In this document: positions 1 to 64,000 of the stretch, in pieces
Position numbering within the stretch: the first letter of the stretch is position 1
Layout of the letters: every line of letters starts with the position of its first letter
DNA from: Polytrichum commune
Taxonomy: Eukaryota; Streptophyta; Polytrichopsida; Polytrichales; Polytrichaceae
NCBI GenBank assembly: GCA_950295325.1
Contig: OX485806.1
Coordinates: forward strand, 43,829,169 to 43,893,168
DNA length: 64,000 bases
Reading direction: 5' to 3'
The notes under the pieces: generated by a model
What the model was told of the DNA's origin: nothing
The model's input: the letters and a program-made list of their open reading frames with translations, nothing else
The model's database searches: none
Translations under genes and position numbers: made by a program

Positions 1-72
1 GTGTATATCTGATTTCAGAGTACGCAGTAGGTCAAGCCTCAGTACACGTGTCGGATTGTTTGCACAAGGTGT

Positions 73-453
73 TCACAAAGAGTGTGGCAAGTTAGCATGT
101 ACAATGTCCTTGGTGAATTCGCAGGGGAAATGAGGATGTTGTTGCTTGCCCTTAATGAAATCCTCAAGTCTATCCCACAATGTAATGGTTAGCATAGAGG
201 TTTTGTGTGTCCCCTGGCCGTGTGTAACGTGGTTGGTCCATACCAAGTCCTCCATGGGAAATACACATGGAGGGGGATTTTGTAATTTCTCTCTCAATGA
301 AATTATTAAATCAGCTTGCTTTGAACGAAATATTGTAGTAGAATATTGCGCGAGGTTGTCATCTAACACTATACTAGATTCAATATGAGACTTTGTGCAA
401 GGACAATGGGCATTAGCCATCTGATGGGCATAAATTGTGGAGCCCATTTCCAT
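73..453 (-). CDS. unrecognised open frame, 126 codons
   Basis: An open frame on the minus strand whose first codon is ATG and whose translation has mixed composition. I do not recognise the protein. The stretch around LTITLWDRLEDF faintly recalls the beta-strand phrase of replication protein A/OB-fold proteins, which are often carried by plant mobile elements, but this is too short to support a call. No partner gene is visible upstream and the window begins just beyond it, so it could be the end of a larger decayed element. It may equally be chance. Confidence 0.2.
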   Translation of the reverse strand: MEMGSTIYAHQMANAHCPCTKSHIESSIVLDDNLAQYSTTIFRSKQADLIISLREKLQNPPPCVFPMEDLVWTNHVTHGQGTHKTSMLTITLWDRLEDFIKGKQQHPHFPCEFTKDIVHANLPHSL

Positions 454-590
454 GGAGTTGAATGTGATGAAGGAAGAGATCCCTAATCCCTATGTCCTTG
501 CAATGAATTTAAAAGCAGTGATGCAGAACGCAACATGTTCAAAACCTAATTACTTGACATGACCTTAAAGCTTCGCATTCTCCCAAAATA

Positions 591-1637
591 GTTGATTGGA
601 CTATTGATCAAGGGATTGATTGCATCCGTTTACCACTAGGTAAATTGCCGGACTTACCACCCTATTGACATGACGTTTTTGAGTCCGGTATCACATTGTG
701 ATCACAAAACGTGAGGGACATCAATGTGAAGTCTTGGACACCATTAGTGAGGACCAAGGGCTATGCTCCAACTTTACACACGGATAGATCACTCAGTGCA
801 TTTAAAAAACAACGTGCGGCATATTATAGAGAGGATTAAAATCATTTGAAATAAAAATTATAAAGGAATTCCAAATAATAAAGGGGCCATTAAATGTAGA
901 CAATCCCATTATAAGTAAGTTAGATGGACATAAAACGTGGGCCATTATTTTTTGTAGAATTAATATAAGGGCTGAAGATAAGGATCCTAGAAGGTATGAT
1001 TAGTATGGTATGTAAACCGCTGCCGTTCTTCCTGTTTTGTGATGAGTTTGGGTCAACATTTTGTAAACCGCATGTTGTGTTTGTGAACACACGGACACTT
1101 TTCCTTTGTTTCCACCCTTACCCTAATTGTGGTGTACTTGGGGTTATTTTTTACGCGCTATAACATTGTGGACTCCACCTTAAATTGTAAATTCTAAACC
1201 CGCTTTACTATGCTCTGCGTTTTTGGTCACTTGCATTGCAATGACCACTATGGTATTTGTGTTGGCATCTCCTATGTGTTTTCATCATAATAGTGTTTGC
1301 AATGGTATTACTTTGCTATGGTCTCCTATGTGTTTTCTTCATAACTTTGTTTGCAATGGTATTATTGTTTGTACCCTTCTTTGTTTCCATGCTTTCCCTC
1401 AACACTCGTCAATTACGTTAGGAAGTAGATTAACTTTTATTACTTAAAAGAAATATAAGGTACAAAAATTGCAGTGACTTGGATAATATAAGTAATGGAA
1501 GGGTGCAAACAAATGGGCCATTTTTGAAATCTAAGTAATTATAGGGAGGCTTTAATTCAACCCTTGAAGGTAAATAGCCCCAAAACAAAAAACCCCCAGC
1601 CGCACGTGGTGCACAAAAATGCCTTAGAGTGATCTAC
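591..1637. repeat. ~1.04-kb dispersed repeat, copy 1
   Basis: This block reappears in the same orientation at about 53866-54914 with only scattered substitutions and a few 1-3 base indels. Both begin at GTTGATT(G/A)GACTATTGATC and end at GTGATC. Only the last ~170 bp recur at 15724-15892, and a clearly diverged copy covers about 61380-61890. A short frame (74 codons) inside holds two versions of an MCFxHNxVCNGI phrase, but it is broken differently in each copy and I do not treat it as a gene. No terminal inverted repeats or target duplications were recognised. The family could be a non-autonomous element or an LTR-derived fragment. Confidence 0.75.
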
Positions 1638-2045
1638 CCGTGTACAACAATTATCGTCTTCCCCTCTGAGCCAAAAATTTTGGCGAGGGGGAATGAAGCA
1701 AACATTCATCCACTATTGTTGAGCAAAAAGTGAAACTCATAGGCTTGCCTCCCTCATCACAGAGATCGTGAGAGGATAATTGTTAAACCATTTTTTGAGT
1801 AAATTTAGTGATCACCACAGTGATTGCGGGGCACTGGATTCTACCGAAGTATATTGTTAATTTGATATATGGATCAATTGAAAGACCAAATGCAGTCAAA
1901 CTATTGTCATGTGACGACAAGTGAAGTGAATTGTGAAATTATTGACAATTGTGAAGATTGTAAGTGATTGAGTTTGAAATTGAGAAAAGAATTGATTAAG
2001 ATTGAAACCTTGAGTGGATCTGATTGAGTTCAGAATGTGTAGAGT
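1638..2045. other. AT-rich spacer, no gene seen
   Basis: This stretch left of the gypsy element has no convincing open frame. It is rich in short GATTGA/AATTGTGAA phrases that also occur to the right of the element (12.3-13.7 kb). That fits both sides belonging to one original sequence split by the insertion. Confidence 0.4.
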
Positions 2046-2594
2046 TGTCGTGTAAATACCGATCGTGTGTCACTGTAGCTCGAGTACCAACCACCACTAA
2101 CAAACAACACTAAAACATATCAAGGTCACACACGAACAACACATCTCGACAAAGAAGGAAGAGAGTAGAACATTCATAATAGCTCTAAATCTCTCTTCAA
2201 ATGCACACAATTAGTCAAGCTATCTTTCACTCCACCACGGGAGAATCCAAGAGTGCAAGAGAAGGGAGAAGAACTCAAGATTTATTGCAAAAACATGCAA
2301 TCTACACCTCACACAAACTCTCTCTACACTCTCACTCACAAAACTTGACTTGGCAAGAATGGCAAGCCAAGGAGGAGGCTCCTCACTTAGGAACCTCACT
2401 TTCCAAAACTAAGGTTCATCCATCCAACTTTAAATGGATGAAGCCCAACGGATAAGGTGCGGCCGCCGACGCCACATACCGTGACAGCTGTCGTGTAAAT
2501 ACCGATCGTGTGTCACTAGAACTCGAGTACCAACCACCACTAACAAACAACACTAAAACATAGCAAGGTCACACATGAACAACACATTTCGACA
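2046..2594. repeat. A1-B1-A2 arrangement at the left end of the gypsy element
   Basis: A 106-bp segment beginning TGTCGTGTAAATACC and ending TCGACA occurs twice, at 2046-2151 (A1) and 2489-2594 (A2), with a handful of differences. A2 abuts the polypurine tract of the gypsy element, so it sits where the 3' LTR should begin. Between A1 and A2 is the 335-bp block B1 (2153-2487), which is also found at the right end of the element at 11960-12294 without flanking A copies. The A ends are complementary (TGTCG/CGACA), as in LTR termini. Possible explanations are a TRIM-like LTR-internal-LTR unit, recombined LTRs, or an insertion. I cannot decide among them. Confidence 0.65.
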
Positions 2595-2604
2595 TGCCCC
2601 CCTT
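2595..2604 (-). promoter_or_regulatory. polypurine tract of the gypsy element
   Basis: On the minus strand AAGGGGGGCA directly precedes TGTCGA, the start of repeat A2. A purine run touching a TG-starting terminal repeat is the expected primer site for plus-strand DNA synthesis in an LTR retrotransposon, so this fixes the 3' end of the internal region. Confidence 0.6.
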
Positions 2605-2920
2605 AGCTGACTATGGATTTCCGCCAAGCAGCTAGGACCAAGTCAATCCAAGAGTATGGATAATGAAGGATTGCTCCGCAACCAACTAATGTAACGAACG
2701 TCATCCCAAGGAACTGTAGGCTGGGTGCAATGTGTGCCATAATTTTAATCGCCTCTGATGGTTGGCCATCAGATTTCACATAATTAATTTCACCGCCTCA
2801 TGTCGATTGCGTTTGTAAGCCTTAACTCCTCATCTTCCATTTGGGCAGACACAAGATGATGAAAACCACACAGGATCATTAAGTACGATTGGTGGAAGCA
2901 CCAAGTAATGAAGATCCTCA
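2605..2920 (-). other. 3' untranslated part of the gypsy internal region
   Basis: This stretch lies between the stop after the PHD finger and the polypurine tract. In the minus direction I see no domain beyond the PHD finger, and the short frames present overlap its coding region in other frames. Confidence 0.4.
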
Positions 2921-4470
2921 ACAGCGAGGACAACTCCACTGTCCAGATGGTAGAGAAGTCAAGGGTGGCCTCAAGCATGCCATGTGCCAACCATGTTGGC
3001 ACTGATCACACAAGAGCATAGTAGCCGCTCATTTCTTCTCTCCACACACAAAACATGGAAGACCCTCTGGCACGACAGCCAGTTCAGGATGAATTGTACC
3101 CTCAATGGGTAGATGACATGGGGCACAATTTTTGGAATGCTCGCAACATTCTCTGCCATCCTTACCTTCCAACAATAACAAACCACTCGGCAACACCTCT
3201 TTCATCCGAAGGATAGTACGCCCCACCCTGACATCCAATGTCGTAGGCGCCTCACGTTGGAGATAAACATAATCCCCTTGCCGGAATCTCTGCAATTGAG
3301 TTCGGTAAGCACCACTACGAATGCGTACATAACGCAATGTGTCACGGTGCTGAGCAATGGACAAATTCTCCATGGCCATAGGCATGGCCCGCTGGAAGAA
3401 TTGAGCCCGCTCTTGCAAACACTCTGCCCAAATGTTTGGGTCATCCAAGTCCACAACAGGAGCTAACTTTTCCCGAATAAAACTCGGGAGAATAGGCTCA
3501 CGTCCATACAATAACTGATACGGGCTGTAGGATGCCAAACAAGCTTGCCTACTAAATCAATAGCCCATAGCAATCCAAGGCAACATAAGGTCCCAATCCC
3601 GGTGGCTTTCCCGAAGTAATCCATACTTCCTCAAGCCACGCTTGGTTGTCTGAACAACCCGTTCAGCTAAGCCATCTACCTCCGGATGATCCCGAGAGAT
3701 GGTACGGTGATCTATGAGCGCCTTAGTGCACAACTCCTCAAAAGCATCAAGGAACTCCCTCCCTTGGTCCGTCAACACCTCAGCCGGTGCTCCAAAACGT
3801 GCTAACACATGATCCAAAAAGGCGGCAGCGGCTAACTCTGCAGAGTTTTGGGTAGAGCAACAAGCTCAATCCACTTGCTCAAATGCTCTACCATCACCAA
3901 AACGTACTTTTCTCCACGTGGTGTAACCACCAATGGCCCTGCAAAGTCCAGCGACCAACGGTAGCCCAATCCCATGATAGGTAAGGGTTGTAACTGAGGT
4001 GATAAGGTGTTAAAGCTAGACCTGATCCGATCACAAACTTCACACCTCCCAATATAGGCAGCCACCTGCTGATACATGCCAGTCCACCAATATTGACCAC
4101 GCAACATCGAATGTGTCTTGCGTATGCCAAAATGGCCAAGTTCCTCGTGTACTTGTCGCACCAAGGAGGCCCTTTGATCCGGCCTTGGGACAATACGCCT
4201 TGTCCCATCTGGCAATAATCGAAATAACAAACCGCTCTCCCAACGGAACCTTGTTATTTGATGTCCAATCCTATCCCTTTCTATTTCCGAAATAGACAAA
4301 AGAAAGGTACCATGTTGAAGCTTATGCAATACGGGAAGATCTTCCCATATATCCGCAATAGCTTGAGGCCGATCAGTCTCATCATTTGAGCCCTGTATCG
4401 GAATTTCAATAGATGCACCAGAAAATAAAGTGAGGTAAGCAACCGCGTGCCAACTTGGAACCGCCTCTCG
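2921..4470 (-). pseudogene. gypsy integrase with C-terminal PHD finger (broken)
   Basis: The integrase inserts the cDNA into host chromatin. Visible in order are an HHCC zinc region (HEELGHF...CEVCDR, about 4150-4040); a catalytic core with first Asp in WSLDFAGP (about 3945), second in LTDQGREF (about 3770) and Glu in DGLAERVVQ (about 3660); and a C-terminal domain ending in a VLPSGLLLLEG phrase. Beyond this is a PHD finger at 3055-2921 with ligand spacing C-x2-C-x11-C-x2-C-x4-H-x2-C-x14-C-x2-C and the conserved Trp two residues before the seventh ligand. PHD fingers commonly read the histone H3 tail. No chromodomain is seen. Breaks: a frame change near 3830, TGA at 3557-3559, and TGA at 3029-3031 inside the PHD finger (a CGA arginine would fit). 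Confidence 0.8.
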
Positions 4471-4905
4471 ATCACAATCTCCATGCCACATGGCCCCGGT
4501 CAAGTCCTTATCAGAAGGAATTGGATTGCGTGAGAGTCCATTTGCATCCATGTTGGTAACCCCAGCACAGTGTACCACCTCAAAGTCATACTCTTGGAGC
4601 AATAAAGTCCACCTGGCAAACTTGCCAGTAAGCTTATCCGATTCTATGAGCCACCGTAACGGCTAATGGTCAGTCACTAAAGTAAAGTGCTGACCATAAA
4701 ATACGGCCTAAAATGGGCAATAGCCCATACCGCCGCCAATGCTTCTCCCTCGTAGGACGAATAATTAGCCTCTGCCGTGTTATTGTTTCACGAAGCGTAA
4801 GCAACAACATACTCCCGGCCAAAATCATCCTTCTGAGTGAGAACTGCTCCCAAACCCAATGAACTCCAATCCATATGCAACTGGAAGGATTTGGAGACAT
4901 CCGGA
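4471..4905 (-). pseudogene. gypsy RNase H domain (frameshifted)
   Basis: This follows the reverse transcriptase on the minus strand. Recognisable phrases are LHMDWSSLGLGAVLTQ (first acidic residue), YSSYEGEALAAVWA (conserved Glu), then after a frame change TDH.PLRWL and FEVVHCAGVTNMDANGLSR, which ends the domain with its conserved Asp. TGA or TAG codons interrupt it at several places, and a one-base shift near 4690 moves the second half to another frame. The domain would degrade the RNA strand of the replication intermediate. This copy cannot make it intact. Confidence 0.75.
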
Positions 4906-4907
4906 AG

Positions 4908-5960
4908 TCAAAGCACTGGAACCGCACCCAGTTTTTGCTTCAATGTCTCAAATGCTTGCTGCTGCTCACGACCCCAAGTCCAAGGTTGATCCTTGCTCGT
5001 GAGAATGGTGAGAGGCTTGGCGATCAAGCTAAAGTTCTTGACAAATCGCCGATAGTAATTCGCCAAGCCCAAGAATGCATAAAGTCTCGGCACATCGATC
5101 GGCGCCAGGATCTTTTGCAAGGCATCCACCTTAGCTTGTTGCACCCCAAGACCTCCTGGAATAATCATATGACCTAGATATGATAGTCGGTAATGGAAAA
5201 ACTTGCACTTGCCATGGTGCAAGCACAATCCCCACCGCCGTAATTGCTCAAAAACGACTTGAAGATGCTTTACATGCTCATGTGGTGTTTTGCTGAAAAT
5301 GATCACGTCATCAATGTAACACTGAGCAAAAGGCAAGCCAGAGAGGACTTGGTCCATCACTCTCTGAAATTCAGCAGGCCCATTCTTGAGGCCAAATGGA
5401 AGAAACTTCCAATGGTATAGTTGATCCTTCCCATCATGATCAACTCCCCAAAATGCGGTTTTCACCCAATCTCCCGTAAGTAATGGGAGCTGGTGATATC
5501 CGGATCTTAAGTCTAGGGTGCTAAAGACCCAAAAAAATCCAATGGCATCAAACAACTCCTTCGGGATTGGTGTGGGATATCGATCCGACTTGGTCTTTCG
5601 ATTAACTGGACGGTAATCCCCACACATCCGCTTCTTCGTCCAATTGCCAAAGATATCCTTCTTTGATGGCATAACCGTAGCACAAGCATACTCCCCGTTG
5701 GAAAGTTTGATTAGCCCTGCTGCCAAGAGCTTTCGGCAACGAGCCTGAACGCCAATCCGCTCGGAAACACTGAGCCTGTAAGGTCTCCGAAAAATGGGAT
5801 GGTCGTCCTCCAACTGAATATGGATAGGTTTTCCTTTATAACCTTCAAGATCCTAAAGGCTAAAAGCAAAACATCTACGGTACGAGCGAATGAATGCTCG
5901 TACCTTCCGTGCCTCAGCACCAGTGAGATGAGGGCCTAATTCCAATGGCCAATCATCAAA
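4908..5960 (-). pseudogene. gypsy reverse transcriptase
   Basis: The longest intact piece is 301 codons (4908-5813). It holds the classical RT blocks: MPSKKDIFGNWTKKRMCGDYRPVN split over motifs 1-2, FSTLDLRSGYHQ with the first catalytic Asp, FLPFGLKNGPAEFQRVMD, the active-site YIDD box at residues 166-169, and LGHMI followed by the connection domain. Upstream in the same frame lies the usual pre-RT stretch (LTGAEARKVRAFI, then a stop, then DLEGYKGKPIHIQ), so the true domain begins beyond the first ATG. It shares the reading frame of the methyltransferase and protease. This is the best preserved domain of the element. Confidence 0.88.
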
Positions 5961-6189
5961 CTATGTAGTCTCCCTGTCCACCAAAGGAGAACCATGTGAT
6001 GCTGGCACAGACTCTGATTGCTAATGAGAGGAGGGTTCATTGAGCATGCCCCCAGTCTCGGTGCTAGTACTAGAGTCTGGCATTTCTTCATCACAACCAA
6101 TATGTGATGATGAAGCCACCACCGGAGGCGAAAAAACTGAAGCAGTGTAAAAATGTTGAGCTCGAAGCTCCTCCATCACATGCTGCTCG

Positions 6190-7664
6190 AATTGAAAAAT
6201 TCATTCGGCTTCTCCAACCATGGCATGAATTCCCTCCTCCATGGGTGTGGACCGCTGTGCCCCTTGACCAGAGTCCTCTGCCCCCAGAGACAACCACTGG
6301 TCACCACGATGCCTTTGCAATGAAAGGCATAAAGCAACAATCCACAGCATCGTATGAAGATCCATGGCTTGGCCCAACACAAAGCGTCGTTGCCCCTCAG
6401 AAAGGCCAGGAGCTGTGGTGATGCCGGTGTGGAATCCCATGGCACGCTCCTGTTCGTCAGCCAATGGTTCGGTGTGGGTGTTGGTGTGAGCATCCCACAC
6501 CATACCTGGCCCCCGATCGCGGAAAGTGAACGACTATGGAAACGTCATAAATGTGGGGAAGGCCCGCTGTGGTGCCCCCACCTTGTTGACCAATGCCAAC
6601 GGGGGTAAATCATCTCAAACAACTGGCAAAGAAGTCCGGTTTGGATCTAAGATGTCATCCACTTTCTGATCGAAAGCTGGAGGCACTGCAGAAAATGCTG
6701 CAACTAAAGTAGATGACGGTGTGATGTTGGTCCAAATCCACCAAGGCCAGTGGGCATAAGAACCAATGCTCGCGACATCCACAAAAATGGGATCGCCAAG
6801 GTGTTGACGAACATAATGATCGCCTTCCAACACCTTGTCCCGAGAGTTTCCCAACAAATGTACATTCTCAAAAATATACCGTGGAGGGGAAGGTTGGTGG
6901 GCAACCCACCACTGCATGAGGCGGATGAGGTCCCAAAATAGACTAGACCTGGGATCCTCTAGACCTTGGCCTGCTCCAGCACGTGAATGGCCCTGGCATG
7001 GCCATCCTGCAATCACCATATCCACCGGACCCAAGTGTCGTAAGTCGGCCTCACTGATGAGTGTGACATCACGAGGGAGACGTGAAAAACACCCATGAAT
7101 GGTTGTTGGGTGTAACTGCTGTGGGTACAACACCATCAACTGGTGAAGATAATGATGAGCCACACGGGTGGACACTTGAGAGTTGTCCACATAGACATAC
7201 CGCTTGACCGTAAGGCCAGCCTCCAATACGGCTGCTAATCCTGTACCAATGCCCCCAAACAGCTCCACCAAGGTAATCCCAGTGTCTGGAGGGCGCCACA
7301 AAATGGGGCGTGCCAATGTGGATAGACTATTCGATGTGACTGGTATGGGAGAACTAAGAAAGAGGACAATGCCCTCACACCGTTGGAACAAGCCGGAGGA
7401 ATCACGCCACGAAGGTAGAGGGTCCTTAGGATGGCGTACCAAGGTATGCCTAGGTGCCATCTCTCGTGTGTGTTCAACATCCCCCATGAATGCCAATGAC
7501 TCCTCCAATAATGCGGATCCATAAGGCAATGTATCCACAATAGCACTGCATCCAAAAACCATGGATAATGGTTTAATGGTGGCGGCCGCTGCAAAGGCCA
7601 CAGGAATAAGTTCCCTACGGCCGTCTCTAGCTGACCAACCTGGTCAGATCCAAGCCTCTTCAGT
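6190..7664 (-). pseudogene. cytosine-C5 DNA methyltransferase domain inside gypsy pol (broken)
   Basis: C5 methyltransferases move a methyl group from S-adenosylmethionine to cytosine in DNA. In the 328-codon open stretch (6615-7601) motif I is VELFGGIGTG (residues 112-121), motif II has YVYVDNSQ, and motif IV is the catalytic PCQ box (201-203, within VIAGWPCQGHSRAG). Motif VI is FENV (244-247), and a motif VIII-like stretch YAHWPWWIWTN (282-292) has Trp where Arg is expected. After TGA at 6615-6617 the same frame continues with a target-recognition region, a motif IX-like ERAMGF and a motif X-like RRFVLGQAMDL (to about 6310), with a TAG at 6534-6536. Upstream it joins the protease in frame, across stops at 7665-7667 and 7644-7646. 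All catalytic motifs are in the usual, unpermuted order. It is most likely inactive here because of the stops and lost Arg residues. Confidence 0.85.
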
Positions 7665-8010
7665 CTAGTTGTCCAAACCAAAACCGAGGGGGTAAAGTGC
7701 TTGCTGACCAACTAAAATGTCATAGTTGGTTGCATCCGTCACCGCACACCTGAGAAAAAGAGGTGCGGGTAAATCTCCAGGCTTCAATTGGAAGCTAAGC
7801 TGTAATGGCTCCCGAGTATAACCAGTGGCCCGCTCCACGTGGCCAATAGATGTGACGATGGTAAATGGGCATGGAGCCAAGTCGTCGGTTGTCAACCGCA
7901 ATGCCTGCGCCAAGTTTTTGCCGATCATAACAGGTTGTGCTCCTGAATCCATCATCACACACTGTGGAGCAACTCAAATAGGGTTGCCACCAGCCCGACT
8001 GACCATCAAA
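7665..8010 (-). pseudogene. gypsy aspartic protease
   Basis: The retroviral-type aspartic protease cuts the polyprotein. The catalytic triad reads MMDSGAQPVMIG near the start of the 97-codon frame, and the C-terminal flap/ILVGQQALYPLGF phrase matches the family. It opens the pol frame, which differs from the gag frame, so a programmed frameshift or later indel separates gag and pol. An in-frame TGA lies about seven codons before the first recognisable protease residue, and the frame runs straight on into the methyltransferase after a TAG. Confidence 0.75.
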
Positions 8011-8080
8011 ATGCCAGAATCATTCACCATCCATACAACGCCAGATCGAATGCCTCGACGCTCGCGAGCGGGTTGAGCAG

Positions 8081-10099
8081 CTACATCTGAAAGATAACCG
8101 GCGCCTGCAGAGGTTGGTGAATCATAAGATGAGGTTGGTTATTGCCATCTAAGTCGTGTGCGTCAAAAGACGCAATGGCCTCCGCCGCAAGCCTCGCTTG
8201 CCGTTTGGCGGCTTCCCTAGGATCCTCCGTGGTAAGAATGTCCGCGGTGGCTTGAGCCACAATCAAAGAAGACGGGGATACCTTTCCCTCCAAAATCCTA
8301 CCTACTAGGTGAAAAACCTTAGCGGGTTGGACATCCGATGACGACCACTCCATCGCTGTGAACAAAAGGGTGTGCAACACTTTGGATGCCAAAGTGTGCA
8401 CCACGTTGGTCTCCGGATTCGAAGCCTCCAAGCTCGAATTACGGCCACTCATAGATTGGGCAGCATCAGCCAATCCAAAAGACAATGGAAGACGTGCCTA
8501 GCCAATCTAATCCGCAGGACCATTGTTCCGAGCGCGTAAGTTGTCCACAGACTCCCCTGTGGTCGGAGGCGTGGCTTGTGACACGATTTGAGCACGTGTC
8601 ACCGCTGCGGAACTCACCACCTGTCCAGAAGCTCCGAACATATAATAATATGGAGTGGAAGAACTAGCCTTAGTTCCAGAGGTAGATGGTGAGTCCAAAA
8701 TTTGGCCGGATGACACTAAACTCTTAAACCTCTCCTCCAAGGCACCAACCTTGGCCCCCAACGCCTTTTCCCGTTCGGAAGTAGGACGTTTTTCTGGATG
8801 GAGAGCAAAGCAGTTATCCACCACGTGATTGTTCCGCCCACAATGGGAACACTTCAATTGTTTGGGTAACTGATTACCCGCCTTCTTCGCGGAACCCTAA
8901 GCGGGAACAAATGGTTTCTGCTTTGGAGTACCTACAGCCTGGGCTTGCCTTTGCTTCGAAGGACAATCATTCTTAGCATGCCCCGCTTGCCCATAAGACC
9001 AACAATGATAAATGTTGTTCGCTTCTACCTCCGCCAATCCTGCAGTCACGATTGGAGCCTTCCGGGACTTGCTAGAATCCACTAGCAAGGACACCAAATC
9101 ACTGGCATCATGCTGACACAATGTATGATCACACTGTTCTACCACGGCGAATGCCTCTGCGAGTGTCGCCCGACCACCAAACTCCATGATGATCTTGGGC
9201 AACGCCAAACCAAAGAGGCGTTTGTCAATCTTTGACAAGAACACCTTCACAAACTGACTTTCCGCGAATACACCTCTAGATTCTCTGGCAAACCTCGCCA
9301 ACCTCGTATACATGGTACAAGGTGTATCGTCCTTCTCCCATCTGAAATCATGTATCCGTTGCATCTGGTCAAGACGGAAGCCTCCGTACTCCTCATGTAA
9401 ATGCAGCTCAAATGCCCGCAATGGCTCAAAATCTGGCGGAGCCCCTAAAGAGGCTAAAGCCGCTTGGGTGGCCTGGGTATAACGCGATAGTAAAATAACT
9501 GGGCTTGACGTACTCGCTACAGCGGGAGCATGACCCTTAGCCATGGGATCCTCAGGAGAAGCTCCCTCCACATCTACCACATATACTCCCTCTGGTACTT
9601 CCATCTTGACCTCATGAACGGCCATCAAACTGGAAGATGCGCCTTCCTTCAATGCGGATACCAAGTCAACCCGAGTCTCCCAGTACTGCTCAACCTTGCG
9701 CAGCTCCATCCAATGAGCCTCCGTCCACTGCTCATAAGTCTGAAGAGCTTTGTGCTCCAAATGCTGGGACAGAAGCTCGAACACATACCAATCGTTGAAA
9801 TTGGTATTTCGTTGACGCTTCTCCCTCATCCATGTCCTGAACCGAATTTTCCAATCTTGCAGGGAATTGGTCCCCGCTCGACCAGAAAATCGGTCTCGGA
9901 TGCCGCCTCATGTCTCCTCCATCTCGTCGAAGGATCCCACCCAAAGAACATGATACCGAATGGCAGTCCCCCACAGTGAAATAGGCTGAAAAGCCTCGTC
10001 GGGTGCTACCACTGGTTCAATGTCCAAAAGGTCTGAAGATCGATCTTGCGATGATGCCGGAGATGGAGAACGATAATGTTGGCTCCGCGTTGTAACCAT
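8081..10099 (-). pseudogene. gypsy gag polyprotein (broken by stops)
   Basis: Gag forms the particle that packages the RNA. The start is set at ATG 10097-10099 because the protein begins MVTTRSQ, a usual opening for plant gypsy Gag. One frame runs through 10099-9908, 9907-8897, 8896-8507 and 8485-8081 with a stop at each joint. The middle part holds a capsid-like region (YGGFRLDQMQRIHDF, VFLSKIDKRLFGLALP). A first knuckle has lost one Cys (CWSYGQAGHAKNDC) and a second is intact (CSHCGRNNHVVDNC, near 8840). Having two knuckles and a long acidic/Ala-rich tail is unusual but not unique. Confidence 0.75.
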
Positions 10100-11389
10100 A
10101 AACCCGCAATGGGTTCGGTCACTGGAGCCAACAATGTAAACTAATGTGGTGTAAAAGTAAAGGGTTGATAGATGAAAGACAATCTGCACCTGCAAACACC
10201 ACCAAACTTATGGTCTGATGGTCATCAACCCAGCCTCACCATAAGGAAAAACAAGCACCGCCCACTTGGTGCACACACAAGGGTCTTGTTGGTCATTACT
10301 CCGACCTCACCCCCACAATACCCTATCACAATCTAGGACAACACAAAATGGGACAGTGCTGGAACAATCCAGCACAACAAACCCACCACAGGCGAAGGTA
10401 CCACAACAAAATACAAGGAACAATGCAATAACAACACTGGATTCTCTTTCCCAACACAACACTTCAACAAAAATTGAAAGCGACCGCGACCAACCGACAC
10501 CCGCCTGCGGTTGGTGGTCAAAATGAAGAACCCCTGTTGCTTAAAAAAATAAATTGCATAAGCACATCTCTCATCTACTACTACAACATAAAATCCTCTT
10601 TTCCTTGAAGTCCATGGAATTTGTGTTTTTTAACACAATTCGTTCTTAACAATTATCTTGTTAAGTCGAATGGTGATTCCATATGCCATGTTCTACCCCT
10701 AGGAAATCCCTCAACAATCTATAAACATATCCCAACCAATTTAATAAATCTATTCCCAAATAAATCCCAACAACAATCTAATAAACCTAACCCAAAATAA
10801 ATCCTACACCTATCTCCAAATAAACCCAATGCCCATGTTTTGCCCCCAATTGAAGCAAAATAAAATGAAAATCCCTCATATTCCCAGTACCTCTACGAAG
10901 TCAATGTGGAAGAAGAAGAAGCGAATTGCGAATTCGCCGCAATCCCACGTCCTCCGCGTGTTGCCAGGTGCTCCCGCGAACTTCTCTCGCAATGCTCCAC
11001 CTTTCCCAACAAAATGATTTGGTACCAAATTTTCCACAACACCCAAGGAACTCGAGAAGGTGCTCTCAATATGTTCGCCAAAGTTTGTTATTCATAAATC
11101 CAAGAATTTCACACTCTTCAAATTTTGAATACCCCCAACACCCATGGAGCATGTCTTCATCAAGATATATCTTTCTTTGACCCAAGGAGTTTGTATTGTA
11201 ATTTACACTTGATTTTTTTTGTATTCAAAAATACAAAAAGTAAGGTTATTGTATTTTGTAGAAATAAAAAAAAGAAATTAATATTAAAAACTAAAGTAAA
11301 CTCCTCTCTCTATCTCTTTGTTGAAAAACAAATAAAAATAAAAATAAAACCCCCGCCCCCCCACATCAACTGCTGTTGCTGCCACTGCT
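10100..11389 (-). other. gypsy 5' leader / LTR region, poorly resolved
   Basis: Upstream of gag, on the minus strand, TTGGCTCCAGTGACCGAACC lies just before the start and could be a tRNA primer site, with a TG..CA boundary at about 10136. I could not find the matching boundary at the left end. The rest is A/C-rich DNA with no convincing open frame; short frames on both strands overlap one another and look random. Confidence 0.35.
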
Positions 11390-11640
11390 GCAGCAGGGGA
11401 GGGGAGGGCTTAGAGGTAAAGGGGGGGGGGCTTGTACTTAGGCTAGGGGGGTGTAATGGGAAGGGGGGGGGGTAGGCAGGGGAAGGGGAGGGGGAGGGGA
11501 AAGGTACCGAGGGGGGAGGTAGGGACCGGGGGAGGTAGGGGGAGGCAGGGAGGGAGCCGCAGGCCCGGGCCGCCGGCCGCCGCAGCTCTGCTCCGCTCCG
11601 GAGCCGACCAGAAGTTCCGGCTCCCAGAGTCGGCTTTTTT
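11390..11640 (+). repeat. G-rich tract with quadruplex potential
   Basis: Between about 11395 and 11555 the plus strand is almost pure G with many runs of 4-10 guanines, separated by short A/T spacers. A GC-rich stretch follows that contains the inverted repeat GGAGCCGACC...GGCTCC. It lies inside the 5' region of the gypsy element, so the element's RNA (minus sense) would be C-rich here. Runs this long satisfy any simple quadruplex rule. It could also be a captured promoter or CpG-island-like piece. Confidence 0.6.
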
Positions 11641-11959
11641 TTTTTAAAATAAAATAAAAATGAAATTGTATTCAAATTGGAATGAAGAATACTCTACACA
11701 AGCTCAATAATACGAATTCAAGCTTGCAAGCGGAAAAATGACAAGGAATTCCGTAGACAATTCAATAATTCATCACCACAATTCACCTTGATGTGGCCTT
11801 AAAAAACAAGCATTCTTCATCTTGTTGCGCCGCAAATCCGTGGTGTTCTCTCTCCAGAACTTCGCAACTTCATTACTCCTTGTCCTCACACCTTTCCTTG
11901 TGTGTTATATATCAAGAATGTAGAAGAAAACAACAAAAATGAAGCATTCTTGCCAAGTG

Positions 11960-12294
11960 AGAAGGAAGAGAGTAGAATACTCATAATAACTCTAAATCTC
12001 TCTTCAAATACACACAATTAATCAAGTTATCTCTCACTCCACCATGGGAGAATCCAAAAGTGCAAGAGAGGGGAGAAGAACTCAAGATTTATTGCAAAAA
12101 CATGCAATCTACACCTCATACAAACTCTCTCTACACTCTCACTCACAAAACTTGACTTGGCAAGAATGGCAAGCCAAGGAGGAGGCTCCTCACTTAGGAG
12201 CCTCACTTTCCAAAACTAAGGTTCATCCATCCAACTCTAAATGGATGAAGCCCAATGGATAAGGTGCGGCCGCCGACGCCGCATACCGTGACAG
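11960..12294. repeat. 335-bp terminal block B2 of the gypsy element
   Basis: This is almost identical to 2153-2487. The block ends GCATACCGTGACA, so on the minus strand it starts TGTCACGG. It contains AATAAA-like minus-strand signals and two hairpins, one formed by GAGGCTCCT/AGGAGCCTC and one by TTCATCCAT/ATGGATGAA. These features fit an LTR terminus with a transcript-end structure. The sequence to its left (11641-11959) is not repeated at the other end. Confidence 0.65.
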
Positions 12295-15200
12295 AGCAAT
12301 GTAAGATTGAGAGAGGGAAATCAAGAGTGCAGGCTATTGTCATTCGAAACTGAACATTGTGCAACAATTTGTCTTGGAAAATTATGTTGCCATTTAACAA
12401 TTGAGAGAGAGAAAATATGGAGGGTTGACCTAACCAGAGAAAGAAGGCAACAATGCAAGATGAAACCATTGTTAGAGAAATGACCATAGTGATAAATGTG
12501 TCATCGATACAAATTTGTGTCAAACTATGATCAGGGAGTCCAATTGAATTTAAAACCTACCTAATATCATTGGCCGAATAAGGCTGTAGAAATGAGGGAA
12601 AGTGAGAGAACAATTACCTCGTAGTGAAGTAAGTGGAACTATAGGCCGTTGTCATCAAAGAGCAGAGACCCGAACGACCAAGGCACATTGAGGGATCGAC
12701 TGTGAGAGCCGAAGCCTAGTTCAATGGAGCTATTGTCTCCGTATGAAAGGGTGAACCGAGAGCGACTAGTGATAGAGAGAGTTTGTTGAGGGTTTAAGAC
12801 CCATGAGGGGCAACAATTGAGAAAAAGGAAGCCTGAAGGCCAAGTGTCGGGCTGAGAGGAAAATTATTGATGATTATTAGCTTGAGAGAGGCAGTGAGAA
12901 AGGAATGAGCAAATTGTTCAATCGAGTTGTGAGTATAGTTATAGTAAATGTTGTAGGCTAGTAAAAGTAAAATATGTTGAATGAGGGAAACCCAATCAAC
13001 TGAATGTGATGAGAAATTTATTATGATCAATTGATTAGCGGTGGGTCTGAGGAGTTAAGAGGGATTAAGTGAATTGAATTAGGATAAACTTTGGATTGTC
13101 AAGGAGATTTAAGCATAAGTTGTCATAGAGTTAATGAAGAATTTTATATCGATATACAATTTAGAGACTTGATCTTTGAGTACATAGTGCAAGCTAACCA
13201 AATCAATTATTGTTTTGTGTGTAACCATGGTTGTTGTTGTTGCAGGTTGTGCAAGGCAATCAAGACTATGGCTTAATCTTGATAATTATAGTTAGTTGCA
13301 TAAGTTGTGAGTAATGATTAAATCTTGAACTTAAGGAATAAATAATTTGTTTTGTATTGGAATTAACATTGACCAATTAATGAAGGAATTGTGGTGATTT
13401 GAAGATGCATTGGCCAATGGTTACCAAAGGCAATTGTGATACTCAAAGATTATTGTTCTCAAAAGACTATTGTTCTATAATCTCATGACGAGATGGATAC
13501 TTACAGTGACTGACACACATATCCCACCGGATGAGAAATAATGAGAGGAAACCTTGAGAAAAAGGTGAGTAAAAAGTGATTGAGTGATGTTTTAGAGTGA
13601 AAATAGCAACCTTATTGTCTGGTTAATAAACTACAATGTGACAAATGCATGTAATAGACACTAGTAAAGCCTTCCTTGAGAGTTTGTATCATGGGTTTTG
13701 ATTATTTCAGTCATAGCAAAAACCTAACTACATCATTGAATTGATTGTCATGAACCATCCACTATGGAAAAATAATTACATTGATTGTATCACTTACTGG
13801 TTGAATGATAACGAGATATAATATTTGAGTGTAATAACAGAGTACCTTAAGTGATGAAGACATGTATATTCTGACCGTTGTAGATATACCCATTGAAAGA
13901 GGTCGAGAAATACTAGTGACAAAAAAATTTAGTGACATTAAAGCCGTCAATGGGGGGAAGTTAATCAACGAGGTCACCTAGTTAAATTACCATCCCACTT
14001 AGCTGGTAAGGGACAAGAGTACTTTACTGTCACACAATTCTTGAGAAGCAATATTACTTGTGAAAATTATGTATTATGTTAGTTTCTGATGTACCATTGG
14101 TTTATAATCTTGCACGCTGCAAAGAGGGTTTCTCCATCACACCAAGATATAGAGGGCTTCTAATAACAATGGATATGTGCTGCAGTAATGAAAGATATGA
14201 TCAATGGTGTTTCTACAGAAAACTGTATAGCAAAGGTAAAATGTTCAGAAAACCGGTATGTTGAATATTGTATTTGAAGTGATCTAATTTGGAGAATACA
14301 ACTCTATGCTATATTTAACATTAAGTAAACTTTCTAAAATTGTCCTGCATGACTGAAATCTGGATGGAATCTGTGCCAATTATTCTGCATCATAATAGTT
14401 TTGTAATGCAATTTGCTTGAAGATGCTGGGAGGTAAGGAATGTTATTCATGTTTGAGGGTATTTGTGGTTCCCAACTAGTTGGCATTGCAGCTACAATAA
14501 ATTGTCTAATTAGTGTGGGTTACCATCCGGAGTTACGTGATGCTATAATTTTTTGCTAACATTGTCGTTTTTTACTAACTAAACAAAATCATATTCTTTG
14601 GTTTGCATACTAACTACTTATGTTATTTGAGTAAAAATTGATACTCTTAGCCAAAAGTTATAGCAACACGTATCCCCGAATGGTAACCCATACCAACTAG
14701 ACAATTTAGTGTAGTTGCAATGCCGTGTTGGAAGAAGGATTGCCCACCTTTATGGCTTTCATTTTTCCTCAAGGTCGCTTTGAAATGGAAGATTAGTGCA
14801 TGAGGCTCCACAACCACAGCTGCTTGAGCAACCCAAAAAAAAGATTTTTGGTACACACAATGCACAATTCCAGACCACAATCCAAAAAAATAAAAATAAA
14901 AAGTAAGTTGTCAAAATTCCTACATTGGTAGACAATAATCCCAGTGGAGCATATCTAACAGATTGACAGTAACTCTATTCACTTCTACCTCCTTCAATCT
15001 TGTGCTTTGTAAAGTATAAGACATTTATGGAAAATATTTGTTGGGATTACCCTAAATGAGGTAAGCATGCAAGAATCGGGCTTACTGCATGGGCAAAAAG
15101 GCAGTCAAAGCTTTAGTAGTCAAAAATAATGCAAGGATGGAGGCTCCCGGATTCACCCTGGTTGTTGTTAGTGACATGTACATGTCACTTCAAATTTGGA

Positions 15201-15723
15201 AATGCTAACCAATGATGGTTTGATGTCACTAGCTAATTTTGAGATAAAATTTGCATCACAAAGGGCCAAGTTATGGTAGATGTCACAACATTTTTGAGAG
15301 GGGAACCAATTTCCGTCACAAAAGACACATGTTGCAATCATGCAATCATGTTACATTATGAATAGTATAGTCTATTTATCCTCGACTAAATCAATGGATG
15401 TTCATCTTTTTCCACCATAGAAAACCTTGCTAATGTATGTAGCAACAAATAACTAGACACAATAACCAATAAAACAAAGCCAAAGTCACAGCTAATTCAT
15501 GTTGCTACAGAGAATTGCTCACACAACCTCTTCATTCCCAAGGAGCATATGCTAGACTACTTGAGTCTCCACGGTACCCTGCTAGTCTATATTCTTGTCT
15601 ATATTGTTCTTATTTTTCCTACACCATAAATTATAATTCTTGCTTTGTTATTATTATTCCACCATGATAAGCCTTCCACTGTAAAGAAAATTTACATAAA
15701 TAACTGCATCATCTGATAATTCA
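12295..15723. other. AT-rich DNA, no gene recognised
   Basis: No frame longer than about 78 codons is present, and none has recognisable domains. The first ~1.5 kb is rich in GAGAG/ATTGA phrases. At 15181-15310 there is a run of repeated CATGTCACT/GATGTCAC phrases. A weak coding-looking stretch at 13091-13276 has a Cys-rich end but lies over a TTG repeat. Confidence 0.45.
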
Positions 15724-15892
15724 AGTGACTTGGACAATATAAGTAATGGAAGGGTGCAAACAAATGGGCCATTTTTGAAATTTAAGTAATTATAGGGAGG
15801 TTTTAATTCAGCCCTTGAAGGTAAATAGCCCCAAAACAAAAAACCCCTAGCCGCACATGGTGCACAAAAATGCCTTAGAGTGATCTACCCTT
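15724..15892. repeat. partial copy of the 1.04-kb dispersed repeat
   Basis: This matches the last ~170 bp of the repeat at 591-1637, beginning GTGACTTGGACAATATAAG and ending GATCTACCC, with a few substitutions. Sequence on either side is unrelated to the longer copies, so this is a truncated or composite copy. Confidence 0.65.
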
Positions 15893-17314
15893 TGAGGGCT
15901 TTAAAATAATTCCCTCATCAAATTTGTATCTTTCATCATAACAACTACTTATAAGAATGTTCAACTGCCAATTTTAATGCCACAATAATCAGATGTTTAA
16001 TGTACTTGGCATGCATAATATACTTAATTCTATGTGGTTGCCAAAAATGAAAGTCTTGATCACATGATCCATCAGATGACGAACAAAGGCATCATGCACA
16101 AGCTCCAAATGCTATCTGGAAAACTAGGTGGCATGTCACTATCGGTTGGTAAAACATCTAGTGGCACATAAGCTGGTCGGATGAAGTTCCTCTTTGGAGG
16201 CTTGCCCTTTGTGCAGTAATACAATAATAAATTCAACCAATGTGATTTGAAACATGTGGTGCAGGACTATTAGGAGATGTCAACCATTGGATGGCCTCAA
16301 GTTTCAACAAAAATTATCTTCTACTTAAAATGTCTTTTAGTATGACTCACAAAATACGTCCACCTACCCTCCCTGTGGGTGTCTACCTAGGTACAGTAAG
16401 GTGGCTCAACCTAACATTAACACCAGCCCTATGACCACTCGAATGAATAGGAGGGCTTCATCTTAGAACGCAAACCTAAGACCTTAAAAAGGTCTCTTGC
16501 TCATTAAAACCCTTATAAATGACAAATCCTTGGCATCCTATATTTGCATTGTAAAATGAAACTCTCTTTCATTCGGGTGGTCATAGGTTTGGTGTGGGTC
16601 TTGGTGTGCGTCTTGGTGTTGGGTTGAGCTATTTAGAGTTTGGCAAGGCCATTACTTGACATGTGTCGATGGACTCGGAGGGGTGACATGGCACATGAAA
16701 TGTATCCTTTCCTAGCTGGCATAAGCTAATGAGAGGCAGACTTGTGGTAGGGAGGGAGCACCTCCTCCGTTTTGCATTAGTAAGGTAGCTCAATAAACCA
16801 TCCAAATGAATAGGAGGCTCCAGCTTAGAATTTAGGACCTCCTAGGATTCATTTAAATCCTCATGAATGAGACATCCTTGGAGTCATAGGTTTACATTAT
16901 AAAATTTAGCCCTTGTTTAATTTGGTGGTCATAGGTTCGGCATTGGTGTTAAGTTGAGCTACACTAAATATCATATTTAATGGCATATGATAATTTTTGT
17001 CATTATGATTTTTTTTCTAATGACATTTTTATAAATAAGTTTATAAGTATTGTCATCTCAACTTACTTTTTTTTCATCCAAATGCCAATCATTGAAACAA
17101 AGTTTGGTATATTATGCATTTCAACATTTCTGTAATGAAATATTAACTCAGGTGATTGAAATTTGGATGAAAAATCGCTTCGTAAGTGACAATGATTGCA
17201 ACATTGTATATTTATATTGCAATTTTTGTATTACAAGGAATGACAAATAATGCTAGGTTTACATTTAGTATTGAGCAAGACAAATAGAATTGTTGACAGT
17301 AAATACAATATTCA
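15893..17314. other. non-coding AT-rich stretch with short diverged repeats
   Basis: No gene is recognised. A segment at about 16640-16770 (GACATGTGTCGATGGACT ... TGAGAGGCAGAC ... CACCTCCTCC) is a diverged relative of 17935-18060. The segment at 17130-17270 resembles 62990-63120 (GGATGAAAAATC, AAATGACAAATAATG). These are old dispersed repeats. Confidence 0.4.
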
Positions 17315-17909
17315 GGGCGGCTTTATATTAGGGCCCATTTGGAGTAGAGTCCACTTGGACTTGAAGTGGGCCTTACTTTACTCTAACTTTAGCCCTACTT
17401 TATAAAGTGGGCCGTTGGGTGGGCCTTGCAATATAAAGTCCATAGGCCCACTTGTAGGGGCCAAATTGGAAATTCCGCTTTAAAGTGGGCCTTCCAAATG
17501 GGCCTAGGGACTTTATATTGTAAGGCCCAATCCACGGCCCACTTTGTCTTAAATGAATTATGCCCTTTCTTGAACTAAAGTCATAAAGTCATAAAGTCAT
17601 AAAACCATAAAGTCATAAAGCCATAAAGTCATAAATGACTATATGACGGCAGTTGGGTGAAGTGGGCCGTAGATGCGAAGTGGGTCTCCATAAACCCTCG
17701 ACCCATTTTTTTGCCAGCGGCCCACTTTTTTCCCTCCAAAACGCTGCCATGTCACCCGCCACGCAAGCTTTAGGAGAAGAGGGCCGACTCTCAATATAAA
17801 GCCCTCGGGACCATATTAGGGTCCATTTGGGCAATCTAAGCACTCTCATTGGTTGATGCCTAGGGTTTGGAAATGGGCCCTAGAAATGGGCCCTAATATA
17901 AAGCCGCCC
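17315..17909. mobile_element. MITE with ~25-bp terminal inverted repeats and an internal foldback
   Basis: The left end GGGCGGCTTTATATTAGGGC is exactly complementary to the right end (GCCCTAATATAAAGCCGCCC) and the match runs on through CCATTT. Inside, 17401-17470 and 17475-17548 form a second inverted repeat built around GTGGGCC...CAATATAAAGTCC. A TCATAAAG/CCATAAAG octamer repeat fills 17578-17635. The ~595-bp length, AT-rich spacers and lack of coding capacity are typical of a MITE. No target duplication was recognised, so superfamily assignment (Harbinger or Mutator type) is open. Confidence 0.7.
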
Positions 17910-18448
17910 TTAGTGTATTACCTTGGAGTCTGACCAGGACTTGACGTGTGCCTCGCCGAGGGATGACGTGGCATATAGAAACTATCCTAGGTGGCAGAGC
18001 GAGTCATGCACAATGAGAGGCAGACGCATAGCAGGAAGGAGGCGCCTCCTCTTTTTCCTCTGTCCTCGCTGCGCGTGGAGTCGCGGCTGTTGGGCATGGC
18101 GATCTGAGGGGCACTTTATATCATAGTTGCAGCGATTTGCTGTTTGCAGAGTTAGAGTAAGTAGCTCATCTGTCGCTTGCTCCCCGGATTCACCGTCAAT
18201 TGCCACAGACCTAACTTTCAGAGCCGAAGCAAATTTAAGAGCGGCGAACAGAGGAGTGTTCGTGTATCGTAAGCAGGTTTGGAGCTCGCCGGAGCGCGGA
18301 AGGTAGGAAGGTTTCATATCCGGAAGGACGGCTAGAGCACAAAGGTTTGGCGTTGGATTCATTTGCACGTGTGTGTGTCAAGACCTGTGCTGGGAAATTA
18401 TAGTTGTCGGGTACCACCTGCACGTACAGGCAGCAGAAGGAGGAATTG
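17910..18448. other. GC-richer stretch left of the copia element
   Basis: This has higher GC than its surroundings and overlapping short frames on both strands (for example 17982-18368 minus). None has a recognisable domain. Part of it is a diverged relative of 16640-16770. It could be a remnant of a host promoter or exon, but nothing in the sequence settles that. Confidence 0.35.
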
Positions 18449-18453
18449 CTTTG

Positions 18454-18754
18454 TGTTGCAGATAAGAATCTAACTAGGCAACCCAAAATAGATCCAACTC
18501 TAATTAGGAGCCGCTGGTATTAAACACCGGGGTCCAGGGTCCGAGGTATGAGCGGGAAGACTTAACTAAGCCCACTTACCGAGGATTAGGAGGGAAGCCG
18601 CCACGTAGGAAGACTAAGCTGACAGCATCTATCGGTGTAGTAATTGCACCGAGAGTGTACTCATGTATATATAGCCCCCACATTTGGTTGAGGCTCATAA
18701 GTTTTTCTTACATCGTTATGCTGCCGCTTTGTCTATCTTATTAGTTACTTAACA
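18454..18754 (+). repeat. copia 5' LTR
   Basis: 301 bp with TG..CA ends and preceded by CTTTG. A TATA-like TGTATATATAG lies at about 18663-18673, so transcription would start just downstream. The primer-binding region begins right after the LTR at about 18755 (CGTTATTAGCACC), close to the TTATCAGCAC-type site of many plant copia elements. Confidence 0.75.
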
Positions 18755-19565
18755 CGTTATTAGCACCTTGCTCTAAGGCGCTTCTTCCATCCACTTACTC
18801 CTACTTTCTCGAAGTTCTAGTTCTCACTTCTGAAACTTATTTCCACGCAGAAAGGCTGTTCTCTTTTAGTCTTTGAAGCAACTGAGATTGAGAGTATACT
18901 TAGTCTTTTCGAAGGAGCTTGTACATCAGTCTGACTTCAACATGAGAACTCTGCACGACAACTTCGGAGCACATCAAACTACTTAGGATGCACTCCAGAA
19001 GCTTGACAGTCTCACCTGATTCATACTCAGGGAGTATCACTCTGATTTTCTTTAAGCTTTGTCTTGTTTTCTTCGGATAAATGTCTGATTTCACTTGAGA
19101 GTTGTCTTCAGTCCTTATTTTTCTTAGAAATATACTACCGAACTATAGCTCTTGCTCTTTTGAATATCTGATATATAGATTTACAAATCTGTTATAGAAC
19201 TAGAGAAAGGATCTGTATACATGTACATTAGCTCATAAACTAGGACCTGAACTTACAGTAGGATCAAATATAGATTAAAGGCGACGTCTGAGCCTTTCTC
19301 ATGCTGAAATACTGTCTGTAGTAACAGCCAAGTTACCCAGTCTGTATACTATCACAGATAGTACCAGCTGAACTTAGAACCAGGTCAGGTATAGATCAGA
19401 TACAAAGTAAGTAACTTCTGACGCCGATATACTACCTGATCTGACTAGACAGAAGCTTTAAGTGAACTCTGAAAGAAGTCAGTAGTGTTTTAATACCTTC
19501 ATACTGTCCAAAATATAGTTCAGCTACACTAAAACTTCTGATAAATACTACTATCTGTATACACA
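18755..19565 (+). other. copia leader between LTR and gag
   Basis: About 800 bp without a long open frame. It is made of many CTTCTGA/ACTATCTG-like phrases, including repeated CAGTCTGTATACT and ACAGATAGTA units around 19310-19440 and 19540-19565. It is the untranslated leader, possibly with the packaging signal. Confidence 0.5.
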
Positions 19566-20564
19566 ATGTCATCTAGACATAGGCCTAAGAGGGTAGATCC
19601 TGTAGTAATGGCAACTCAACCATCTTCTTCTACTCCTTCAGGGTCCAGATTACAAGCACTTGTGTTCGAACCATTGAACTCCGATGGATCTAACTTTCTT
19701 GAATGGATCAATGATGCCAAGCATTACTTAGCAGCTGAAGAGTTAGACATCTGCCTTGAAACTAACCCTACGAAGGAGATTTCAGATGTCTATAAGTCCC
19801 AGGCTCTTGTGATACTAAGGAGACACCTGGACCATGATCTACGACTGCAGTACATCCAAGTTAGCGATCCAGCAAAGTTATGGGACCAGCTCAAAGCACG
19901 GTTCGATCATCAACAAACGTTGTTCCTACCACAGGCTAGGAGCGATTGGATCAACTTGAGAGTCCTCGATTTTCCTCATTTCGTGTCATTCAACTCCGAG
20001 TTACACAGAATTACGGCACAATTGAGGCTTTGTGGAGAGACCATCACTGAAGCCGAATTGATTGAGAAGACACTATCTACCTTTCCCCCTGCCACTGCTA
20101 TATTGTCTCAGCAATATAGGAACATGAGGTTTACACAACACTCACAACTCATGTCACACCTACTGCTTGCAGAGAAGCACCAGCAGTTGTTGCTTAAGAA
20201 CGCCGAATCGAGGCCAACTCGGGAGGTGCACGTGACCATACCAGTTGCGAGGGAGTTTCATGCGACTTCATCGAACCTTCCTGAGGTGAATGCAACCGAG
20301 GCCCCGAGGAGACCACCCAAGGGATTCACCAAACGGTTCACACCTAAATCAACCAGGTATGTGGCACGGGGGACGCCCCAGAAACCCAAACCTTCATCTA
20401 AACCTGTCAAAGGCAACTGTCACAAATGTGGCCGCAAGGGGCATTATGCAAAGGAATGCAGGGCATCAGCATATGTGACAGAGTTATATAGGGAACTTCA
20501 GAAGCTTAGAATTATAACCTCTATGTCCAGCATGATAATAACCCGGATACCGAGAATTTCATGA
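19566..20564 (+). CDS. copia Gag
   Basis: 332 codons from ATG 19566. A retrotransposon gag domain lies at about residues 35-210 (LEWINDAKHYL, RSDWINLRVLDF, CGETITEAELIEKTLSTFP), followed by a basic Pro/Lys linker and one CCHC knuckle, CHKCGRKGHYAKEC, about residues 286-299. This protein packages the RNA. After the knuckle the sequence looks random and the frame ends at TGA overlapping the start of the next frame. In most plant copia elements gag and pol are one frame, so an indel near 20500 is likely. Confidence 0.82.
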   Translation: MSSRHRPKRVDPVVMATQPSSSTPSGSRLQALVFEPLNSDGSNFLEWINDAKHYLAAEELDICLETNPTKEISDVYKSQALVILRRHLDHDLRLQYIQVSDPAKLWDQLKARFDHQQTLFLPQARSDWINLRVLDFPHFVSFNSELHRITAQLRLCGETITEAELIEKTLSTFPPATAILSQQYRNMRFTQHSQLMSHLLLAEKHQQLLLKNAESRPTREVHVTIPVAREFHATSSNLPEVNATEAPRRPPKGFTKRFTPKSTRYVARGTPQKPKPSSKPVKGNCHKCGRKGHYAKECRASAYVTELYRELQKLRIITSMSSMIITRIPRIS

Positions 20565-20965
20565 CAATAAGAGGGAAATCCGAGACTAAGGCCAATGTAG
20601 CACTTTTGGATAGTGCCTCTATTCACACAATTCTCACAAACCCAAAATTCTTTGAATTTTCAGCTAAAGAGACATCCTGGCAGCATTGTAACATAGTTAC
20701 AATGGCCGGAAGCCGAAAACTTAAGTTTCGGGAGGGCCGGGCAGTAATTGGCCTGCCCGGGGGATTCCCCCTCATATGTGAGAGAGCAATGTATGCTCTT
20801 GAAGCCCCTCGTAACCTGATCAGTTACAGAGACTTACGGGCTAGCCAAATCCACGTATCCATTGCGATGGATAGCGATGAGGAGGTCCTGGAACTCAGGC
20901 AAGGGCAGAGCCTCGTTGCCACCGCTCATGCAGGAGATGAAGGCCTATATAGGCTCGTTATTTAA
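20561..20965 (+). CDS. copia aspartic protease fragment
   Basis: 134 codons in the pol frame. The catalytic region reads NVALLDSASIHTILT, with DSA in place of the common DSGA/DTGA. The rest (MYALEAPRNLISYRDL) matches the copia protease core. A TAA at 20963-20965 separates it from integrase, probably from a CAA codon, since the frame carries straight on. Confidence 0.7.
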   Translation: MTIRGKSETKANVALLDSASIHTILTNPKFFEFSAKETSWQHCNIVTMAGSRKLKFREGRAVIGLPGGFPLICERAMYALEAPRNLISYRDLRASQIHVSIAMDSDEEVLELRQGQSLVATAHAGDEGLYRLVI

Positions 20966-21013
20966 CCAATAACGAGAAACCCCATCTGTCTGACAGATGA
21001 AGAAGAGGTTTGT

Positions 21014-22708
21014 ATGGCAGCCTGGGCTGAGGGCTCACGGCTAAGAGGCCAAAACCTGGCGAAGGAAGTATCAAGGTATACTACAGCCAAACAAGACTTA
21101 TGGCATAGACGGTTAGGCCATCCAAGAGTAACTGTATTCCATAGGATGCTACCTCTAACCTTAGGCCATAACTTGAGCACATCTGATGCTCACAAGGTGC
21201 ATGAGTGCATTGCTTGTATCCAGGGTAAATTCAGTAAAAAACCTTCAAGATGGCAACTTCCGAGTGAATTGCCTCCACCTCTATACCGTATCCATGGTGA
21301 TATTTGTGGCCCAATTAACCCTCATTCCAGTGCATTCAAATATTTCTTTGTTTTGATTGATGCATCGGGTAGCCACTTAGAGGTATCGCTTTTACCCACC
21401 CGCAATATGGTATTTCCAAGGTTATTAGCAATCCTCATCCGATATCGTAATCATTTTCCCGATTTTCCTATAAAATACCTCCGCATGGATAATGCGATGG
21501 AATTTCGCTCACACACCTTCGAGGATTACTGTGTAGCCACAGGTATAACCCTGACTTATTCCGTACCATATGAGCACTCTCAAAACGGACTGGCCGAAGC
21601 CTTTATAAAGAAGGTACAGTTAGTTACCCGGCCTTTACTGTTACAGGCTCAACTACCTTCCTCTATGTGGGGGCACGTTGTCTTGCATGCCATAACTTTA
21701 CTTAAGTTACGACCCACCTTGCTCAACGTCCAGACACCAGCTGAACTTCAATCTGGGCGTACCCCTGATGTGTTACATATACATGTATTTGGTTGTCAAT
21801 TATGGGTTCTAGTGGCAGAACCAAAGAGACTTACGGTGGGACCACACAGGGAAGAAGGGATTTACATTGGTTTTGACTCGCCATCAATCATACGGTACCT
21901 AGTACCTGCTACTGGGATATTACTAAAGGCAAGGTTCGCTAACTGCCGATTCATTGAGCATGTTTTCCCACAGGTCTTTAAACCTGAATCCAACCAAAAC
22001 CTCAATTTTTCGGCACCCGAAACACTAACCATGAATCCCGGTCCTCCAACCTCGCTACCGGATACAGAAGTTAGTAAGTTACTTCACCTAAGATCCATGG
22101 CCGAGAGGACACCAGATGGCTTTGCTACATATCCACGCATTGTTCGAAACCCACTTCCAGGGACTGGGAATTCATTACCGCAGAACAAGTCTGCACCTAC
22201 CCCTACCCCTGCCCCGAAAGCAACAAAGAGGACAACTAAGCCGAAAACTCATTACACGACTGAATCCTTAGATTCAGACCCTGGAACTTTGGATGAGGCC
22301 AAGTCCAAGATAGATTGGCCGAAATGGCAAGAGGCCCTCGAGGCTGAGTATAATTCACTCAGAAAACACCAAGTGTTTGGGCCCACAGACACGAACTTGG
22401 ATAAGCATCCAATCGGTCATAAGGTACGTTTGGTTGCCCAAGAGTTCTCTCAAAGACCGGGTATTGATTTCGATCAAACGTATTTTCCCGTCATAGACAC
22501 TATCTCGTTTCGATTCTTGCTAGCTCTCACTGTTCAAATGTCATTGCACATTTTTCTACTGGATGTGGTTACAACTTACTTATACGGTGTTTTGGACACC
22601 AAGTTGTTTATTATGCCACCTCCGGGATTTCTACATCACGTGCCTGCAGCTGCAACCGGCAATCATACAAGGCTGCAGATCTTGAAAACACTCTACGGGC
22701 TCAAGTAA
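21014..22708 (+). CDS. copia integrase and N-terminal half of reverse transcriptase
   Basis: 564 codons. The GAG-pre-integrase zinc region has H31, H36, C65 and C68 (LWHRRLGHP, HECIAC). The integrase core has D96 (HGDICGP), D159 (RMDNAMEF) and E195 (GLAEAF), the DDE triad. The C-terminal part is Pro-rich. RT begins near residue 435 (WPKWQEALEAEYNSL). At HPIGHK/VRLVAQEFSQ about 15-20 residues usually present (WVFKRK-type block) are absent, a deletion at about nt 22420. RT blocks DQTYFPV and FLLDVVTTYLYG follow. The frame ends at TAA 22706-22708 after LYGLK, where related proteins continue with Gln. Confidence 0.85.
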   Translation: MAAWAEGSRLRGQNLAKEVSRYTTAKQDLWHRRLGHPRVTVFHRMLPLTLGHNLSTSDAHKVHECIACIQGKFSKKPSRWQLPSELPPPLYRIHGDICGPINPHSSAFKYFFVLIDASGSHLEVSLLPTRNMVFPRLLAILIRYRNHFPDFPIKYLRMDNAMEFRSHTFEDYCVATGITLTYSVPYEHSQNGLAEAFIKKVQLVTRPLLLQAQLPSSMWGHVVLHAITLLKLRPTLLNVQTPAELQSGRTPDVLHIHVFGCQLWVLVAEPKRLTVGPHREEGIYIGFDSPSIIRYLVPATGILLKARFANCRFIEHVFPQVFKPESNQNLNFSAPETLTMNPGPPTSLPDTEVSKLLHLRSMAERTPDGFATYPRIVRNPLPGTGNSLPQNKSAPTPTPAPKATKRTTKPKTHYTTESLDSDPGTLDEAKSKIDWPKWQEALEAEYNSLRKHQVFGPTDTNLDKHPIGHKVRLVAQEFSQRPGIDFDQTYFPVIDTISFRFLLALTVQMSLHIFLLDVVTTYLYGVLDTKLFIMPPPGFLHHVPAAATGNHTRLQILKTLYGLK

Positions 22709-23833
22709 GCCGGGCGCACGTGGTATTATCACTTATGCAATTACGTCGTCTCGAAAGGTTTTGTATACAATCTTACTATACCTTGTATCTTTACGCTAGC
22801 AAATCAAAGTGGTTTTGTTATCGTAGCTGTATACGTAGACGATTTGAATGTCATTGGACTGCCCGAATTGTGTAAATACACACAAGACTTACTAGTTCAA
22901 CAGTTTAACATGAAAATACTGGGTAAAACATCATACTGCCTAGGTTTACAAATACAACACCTTGCCGATGGTAGTATACTACTACATCAGCAAGCATACA
23001 TTCAGAAATTACTTAAGAGTTTCAATATGGACCAATCACACCCACTAGCTGCACCTATGATTGGTCGTAGTAAAACTAAGGAAGACCCCTATCATCCTCG
23101 TGAGGAGGAGGAGGTTGTTGATAAACAACGCTACCTTACGGCTATAGGGGCCTTTACTTATTTAACTACACATACTAGGCCGGACATAGGGTTCGCTACT
23201 AGTATACTTGCTAGACATAGCCAAAATCCTACAGCTAGACACCGGAGTGGGGTTAAACACCTAATGAGGTACTTACGTGGCACCGAAGACTTAGGTTTAC
23301 ATTATAGGAAAGGCCAAAACCAGGAGACAACTGGTTATGCTGACTCAGGCTTCAAAACGGACGAGGTGGCGGGTAAATCGCAGACATGGTATATTTTCAT
23401 TCGGGATGGAGCCCCGATATCCTAGAAATCGGTTAAGCAGACCGTGACAGCCACGTCAACCAACCATGCCAAATTAATCGCCTTTCATGAAGCTGCCAGG
23501 GAGGCCGTGTGGCTTCATAATATGGAGGGAATCATAACGAAGCAGTGTGGCATCAAGGTCCAAGATAAACCAACTGTAATTTATGAGGATAATGCCTCAT
23601 GCGTGAGACAAATGCAGTCTGGGTTTATTCAGGCAGATAGGACAAAACATATCAGTCCTCATATATTCACATTCTCATAGGATCTAGTTGATTCAGGACA
23701 AATAAAGATTAGGAAAACTGAATCAAAAAATAATATAGCTGATATGTTGACCAAGGCACTACCAGCTTGTAAACACAAAAAACTAATAGGTGTCGCAGGT
23801 ATGAAATCACTTCAAGAACTCAATCACATGTGA
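22709..23833 (+). pseudogene. copia reverse transcriptase C-terminal half and RNase H
   Basis: Continues in the same frame after the stop. The active-site box is YVDD in VAVYVDDLNVIG (about 22835). Then come YCLGLQI, RPDIGFATSILARHSQNP and HLMRYLRGTEDLGL, and after a TAG near 23424 the RNase H part: ATSTNHAKLIAFHEAAREAVWL, IYEDNASCV, TKHISPHI and NIADMLTKALP. A TAG at 23678-23680 interrupts again, and the frame ends at 23831-23833. The stops are each one transition from a common sense codon. The catalytic residues are otherwise present. Confidence 0.82.
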
Positions 23834-23928
23834 GAGGCACTCTTTTCTTCATTAAGGTTTTATTCCAATGGGTTTTTTCTTAATGAAGTTTTTAATGAGG
23901 TCATCTTGAGTTGAGGTGGAGTGCGACG
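23834..23928 (+). other. copia 3' end and presumed polypurine tract
   Basis: Holds a CATTAAGGTTTTATTCCAATG segment followed by a TTAATGAAG partner, and ends GTTGAGGTGGAGTG, a plausible polypurine tract. The 3' LTR should start here with TGTTG, but the sequence changes within a few bases into the terminal repeat of the inserted DNA transposon. Confidence 0.5.
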
Positions 23929-23971
23929 AAGCTATTTTGTGAGCGTAAAGCGGTGACCGGTGACCGGTAAA
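23929..23971. repeat. left terminal inverted repeat with GCGGTGA motifs
   Basis: Pairs with 35745-35788 over ~42 bp with a few mismatches and a one-base gap. The inner half is a tandem of GCGGTGAC units. Arrays of this kind near transposon ends are usually transposase binding sites. The same core (GTGAGCGG) recurs inside the element at 32140-32210. Confidence 0.7.
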
Positions 23972-24385
23972 ATCCGAGATATTTTTATTAAATTGTAACT
24001 TTAAGCAGCAAGTTTATGGTATTTATGGACTAAATGTATTTTTAGTAAATTTTTTCTAAACGTAGTAAACATTGGGACCTTTGGCCGTGGACAATTAAGG
24101 GCTCAGTTACAGGAAAAAATGTAATTATATCAGTGACAAATCTGTTAAATGTGGCAAATTGAACATTTGGAACTAATATCAGTAATAAATAATTTATTGT
24201 CTCAAGTAAAAAACGTAATGTTTCAGTATAATGAGAATTAGTGGTACTTTAAAAAGGTCACGCAACTTTGGAACAGAGAAATACATGTGGTGCGTCAAAT
24301 GTATTGTAGTGGCCCTTTTAGTCTCACTACATCGTGATTATAACAAATCTTGCATACATATGTTTCTTTAAAGAAACAGAAAACT

Positions 24386-27300
24386 CTAAGAGTCAAGGTA
24401 CTTCAGTAACGCACCCTCCAAAACTCGCTTCACTTCGTTGAAGCTAAAACTAGCTGCATGAATGAACGTATTTGATTCTGAGTCCAAACCACAAACTACA
24501 GTTAATAAATAGTACAAATGCTTACAGTTGGCCCATTGACCCTGTTTTCCAATTTCTTTAGTCGCCATCTCCTTGAAGTTAGGACAAGTGCATGCTGGCA
24601 GATGCGAAATCGTCAAGTAGTATTGCTGAACCTTTTGGGGCGTGCCGGAATCCAATGAGACGATGCATCCTAAGGCAGGGGCTGGAAGCATGCACAAATT
24701 GTGCACTTTGGCATTCAGTGATAGGGCTGAGGCACAATTATTGGTGTGTTTTGTTGACGGGGCCTTCTTGTTGCGCCTAATCAACTTCCTTGAACGGCGG
24801 GTGGGAAACTCATCCGGATATGCAGGAGTCGTGTAGCTTGCTAAGTCCAAAGGTAACGGGTGGTCCTGAAAAAGTTTGAAAGGTGTCATCTCCTTCCGCT
24901 GGGGCAGTCTAAATCATGCGTTTTCTAAAGAGAGGATCTCTTTGCAGGTTAAGTTGGTCCCCAACTTAACCGGCCATACCTTCGGAATGTTCGGGACTGA
25001 GACCATCCATCTCATTTTTGTACCCTTAACGCATCTCTCAATGTCGTCACTGCAGAAAAAGAAGTCTTGAGGGTCCAATCTTTTCTTCCGATAGTTGTCC
25101 AGGAGGCCCGAGTAGGTGGGTGCAGCGGTGTTCTTCCCGTCTTGTACAATCCGAGCGACGTATTTTTTCTTGGTAATTGCTTGTAGAGCAAAACAAGCTT
25201 TCGCAGATGTCTTAGGCAACCGTGCGATGTGCCACTGGGCAGGGTTGCATAATGTCTCCTCAATCGCGGTGACGTGGTACCGATCCACCTGCTGCGGAGC
25301 GTCGTGTGTTGGAAGTTGCGGCTATTCTTCATTTGTAGTTGTGGGAGAATTTGGAGTTGTCGCAAGAGGTGGAGAATCGTTCAGTCGGACAGATCTGGTT
25401 TGGACGTGTGGTCGGGATATACTGATCTTGTTTGGCCTGTGAGATTCACGTTCGTCACCGAACGCAGTATTTGGTTTACGCTTCGGAGAAACAAATACCT
25501 CTTCCCCTTCAAGGTGGGGAGTCCTGGTGCACCACTCGTCACCGCTAGGCATCTTCAAGATGGCCTCCTGCAGCGGTTTCGAGTTTTCTATTTTTGCGGC
25601 TGACCTTTGAGCACGCCTCAGCTTCAATTCCTCCTTCGACGGTCCAGTTCCAGGGTTCTCTCCCTTCAGGAATTGGGAATATGCTGAGCACTGCATGAAA
25701 GCACTCACGAAGTCATCGACTATTGCCACATAAAGGTCGCTGCCTCGATCGCCAGATTGCTGCTTCCACTTGTTATGAATAGATTCAGCAAGGTTACAGG
25801 ATGGCATTTCCGCTAGTTCATCTTCACTTAGATCCTGCAATGAGAATACAGTCCGAAATTAGAATAATGGTGGAATCAATGTAGTTGAACTATAAAGATT
25901 GAATTATAGAGGAAATATAGAGGGAAGTATAGACTTACCAACTCCATAAAATCCACCCCATTGGCGGTAACGGAAATGCCAGAAGGCCAGCTAGAGCTCC
26001 AGTCGAGGTAGAGCTTGTTCAATTGTTGCACCGGATGACATCCACCATGCCCGAATTGCCAAATACTTTGTCTCGGCCTCCGCCATCGATTTTGCATTCT
26101 TGTATTGCTGGCATAGTATTCGATGTTGATATTGCAGGTCTTGACGGATATTGGCCTTGGTATGTTTCTCCAAGGACTGCGTCCAATGGAAAAGACAAGT
26201 CCTCTCTCTGTCCACCATCTTCTCAAACGCATCTCCACTTCCGTATATGATTCGAACAACATTCCAGTTGGCTTGGGCACTGTCGGCCATGAAACCTTTA
26301 AAATTTACTTTGTCCACTCCATGTTGAGCCATGAGAGCGTTCAGGTTCTTCCATACGACTGACTGGGCTGCAACATCTTCAAACTACATGTCGCATACTG
26401 CGATGGTCATGACACGGCAATATGTGGAATCGTACACATGGCAAGCCATTGTCGTTCACGACCTGACCCGTTTGACATGGTCAAACATTATCCAGGAGTT
26501 CTCCAGATCACCACCGGATTGCATTCGTTTGACCAGGTCGACTCCGCTGCCCGGTCCAACTTCAGACATCTTGAAGACAAAGACCTTGTCCATGTCCGCT
26601 CCTTGCCCTGGAAACCTATTCTACTGCACGAACTTCCAATTGCTAGCACCGCGTAACTTGGTAATATTGTCCATGACTCCAAAGCGATGGATAGTCCTGA
26701 ACGTGGTGACTGCGTTACGAATGTTGGGCGAGGTGAGGTGCTTACACCGATCGAAAATAACTTGCAACTCGTCCAGCTCCAAGATCTTCTGTGGTTCACC
26801 TTCTTTAGCAAGAAGGAGTGGGTCCAGTACTTCCTTTGCAGTTTCAAACACAATAGCTGAGCGAGTGGCTGATGGGGTGCGTTCGATTTGCTCCCCAATC
26901 AAGTTGTTTGTCAAATCGATAAAGTCCCGATGATCACCTGACTTGACGGGATGGTCATGAGATCCCAAATGCACACAAACCCTCGTCATGTGAGGTGTCG
27001 CAGTAACATAGTAGATCTTGGAAGGGTAAACAGCAACACAAGTGGGAGGGACATTACAAGATTTGCAAACAACGGTTGAACCAGTGGGAGGCTTGGACCC
27101 CACTTCAAACACTTTCTCAGATAATCCTTTCCACTCTGTTTCATTCACTTTGGAAGTCATGTGGTCTCGCTGAAGATACTCACAGGCATGATTGTCGCAA
27201 CGGAGGTGGCCCAAACAAGAAGATGTACGAAACAAAAGCTTCAGATCATTCTGTATATTGGATGTAATCGTGCGAGACCAAGCATGGCCATCGTACCTTC

Positions 27301-28123
27301 TATCCATTCCACGAAGCTGCTTGGCCTTTGTATTCTGGCCATGGTCACCTAAAGGTGGAAATTCGAAGATAACGTCCCCATCGTAACGAGGGGGAAGGTA
27401 ATCAACCTGCTGGAGTCTAATTGCATCAAAGTTAATTCGAGACAACACACTTTTGGACCGCTTACGAGCTCCAAGGCGCATCAATGAATGAATGATACTG
27501 ACAATAGGACTTGACACAACCTTGGACTGACCAGGATTACGAGACGGACTAACAAGAGGAGTTGTTTCCTTGCGAACTAATTGTGGAAACAGCGAAGCTT
27601 GGACTTTACTCTCTAATCTTAGAACTTCAACATCGCCGTCGGAATCATCAGTCAACTCATAAATTGTTTTTAGACCGGGCTCAATTTTGACCCTAGACAG
27701 CACCGGTCTTTCAATGCTAACAGTGGACGACTCCTTAGGTGTTAGAAGTTCAGTCGAACACTCTAACATAGACTCTGAGACTCCATATACACGATATTTT
27801 CCAGGCTTCAGCAACCAGAACGAACCGACGTCATTCTCTCCTCTAGTCTGACGAACTGCATGTGAAAGTAGACCAGTTTGATCGTCAAAAACTTCTCCTT
27901 CGACAAAGATAGTGACATCACGATACTGAAACCTCAAACTTAATGTTGTACAAGTGACTATAGCATGACCGTCTTCACCTAATGGAAAGAGGACCGGAAC
28001 AGAATGATGTTCAGCACAAAGCAGGGCCATAGTATTCCACAGGACTTTGAACAAAACAAGTGCTCTGAACATTGAAATGGCATGAATATATAACAAGCAA
28101 GAAATTACAGTGCAAACTGGCAA
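24386..28123 (-). pseudogene. MULE-like transposase with GCM/WRKY-type zinc cluster and SWIM finger
   Basis: The transposase cuts and rejoins the element ends. N-terminal part (26621-28123, 500 codons): a SUMO-like VKIEPG site, then a DGHxWSR...LGHLRC..CEYL region with later CKSC and HLGSHDHP ligands, resembling WRKY-GCM1 DNA-binding domains. The DDE core is spread over 25876-26490: MTIAVCDM (first Asp), FMADSAQANW (second), CLFHW, and IRAWWMSSGA before the helix with the expected Glu. An intron (25835-25938, GTAAGT..TGCAG) leads to MPSCNLAESIHNKW. The C-terminus has a SWIM finger, CTCPNF...CKHLYY. Breaks include TAG after CDM, TAG before the intron, a one-base shift in TTTT next to the intron, and stops near 25321 and 24911. 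The N-terminal start is uncertain. Confidence 0.75.
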
Positions 28124-28532
28124 TTTATGTCACAGTAAGCGGAATTTCAGAAGTTAATAGAGAGTCATGCAAAGTATGCTGAAAGACGGCTGAAAAACCA
28201 ATTTTAGATGTAGGTCCAAGATATGTAAGAAACCGATATCTATTTTAAACATAGTAGTCAATATAAATAAGGCTATAGATGTGGTCGTATCATATACACT
28301 CACAAGTTGTTATGTTTACCTGTTTTCAAATAGTAGAATCCAATAACATGCATACATTCTAAACATGATAGTAGCTATGGAATAAAAAAATTCCAAACAT
28401 TAGAATGCTACATTGTGATTAACGACAAAGACGCTTATGGGGCCCTTTGCCATTATTGTCACCGTCATTGTTATGACAATGGTCCAACCCTAAACTATGA
28501 ACTGCAGTGCATCCTGCTGAACCGAGTTTCTG
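28124..28532. other. spacer inside the MULE-like element
   Basis: AT-rich with no open frame of note. It may hold the transposase promoter or a 5' intron, because the first frame of the transposase opens without a clear start. Confidence 0.4.
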
Positions 28533-28842
28533 TCATTTGGGACGTGGGGGACGTAGAGATCTAGAGTACGTGCCCGGTTTAATAACACCTACTCTAGAAT
28601 AGGCATGAGTCTGTAAAGTAGATTTGTCCTCTATCAACGTTGCATCATCTGCCTGCAAAGATGGAGTCTGTGGATGTGGAGTGTGAACCACGAACGCCGG
28701 AGTAACTGAGCAGTCATGTGGGTTGGCAATCTTCATGTTGTTGACGTCTGCAAAACCATCGATGGACAACATGGTGTGAATTTGAGATGAACTAGGAGAA
28801 CCTAAAGGAGCAATGCTTGGGAGACTTGAGTCAGTACCCATT
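28533..28842 (-). CDS. small Ser/Pro-rich open frame of unknown function
   Basis: Starts at an ATG at about 28842 (MGTDSSLPS); the open frame extends further upstream without a stop. The product is rich in Ser, Pro and Thr and ends in RPPRPK, with no recognised domain. It lies upstream of the transposase in the same direction and could be an N-terminal exon of it or a separate accessory protein. Splice sites joining the two were not established. Confidence 0.35.
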
Positions 28843-30149
28843 GGAGAATAATATGATGAGATGACATGAAGGAATGGGTACAAGTAATCGGGTAATATAT
28901 ACACATAGGGTAGACACCAATGCTCGAATCTATGAGAACTTGTTACATCAATTAATAATCAACATTTATTTATGTAAATTCAGGACAAGTTGTTTCATCA
29001 AGGATTAGAATGTACTACCACAATAGCCACCAAATATCTGACATGACATATCTTGATTAGACTTTAGCGCCGCCTTTTTAAGTGTATTATTGCAGTGAGG
29101 ATTAACCCTGCATTAATTTAAGAAACCGTAGATTAATTTTCTAAAACAAATGATTGCACATGGATGTTAATTATGACAGACTAGACAATGATATATAAGA
29201 TCTGTTTGATTCAGTGTTGGTAGAGATGATCACTAGGTCGAGAGCGAGAGCAGATCAAGAAGTTAGGAGGATTATTGAAAAACAGAGGCGTATTGAGAGA
29301 AGGCAAAGGTTAGAATCAAGAGAGAGCATAGGAACGCCGTACAACTTGCAGACAACAATGGGTAGAAGAGGGGTTAATTCTTCCAAGGGTACATGTAGAG
29401 GTTCAAAAGGGGAAAAGACGTTTGATGTCGCAACGGTAGCTCCCATCGTTTTATTTCCTGTATCAGAGGAAGACAACCAAGTTGACAAAGGGGGCAGTGA
29501 GGTGTTGTTTATCTGCATTTCTAATGATATTATTTTCTTTGCAATCGTAATGTTAACCACTCTCACGGATAGTTAGAACAATTGAGACCCATTTGCTTCC
29601 CTTTATGTAGTTTTTTTTATCTTTGGTGATGGAATGTAACTAGGATTTGGCTTGGGCATCTGGAACAGGGAGTGACGCAGACACAGCTTCAACCCGGGGC
29701 AGCCTCGAGTGCCTCAACATCAAATCATAGTGAGCAGCAGGTTTGTGAAGAATGTTTTCAATTGGTGACTTTTAGGGTTTTGGGTTTAGGGTAATGTTTA
29801 TTTCAAATGCCAACAATTTATTAGGCCAACTTCTTAGCTAATGAGGACATGACATATCCACTTAACAGAGCCTTGGAGATTTTGATGGGGACGCTGAGGT
29901 TGCTGAGTTAAGCCTAGGAAAATTTGATCGCAACGTTGATGTGGTAGATCTTTGCAAAGGGAGCATGGATAATGAGGAGAGGCACTTCGGGGAAGAGGTA
30001 GGCTTTCCCACATTCCCACACCCCGTAGGGTTCGAAGATCGAAGGTGTGACCTAAAATTGTACTATCAGACCCGAGAGAGACTTTCTGAGCTTGTTTATC
30101 CATATCGGTGCCGAGGGGGACATTTGAGGAATCCAAGTCAATTCGGTGG

Positions 30150-33100
30150 TCTGAAATGGGCGAAGTAGGCTTATTTTGCATGTTTCCGAGTTAGAAATTA
30201 GGGGTCTGAATCATATGTGAGGCAGTTAGATTGAAATTCATGTGGGTGTCTCGGTCCCGAGATAGCTACTCGGAGGGGTTCTGAAATGGTCTGAAATTGT
30301 CATATTAAGCTTAGTATGCGTGTTTCTTACTTAGAAAGTAGGGGTCTGAATCAAATGTGGGGCAATTAGATTGAACTTCATGTGGGTGTCTCGATCCCAA
30401 GATAGTTACTGGGAGGGGTATGAGGTGGTTTGAAATGGTCTCATTAAGCTTAGTTTACATGTTTCTGAGTTAGAGATTAGGGGTCTTAGGTGGTCTGAAA
30501 TGGTCTGGAATGGTCCGATTAAGCTTAGTTTGCATGTTATTTAGTTAGATAGTAGGGTCTGAATCATATGTGGGGCGGTTAGATTGAACTTCATTTAGGT
30601 GTCTCAGTCCCGAGATAGCTACTGGGAGGGGTATTAGGTGGTTAGGGATGGTTCTGAGTTAGAGATTAAGGGTCTTAGGTGGTCTGAAATGGTCTGGAAT
30701 GGTCCGATTAAGCTTAGTTTGCATGTTACTTAGTTAGATAGTAGGGGTCTGAATCATATGTGGGACAGTTAGATTGAACTTCATTTGGGTGTCTCGGTCC
30801 CGAGATAGCTACTGGGAGGGGTATGAGGTGGTTTGAAATGGTCTCATTAAGCTTAGTTTGCATGTTTCTGAGTTAGAGATTAGGGGTCTTAGGTGGTCTT
30901 AAATTGTCTGAAATAGTCATATTAAGCTTAGTTTGCATGTTACTTAGTTAGATAGTAGGGGTCTGAATCATATGTGAGGCAGTTAGATTGAACTTCATTT
31001 GGGTGTCTCGGTCCTGAGACAGCTGCAAGGAGGGGTCTTAGGGGGTTAGAAATGGTCTGATTAAGCTCAGTTTGCATGTTTCTGAGTTAGAGATTAGGGG
31101 TGTGAATCATATGTGGGGCAGTTAGATTGAACTTCATTTGGGTGTCTCGGTCCCGAGACAGCTGCAAAGAGGGGTATTAGGTGGTTAGAAATGGTCATAT
31201 TAAGCTTAGTTTGCATGTTTTTGAGTTAGAAATTAGGGGTCTTAGGTGGTCTGAAATGGTTTGGAATGGTCCGATTAAGCTTAGTTTGCATGTTACTTAG
31301 TTAGATAGTAGGGGTCTGAATCATATATAAGGCAGTTAGATTGAACTTCATTTGGGTGTCTCGGTGCCGAGATAAGTACTGGGAGGGGTATTAAGTGGTT
31401 AGAAATGGTCATATTAAGCTTAGTTTGCATGTTTCTGAGTTAGAAATTAGGGGTCTTAGGTGGTCTGAAATGGTATGAAATGGTCACATTAAGCTTAGTT
31501 TGCATGTTTGTGAGTTAGAGATTAGGGGTCTGAATCATATGTGGGGCAGTTAGATTGAATTTCATTTGGGTGTCTCGGTGCCGAGATAGCTATTGGGAGC
31601 AATGAACGGGTAGTGCCGGCAGTTAGTTACGAGCTAGCCGGTTGATTTTGAGAATTTCCGAATGCAATTGGAAAGTTTAGGCAGCGGTTCCGGAAGAAAA
31701 TGAAGGTTGACGGAAAGGGCCGATTAGAAAAATAAAATGCCGGCATTTCGGCAAGCTCCCCTTGAGTATCCACGGCAAATTGCCGATTGAGAAAAAAATT
31801 TCATGGCGGGCAGCTGACCAAATATATATTTTTTAGGTAAGGATTTCAATACTATGCATAGTTGGAGACTATGCCTTGTTGGCTTGTGGTTTAGGCCCTT
31901 TAGGGTTAGAGTGGCTTGTGGTTTAGGGCTCCCCTTGCTTCCCTAAACCAGCTTTGACTCCGTAGTAGTGGAGGTTCCATTTTCGTTGTTGGTTTCACAA
32001 ACAAGCACCTGGACCCTAAATTTGTTGTTACTTCTGTGAGAGAGTTGTTGTGTCGTCGTAGTACCTGTGTGATTTGTGAGGGAGCCGGCCTCTTTGAGTT
32101 GTGAAATCTGTGAGTTGTGATACCTGTGAGTTGTGATACATGTGAGCGGAGAAACCTGTGTGAACGGCGAAGTCTGTGTGAGCGGAGAGGCGAAGTCTGT
32201 GAGCGGCGAACCCATAACCATTGCTTCAAACCCACCAGGCATCCTTAAAGAAAGAAAAAGATGGAGAAGGAGAAGAAGCTGGAGCGGGCGCGGGCCGGGC
32301 GAGGCGGTGCGGTTCGTTTCGTTTCGTTCTTCAGCTTTCTTTTTCTTTGAGTTGTGAGTATGAGTGTCTCGGGACCGAGACACTCTTTTTGGAACAAATT
32401 TGTGTATAAAAAGTGTATTCTGATATGAGGATAGATAGGTCTGAAATGATTTCCTAGTTGTGAGTATGAGTGTCTCGGGACCGAGACAGCTGCAAGGAGG
32501 GGTATTAGGTGGTTAGAAATGGTTTGATTAAGCTTAGTTTGCATGTTTCTGAGTTAGAGATTAGGGGTGTGAATCATATGTGGGGCAGTTAGTTTTAACT
32601 TCATTCGGGTGTCTCCGTCCCGAGACAGTTGCAAGGAGGGGTATTAGGTGGTTAGAAATTGTCATATTAAGCTTAGTTTGCAGGTTTGTGAGTTAGAAAT
32701 TAGGGGTCTTAGGTGGTCTGAAATGGTCATATTAAGCTTAGTTTGCATGTTTGTGAGTTAGAAAGTAGGGGTCTGAATCATATGTGAGGCAGTTAGATAG
32801 AACTTCATTTGGGTGTCTCGGTCTCGAGACAGCTGCAAGGAGGGGTATTAGGTGGTTAGAAATGGTCTGATTAAGCTCAGTTTGCATGTTTCTGAGTTAG
32901 AGATTAGGGGTCTAAATCATATGTGAGGCAGTTAGATTGAACTTCATTTGGGTGTCTCCGTGCCGAGATAGCTACTGGGAGGGGTATTAAGTGGTTAAAA
33001 ATTGTCATATTAAGCTTAGTTTGCAGGTTTGTGAGTTAGAAATTAGGGGTCTTAGGTGTTCTAAAATGGTTAGAAATGGTCTGATTAAGCTTAGTTTGCA

Positions 33101-33640
33101 TGTTTGTAAGTTAGAAAGTAGGGGTCTGAATCAAATGTGAGGCAGTTAGAATGAAATTCATTTGGGTGTCTCGGTGCCGTCATAGCTACTGGGAGGGATA
33201 TTAGGTGGTTAGGGATGGTCATATTAAGCTTAGTTTGCATGTTTATGAGTTATAAATTAGGGGTCTTAGGTGGTTTGAAATGGTTTGAACTGGTCATATT
33301 AAGCTTAGTTTGCATGTTTATGAGTTAGAGATTAGGGGTCTAAATCATATGTGAGGCAGTTAGATTGAACTTCATTTGGGTGTTTCCGTGCCGAGATAGC
33401 TACTGGGAGGGGTACTAGGTGGTTAGAAATTGTCATATTAAGCTTAGTTTGCAGGTTTGTGAGTTAGAAATTAAGGGTCTTAGGTGGTCTGAAATGGTTA
33501 GAAATGGTCTGATTAAGCTTAGTTTGCATGTTTGTAAGTTAGAAAGTAGGGGTCTGAATCATATGTGAGGCAGTTAGATTGAACTTTATTTGGGTGTCTC
33601 CGTGCCGAGATAGCTACTGGGAGGGGTATTAGATGTATTA
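30150..33640 (+). repeat. ~3.4-kb tandem array with a recurring palindrome
   Basis: About 16 imperfect units are built from two modules of ~80 and ~133 bp, giving a ~213-bp higher period (for example 30746, 30959; 31313, 31526; 33338, 33550). Each long module has GGGGTCTGAATCATATGTG, then TTCATTTGGGTGTCTCGGT, and nearly every one contains TCTCGG-N2-CCGAGA, an inverted repeat. The short module is AGCTTAGTTTGCATGTTT with GAGTTAGA. The array starts exactly where an open frame ends (GGTGGTCTGAAATGG at about 30148) and stops just before the first methylase exon. A different sequence interrupts it at 31600-32460. Confidence 0.85.
31600..32460 (+). other. non-repetitive insert within the tandem array
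   Basis: Holds AT- and GC-rich parts unlike the array. At 32100-32215 there is a run of GTGAGTTGTGA, then GTGAGCGGAGAA, GTGAACGGCGAAG, GTGAGCGGAGAGG and GTGAGCGGCGAA phrases. These echo the GAGCGGT motif of the terminal repeats. A perfect hairpin GTGTCTCGG/CCGAGACAC lies at about 32362-32381, where the array resumes. Short frames on both strands show no domain. It could be the methylase promoter or a captured fragment. Confidence 0.5.
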
Positions 33641-35286
33641 GCTACTTGGGTAGTGGGACTCGTTCCTGATGGCCAAAAAAATGGACCAGTAGATGTAGAT
33701 GTACTAATTTTTGGGTGTGTTTGTATACTGAGCAGCATTCCACTGGCAAAGTTCGATTGTATAAGGGGACTACCGGTGTCCAGCCCTGTTTGGACTTTAT
33801 ACTTGCTGATATCCCGGAGGGCTTGCCCGTTCCAGGGATCTCCAACCCACCAACGTCGATTCCTGCCTGGAATCAAGAAACTCACGAGTGGCTTCAGCCA
33901 ATCTTTGATTTTGCAAATAACCATTTGCATGATGACGGGGCCATCATTTTATTTCACCCTTTTCGAATGACTACAAAATCCATGATTCTTAGATATTGTG
34001 AGTGTTTCGGTTTTCAAGTTCGGAAGGAGTGGTGGGGTATGAACCGCCTTCATCTGATGTCCCCGATTAACTAGAGTGTCACTGTAAGTTAATTCTCTAA
34101 TTTAATTTACTCTTTATTTTTTAACAAATTTAAAACATTGTTTGACACGAATACTACATAATGATTTTCTCATATTTTTGGTTCATTGTTCTCAGTTGAC
34201 AAGTGCTGCTTGCAATGGCTGGACCCTAACTCAGTCCATAGGTCTTGGAATCTCATTGGCTGATGTGGAGTTCTGAACTGCTTTGTTCTGTATATTGAAC
34301 TCAGTAATTTTGGACCATGGCAGACTATGCGTTTTGGGATTACATTGGTGGTGAGGACCATGCCTGGCAAACCTGCTTCCAATTTCTCATTTCAGCCTGT
34401 CCCCGCTCTTGACCGACACGGGGTAGATGTATCAAGAGATGATATTCTACATAACCTCGTCTCTCGTGATGATCAGCTCATGAATGGACCCACGCCGTGG
34501 CGAGGTCCAAGAAAGAAGTCTACTCTTTTAATGCAGATGTTAATTCAGAGTTCTTCCTCTCCTGGGGATGTTGTTTTAGACTGCACTACTGCTACGGGTA
34601 TGTTAATTCAATCTGCCAACTCACATATTTAACTATTTGTTTTTAGTTCCATAGAAAGCACACTAATTTTATTGTCATTCTTTTTATTGTAGGTTCTTCC
34701 ATCCATGCGTCCCGCAACGTCCAGCGTCACATCGTGGCATTAGAGGCTGATGAGGCCATTTTCCATGCCTTGCTTAAACCCTTGATTCGTTCGAGTGTTG
34801 CTCCTGAGGTCACTTCTGGAGCAACGGCAACTAGTGAGGACCCGGAGGGCGATGTACTTGTGGTCCCGAGAATTGTGAAGAAGTCTCGATTCAGTAAGTG
34901 AGTTTGTTGAACATTCTCTCATACATTTGTTTTACTTTTGAGCGTCATTGTATCTAATATCGAGTCCTAAACATGGTACTTTTGGAATTTGCAGATATGG
35001 AGCAATGAGCTATCTTAGTCACCGCCCTTTCTTCTGTGACCCTACGTTTTATCCAAGTCCTCCAAAGTCTTGGCAACTCCCTTCATACGCAAATGACGTT
35101 GCCAATGAATTAGCGGAAGGTTCATATCGTACATTTAGACCTAAGAATTTGATGCTAAGAAGTATAGAGTATGTTGATTTAGAAGCTGTTGAGTCTGAGG
35201 ATGAAGGCTCCTCAGATGCAGATAGTACAGATTCTAAAGTCTCTGTAGCATTATCTGATAATTGTGATTTCGATTATATGACTTAG

Positions 35287-35744
35287 CTAGAATTTTGTGT
35301 CTTATTACTTACATAATAATATATTTTTGCATTTGATTGTTCAGTGTCCTTTTAGTGCGGGTATAATGGGAATAACTAAACCAAAAAATTAAAGATAAAA
35401 AATAAAAAATATCAATACATTTTTAAGAATTACAAAAAATAAGAAGATAGACTGGAAGAAGAATGGAAGAATAAATCCTAAACAAATAAATAACGGAAGA
35501 TGAATGGAAGAATAAAAAAATAAGAAGATAGAATGGAAGAAGAACGGAAGAATTAAAAAATTGCACTACTTATTTTGTATTATAATAATTACACCCTCGC
35601 ATTTTGAAATTAACCCCTAAACCTGAACCACGGATATAGGCATGATTTTTTCCCTAAAATATTGTATTATAGTCAAAACAACTATCAAAACCGCGGTCAT
35701 AGGATATGATTTAGTTGACAGCAATTTCCAAAATTACAGAAAAG
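35287..35744. other. subterminal AT-rich stretch of the MULE-like element
   Basis: No gene. Contains repeated GAAGA(A/T)(A/G)GAATGGAAGAA phrases and A-rich runs between the methylase stop and the right terminal repeat. Confidence 0.45.
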
Positions 35745-35788
35745 TTACCGCTCACCGCTCACCGCTCATCGCTCACTAAATAGCTTTT
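35745..35788. repeat. right terminal inverted repeat of the MULE-like element
   Basis: TTACCGCTCACCGCTCACCG followed by CTCATCGCTCACTAAATAGC is the inverse of the left end at 23929-23971. It abuts CGGGGTCCAGG of the copia 3' LTR, which corresponds to base ~75 of the intact 5' LTR. Confidence 0.7.
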
Positions 35789-36017
35789 CCCGGGGTCCAG
35801 GGTCCGAGGTATGAGTGGGAAGACTTAACTAAGCCCACTTATCGAGGATTAGGAGGGAAGCCGCCACGTAGGAAGACTAAGCTGACATCATCTATCGGTG
35901 TAGTAATTGCACCGAGAGTGTACTCATGTATATATAGCCCCCACATTTGGTTGAGGCTCATAAGTTTTTCTTACATCGTTATGCTGCCGCTTTGTCTATC
36001 TTATTAGTTATTTAACA
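35789..36017 (+). repeat. copia 3' LTR, 5'-truncated
   Basis: Matches 18528-18754 of the 5' LTR with four substitutions and ends TTAACA followed by the CTTTG duplication. The first ~74 bp are missing at the junction with the DNA transposon. Confidence 0.85.
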
Positions 36018-36022
36018 CTTTG

Positions 36023-36478
36023 AACTGGGTTGAAGGGTTAGGGTTCAAGGACGTCGGTGGGATCAAGTTTATCTCGTATAGACAGACTCCAGAGTTCTGG
36101 TGTACGTACTTAAACCTGCGTTTATTGAAATAAACAACCATGGAACGTGGAACTGAGCGGGTAGGGTTGAAGCACAGATTGTGCCATATTCCACGGCTTC
36201 TTGATGTTCTGCTAGATCTTTGAAGATGCGTTGTCATATTGCGATCATACTTCGAAATGGTACGAGGCTGCCACGATTGTCGCCTACACGAAGTAAGATT
36301 TTGAACTTATGAATTCTGGTCCAGCTTAGGGTTTTCCTGGAGCGGGGATCATCTTCGTATTGGTAGAACGTTGAACATTACTCGAGGAGGAACTGACATT
36401 CAGGTGTCCTCAAAGGATGTACTTACTAAATCCTGCGGTCATTGAAATAAACAGCCGTGGAACATGGACCTGAGCGTG
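36023..36478. repeat. ~318-bp tandem repeat, left part
   Basis: TATTGAAATAAACA(A/G)CC(A/G)TGGAAC occurs at about 36123 and again at about 36440, a ~318-bp period. The second unit is interrupted at 36478 by the hAT element and resumes at 46849. The units contain CACGGCTTC, GTGAAGATGCGTT, CGATCATACTT and GAATTCTGGTC phrases. The family is unknown; no open frame is long enough for a gene. Confidence 0.7.
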
Positions 36479-36533
36479 CCGCGTCACTGAGGCGCAGATT
36501 AGGGAGTCGGGCCTGTGGCCGGCTCCCACAATC

Positions 36534-36951
36534 TGAGCCGTTCACTTCTAAACATTCATCCAACAGTTGATAATATCCTAGGTGGCAGGCGCCCATGGTC
36601 GGGCACGGGTCCCAAACGCAGGGGGGCATGCAAGGTTCGGCACGGGTCCCGGAACGCAGCTCCCCATTAAATGTGGTCCAAATTAATTGATGTCCAAATT
36701 AATTGATGTCAAGTGAGGAGAGGGCATTAGAATTAATTGATGTCCAAATTAATTGATGTCAAGTGATGAGGAGAGGGCATTAGAATTAATGGACATCAAT
36801 TAATTTGGACCACATTTAATGGGGAACTGCGTTCCGGGACCCGTGCCGGACCTTGCATGCCCCCCTGCGTTTGAGACCCGTGCCCGATCTGGGCGCCCAC
36901 CACCTAGGATATTATCAACCGTTGGATGAATGTTTAGAAGTGAATGGCTCA
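36534..36951. mobile_element. foldback element with ~161-bp arms
   Basis: The arms 36534-36695 and 36791-36951 are inverted copies at roughly 90 percent identity, beginning TGAGCC(G/A)TTCACTTCTAA and ending at AATTAATTGATGTCC. The loop holds tandem AAATTAATTGATGTC and a duplicated AGGAGAGGGCATTAGAATTAA. It starts one base after the hAT terminal repeat, so it may be either an inserted MITE or part of the hAT end. No target duplication was found. Confidence 0.75.
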
Positions 36952-37517
36952 TATTGGGGCCATGCACATGGAGATTTGGGGGCGCCAGCCTCCGCCTAGC
37001 GCAAGCCAGGTGGCCCCCCGTGGTTGGCCGTCAGGGGGGGCGGTCAGGCCCACAGGGAGCGGCTGACCCGCCAGGCTGGGCGGTCCCGCCCCCGGTCTCC
37101 GCCTAAAGCCCTCCGCCACCTGCCCCCCGCACCTACCCCTCCGCCACCTATCCCCTAGGCTGCGGGATGATTTTTTTTTTTACAGATATTTTATCTAAAA
37201 TAGTACAGCTAAGGGCGGTTACTTTTTGGTCCGCCCAAAGCTTAAATGGGTGAGGGAGGCCCAGCTCCTCACTCATATTTCATCGCTTGCAAATAGATAG
37301 ATAGATAGATAGAAACTCCGAAGTTTTTTTAGCAAGGTAGCTAGCTTGCAAATACAAGTCAATATGGCCACGAGGGAGGAGGATATGATTTTAGTTTTTT
37401 TGCCTTCATGGTGGTATTTCTCACATTTCCAATTTGTAGAGCGCGTGTGCGACCAACATTAGAATTGTTGGATGGAAGTGTAGGGGCTAGGTATTTTCCT
37501 CTAGTTGTTGTTTATTC
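36952..37517. other. GC-rich block and leader, probable left end of Harbinger element 1
   Basis: 36980-37160 is very GC-rich with CCGCC/CCTCCGCC phrases. A comparable GC-rich block at 42600-42740 in inverted sense shares GCCCTCCGCCACC. These may be degenerate terminal repeats of the Harbinger element, but exact ends and a TTA/TAA duplication were not found. A GATA repeat lies at 37295-37313. Confidence 0.4.
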
Positions 37518-38696
37518 GTGGATGCTACGTTTCCCGCAAATATTGTGGTGGGTAGAACCGAAACAAAATATGATGTTGTTGAGGGAGATGTGTGGCATAC
37601 CGCCCCGGATATGTTAGATCGGAAATACCGTATGACCTACAGGATGAATTTTCTAGCATTTGAACAGTTGGTTGCCGAACTAACACCATTTTTGCGTCCT
37701 ACTGCGCAGATGTTTGTCAGGCCTCCTATACCCATTAGGAAGCAAGTGTGTTTAGTTATATACCGATTAGCCCATGGTTTTTCTTGCAAAGCCATGAATA
37801 TGTTGTATGGTTGTGGGGAATCTACCATTAGAAAATATACCCTAATTGTTTGTAGACTATTGTCTTCTAGAAATGGATTATTTGGTGTATACATTCACGC
37901 GCCTAGAGGGCATAGAATAATGGATATTATCCGTAAGTTTAGGGATCTTACCGGCTTGCCCAATGTGGTGGGTGCTATAGATGGCACCCACATTCTTTTG
38001 TCTATTAGGCCTCAAAGGGGTTTAACCCCTATGCCTTGTGATTTTTTCAATAGAAAAAAGTTTCATAGTGTGTTATTGCAAGCAGTGTGCGATGCAGAGG
38101 GATTTTTTTGGAATGTGTGTGCATGGTAGCCCGGTGGAGTGCATGATGCCGCTCAGTTTGCTTGGTCCAAAATCTATACGCAATTGAGGACACGAGAGAT
38201 TTTACCGGAGCCAGTTTTGGAAATTGGTGGATTGGAGGTTCGACCGTATTTGTTGGGAGATTCCGCCTATCCTAGCCGTCCCTATCTCCTGAAGAATTTT
38301 AAGCCCAGTGTCAATAATCCTAGGTTTCAAGATAAAAGAAGATTTGATGAATCCTTGAATTCTGGCAGAGTTGTGATTGAACAAGCTTTTGGGGCATTGA
38401 AGAATCGATGGAGAATTTTGAAGAATTTGAATATGGGCGTAAATAAGGCCGCTACAATCACTCTTGCGTGTTGTGTTTTGTATAATTACTGCGAGATATT
38501 CTCGGAGCGAGTTCCATTGCTAGAGAATATAGATCAACGTGCCGATCATTTTGTTGGAGTACGTAGGGGACCTCTAAGAGTGCCTGGGGATGGTCGGGCT
38601 AGTAAAGTAGCGGGAGAACAAATGAGGGCAGCTGTCGCACACCTCTCCATGAGGAGTGGCCGAAACACCATGGGCACAAGGGGGACCCCGGAGTGA
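37518..38696 (+). pseudogene. PIF/Harbinger transposase (one stop)
   Basis: A DDE nuclease that excises and inserts the element. One frame of ~392 codons is interrupted only by TAG at 38127-38129 in the phrase VCAW.PGGVHDA, where CAG (Gln) would fit. Visible are an HTH-like region (IYRLAHGFSCKAMNMLYGCG), first Asp in VVGAIDGTHI, second in LLGDSAYPSRPY and Glu in VVIEQAFGALKNRWRIL. The first codon in the frame is GTG, so the true start is probably further upstream or in another exon. The partner gene is the trihelix-like frame at 41584-42369, as is usual in this superfamily. Confidence 0.82.
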
Positions 38697-38761
38697 CACC
38701 CGGGACTTGTGGCGCCGTTGGTGAGAGGGCCCAAGTGATCCTAGTGTGGGTGAGGGCCCCG

Positions 38762-39555
38762 GGCGTTGGGAACGCCTCCCCACCCACAAAGACTAGGAGG
38801 CATGAGGGTAAGGCCATGAGCTATGCGTAGCTCATGGCGTGGTGATTCTAGAATGCTCAAGATCACCTCAAGCGGAGGTGGGAGCTAGGAGTTATGGCCA
38901 TTTGAGTGGGGCGCTGTCCCGGGACAGCGCCCTGGTACAGCAGTGCCTGGGAGTGATTCCCGGGACTGCCAAGGTTCAAACAGGCATAACTTCCTCAAGA
39001 CTTGCCCGAATGGGGCAAGCGAGGAGTCCATCGGCATCTACGTGAAGCGTAGATGAGGATGGAGTGGTTGGTTGTTATGATCAAACATCATACAAGGAAG
39101 TTATGATGGTCTGAAGCTGCTGGGGGGGTTCTAGGCCCAGCAGCTAAGGGAAAATGTCCACTTGGCCCCAACTCTTGGTAGAGAGACAAGAGGTTGGTTG
39201 GCGGTGGGGTAGGGGCTCCGTGTAGAGTCCTAGAGGCTTATATGGGTGAGGTGGTGTGGCCTCACCCACCCGAGGCCGAACGGCACGGCCTCCATGGGCA
39301 TTGGCCCATTGTGGGGCCATAGTTGCCTAGTATGGTTCGGGTTGTTGTAGTGTTGCTCCGGCAACGCGATGATCAACATAGGATTGTACTTCCATGGATG
39401 GAAGTCCACATTGGGGAAATGGGTTACCGATTAAGGGGTGAGTCCCGAAAGCAAAGTAGGAGGGTTGGTTCCCTCCTATGAACTATTGGTCCGGGGTAAG
39501 AGGAGCTATCCATTAGCATGGCGGAATGCGAAGGGTTAGCGCTCGTAACCTTTGC
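38762..39555 (+). other. dense array of perfect hairpins downstream of the Harbinger transposase
   Basis: At least 13 short-loop inverted repeats in under 800 bp. Examples: GGCGTT/AACGCC 38762-38776; GCCATGAGCTA/TAGCTCATGGC 38813-38838; a 24-bp palindrome with arm GGGCGCTGTCCC 38909-38932; a stem-loop 38940-38969; CTTGCCC/GGGCAAG 39001-39019; CATCTACG/CGTAGATG 39035-39055; AGCTGCTGGG/CCCAGCAGCT 39115-39145; CTCTTG/CAAGAG with flanking CCAA/TTGG 39168-39197; TGGGTGAGG/CCTCACCCA 39243-39268; ACTTCCAT/ATGGAAGT 39388-39405; TAGGAGGG/CCCTCCTA 39457-39478; GGTTA/TAACC 39534-39550. A long-range pair CATAACTTCCT/AGGAAGTTATG (38985-38995 with 39095-39105) encloses three of them. No open frame explains it. 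A structured RNA or a foldable DNA segment is possible. Confidence 0.7.
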
Positions 39556-41583
39556 TAGAAACGAAAATTGGCAAGATTATTAAGGGACCTAGCAAGGGTT
39601 GCGACAGCAGCCTTGTTTGAAGCTTGGGTTGCAAGAAACCCATCTTTATGATGTATAGTATTAGTCTATGTTGTATTGTTCTATTTTATAGTGTATAAAT
39701 TATTGGTATAAACAATTTGAAATGTGTCTTCAGTAATTCTCGTCGTTGAGTGATGAATAGACAATATGTAAATGTTAATGTTTGGAAAATATCATGATTA
39801 TAATGATATTGTTCGTCGTCTTTGGTAAGACACTTTTGGGAAATGTAACAAATGTCGTATTGTGGAGGTGTTTCTTCTCCTTATTATGACAAATGGCCTA
39901 AAATTTTCGCACTATGAAGGGAACTAGAAAACACAACAAATATGACCTTTAAAACATATGCAACGAATTTAAACAATATAGATTATATGAAATAAGAATT
40001 AGATAGTAATGATGCATGACGTTTAGCATCACTAAGCAAATTGCCGTTGCAAAACAAAAAAATTGTAAGTGTCTTAAGATTGTTACTTAGGGTGGTCAAA
40101 ATAACCACAATAGGGGCCACATTTGCGGTCATTTTTAGCATGGTGTTTTAGTACACTAAGTAGGATCCCATACACTTCGTACGAACACATACACTAAATA
40201 ACAATATCCCTGTCAAAATAGGTTATATGAAATGTAAATTCAAACACTAAATATGAACTATGGTAATATGTGGAGGTTACATGTTTTAATGTAGTTCTAT
40301 TAGGGACATGAAAATAACGAACTACAATATAAGAAGAATACCAACATTTTTTATATCAAATGTTCCAACATTAATTACCAAAAAATTGAGAATTAGTGTT
40401 AAGCAAGATATGGTGGTAGCAACATGAAATATAAACAAACATTAAATAACCTATTTAGTGTAGTGCCAACAAATGGTACATGTCACATGTACCTTACATT
40501 GAACATGCACAAATTAAATTGCTCCTAATTTTTGTGAGGCACATCTTCGACACATTAACAAGAAGTGAGGACAAGTGAAGCCCAAGATAAGACAAAACAT
40601 AGGTCAAATTTGAATTTTTCTCAAAATGGCCCTCTTTTGGGCATATATTAAAAAAATCAATACGCTCAAATTTTGGTGGATGGTCATTCTTCTTGGTCCA
40701 TATTTAGTTTACACGTAGTGAGGGGCCCAAGGCTTTCATTTTATTTTTCAGGAAGTCGGAACATGAAAGTTTGACCATGAACTTACCTTGTCCATCGTAC
40801 ATTAGTTACCCCAATTATCATGAAGTTTCCAATGACAAGTGAAGCTCTGAAGTAGTTCCCAAGTGAAAATGAATGTAATGTATATGTACATAACATGGAT
40901 GAAAGGAATTGTAGCATTTATTCTTTTTTTATGTGAGATAATGTAAGCTCTACATGTCGTATTATCGAGTGCCGCAGACGTATGAAAATGGTAATATGTT
41001 GAGCCAAGAAGTCGGTGCCGCAAAAATGTGTCGTAATATCGATTGTCGTACCAACGAGGTTGGACTGTATGGGAGCTAACAATTTGTAATAATTACAATG
41101 TGTATTTTGTAACAAATATATAAATTATTATAGAACGCATGCTTGAGAATGTGACAGCATATTGTGAAGACAATTATATGCAATTATACAATTGTTAGGG
41201 AAAACCTTTATGTAGTAGGTGCATTGAATGAAGTGTATAGGTAATTACAAACGCACGGATTTCTAGTGTCACATAATGTAATTGTATTAGCAGACAATAT
41301 TCATGATGTGGGTGTAATTTGCTAAGAAAGCGAATACACTTGATTATGTATATTGTAGAAGTATGTCGTGCATTAACATTCGCCGTATAAAAGAAGCATG
41401 TACATTTTTAATGAAGATTGTAATTTTTATTAAACATATAAATATTATATGAACTCAAGGAAATGTAATAAGAAACATATATAAACTATGATATGTAAAT
41501 GTATGGCAAAGAGATATTGTTATATTGCATCAAAATATCAAGTACAATGAAATTGGAAACTTCCAATGACAACATTGCCATAT
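39556..41583. other. AT-rich non-coding part of Harbinger element 1
   Basis: About 2 kb between the convergent transposase and trihelix-like genes with no open frame beyond ~73 codons and no recognisable domain. It contains many TAAATA/ACATGT phrases. This is probably the 3' flank of both genes or old inserted sequence. Confidence 0.45.
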
Positions 41584-42369
41584 CTACTTATTTAGATTTT
41601 GCAGCACACTTGCAAAAAGACCTGCCATCCTCTCCTGCGATGCTTGAGTTAGTTTAAACATCTCCAACTCCAACTGCCTATTGTCTTTCTGCATTTCAAC
41701 AGCCGCCTCTAACTTCAACTCCTCAATTCTACGGGTAGACTCACAAAACCGATCCAGAGAAGCTGCCATATCATTTGACAATCTTCTCTTCTTCACTGGT
41801 TGTCCCCGGACTCCAGGCAAGTTTGCGGCTCTAGTTCGAGGAGAATCCGGCTCCTCCTCTCCACCCTCTTGTGTTGCCTCTTCTTCTTGAGATGGAACTT
41901 GTTCTTCTACACCCACATGTTCGCCATTGTCCATCCCACCGGGCACACCATCCGCCTTGGCAGTACCAGAAAGTACCTCATCGATGGTGTTAAACCAAAT
42001 CCACTGAGATCCTGCATTGTCACCCGTGACATTGTGGAGTTTCTTTTCCTTGTGATAGTGTCGCTTGAGCTTGTCCCATTTGTCCCTAATTTGACTCCAA
42101 GTCCTCCTAGCCTCATTAGGATGCTCCCTCAAAATTTACTCCCTAATCCTCTCCCAATTTTCTTGCTTAAACACAGTTGTGCCAAAGCTCTCAATCCTCT
42201 CCTTCACCAAATCTATGAGAAATTTGGTGGCACCATGGGTCCACTCCCTAGCCGGAAGAGATGAGGAACCTAAACCCAAAATTTCGTCATTGGTAGGGAG
42301 AGATGGAGTCCCCAAAATTGGAGGGGATGCAAGTACTACTTTCCCCAAATAACCCAAGCCCTCCTTCAT
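41584..42369 (-). pseudogene. Harbinger-associated Myb/trihelix-like protein (one stop)
   Basis: In PIF/Harbinger elements a second protein with a Myb/SANT or trihelix domain helps the transposase enter the nucleus and bind the ends. The frame runs from ATG 42367-42369 with TAA at 42136-42138 between NWERIRE and ILREHPNEARRTW. The trihelix pattern is visible: spaced Trp in EWTHGATKFLIDL, ENWERIRE and RTWSQIRDKWDKLKRHYH. Then come an acidic Glu/Gln-rich linker, a basic KKRR signal and a C-terminal coiled-coil-like stretch (EELKLEAAVEMQKDNRQLEL). Confidence 0.72.
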
Positions 42370-43049
42370 GATAAAAAAAAAAAATGCCTAACTTGAGGGT
42401 GACGTGGAAGAAAGAAAGCCCAAATGTGGGTGTGAATATGAGAGAAGAGAAATGGGTGTGAGTGAAGAGGAAGTGAATGATGTGGATGTTTAGTGTTCAA
42501 ACTTGTGCTTAAGTATGTTTTGGGGAGGGGTGGAGAGGGGTGTTAAAGTGGTGTCTTGCTGGGCTCATTAGTTACTGACAGCTGGGGTGAGATTTTTATG
42601 TGACCTGGTGGCGGAGGGCGGCGAACCCTGCAACCCCGGGGCTGGGGTGGAGGTCCGCTTCGCCGCCCTCGCTGGCGGAGGGCGGAGGGGTCTGTTCCGG
42701 CCGGATGAGATTCATCCGGCCCGCCAGGCGGAGCGGCGTATTCTGCCCAGTGTTTCTTTTTGACAAAGGGTCCAGCCTTTCATGTGACGGCCAATTTTTA
42801 CATCATCGGTTTTTTGACGAGCTGGTCATATTTTAGCATGTCTTTTGACACCCAATTTTCCAAACTGACAGGTCCACAAACCCTTACTTGCATGCAATTC
42901 TATTTTATCCACAACAACAAATAGTAGTACAATTTGGAACAATATGCAATCAAATCAATTCCATTATCTTGTTTTCGATGACTTCAATGTCCATCACTTG
43001 TGATACAAAATTTCAAGTGATGTTTTGAAGCATTCACACATAGAGGAGT
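42370..43049. other. GC-rich right end of Harbinger element 1 and hAT subterminal region
   Basis: 42600-42740 is GC-rich with GGCGGAGGGCGG phrases and the hairpin GGCCGGATGA/TCATCCGGCC at 42699-42721. From 42780 to 42880 there are CATGTGACGGCC, TTTGACGAGC and TTTTGACACCC phrases. These resemble the TGTCAN3-TGACGGG phrases near the right hAT end and look like transposase binding sites. Confidence 0.45.
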
Positions 43050-45447
43050 TCAATCTAAGACTAGAATGCGACGGTCCCTCATATTTCTCCACTCTTGAAG
43101 AACAGCTTGCCAATCAATCTCATTAGCACCTAATCCACATAGGGATACACGCATCAATGCATCCAATGTGTTCAAACGCAAACGTGATCGTAATGCACTC
43201 TTCACTATATTCTGCTTGGAGAATCCTCTCTCGCATATTGCAGTACTGGCTGGTATGACAAGCACTTTTTGCCACAATTTGATGAGGTTTGGCCAATTTG
43301 TCTTCCATTCCAAAGTACAACCACATAGTGACCATGCCTCATGGATAGACTTCTGAGGACATTCATGTCGAATCGTCTCCACAAACTCCAACATCTCTGC
43401 TCTACATGCATCACGATCATTTTCAGAAGGTACAAACTTCTCCATCAACCTTTCCAACCATACATCTGTTGCTCTGGTCCTATCTTCTTCATCTGCAGGG
43501 TAGTACTTTGGGCTGAATAGCTTGGCTGCATTAAATATTGGCAGATCCGGAAATCGTTCATTCAACGCATCAATGATCTTTTGGACATACTCTGCTGCAA
43601 TCAACTTACATTCAAGCAGTGTTCCTGGCCTTTGATCTATAGGATCATTGCTGAGTGGATAAAACACCTCTGTTCCATCCTCATGAGCAAACAACAACCT
43701 CATATTTGGCACACTTTCCCTTAAAAACTTTCCCAAATTCTTAGCAGCCCTTCCAAAGGTTGGCCCTGTTCCACATAAGAAGAGTCTACGTAGAACTGAA
43801 ACACATACCTCAAGTCCTGATCCAATTGATGTGATGTCCAGAAGATCATATTGGAACTTCTTGTTCAACTTGTTTAGTTCACACAAAACATCAACGAGCA
43901 TGTGAAGAAGAAATTGGAACTGAAAAGATGTCATTTTCTGGTACCAGATTGGCTCTTCATCTTTGAATGCCTCTAAGATTGCAGGCATCACATGAAGAAG
44001 TCGCTCCATAACTTGACCACGTGATAGCCAACGTACTGAATGGAATCGTAATGGCATGTGGGAATCTCTATCAAACTCCTCTAACAATTCTTTTAGTTCT
44101 TTCCGTCGTATTGTGCTGCGCCCCATCCACTCATACACTTTGCTTGCAAATCGATCTAACACCAACAACTCAGGCAAATCTTTTGAAGCATCCGCTGCAG
44201 CAAGAGCTTCCCTGCAAATCACAATATATTCATCAAACAAACAAAACTATATATTTCTACAAAACAATATGTAAGGAGACTACTGCCCTACTATACCTGT
44301 GAGCAATGCAATGCACATTGACAAGTGAAGGCTGATCATTCCGAAGTCGAGTAGTAAACCCAATTCGAGAACCTATCATTGCGCTTGCTCCGTCAGTGGC
44401 CACCGCAACCAATTGATCTCGATTCCAATGAAGTTTGTTTAGGACCTCATCAACTGCAGTGTAAATACCCTCCCCTGTACCTGCTGTTATTGAAGATAAC
44501 TCCACAAACTGGGTGACAGGAACTCCACTTCCTTGGCCAGTCAAGTAACATACATACATAATCAAATGTTGCTCCAGTGTCCTGTCGGTTGATTCATCAA
44601 CCATTAATGAAAACCCCGGAAAACCACGAGATTGTGTCAAAAACTTGTCCCTAATGTGTTCAGAAATGGCCCATAAAAATTCCAATGCCGCATATTTAGA
44701 TGTGTAGGCACCATAGTCATCATTCACAGGCATCTCTGGTGTATGAAGATCTCTCAGCAATTGACAAGTATCTTCATAGCTCAATATTGACCTGTCCTTT
44801 TGAATTGTGAAATAGAGTATCTTCATGCAAGTAATAATTCTTGCATATTCTCTATTGATCATATTGTCCACATGACGATCCATTGGGGCTCCACCACGTC
44901 TTCTGTCTCGGGCTTCCCAAATAGGTATAGATAAAATGTGCTCATGACTTCTTTCATGATCCTTAACAGAAGAATATTGCAATGACCTGCAACCTATAGT
45001 AGCCCATCTACTTCGAGAATGCACATGAATACAAGATGCACATTTCATCAACCCTAAGTTGGGACCATCTGCAGGTCTTAAACGCATCAACCAAGGTCTT
45101 CCAGTCTTCCAATTGGCCTTGAAAACTCGTCTGTATTCCCTCCCTACATTTCTCTGTCGAGGGGCTTGTTCCCTTGGGGCAACAAGCTCAGGGTCATCAT
45201 GTTCATAACTAGAATCACCACTAGAGTGACCAGTAGTAGAGCTAGAACTTCTGGAAAGCCTAGCAATACGGGGTGCTTGAGGGACTCTAGGAGGAGGTGA
45301 TCCGAAACTGACAGATGGGGTTACAGCAACAAGAGATAAAGGTGGTGTTCTATTCATGTTTAGTGCAGGTGGACCACCAAACATGACATTGATATTAAGT
45401 TGGCGTGTTGACCTGCCTGATCCACTTGCACCACTACGAGAATTCAT
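43050..45447 (-). CDS. hAT transposase, two exons, apparently uninterrupted
   Basis: Exons are 44297-45447 and 43050-44211; the 85-bp intron 44212-44296 has GTATAG..TTTGCAG ends and joins AHR to EALAA in frame. The start ATG 45445-45447 gives MNSRSGASG. A Ser/Pro-rich N-terminus is followed by a zinc finger with CASC...GCRSL...HERSHEH ligands (TTF/BED-like). The catalytic core has MVDESTDRT (first Asp), VATDGASAMIG (second) and VHCIAHR. The C-terminal dimerisation domain reads VIPASTAICERGFSKQNIVKSALRSRL with the later LCG. Length ~770 residues is normal for hAT. No stop or frameshift was seen, so this gene may still make protein although its element is interrupted elsewhere. Confidence 0.88.
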
Positions 45448-46785
45448 TCTACAAACCACAAGTCCCTTAAATTAAATTAGTGGAAATTTTGATAAATGAA
45501 TCCTCACAAAAATTCATAAGTAGTTCGAAACATAATACAATGCACCAAAATTATAGTGTTTCATAATAAACTAGTGCAATATGCGAAGTCGGAGGTTAGT
45601 CCAAAACTTCATGAGCAGAGTTCACGATAATTAGTGCTCTAGTACTCTATTATTCTAAATTTTATTCACAATGCATAGTCTTCAAAATACACAAATCATG
45701 GATTTCTTTATATTGAAAATCTTGAAATAAAATAATTAAAATGACTGACATAGTGAAGAATAAACTTCAATTGAAATGATTACTTACTTCTGGACTTGTT
45801 TTCTGTAGCCTTAGCCTCCTCCACTGCTCACATAAATGTAATGACAAAACAACCCTGTTGTTCAAACACCACCACCAAAACAATCAGAAAATTACAGTAA
45901 ATTAAATCAATAAACAATCAATTATTTACCAAGAGTACAGTAAGGTAGAATACTATAACTGAACTGAAAAAGAATGCAAAGACTACAGTGAGAGACTAAA
46001 GAGATTGCTAGAGAAGAGAGTCTCACGAATATTATTTTTGTCTGGCTACTCCCCGACTGCTAGTTCCCGACACTCAAGAGAAGCTGCCAGTGGGAATGAG
46101 TTCCATGGGCCCGATTACAGAATGCATGCTTGCTACACTCTTACTATGAATTATTGACTTTCAAACGAAACAGTGACAATTGTCTGATAAATGACGTATA
46201 CGATCCAAATGTCCAACCTGTTGACCTCGAACAGATGGTCCAAACAATCCAACCCGGTTAAACCAGCTCCACGTACACGAGGATTAAACTGGTCGACAAG
46301 TCGGCAGAATGTCCTCCTCAACGTGAGTTCCCAGCTTGATCTTCGTGACTAGAATTCTCATCAGCGTCGCAGTAAGATTGAGTCTATAGCTTACCTGCAT
46401 TATTCTGAACGAAAACCCCTAGAGCATGGTTGCAGTGAGACTGCAGTACCTTAGAGAGACACTGAGAAAAGAGACTGAAAGTGAGTTAGAAGCCAGCTTA
46501 TGTAGTGTTGGGGCTGGTTGCTTCACCATTAGATTGCAGCAAAATGTTTAAATCTGAGTGGTAGCTTTGATTATCTAGATTATATTTTGGGAGCTGTCAT
46601 TTGACGGGCAAATATGGCTATATCTGTCAAGCGACGGATTCGAGGGTGGGGCTATCTGTCATGTGACTGGCTGGCTGCAAAGGTTGACTGTGATTGGCTG
46701 TCATTTGGCATGTGACGGGTGCAAAAAGCTTGGCATGTGACGGGTGCAAAAAGCAACCCTGATTCTGCCTCATGTGCGCGGGCCT
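45448..46785. other. hAT promoter side and right subterminal repeats
   Basis: Upstream of the transposase and AT-rich to about 46100. From 46590 to 46760 there are repeated TGTCA(N3)TGACGG phrases, and a 24-bp segment GGCATGTGACGGGTGC plus AAAAAGC occurs twice in tandem (about 46706-46755). No gene is seen. Confidence 0.55.
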
Positions 46786-46839
46786 ATTGTGGGAGCCGGC
46801 CACAGGGCCGGCTCCCTAATCTGCGCCTCAGTGACGCGG
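46786..46839. repeat. right terminal inverted repeat of the hAT element
   Basis: Complementary to 36479-36532. Its inner half, GGGAGCCGGCC-ACAG-GGCCGGCTCCC, is itself a hairpin, so each end can fold on its own. CTGAGCGTG follows directly. Confidence 0.8.
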
Positions 46840-46848
46840 CTGAGCGTG

Positions 46849-47160
46849 TAGGGTTTGAAGGGCAGGTATGCCGTAACTATACCACGGCTTCATAATCTTC
46901 TGCCAGATCTGTGAAGATGCGTTCTCATTGCGATCATACTTGGAAATGGCACGAGGCCGCCACGGTTGTCGCTACTTGAATTAAGACTTTGAACACATGA
47001 ATTCTGGTCAGGTTAGGGCTTTCTTGGAGCGGAGATTATCATATCTTATATTGGCAGGACGTCGAACATTAGGTACTCCAAGAGAAACTGACATTCAGGT
47101 TTTCTTAAAGCCGAGCAACTCAAGACAGTATTTCTGCAACAAACCTGTAGCATAGCCTGC
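46849..47160. repeat. ~318-bp tandem repeat, resumed
   Basis: Continues the unit broken at 36478: GTAGGGTTTGAAGG, CACGGCTTCAT, GTGAAGATGCGTT, GGAAATGGCACGAGGC and GAATTCTGGTC align with 36160-36330 at moderate identity. A further, more degenerate unit may begin near 47150 (GGTTGGAACGTGG). Confidence 0.65.
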
Positions 47161-50159
47161 GATCAGGAGGGTTGGAACGTGGTATTCTTGGAATGTCTTT
47201 CTTCAACGATGCAGAGGTTTTCTTCAGATTCATTACCGATTGTTGACGATTCGCGTTTCTCAATGCGTTAGTTCTTCGAGGGTTTTATCAGCAGCAAGGG
47301 TATCATCAGCAGCTATCTTACAGAATCTTTTTAAGCGACGCTTGAAGTTGTACATATATATGTATATATGGGCTTGGAATCATTTGGTTCGACCTGCTCA
47401 TGGACTTGGTTTTGAGTATCGTCTATGGCCATCGTGGAAGACATGAATGCGGGAATACTTTACTCTTGTTTCAATAATTTATCAACGCACAGGCTGGCAA
47501 GCAGAAGATCAATGAGCTCTACGGTAGACCTCTGCAGTAAGGAACATACGTGCCGAATATGATATTCGGCTGGACTTGCAGCGATACATGATTGATGCGT
47601 CATCATCACATAGACACGGTCTTCTGGTAGTATGTGCAGTTTTTTCTCCATCTCCCCTTGAAAATATATCTTTGACAGGTTTTAATGAATTATGCTCATT
47701 CATTAGGATTAGATCAGCAAGCAGTTGCGATTGCCAGGTGACCCATATTCTAATTGAAGTGTCACGTTGTCTAAGAATGTAGCGTATTGTTATGTCACAG
47801 TTTATTGGTCAGTCAAGTTCGCACAATTGTTGATAAGGATATGGCTATTCAAATTGAATCTGTATATGAATTTTGCTCAATGTTTAGCATGTTCTCCTTG
47901 CGCCCTTTTAGTCTAGGGACTACAGGGCATATTGGTGCCTTGTTAATGAGTTGGAACAATCATTTGACCAGATTTGTGAGGAATCAACAACAGGTCTTTT
48001 AAAGTATGGTGACAGTCGGTGAGCAGATACCAGAGAAGTTATAAATGGAAGTGGATATCTTCAATGCTTAAGAGTGCATCTGTTATCTGTGCTGAAGTTT
48101 TTGATGCTCACTGACGACTAGGGCTGTGTTCATGGACCTTCACAACAAATTTCTTGACCAGCTATCGTCAGTTCAGATTAATTATTTGCATCTCTTTGTA
48201 GATGCAGGTGTGGGTGCAGCTATTATCAGATTTTCTTTCACACTCAGTGACCTTATCTTATTTTACCTCTGCACTATCAAGTTCTCTAAATACTGTGGGA
48301 ATAATTTACAAAGTTCTGAAACTTGTGTCATGGAGGATCTGGGATTAGTATCAGAGATGCACCGCAGTAGCAGAAGTTCAAGAAGACATGGCATGCAGCC
48401 CACTTCTGCAAAGTTCCTGCCAGAACCTCTATCAGCACTGCTCGAATTCACAGGCCTGATGCGAGGGCAATCTCACCAAGTTCATAGTGACCAAGGGGTT
48501 GCTATGAGCACTGTCTTTGTGGGACTAAATCCTGAGAGTGAAAGACCTGGAGACTGTGGTGCAGAGGTGTCAATCAGGATATTTGGTTTGGGGTAGTCTG
48601 AGCTAGTTCGAGTTGCTACGCCACCAGCAGCAGTCAGTGCTAGGAATGGGTCTGTTGCGAGTACCTCACAGACCTCTTCATCTCTCCTTCCCATGCACAT
48701 AGTAGGTACTGAGAATTATCTCAGGTCTCACAATGATACGATTTTCAGCAATTGGCAAGGTGGATTGAGCAGGCATTGCCTTTCACCATATTGCTGTCGA
48801 TGGTATTCATCAGACAACATCTGCAAGGTCTGTATTCTATTTCCTTACCAACTATGCTCACAGGAAGGGACAGGTTGGTATGTTGTCATGGACATGGACA
48901 AGGTCAGGATTGTATTGTAGAACATCTCAAGTCAGTATCTGTATTTTGTGTCGTTTGCATGAGTGTGGTAAAATCACAAACTTTTGTAGGCAAAATTACT
49001 ATGTAAAAACAATGTAATGTTGAAACATTATCACAAACTCCTAATTAATGTCATGACAATTGCACAATTTTCTGATTTTCTTTAAAGATGTACCACAATC
49101 TGCTTCTATGAAACAAATCGTTACATAAGAATAATACATTTATCATAAGATAATTACACTGTACACCACCCTTTGGAATTTTGTGACGTAGTAATGATAA
49201 CTGCTTCAGGGGTTGAAATACAAAGCACCTCAAGAGGTATTCTGAAGTCTAACTTGGAAAATCTTGGAAAATATAATATTTTAACCTGTTTGTGGCAACA
49301 TAAAGAGTTGGATAAGAATGTCTTCTATTGGAACTAATCCACTTTTGTACATTTCTTTGCAGGGACATAAAATTTGGAAACAATAAAATGTATATGTGTT
49401 TGGTGTAGATACTGTTGTGAGGCAGTCAGCAATGATCCTGAAATGTGGGATTCTCATCTTCTACAAGAATAACAGAGGCCAAAATTACCAGCGGCAGGTA
49501 TTTTGAGAAAAACTCACAGCTTAGGTCCCTTTCAACCAGAATGCACCAATCCTCAAGGGATATCATATTCAACTGATATGCTTAAACCCTCATTACTCAG
49601 AGAATGGTTAAAGTAATGGCTTGAGCCCTTAATATTGTGAAACCGTTGAAACCTTGACTTTCTAGTATATAGAGGTTCTTGAGGTGATTTTGAGGAGTTT
49701 GCTAATAGTATGTTGTTGCAGGCCCAACTTTTGACATTAGTGGAGTACATGCTGCTGCTATATCGGGCCTTGATACCAGGACCAGTCTGGTATAGATTAT
49801 GGCAACCTGTTGTCGTCTCTTACAACTGGGTTGTTCTTAACTTTCAAGCTTACCTCCAGTCTAGAGAAGTTAATGTGGCTTCAAGCCCTTGTTACTTCTA
49901 TTTTGCATCATGATTTGACTGCTGAGTGCTTTCAGAAATCTAGTGGATGCTGTATGTTGCAATATCTAGGTGCAAACGTTGTGGGCAGCACTTGGAGCAT
50001 TGCCATGTAAGGAAGTTCAAAATGGTGCCTATGCAACCAACGAAGAATTAAAGTGGTCAATCTCTTGGTCAAAGTTAGACAGATGACCTGACTTTATTCA
50101 TTTTTTGCAAATGGTTTTCCTGTATGTGCCACTCTGAGACTGTGACAATACCAGACTCT
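47161..50159 (+). other. unrecognised stretch with scattered short frames
   Basis: About 3 kb without a known domain. The longest frame is 48126-48596 (156 codons, starts TTG, ATG at its second line); its product has a hydrophobic middle and a Ser/Arg-rich patch but no family I recognise. Other frames are under 85 codons. Base composition is less AT-biased than the neighbouring spacers, and GT/AG signals are frequent, so a decayed host gene or a non-coding transcript is possible. I do not assign exons. Confidence 0.3.
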
Positions 50160-50345
50160 AACAATATCACCCTCTAATCTTTCCCAGGTAAGTATAACCT
50201 TCAACCTACAACTCACCTACAAGGATAGGCTACCTACCACTCACCTATGTGGCAAGGCCAAGGGTGGTGGCCAAGGGATTCGAATCTTGCACCTTGTGGC
50301 ACCTACACATGTGCTTTAGCCACTAAGTCATCACATCACACGTGA
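50160..50345 (-). mobile_element. tRNA-derived SINE-like element
   Basis: On the minus strand TTAGTGGCTAAAGCAC looks like an RNA polymerase III A box and GGTGCAAGATTCGAATCC a B box, ~30 bases apart, followed by a unique body (GGCCACCACCCTTGG). This is the layout of plant tRNA-derived SINEs. The 3' end and a target duplication were not identified, and the cloverleaf does not close, so it is not an intact tRNA gene. Confidence 0.5.
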
Positions 50346-50669
50346 TGTATATGGAGTGTTTCAATCCTTTCTGGAGTAAGGCCACTATTTTCTCTCTACT
50401 ACCATTATGTCGTGCTGTGGTGAAACTTGCAGGGCTACGGTCCTCCGGTGATGGCTCAACTAGCCTCTTCATTTAATTATTTTAGAGCTTCTTGCCACAC
50501 CATCCAATAGAACACCTACCACATCTGTAACTAGGACGTTGAACAAACATATGTAGTCAATCTTTGTAGTTGGTCAAAAGTCTTGAGATATCCTGAAACT
50601 TGCACATGGAACCCCAACAAACAACCAAGAGCTTGTTGGGGTTTGACTTGAGCTACCTCAGAGGGTATG

Positions 50670-51830
50670 TAGAGTAGAGGCGCTCATGACTGATCACTTG
50701 AAAAGTACAAGGTAGTGCAAATTTTTGCCCGTGTAGGAAGATAGAATCAGGAGGATTGCAATTTTTTTGGTAATTGTATTCCATAAATTGAATCACTTTG
50801 AATTTTTGAAGCCAAAAGTGGACATGACTTTATTCTCATTATCTAGATTTTTCCATAATTGCTCATTTTAACCACTCATTGCCCCTCATTTAGCACTCAA
50901 AACCAAGATATGTGTCATGGCATTGTTGATTCCGGCATGATCGAAATTTAATCCTAGCCATATTGATATTCAGCCCCAGTCATATTGAATTTCAGTCCCA
51001 GCTTGACCTAATTTATGGTACCCTATAGATTGCCAATGGGGTCCCCATTGGAAATAGGTGACTCTAATTGAAGAGGTTTATCACCTTTCGCTGTTGTAAA
51101 TCATCAATGGTAAAAAAAATCTTGACATGGCATGCATGATATCTCTTTGTTAGACAGTCGTGTTAGGAAATGGCTAAGTGGGGACATTGTCCTGTACAAT
51201 AATTGACAATATTTTCATGAATGTATTATTTTGTTGTACATTGTAACTAAAGGAAGCCATGTTAGTGGATTTTTTTGGGGGATTGTTAAATCGACTATGT
51301 AGCTGTTAAAACGAGCATAGATACGTGTTGTGTGGTCACATGACTTGTCAAAATTTGATAGTTCATTGTACTCATGAAGAGGAGCAAGGTATCAACTGTG
51401 CTTCCTCTTCTTTATATTTCAACTTACTACTAGAATTATAGTAGAGGCACCCATAACCGATCACTTAAGAGATTATGTGCCATATCTAGAGTAGTAGGCG
51501 GTGCAAATTTTTCTTGAGTAGGAAGATAGAAATCACAAGGATTGCAAATATTTTGATGATTTTATTCCTTAAATTGAAATCAACGTGAGTTTTTGAAGCC
51601 AAAAGTTGGCCAAAACATATTACCAATGTCTAGAGTTTGCCATAGCCGCTCGCTTAAATTGCTCATTCATCCACTTTTTAGCACTCAAAACCAAGACATG
51701 TGTCATAGCACTATTGCTTCCAGCCTAATCAAAATTTAGTCTTAGCCCAATCGAAATTTAGTCCCAACTTGATCGAAATCTTGGTACCCTATAGATTGCC
51801 AATGGGGTCCTAATCGGCAATAAGTGCTTA
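50670..51830. repeat. ~395-bp direct duplication, ~765 bp apart
   Basis: 50670-51060 and 51434-51830 share TAGAGGC(G/A)C, GTGCAAATTTTT, GAGTAGGAAGATAGAA-like phrases, TTTTTGAAGCCAAAAGT, TTAGCACTCAAAACCAAGA and TACCCTATAGATTGCCAATG. Identity is moderate. They could be LTRs of a very old element or a segmental duplication. The 370 bp between them has no coding capacity. Confidence 0.65.
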
Positions 51831-53865
51831 TACTATATTTAAATCTTGACAAATCATGTGACCATGCGGTGTGTCTTTATGATTGTTTTGACTAGTGTGT
51901 GATGGATTTAACAATCTCTTTTCTATATTTTATCCACACCAGATGTCAGCTTACTACTCAGGATTTGATTGGCATATGACATGGCACCTCCGTTGTAGGG
52001 AAGTGCCAACTTATTATGAAATTTTAACCCTTCATTGCCCGAGTCTATTTGCATATGATCAATCATACATTGCATCCTTGATTTCACTATGTTTATGCAA
52101 GCTAAGCGTATCATTGCCTTATTCAGAACTTTTTATATCGTCTAATAATAGATGTAACATTGAAATGTAGTAGAACATGAAATTTATGAAACAAATCCAA
52201 AACTCATAAAAAGTTCACAGGCTATGTAACATATGTATAAGAATACTATGGTAGTGCTCAAAGTTAGCTATAGTCTCTAACTTTGGGAAATTGATAGTAA
52301 GATCATTTTTTGGGGATTTCTTGTAATTTTAGGGTGGAAGGGAAAGTAGAGTTCAAGAAGTTTACTTTATTAAGGTAAAAGCGCCTAATTCGGTAACATG
52401 CCCAATTTTGACACCTATTTTGGGTCCCTTCACATGCGGCTACCATCCATTAATTATTTAGCACCCTCATAAGATATTTGTCTTGTTAAAATCTATGATG
52501 GGTAAAGAGTCTTCACTAACAACCATTATATACCTACAAGCTAAATTTAGCCAAGTTGGTTTGGACTTCAATCACTTTTATAATGCAACTCCAATATTTT
52601 TTGACTTAAGTGGTTGTGGCCCTAATTGAATTGCGGTGGGCTTGAAATATATTGTGCCATGTGGGCTAGTGCAAAAGTGGGTGGTTGTGTTGATCAATTT
52701 GACTAAAATCTAATTTTACACGATCACCCAACCCCTGGTCATGCAATATACCATATATAATTGAATGTTAGATATTAGCAATATTTATGAAATGCTCTTC
52801 AATCTTATTATGCATCATGTAAACTTTTTGCAACACTTCATAAATACTAACTCACTAAAGTCATTTGCCAACCATTCCCAACATAATTCAAAGCCTATGT
52901 CTTTGAGGACATGGCCACCAGACTAAATGTGCATGAATGACATGAACAAATATCCACTATTGTTGAATACCATGCCTAACTTGCAAAAGTGGACAACAAT
53001 GATGCATATCTAGGTGATGTTAAGAAGTTTTGTATGTGAACATCACACCAATTAGGGGGCCGTTGTCAAAATCTTCCTTGGGAGACCACCATGGTAGTAA
53101 GAAAATGTTTAAGGCCAAATTCTTTTGACATTCAATACAAGTATGTGGTCAAGGCGTGTGGTAGTCTTTCAAGACATTGGAAGGAAAATAAAGAGTGAAT
53201 TAGACATTAGAGGGAATTGACATTTGTGAGAGAACATGGTGGATGATACATAAAATATTAAGATCCAGATTCATGACATACAAATAGAGGTACAAAACAA
53301 AAGTATGCAGTGATCAAGTCATGCATTAGGGGCTCATAGAAGCCTAGAAACTTCAAGATGTGATGCCCCTTGTCCTCATATTTTTTTATTGCAGCAATGT
53401 TTTGTAGTTTTTTTAGAAACTTTTTAGATCAACTACAGTCAATTAAAAAATTTCAAATTTCAATTGCTAGTCGACCAAAAATTTCCAATTTTTTTTTGGA
53501 ATATTAAATTTTGTTGGACGCAAGGTCTGATGCTCCATAATTTTTGGATTTTTTGGATCCCCCCCCTCCCTCTAGTTTTCTAGATGTTGATTGCTAGTAG
53601 TAGTCAATCAACTAGCCGACTACTCTAAATCAACAGCTCTTGGTTGATTGCAACAATCAATTTGGAGTCGTTGACCAACTAGTCAACTACTTTGTAGAAA
53701 ACTTTCAAAAATTCTCAATTTTTTTTTGGGATCATTAGATGTTGTAGCCAACAAGATTATGGTCCATAATTATTTTGATTTCTTTGATTTTGATTTCTTT
53801 TGTAGTTGACTACTATGTCAACTACTATTGTATTGTCGATCACCTTATCGATTGCAAAATAGCAG
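51831..53865. other. AT-rich spacer, no gene recognised
   Basis: Only frames under ~91 codons and no domains. At 53560-53880 there are several AGTCAACTAC/GTAGTTGAC copies in both directions, giving local inverted repeats. A C/T-rich run lies near 53560. Confidence 0.4.
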
Positions 53866-54914
53866 TTGATTAGACTATTGATCAAGGGATTGATTGCATC
53901 CGTTTACCACTAGGTAAATTGCCGGACTTACCACCCTATTGACATGACGTTTTTGAGTCCGGTATCACATTGTGATCACAAGACGTGAGGGACATCAATG
54001 TGAAGTCTTGGACACCATTAGTGAGGACCAAGGGCTATGCTCCAACTTTACACACGGGTAGATCACTTAGTGCTTTTAAAAAACGACGTGCGGCATAATA
54101 TAGAGAGGATTAAAATCATTTGAAATAAAAATTATAAAGGAATTCCAAATAATGCAGGGGCCATTAAATGTAGACAATCCCATTATAAGTAAGTTAGATG
54201 GACATAAAACGTGGGCCATTATTTTTTTGTAGAATTAATATAGGGGCTGAAGATAAGGATCCTAGAAGGTATGTTTAGTATGGTATGTAAACCGCTGCCG
54301 TTCTTCCCGTTTTGTGATGAGTTTGGGTCAACATTTTGTAAATCGCACGTTGTGTTTGTGAACACACGGACACTTTTCCTTTGTTTCCACCCTTACCCTA
54401 TTTTTGGTGTACTTGGGGTTATTTTGTACGCGCTGTAACATTGTGGACTCCACCCTAAATTGTAAATTCTAAACCCGCTTTACTATGCTTTGTGTTTTTG
54501 GTCACTTGCATTACAATGACCACTATGGTATTTGTGTTGGCATCTCCTATGTGTTTTCATCATAACAGTGTTTGCAATGGTATTACTTTGCTATGGTCTC
54601 CTATGTGTTTTCTTCATAACTTTGTTTGCAATGGTATTATTGTTTGCACCCTTCTTTGTTTCCATGCTTTCCCTCAACACTCATCAATTACGTTAGGAAG
54701 TAGATTAATTAGCTTTTATTACTTAAAAGAAATATAATGTACAAAAAATTGCACTGACTTGGATAATATAAGTAATGGAAGGGTGCAAACAAATGGGCCA
54801 TTTTTGAAATTTAAGTAATTATAGGGAGGCTTTAATTCAACCCCTGAAGGTAAATAGCCCCAAAACAAAAAACACCCAACCGCACGTGGTGCACAAAAAT
54901 GCCTTGGAGTGATC
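53866..54914. repeat. ~1.04-kb dispersed repeat, copy 2
   Basis: Near-identical to 591-1637 in the same orientation, with single-base changes and a few short indels. Sequence before and after differs from copy 1, so this is a discrete repeat unit and not part of a longer duplication. Confidence 0.8.
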
Positions 54915-55634
54915 CTAAACCCTAAAGGCATCAAGGATAGCCATGTCGTTGGTCGCTGGCGCCACTCTCCAGTAGTGTCGAATTTCGGCGCCTGTGAGTT
55001 TTCTTCGCAGCATTTTGTCCTCCTGGTCACTGGCGCTTCTCTTCAGATGCTAGTGTTTCGAGGCCTGTGAGTTTTCTTGATACTGGTCTTGTCTGTCGGT
55101 GTCGAAATCCATAGACTGCCGAAGCACTTAGGTTCGGTGAGCACCTGAAGTCGGTCGCATAATATTTAGTGGGTACACTGAATCTAATTCCGTTGTGCAG
55201 AGGGGCCTCGTTAGCTCGTTGCTCTAGCGTTGTTAGCTCATTTGGGAAGCTGGTGTTAGCAATCAGGTATCTCCACATTCACTGGGAGTTGCCCATTTTA
55301 GAATCTCGCGTTGGCCATTTCGGTGACATAGCCTATTTGCCGCCCTGCTCTGCCTGATATTCAACACCGAATTCTAAGTGCAGGTGAGCTAAACACAAGC
55401 ATATTATAATCCGTTATTGCCACAGGAATTGTAGTTCAAGATTGGAAACATTGTTTAGGATTTTGAGTCAAACTCTTATGGTTGCAATTTGATGGTACAT
55501 GTATGGATGGATTCGATGATCCTACAGATCTCCTTTCGATTGTCTCCGCATTACTCATGATTCTTCTCAATGCCCACAATATTCTAGCTGTGGCCTCCAT
55601 TCCTACAGAAGCTCCTACACTGGATTAATTTAAT
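54915..55634. other. short tandem duplication and leader of Harbinger element 2
   Basis: A ~74-bp unit occurs twice at about 54949-55022 and 55023-55096, ending GCCTGTGAGTTTTCTT. Beyond it are GC-richer, non-repeated stretches. No complete gene is seen; an upstream exon of the transposase could lie here. Confidence 0.45.
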
Positions 55635-56856
55635 GTGGATATGGAGGAGGGTGTGAGACACATGGACAACATCCATTCTACTTCAATAGCCGCATTGTAC
55701 TCCTTACAACTATGGAACAACCTTCTTCTAGGGGATCATGAACTAGGGTATTGGGTGAAGCCACACTCTACTACATGGTTTTCCAGGTTTGTGATTGAGA
55801 AGTACGTCGATGACCGATGGTCATCTTTAATCTGGATGACCAAAGCCTCCGTTTTTTTAGCTCTCCCACCAACTTCGGCCTCTTATACAAAAACAAAATA
55901 TTAGATACCGACTTGCAATTCCCTTTGTTGTACGTGTTGCATGTACGCTCCTAAAGTTAGCACATGCAACTAGTATGCGATTGTGTTCCAAATTATTTGC
56001 TATTGGCATCTCAACTGTCTCCAGTGTAGTACATGATACATGTCGTGTTATTAACATTGGCTTACGTCATGAAATTGCTTGGCCGACCGGAAACCGTCTT
56101 CTTCAAGTTCAAAATGATTTTAAGGTATTGTGTGGATTGCCAGCCGTAGGTGGTGCAATTGATGGTACACATATCCATATTTCTAAACCTAGGGTAGGCC
56201 CAGAGGATTACTTTTATTTCAAAACTCATGGTTATACATTGAATTGCCAAGCCGTAGTTGATAGTAGGAAGATTTTTTTAGATTTGTTTTTAGGCATGCC
56301 CGGTTCTACCAATGATGCTAGGATGCTTCGACGCTCTAGCCTTTACCAACTTGGTGTGAGGGGGGAACTCTTTCCCCCATCCCTAGGTAGAGATGGATTT
56401 CCACCTTATCTTTTGGGTGATTCGGGGTACCCAAACTTACCTTGGTTAGTGACTCCCCACCGTGGTAATAACCTCACAATGTTAGAGGCCCTCTATAATA
56501 GGAAACTACGTAGGGGTAGGGGGGTTGTGGAAAATGCCTTTGGCATCTTGAAAATGACTTGGCGGGAACTCTTAGGAAAATCCGAGCTTAATGTTGTTTA
56601 TCTGCCCGATGTTATTACCGCATGTGCTATATTGCACAATGTTCTAAGAAAACAAGCAAATGAAGATTTGGAGGCCTTGGGCGCTATGGAGAATAATGGA
56701 GGAGTGGAAGATGACAATGACGATGCATATTTGGACACAGAAATATATAATGTTTGTGATGATGGACAACCCCAAAGTAGGACTACAAATGATGGAGAGG
56801 GTCTTCGATGCTCATTGGCTTCTTACCTAGGATCCCAAAGAGGAGTTCCACCATGA
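55635..56856 (+). pseudogene. PIF/Harbinger transposase 2 (frameshifted)
   Basis: The N-terminal part (55635-55860: GYWVKPHSTTWFSRFVIEKY) is in one frame; from LSHQLRPLIQKQNIRYR at about 55860 it continues in another, so one base was gained or lost in the T7 run at 55853-55860. The rest is intact to 56856: ACTLLKLAHATSMRLCSKLFAIGISTVS in pieces (HTH-like), first Asp in VGGAIDGTHIHI, second in LLGDSGYPNLPW, Glu in VVENAFGILK, then an acidic tail. It differs clearly from transposase 1, so it belongs to another family of the superfamily. Confidence 0.82.
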
Positions 56857-57770
56857 TCTTTATAAAATTTTGTGAGAGTTGTATATTATGATTTCTAGTA
56901 ATAAAGCCTTATGGTTGTTTCAATAAAACTATATGTTTGTTGGAAGTTGGTTGTCAATCTAACCTTTTGATGTATACATAATTGTCACTCTACATAATAT
57001 ATGCAATCTTTTACATCGCATATGACCTTCTAAACTTATGTGGAATTGTTGAGTACATGTCATCTTAATCCTTATACACTTCATTCATATTTATCTTTTG
57101 AAATGCATTCAATATGCCTTCAATATGCATTCAAGTTGTTTACTTCATTACCCTATAATGGTGCATATTAAATTAAATATCCTTAAAATGAAGTCAATGT
57201 CTTCACATGTCCGAACAAACTTTTGTACTTGGGTGTCATTTGCAAACACTATTTTCAAATTTTTTGTTATGATGGAATATGATGGACCCTTAAGTACCAA
57301 AGAGCACACAAGTTTATCATGCGAGACGTACAATAAAGAAAACTAGCATAGAGACATTGTCATGTTATGATGCAATTTCAATATAGGAATATTATAATAA
57401 CAATTACATCCTACATAGAAGTGAAAGGGACAAGCTCTTATTACAAAAATATATATATTAAAAAAGAAAATGCTATTTATATTGTATGAGCTAAAATCAT
57501 AAAATCAAAAGGAAGAAGATGCTTATATTATTAATTTTCATAATATGCTTGAACTAAAACAAAAGAGCACACCCTATAGGAACACATAATCTAAGATGTC
57601 TCATTACTAGGTTCCGGAGTGGAAGCCTTCCGGGGAGGCTCAATGTGGCCCCTCAAACCTAATGACAACACACTAGAAATATTTCTTAGAGCTAAAACTA
57701 TTTTGCCTTGCTTAAGAATTGCAAGTCGGGCGTTGTCGGCCGCTACTTAGCTTTGTTCATATCCCGCATG
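56857..57770. other. spacer between convergent Harbinger genes
   Basis: AT-rich with no gene. Poly(A)-type signals occur for both convergent genes (AATAAAG near 56900 on plus). Confidence 0.45.
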
Positions 57771-58862
57771 TCACGTTTGTTGGTACGCCATTTGTTCCGA
57801 AAACAATCGAAGATGCACCTCTAACTTATTGGATTTCGTTTCTTTTGTCACCAATGTCATTTCCTTCATTTGAGTTGCAATAGCCTCCCCGGAGGCTTTA
57901 GCAACCTCTACTAATGCCGATACACCTCCCGAAGACTTTATCCTTATAGCGATATTTGCAATTTTCCTCTTAGTAATATAATGGCTAGAGTCTGATAAAA
58001 ACACGATACTCCTTCTTAGAGGAGGGGTAACACCGTACAATGATGTACCATTTGGGGCACCCATCCGACCTAAAGGGTTGGGTCCTTGACAGGACAACGA
58101 GGGGGGAGGTACCGGCCTATTGGGGGATCCATCCAACGGGTCACAATCCGTTGGAGGATCTCTACCATCAATAACTCTTTTTACATGGTCAATGTTAGGA
58201 GTACCATCCAAACCTTCAATGCTTGTCTCCTTAACACTAAGGTTCACGACCTCTACATCATCTTCACCACTATCAAAATTCCCACATGAAAATACATCAT
58301 CGTGAGAATTTAATAAATCACGAACATGAGGAGGTTGGATTTGGGGCCAGCGTCCAAACCACTCATGAATTCTTACATAAATTTTCTTAGAAAATATTTT
58401 AGGTAATTTCTCCGCGGTTAATTTGTTAGGGGTTAGTAACCAATAGTCTTCATCATTTATGCCGGTGCGAGCATAGTAATCCACAACCCGGTGGCAGTCA
58501 TGTAGGATAAGATGCCACTTACCCTTACATGTCATACTATCACGAAAATGCGTAGAGAAACCGGAAGCCATGATTTTATCCGAGATACGGCTCCACTTAA
58601 TGACCTCGGAATCCATGAGGTCACACCCATCAATAATGTCAAGCTCCTCTAGGAATTCCTCACGTTTTGCGTTCACAATCGCTATCATTTTGTTTAAGCT
58701 CCAATTTGGACGCCTATCCCGACGTGCCTTTTGGGATATCTCCCCTTGTGAATCAGAGGTGAATGGCCGCTTGCCTCGACTACGTACACGAGAGGCCACC
58801 AGACCATGTTGTTGATGCCCCACACCTACAAAAACAATATAAATTTTAGTAACCCTATACAC
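57771..58862 (-). CDS. Harbinger-associated Myb/trihelix-like protein 2
   Basis: 363 codons without interruption. A basic N-terminal stretch (RVRSRGKRP) may be a nuclear signal. The Myb/trihelix region reads NWSLNKMIAIVNAKREEF, VIKWSRISDKI and CKGKWHLILHDCHRVVDYY, the three-Trp pattern. A long acidic and Pro-rich linker and a C-terminal helical part (ALVEVAKASGEAIATQMKEM) follow. It converges on transposase 2, the usual pair layout. A TTGTAG acceptor-like site lies at about 58825, so the real start may be in an upstream exon. The encoded partner would help the transposase bind the element ends. Confidence 0.72.
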   Translation of the reverse strand: MYRVTKIYIVFVGVGHQQHGLVASRVRSRGKRPFTSDSQGEISQKARRDRRPNWSLNKMIAIVNAKREEFLEELDIIDGCDLMDSEVIKWSRISDKIMASGFSTHFRDSMTCKGKWHLILHDCHRVVDYYARTGINDEDYWLLTPNKLTAEKLPKIFSKKIYVRIHEWFGRWPQIQPPHVRDLLNSHDDVFSCGNFDSGEDDVEVVNLSVKETSIEGLDGTPNIDHVKRVIDGRDPPTDCDPLDGSPNRPVPPPSLSCQGPNPLGRMGAPNGTSLYGVTPPLRRSIVFLSDSSHYITKRKIANIAIRIKSSGGVSALVEVAKASGEAIATQMKEMTLVTKETKSNKLEVHLRLFSEQMAYQQT

Positions 58863-60640
58863 TTACCCACAAAGACAATTCCCAATACTAACAATTCCAA
58901 GTATTCACAATTTCAGTTTTGCTAATTAACAACAAATACAAATTCCAGCTAATTCAAAACGCAGCTCAAACAATTCCCAGAAAAATAGAATATATAAACC
59001 AATTAATGCTGGTTGTGCTCTCTGTACCGCTCTACCATTCGGTGTACAGTGTATATATTTCAAGCAATGTTGGTAGTGCTCTCTGTACCGCTCTACCATT
59101 CGGTGTACAATGTATATATTTCAACCAGAGTAAGGTTCTAGTCCCGAAGTATTTCAGATATGGACGTTATACCCTGGGGCCTAATTGCCGCAGAGTCCCT
59201 AAACCCAAGCAGGTTAAATTTGCACTGCAGCATGAACTGCACATTTCAACCGGGGAGTGGTGTGAGGTTTTGTCATTAACAGGGCATTCATGTGTGTCTG
59301 AGGGGAACGGCGAATGATTTCTAAGTGCATACACTTGGAACGACTCAAGAAGGCCCTGAAGAATAATTGGAGAAGGATTGGAGCTGAACTTATCAGGGTG
59401 GCTGCCAAAGGGAGCATTGGGAGTGGAAAGGACTCTGCCGAAGGCCCAACCAGAAATGGGGGCTGCCATAGCTGTCGCAGAATGCCGAGGAAGCTTGGCC
59501 GAACCAACAACCTGTAAAAAAAATCGCAGAATGTTTAATAGGCCCTGCTGCATTGAAATGTACCTCGCAGAGGGGCGAGTGATTTGTGCATACTGAAATG
59601 GCGTATGCCTGCCGTATTGAAATGTGAGGCGGACCTGTGAATGGCCAGGTACCTGAATGCCTAGCTCACAATTCCCGAAGTCGGTGTGGCTGGAGCAGCA
59701 ACCTTCACAGGAGTTGGTTCCTGTGAATTTGAAGTGACGTGAATTGCGGTGGAAATGCAGGAAAAACACTGAACCAGCAACCCGAAACCCGCAACCAGAA
59801 ACCAAAGGATGGCGTTGCTGAACTAGTTGGAGCACACAACCAACAATGCAGCTCCGAAAATACCCATAGTCGTTGTATCACCAAATTATTTGCAATTTCG
59901 TTTGCGGAATCCCTTATAGGAGGTCGCCCCCGGTGGTTTCGGCGATTGAGATCTGTTGGCCTAGACCTTGAAGCCCAATTGAAATTCTATGAGAAGGCCC
60001 TAACCTTGAAGCCCAATTGAAATTCTATGAGAAGGCCCTGACCTTGAAGCTCAATTGAATTTCGGTGAGAAGGCACCGTTACACCCAGGAATCCTTATGA
60101 AGGAGGTTGCCCCAGGTTTCGGCGATTGAAAAGTCCGTTGGAACGGACCTTCAAGCTCAATTTAAATTTTGTTAGAATCACCGTTATTTTGCGGAATTCT
60201 TCATGAAGGAGGCCGCCCCGGTGGTTTCGGCGATTGAAAATTCCGTTTGTCTCAGCTGTGAGAAGACACCGTTAGAGGCGAACGCGAAGTCCGGGTAGTG
60301 GGACCCTCGGTCTTCACCTGGTTTTACGGGTAAAGTTCAATTTTCAGCGACGATAGCTAAAAACGGAGGGTGGCCAATCCGGTGGCGTGCTCTCTGAAGC
60401 TTAAGGATGCTACAATCCCTCCGCATTGTTAGCGGGGGCAAGAAGCCTCGGTAGTAGGACTGCAGGCTCGGCAGTAATTTGCGACACGAACCTTAGTGCC
60501 AGCTCAGCCCGGGACTTTAAATCGGCCTAGGTGGGGAAGGCCGGTATTAAGTACCGGGTTTTACCCTAAAACCCGCCTCCCTAAAGTCAAGTGGGGAGGG
60601 GTATAAGGAACATAACATTAATGTGTAGTCAAGTCTGCAA
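58863..60640. other. non-coding stretch with small tandem duplications
   Basis: A ~61-bp unit (CTCTCTGTACCGCTCTACC...) is duplicated at 59008-59125. A 39-bp unit (CCTTGAAGCCCAATTGAAAT...) occurs at about 59967-60045 and in diverged form to 60070. GGAGG(T/C)(C/T)GCCCC-(C)GGTGGTTTCGGCGATTGA recurs three times (59920, 60095, 60210) with ~120-150-bp spacing. Several frames overlap on both strands with no domain. It may be the right end of Harbinger element 2 or a decayed repeat. Confidence 0.45.
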
Positions 60641-61379
60641 AAACACAATTCAGCTTTAAACCACTTTATGGTTTTAGAGGTGGGTCCTAGAAACCTAAAT
60701 TGGGCCACTCCATGCACAAAATTTGTTATTTTTAGTTATACACTCTCATTTCTATCTAGTTGTGTCAGGAGTGACCCTATCTAAAATTGACTTATCTTCA
60801 AGTGCTCATTTTGAACCCGGGGAGGGCAGTGTGTTAAAAAGTTAAGGATATAGGTGCGAACAACCATTATTTTATAGGGGGTATTACTTTCAATTCTTTT
60901 TTTTCACATGCTATCATTATATGATTTTCTACTTTGGGTTAATAGAAAAATGGCTTGCATTACTTATAATTCCAAATTCCCTATTATTCCATACCCTATA
61001 GTACTTTAAAGATGTCCAATGCCATTTTTGATACCCTATATTACTCTTAAGTCCAATTATAATTTTTTGCCCCCATGTTTTTAAAATACCCTATCATTTG
61101 TTCACACGTATGTTGCTACTCCAACCAATGACTACCCTCCCCGGGATTTTGAATTGGTTGAATATCTTAATGTCATATAGGATTAAGGGTAATGATCATC
61201 AATGTCACACACACACACACACACGTGTGTGTGTGTGTGTATTCATCCTTGGGATAAGATATTGTACTAAATAAAGTTTCAAATTTCCATTTTTTAAGAA
61301 TGATTTTAAGACTTGGTGAGGCTTGTAGTAATTGTGTAGATATGTTGTACATTGAGCCACTACATCATTGGTAGGACAC
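60641..61379. other. AT-rich spacer with a CA/GT microsatellite
   Basis: No gene. At 61206-61241 a run of CA units passes directly into GT units, making a perfect ~36-bp self-complementary microsatellite. Confidence 0.55.
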
Positions 61380-61890
61380 TTAGTGCATTTTACAAACAAT
61401 GTGCAACGTAACATAAGGAGGATTAAAGTCATTTGAAATAAAAACTATAAAAGAATTCCAAATAATAATGGTTCCATTGAAAATAGACAAGCTCATTACA
61501 AAGTAGATAGCTATAAAATGTTGGCCATTACTTTTTAGCAGAATTAATAGGGATTGAATTTATAGATCCTAGGGTTCATGTTTGGTATGATTTATTGTAA
61601 GCATGTTGCACATTGGATGGATGAATGAAAGACGTGTTTGACGTACATGGAAAAACATGTTGTGTTTTGTTAGAAGATCTTTAGACACAAGTTTTTGGCA
61701 ATGCCTTGTATGGAATCATGTTTGCAACATTTTTATGTATTGGGCAAGAATTATTATGGACTACAGTAAATTGCATTGGCATAAGGAATATAAGTAATAG
61801 TAGGGTACTAAAAAGAAAGTCATTTAAAAGGATTAAGAAATCAGAAGGAACCTTTAATTCATGCCTTGGAGGTGATTAGCCCCTAAGTAG
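61380..61890. repeat. diverged copy of the 1.04-kb dispersed repeat
   Basis: Aligns with 54080-54860: ATCATTTGAAATAAAAA-type start, GAATTCCAAATAAT, GACAAG/TCTCATTA, GGATCCTAG, and a ...GGTGATTAGCCCC end, with many substitutions. It is older than the other two copies. Confidence 0.6.
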
Positions 61891-63860
61891 AAGGTGGACC
61901 AATCTTTGAGCCAGTGTTTGCTTACCATTTTGTCTTGCCACGGGTTGTGGCAAAGTTCCTTGCAAGTTTTATGTGCTTCCATTTATATTAAAAGCTTCCA
62001 CAGGCTTGATGGAAAATGCCTCCGCATCCTCCTCTACAATGTGAAAGGTTGTAGAGACGTTAACAAGCCATAAACACTCTTGTAAAAGAGGAAAATATCA
62101 ACCAAAGATGAAGAGGTTGGGTCCGAAATGAAAATGGGCCTCTGAAAAGGACTTGATTCTTGAACCCCATGATGATATTTTCAAACTTCCTAAATTTAAG
62201 TAATTCATATTTTCAAAACAAAGGTCAGTTACTTACAAATTCATCAGTTCACACAAAGGCCAGGGCAAAATTCCAAATTGTGACAAAGTCTAACTTTATG
62301 GGCATTATCATGGCAAATTTCCAAGAAACACAACCTTGGAAAATGCTGCAGATGTCATTTCGATGCCATTTGACAAAGTATGTGTAAACTTGGAACCAAA
62401 CTTTTGGTGCCCACAATATAGATATTTTCCATCTCTGTACCAAGACAAATTAATTCCAATTTATGGGCATAATCCTCAGTTATTTTTAAAACCCTAGAAG
62501 TATTTCTATACTCATTTTGGAAGTAATTCAAAACAATATTTTAATTTTGGAACAAATTTTTTACTTTCCAAAATGCTGATATTTGTTGTCTCCACACCGA
62601 GACACCAAATTCTAACTTTTAGGATGTCATCTTTGGTTATTTCCAAAATTCTAGAAGCCTGGAATTTTTTTTCTTTCATTATTCATGGGGAGTGCAGAAA
62701 GCGATATTCTCAAGAGAGAAATACACTAAACATGATATTTAGTGTCATATAATATTTTATGTCAGCATGATAACTTTTCGGGTAACCACTTCTTATGAAT
62801 ATGTGAATAAATACTGTCATAGATGATGGATGATAACTTTAAGTTCATCCATTGCCAAAAGCCTACTTGCTCTTGTTTGCCCACTCTTCTCTAGGGTGCA
62901 CCGCGTCCACACTAACGACTCCTCCTTGCATAGTGTGCTTGAGAGTTCGCCTGTGACACCCTAACATTTATGGAATGAAATATTGTCATAAATGATCGAT
63001 TTTTGGATGAAAAATCACTTAGTCAGTACCAGTAATTGCAACACTATAAATCTATAACTCCCAATTTTTTTTTACAAGAAATGACAAATAATGTGGGGTT
63101 CACATTTAGTGTTGGGGACACTACACCAGGGTTTACAATTAGTATTGATCAAGATAATTAGAATTCATGACACTAAATATCATATGTAGTGTAGTGATTT
63201 ACATCCATAATATTAGATGAAGAATGTAAAGTATAGACAAATTTCATCCACATTTAGGTACTTTCATCCATAAAATAGTGGCACCTGTTCAAAATTGGAA
63301 ACATTCCAGAGATACCATTCGCCAAAAGAGAGGGAATATGTACCCAAATATTCCCTTCCCCTCCAGAAAACATTGTGTGTTGAGCTATACATAGCTTCAG
63401 CAAACACAACCTAGAAGCACATTGGGAGGCTTTTTGAAAGCACTTCAAAAGAAGTGCTCAAATACGGAAACAAAATTTTTGTGCCCAAAAAATTGATACT
63501 TGTTGTCTCTATACCAAGACAACTATTTCTACGTTTTGGGGCATCATCCAGAGTTGTACAAGAAACCTCAGAAGCACTAGGAGTCATTTTGAAATGAATA
63601 AAAATCACAATGTGAAAATTCAAAACTCAAATTTTGTTGCCCAAACTACTGATAGTTGTTGTCATGTCACCAAGATAACAATCCCAATATTTTGTGTATC
63701 ATCCTTTGTTGTTTCTGAACCCCATGAGAGTTAGACGAATCATTTTGAAAGCACTTGAAGAATAGTGTTAAAACTTGGAACTGAATTTCCGGTGGCCAAA
63801 ATGTAGATATTTGTACATAAAGTAAAAAAATAACAAATGCTCAATTTTGGAATCATCCTT
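61891..63860. repeat. diverged ~150-170-bp repeats
   Basis: Units built around AACTTGGAAC(C/A)AA-TTTT, CCAAAAT...GATA(T/C)TTGTTGTCTC, ACC(G/A)AGACA and CATC(C/A)T..GTT(G/A)TTTC occur at about 62380, 62540, 63460, 63620 and 63770. Between them (62700-63400) is AT-rich spacer with a segment resembling 17130-17270. No gene is recognised. Confidence 0.5.
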
Positions 63861-64000
63861 GCTGATTTCCAAGGCTAGGGTGAACCAGCACCTACACTCG
63901 TACCTTCGGGGGATGAAGGCCTCGCGGATGACACTGAAAACGTCATCCTTCTTTATGGGAAAGCCTTCCTTTAGAAAGCTCTCATTTTTTCTGCACCCGA

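Follow-up and report, generated by a model that had tools for sequence, protein, structure and literature searches.

Transposable elements that carry DNA-modifying enzymes are already on record, among them C5-methylases, Dam-like methylases and TET/JBP enzymes (PMC5890265, PMC12730594). Among the systems closest to the locus described here, and as set out in the extracts of the papers cited, DIRS retrotransposons carry Dam-like adenine methylases (PMC5890265), giant-virus Mariner elements combine a transposase with a methylase (PMC3627910), fungal DNA transposons with a TET/JBP dioxygenase are thought to evade silencing (PMC12730594), and VANDAL MULEs encode the VANC anti-silencing proteins (PMC5735166, PMC13317346). 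Marchantia DN4MT1 is associated with 4mC in sperm (Walker et al., cited in the extracts of PMC8566409 and PMC12344493), and the N4CMT of bdelloid rotifers, an SPPY enzyme with a chromodomain, helps to silence transposons (PMC8885841, in extract). Among the papers listed in searches of the open-licence PMC literature, none was found to describe a plant DNA transposon or MULE with an amino-methylase-fold gene: the word 'methyltransferase' occurs 0 times in the main text of PMC6446971 and of PMC13317346, and PMC12695648 held nothing relevant on moss, 4mC or Marchantia.

The window, i.e. the whole 64,000-nucleotide stretch of Polytrichum commune DNA that was analysed, probably contains a dead MULE-like DNA transposon of the cut-and-paste kind, ~11.9 kb in size, in which a transposase and an accessory methylase-fold gene lie in opposite directions, situated where a copia-like retrotransposon ends on its 3' side. 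Stops are present in both genes of this copy; the element itself may be a candidate new case of a transposon equipped with its own DNA-marking tool. It would resemble the VANDAL elements as a plant MULE with an accessory gene acting on element DNA methylation, and VANC is, to our knowledge, not a methylase-fold protein. The DIRS elements are comparable as transposons with an amino-type DNA methylase but are tyrosine-recombinase retrotransposons, whereas the window element has the appearance of a DNA transposon, with a methylase that falls under PF01555. The viral Mariners share with it the combination of transposase plus methylase in a DNA transposon, but belong to another superfamily, deploy domains of the Methyltransf_26 and C5 types, and reside in viral hosts. 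The fungal elements are likewise DNA transposons carrying a DNA-modification enzyme, in their case an oxidase rather than a methylase, and Mutator is not among the transposon groups named in the extract of PMC12730594. By comparison with N4CMT, the window gene is transposon-borne and lacks SPPY. DN4MT1 and the window gene are both of the bryophyte amino-methylase type, and DN4MT1 is not described as transposon-borne in the extracts cited above; kinship between it and the window family, compared by description alone, is possible, and no DN4MT-named protein was present among the matches listed. Also among the closest known enzymes are the beta-class bacterial amino-methyltransferases (CcrM, MboIIA, M.BceJIV and PvuII; PF01555), in which motif IV reads [DS]PP[YW] as against D-x-P-E in the window family; the window gene is moreover spliced and eukaryotic, and its relatives possess an extra N-terminal region.

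Self-comparison of the window located a 42 bp inverted terminal repeat at 23929–23970 (plus strand), 36 of whose 42 bases correspond to the reverse complement of its partner at 35745–35786 (minus strand), so that the element spans 11,858 bases (23929–35786). The pair was recovered with an E-value of 9e-5 in a self search of the whole window, and its score of 54 was matched by none of 1972 random pairs of 201-base window stretches, the best of which scored 31. Terminal inverted repeats are expected of a MULE, a length of 42 bp being at the short end of the range. The right end of the element lies 4 bases from the start of a copia-like LTR piece (35790–36021, plus strand; 98% identical over 229 bases to 18527–18755), which stands outside the element and marks its outer boundary, and the left end falls just beyond the point where the copia-like body finishes on its 3' side, its ORF extending to 23425 and a purine-rich stretch to about 23921. 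From this arrangement of sequences the element looks to have been inserted where the copia 3' LTR begins. No target-site duplication of the 8–11 bp expected for a MULE was seen at the element junctions, the left flank being without an LTR start; because the left junction is missing the first copia LTR bases, the empty site is not cleanly readable.

These boundaries bear directly on the possibility that transposase and methylase genes came together by chance, with inverted ends that belong to some other arrangement and methylase exons that derive from a separate insertion. Such an origin would accommodate an inverted repeat of only 42 bp, the lack of a target-site duplication, the crowding of the window with other transposons, and the direct-repeat arrays (30141–33627; families D1 and D2, spaced at 139, 75 and 214 bases, with an interruption at ~31.6–32.36 kb) that separate the two genes, but it sits poorly with a right end that abuts the copia LTR piece, a left end just past the copia body, and the equal contig size of the close relatives P0021 and P0123 (vide infra); it is accordingly considered distinctly unlikely.

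The MULE-like transposase pseudogene occupies 24386–28030 on the minus strand, with its catalytic part at 28030–25913 and a C-terminal part extending to 24386. Alignment with P0123 extended over 706 residues at 86% identity (28030 to 25913), the frame at 28129–25991 contained four stops, and the ORFs onward to 24386 were taken as part of the same gene, with an intron inferred near 25.94–25.86 kb. Across 52 transposase relatives D534 was conserved in 50, and D583, C612 and H615 in all 52. The D-D-CxxH combination is the pattern of Mutator-type transposases. A by-eye reading placed a possible final E within NLAES in the next ORF, and a SWIM-like CxC..CxH pattern was evident in the C-terminal part at ~24.5–24.6 kb; SWIM zinc fingers are common among MULEs (table in PMC6446971, in extract). 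A Pfam scan of the SWIM-like stretch was nevertheless empty up to E 10, and no Pfam transposase model reached its cut-off, Transposase_mut being registered in 2 of the 52 relatives with a best E of 0.034. Because neither a transposase nor a SWIM model was reached, the element is termed 'MULE-like' rather than a proven MULE, and a SWIM-type D-D-CxxH-(E) transposase of MULE-like character forms part of the best explanation of these sequences. The seven element ORFs scanned gave no Pfam match to a reverse transcriptase or to a tyrosine recombinase of the DIRS kind, viral contigs yielded no relatives of P0021 or P0123, and GTDB contigs no relative of P0123. An earlier preliminary description, which had envisaged a gene inside the terminal repeats of a MULE-like element with its own transposase, was correct in that placement, given ends matching at 36 of 42 bases and a transposase pseudogene between them; its MULE-like assignment is supported by the anatomy (inverted ends, D-D-CxxH and SWIM-like pattern) but receives no backing from Pfam transposase cut-offs or a target-site duplication.

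Linkage of the two genes in relatives was gauged by proxy, as equality of contig size between the 120 methylase relatives listed (of 131) and the 120 transposase relatives listed (of 230). One size was common to both lists, 18,151 bases: that of P0021, 83% identical to the methylase of the window, and of P0123, which at 87% leads the listed transposase matches. Equal size is not proof of a single contig. Among transposase relatives listed on contigs of at least 7 kb, 1 of 59 was size-matched to a listed methylase relative and 58 were not, a result that weighs against the two genes travelling together; for those of at least 80% identity the figure was one of two, P0123 being matched and P0125 (80%; 19,456 bases) not, and many longer contigs besides that of P0125 were likewise without a listed methylase partner. 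Contigs below ~6–8 kb are too short to hold both genes at the spacing seen in the window. In 20,000 trials with transposase contig sizes jittered by up to 10%, chance matches arose at 7 kb or above in 2%, and at any size in 55%.

The methylase exons lie on the plus strand at 33736–34083 (motif IV, LADIPEGLPVP; placed by splice sites and homology), 34324–34597 (motif X region plus motif I, DCTTATG; splice sites and alignment), 34693–34897 (HIVALEAD, 3' of motif I; splice sites and alignment) and 34995–35286 (acidic terminal exon with TAG at its end), no relative covering the last of these in the alignments examined and its placement depending on frame and splice sites. The introns of 240, 95 and 97 bases have GT..AG borders and compatible phases. 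An alignment with Ceratodon purpureus P0013 (127 of 208 columns identical) was continuous across introns 1 and 2 and stopped at the position of intron 3, while the P0003 and P0006 predictions read through intron 2, the intron being at the identical place; introns 1 and 2 are therefore common to relatives, and the proposed placement of intron 3 rests on splice sites and the ends of P0006 and P0013. Splice sites and the P0013 alignment uphold the exon set of the preliminary description, with its motifs in the order IV–X–I and three in-phase GT..AG introns. Its start at 33670 proved incorrect: the exon opens with a splice acceptor ahead of 33736, and an N-terminal region lies upstream in relatives. 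It had also overlooked an in-frame TAG at 34072–34074, shortly before the first exon ends; at this place a sense codon stands in the relatives compared.

Among the relatives, P0002, P0003, P0007–P0014 and P0047, for example, possess a large N-terminal region ahead of the methylase domain. When 122 relatives were compared with the window by tblastn, the N-terminal exon was not found, nothing beyond 33.6–35.4 kb being better than E 0.03, and to judge from the sequence the start of the gene in the window copy is absent or beyond recognition. Since the start is missing or unrecognisable and a stop lies in frame, no full methylase protein could be made from this copy. The direct-repeat arrays form a higher-order minisatellite (30141–33627) directly upstream of the methylase exons, at the expected site of the missing N-terminal exon.

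The spliced product matched Pfam PF01555 (N6_N4_Mtase) with an E-value of 9.4e-10, and a rougher splice of the exons gave 1.2e-9. Both checks proposed at the outset, a profile search and a structure prediction, were favourable: the score for PF01555, 39.2 bits, exceeded the cut-off of 26.7, and the predicted structure of a relative, rather than of the window copy, was a SAM-methyltransferase fold of the beta class. The interpretation of the window gene as encoding a protein with a beta-class amino-methyltransferase fold is thereby supported, in so far as that model applies. A chance ORF was ruled out by the Pfam match and the fold, and bacterial contamination by the introns at shared positions and the Ceratodon relatives; one bacterial match, L001, appears to be a chance pattern match, with stops throughout and no methylase motif.

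Searches for relatives returned 6 sequences in one case and 131 in another, 120 of which were listed. In the alignment of the first exon, which 66 relatives matched, the 63 covering at least 81 residues plus the window constituted 64 rows. Position 1 of motif IV was D in 63 of these (N in 1), position 2 was I, L, M or Q in all 64 and never P, position 3 was P in 60, and position 4 was E in 61, K in 2 and M in 1, with no aromatic residue in any row; the canonical [DNS]PP[YFW] was accordingly absent from all 64, the family form being D-[ILMQ]-P-E-[GN]. The second-exon alignment (52 retained of 59 matching relatives, plus the window; 53 rows) was compared with a DPFxGxG-like SAM loop, and in motif I the D was invariant (50/50), as was the last G (48/48), the middle place being occupied by A (31), G (13), S (4) or another residue (2; n = 50). 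As aligned, the family is thus one in which the SAM-side motif I is recognisable and the catalytic motif IV is changed. The departures of ADIP and DCTTATG from DPPY and DPFxGxG noted in the preliminary description are real but, on the evidence of the two alignments, common to the family rather than damage to one copy; decay of the window copy was dropped as their cause, the same motif IV change recurring across the 64 rows. Its term 'DNA methylase' is supported as to fold (Pfam, and the model of a relative), but the activity that it implies is put in doubt, the catalytic [DNS]PP[YFW] being missing from every row and the window copy having a stop.

The fold may alternatively have been retained to bind SAM, DNA or a partner, with no methyl transfer, as in METTL14 beside METTL3; this pseudo-enzyme reading, which is compatible with that of a gene belonging to the element, falls slightly below an even chance. 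The lack of both an aromatic fourth place and a second-place P across all 64 rows is what it would predict, but the retention of D (63/64) and P (60/64) in motif IV, together with that of the D and the final G in motif I, is more than a dead site needs. The activity of bdelloid N4CMT is abolished by a change of SPPY to APPA (PMC8885841, in extract), a result which also favours the loss of transfer. Methyl transfer by the accessory protein would seem to be about evenly balanced between yes and no. The family-wide D-x-P-E offers a clean test between a replaceable DPPY chemistry and a fold turned to binding.

Among the matches listed, the three with an organism name (P0013, P0015 and P0017) are all from Ceratodon purpureus. 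The Ceratodon copies are recorded as plain hypothetical proteins, which speaks against the element reading, the tag of P0015 containing UG, which was read as denoting the U sex chromosome; P0047 found no match in phage records. A tree of methylase relatives (112 columns, with many forks unresolved) contained many shallow branches and placed the window among 14 close rows, and the close relatives, in moss-like DNA, are numerous, distinct and ~80–93% identical, with the same unusual motifs. Such branching would fit, short of proof, the spread of the gene by a transposon within a single lineage. The close relatives also bear on a Pack-MULE style capture, in which one lineage of the element took up a copy of a methylase-like gene of its moss host that it does not use and that is decaying. 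MULEs are known to take up fragments of host genes (PMC13317346, in extract), the window copy has a stop and no visible N-terminal exon, and the named Ceratodon relatives are on very long records (20 and 112 Mb), all of which capture would explain; the many close, distinct relatives that keep the unusual motifs, and the sequence running into the introns that is common also to P0020 and P0112, fit instead a gene that moves along with the element and is maintained, and capture is regarded as unlikely. We think that the methylase-fold gene serves the element as an accessory gene.

With the gene so regarded, intact copies of the element would be transcribed, the accessory protein would bind SAM and act on or mark DNA at element copies, and copies so marked or bound would escape host silencing, an effect that VANC proteins have for the VANDAL MULEs and that transposon TET/JBP enzymes are believed to have. 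Protection from silencing is the likeliest service by analogy with VANC of the VANDAL MULEs and transposon TET/JBP, and an anti-silencing role is accordingly advanced as a tentative proposal, with the balance somewhat against it. Its most specific form, in which moss MULE-like elements would possess their own writer, amino-methyltransferases with D-x-P-E as a new catalytic motif that modify element copies with 4mC or 6mA and so shield them from 5mC-based silencing, is improbable though conceivable. If intact copies work, mosses would provide a tractable system for finding out whether a parasite labels its DNA with a base little used by its host, and a route to the relation between such elements and the bryophyte 4mC enzymes.

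Elsewhere in the window, a Gypsy-type retrotransposon was located at 2153–12294 on the minus strand, bounded by 335-base direct repeats (2153–2487 and 11960–12294; 95.5% identical). Its ORF at 6615–7643 contains a C5-DNA-methylase domain (PF00145, E 1.2e-12) and lies between a gag-like ORF (8897–9907, assigned by eye, with no Pfam match) and a reverse transcriptase ORF (4908–5852), an organisation resembling the DNMT-bearing gypsy of Klebsormidium (PMC5890265, in extract). With PF00145 in this element and PF01555 in the MULE-like one, two transposons of the window carry methylase genes, each for a different chemistry. Two copies of a 1051-base direct repeat (96% identity) occur at 590–1634 and 53864–54914, ~53 kb apart. 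Also present were a PIF/Harbinger-type transposase (DDE_Tnp_4, with one stop) and a Myb/SANT-like ORF on the opposite strand, a possible partner (37491–38696 and 41584–42135), a second DDE_Tnp_4 transposase ORF (55861–56856), a hAT-like element with Dimer_Tnp_hAT and a zinc-finger ORF (43050–45471), and a long inverted repeat at 36526–36959 (98 bases at 97% and 70 bases at 91%) that has the appearance of a foldback or MITE-like insert.
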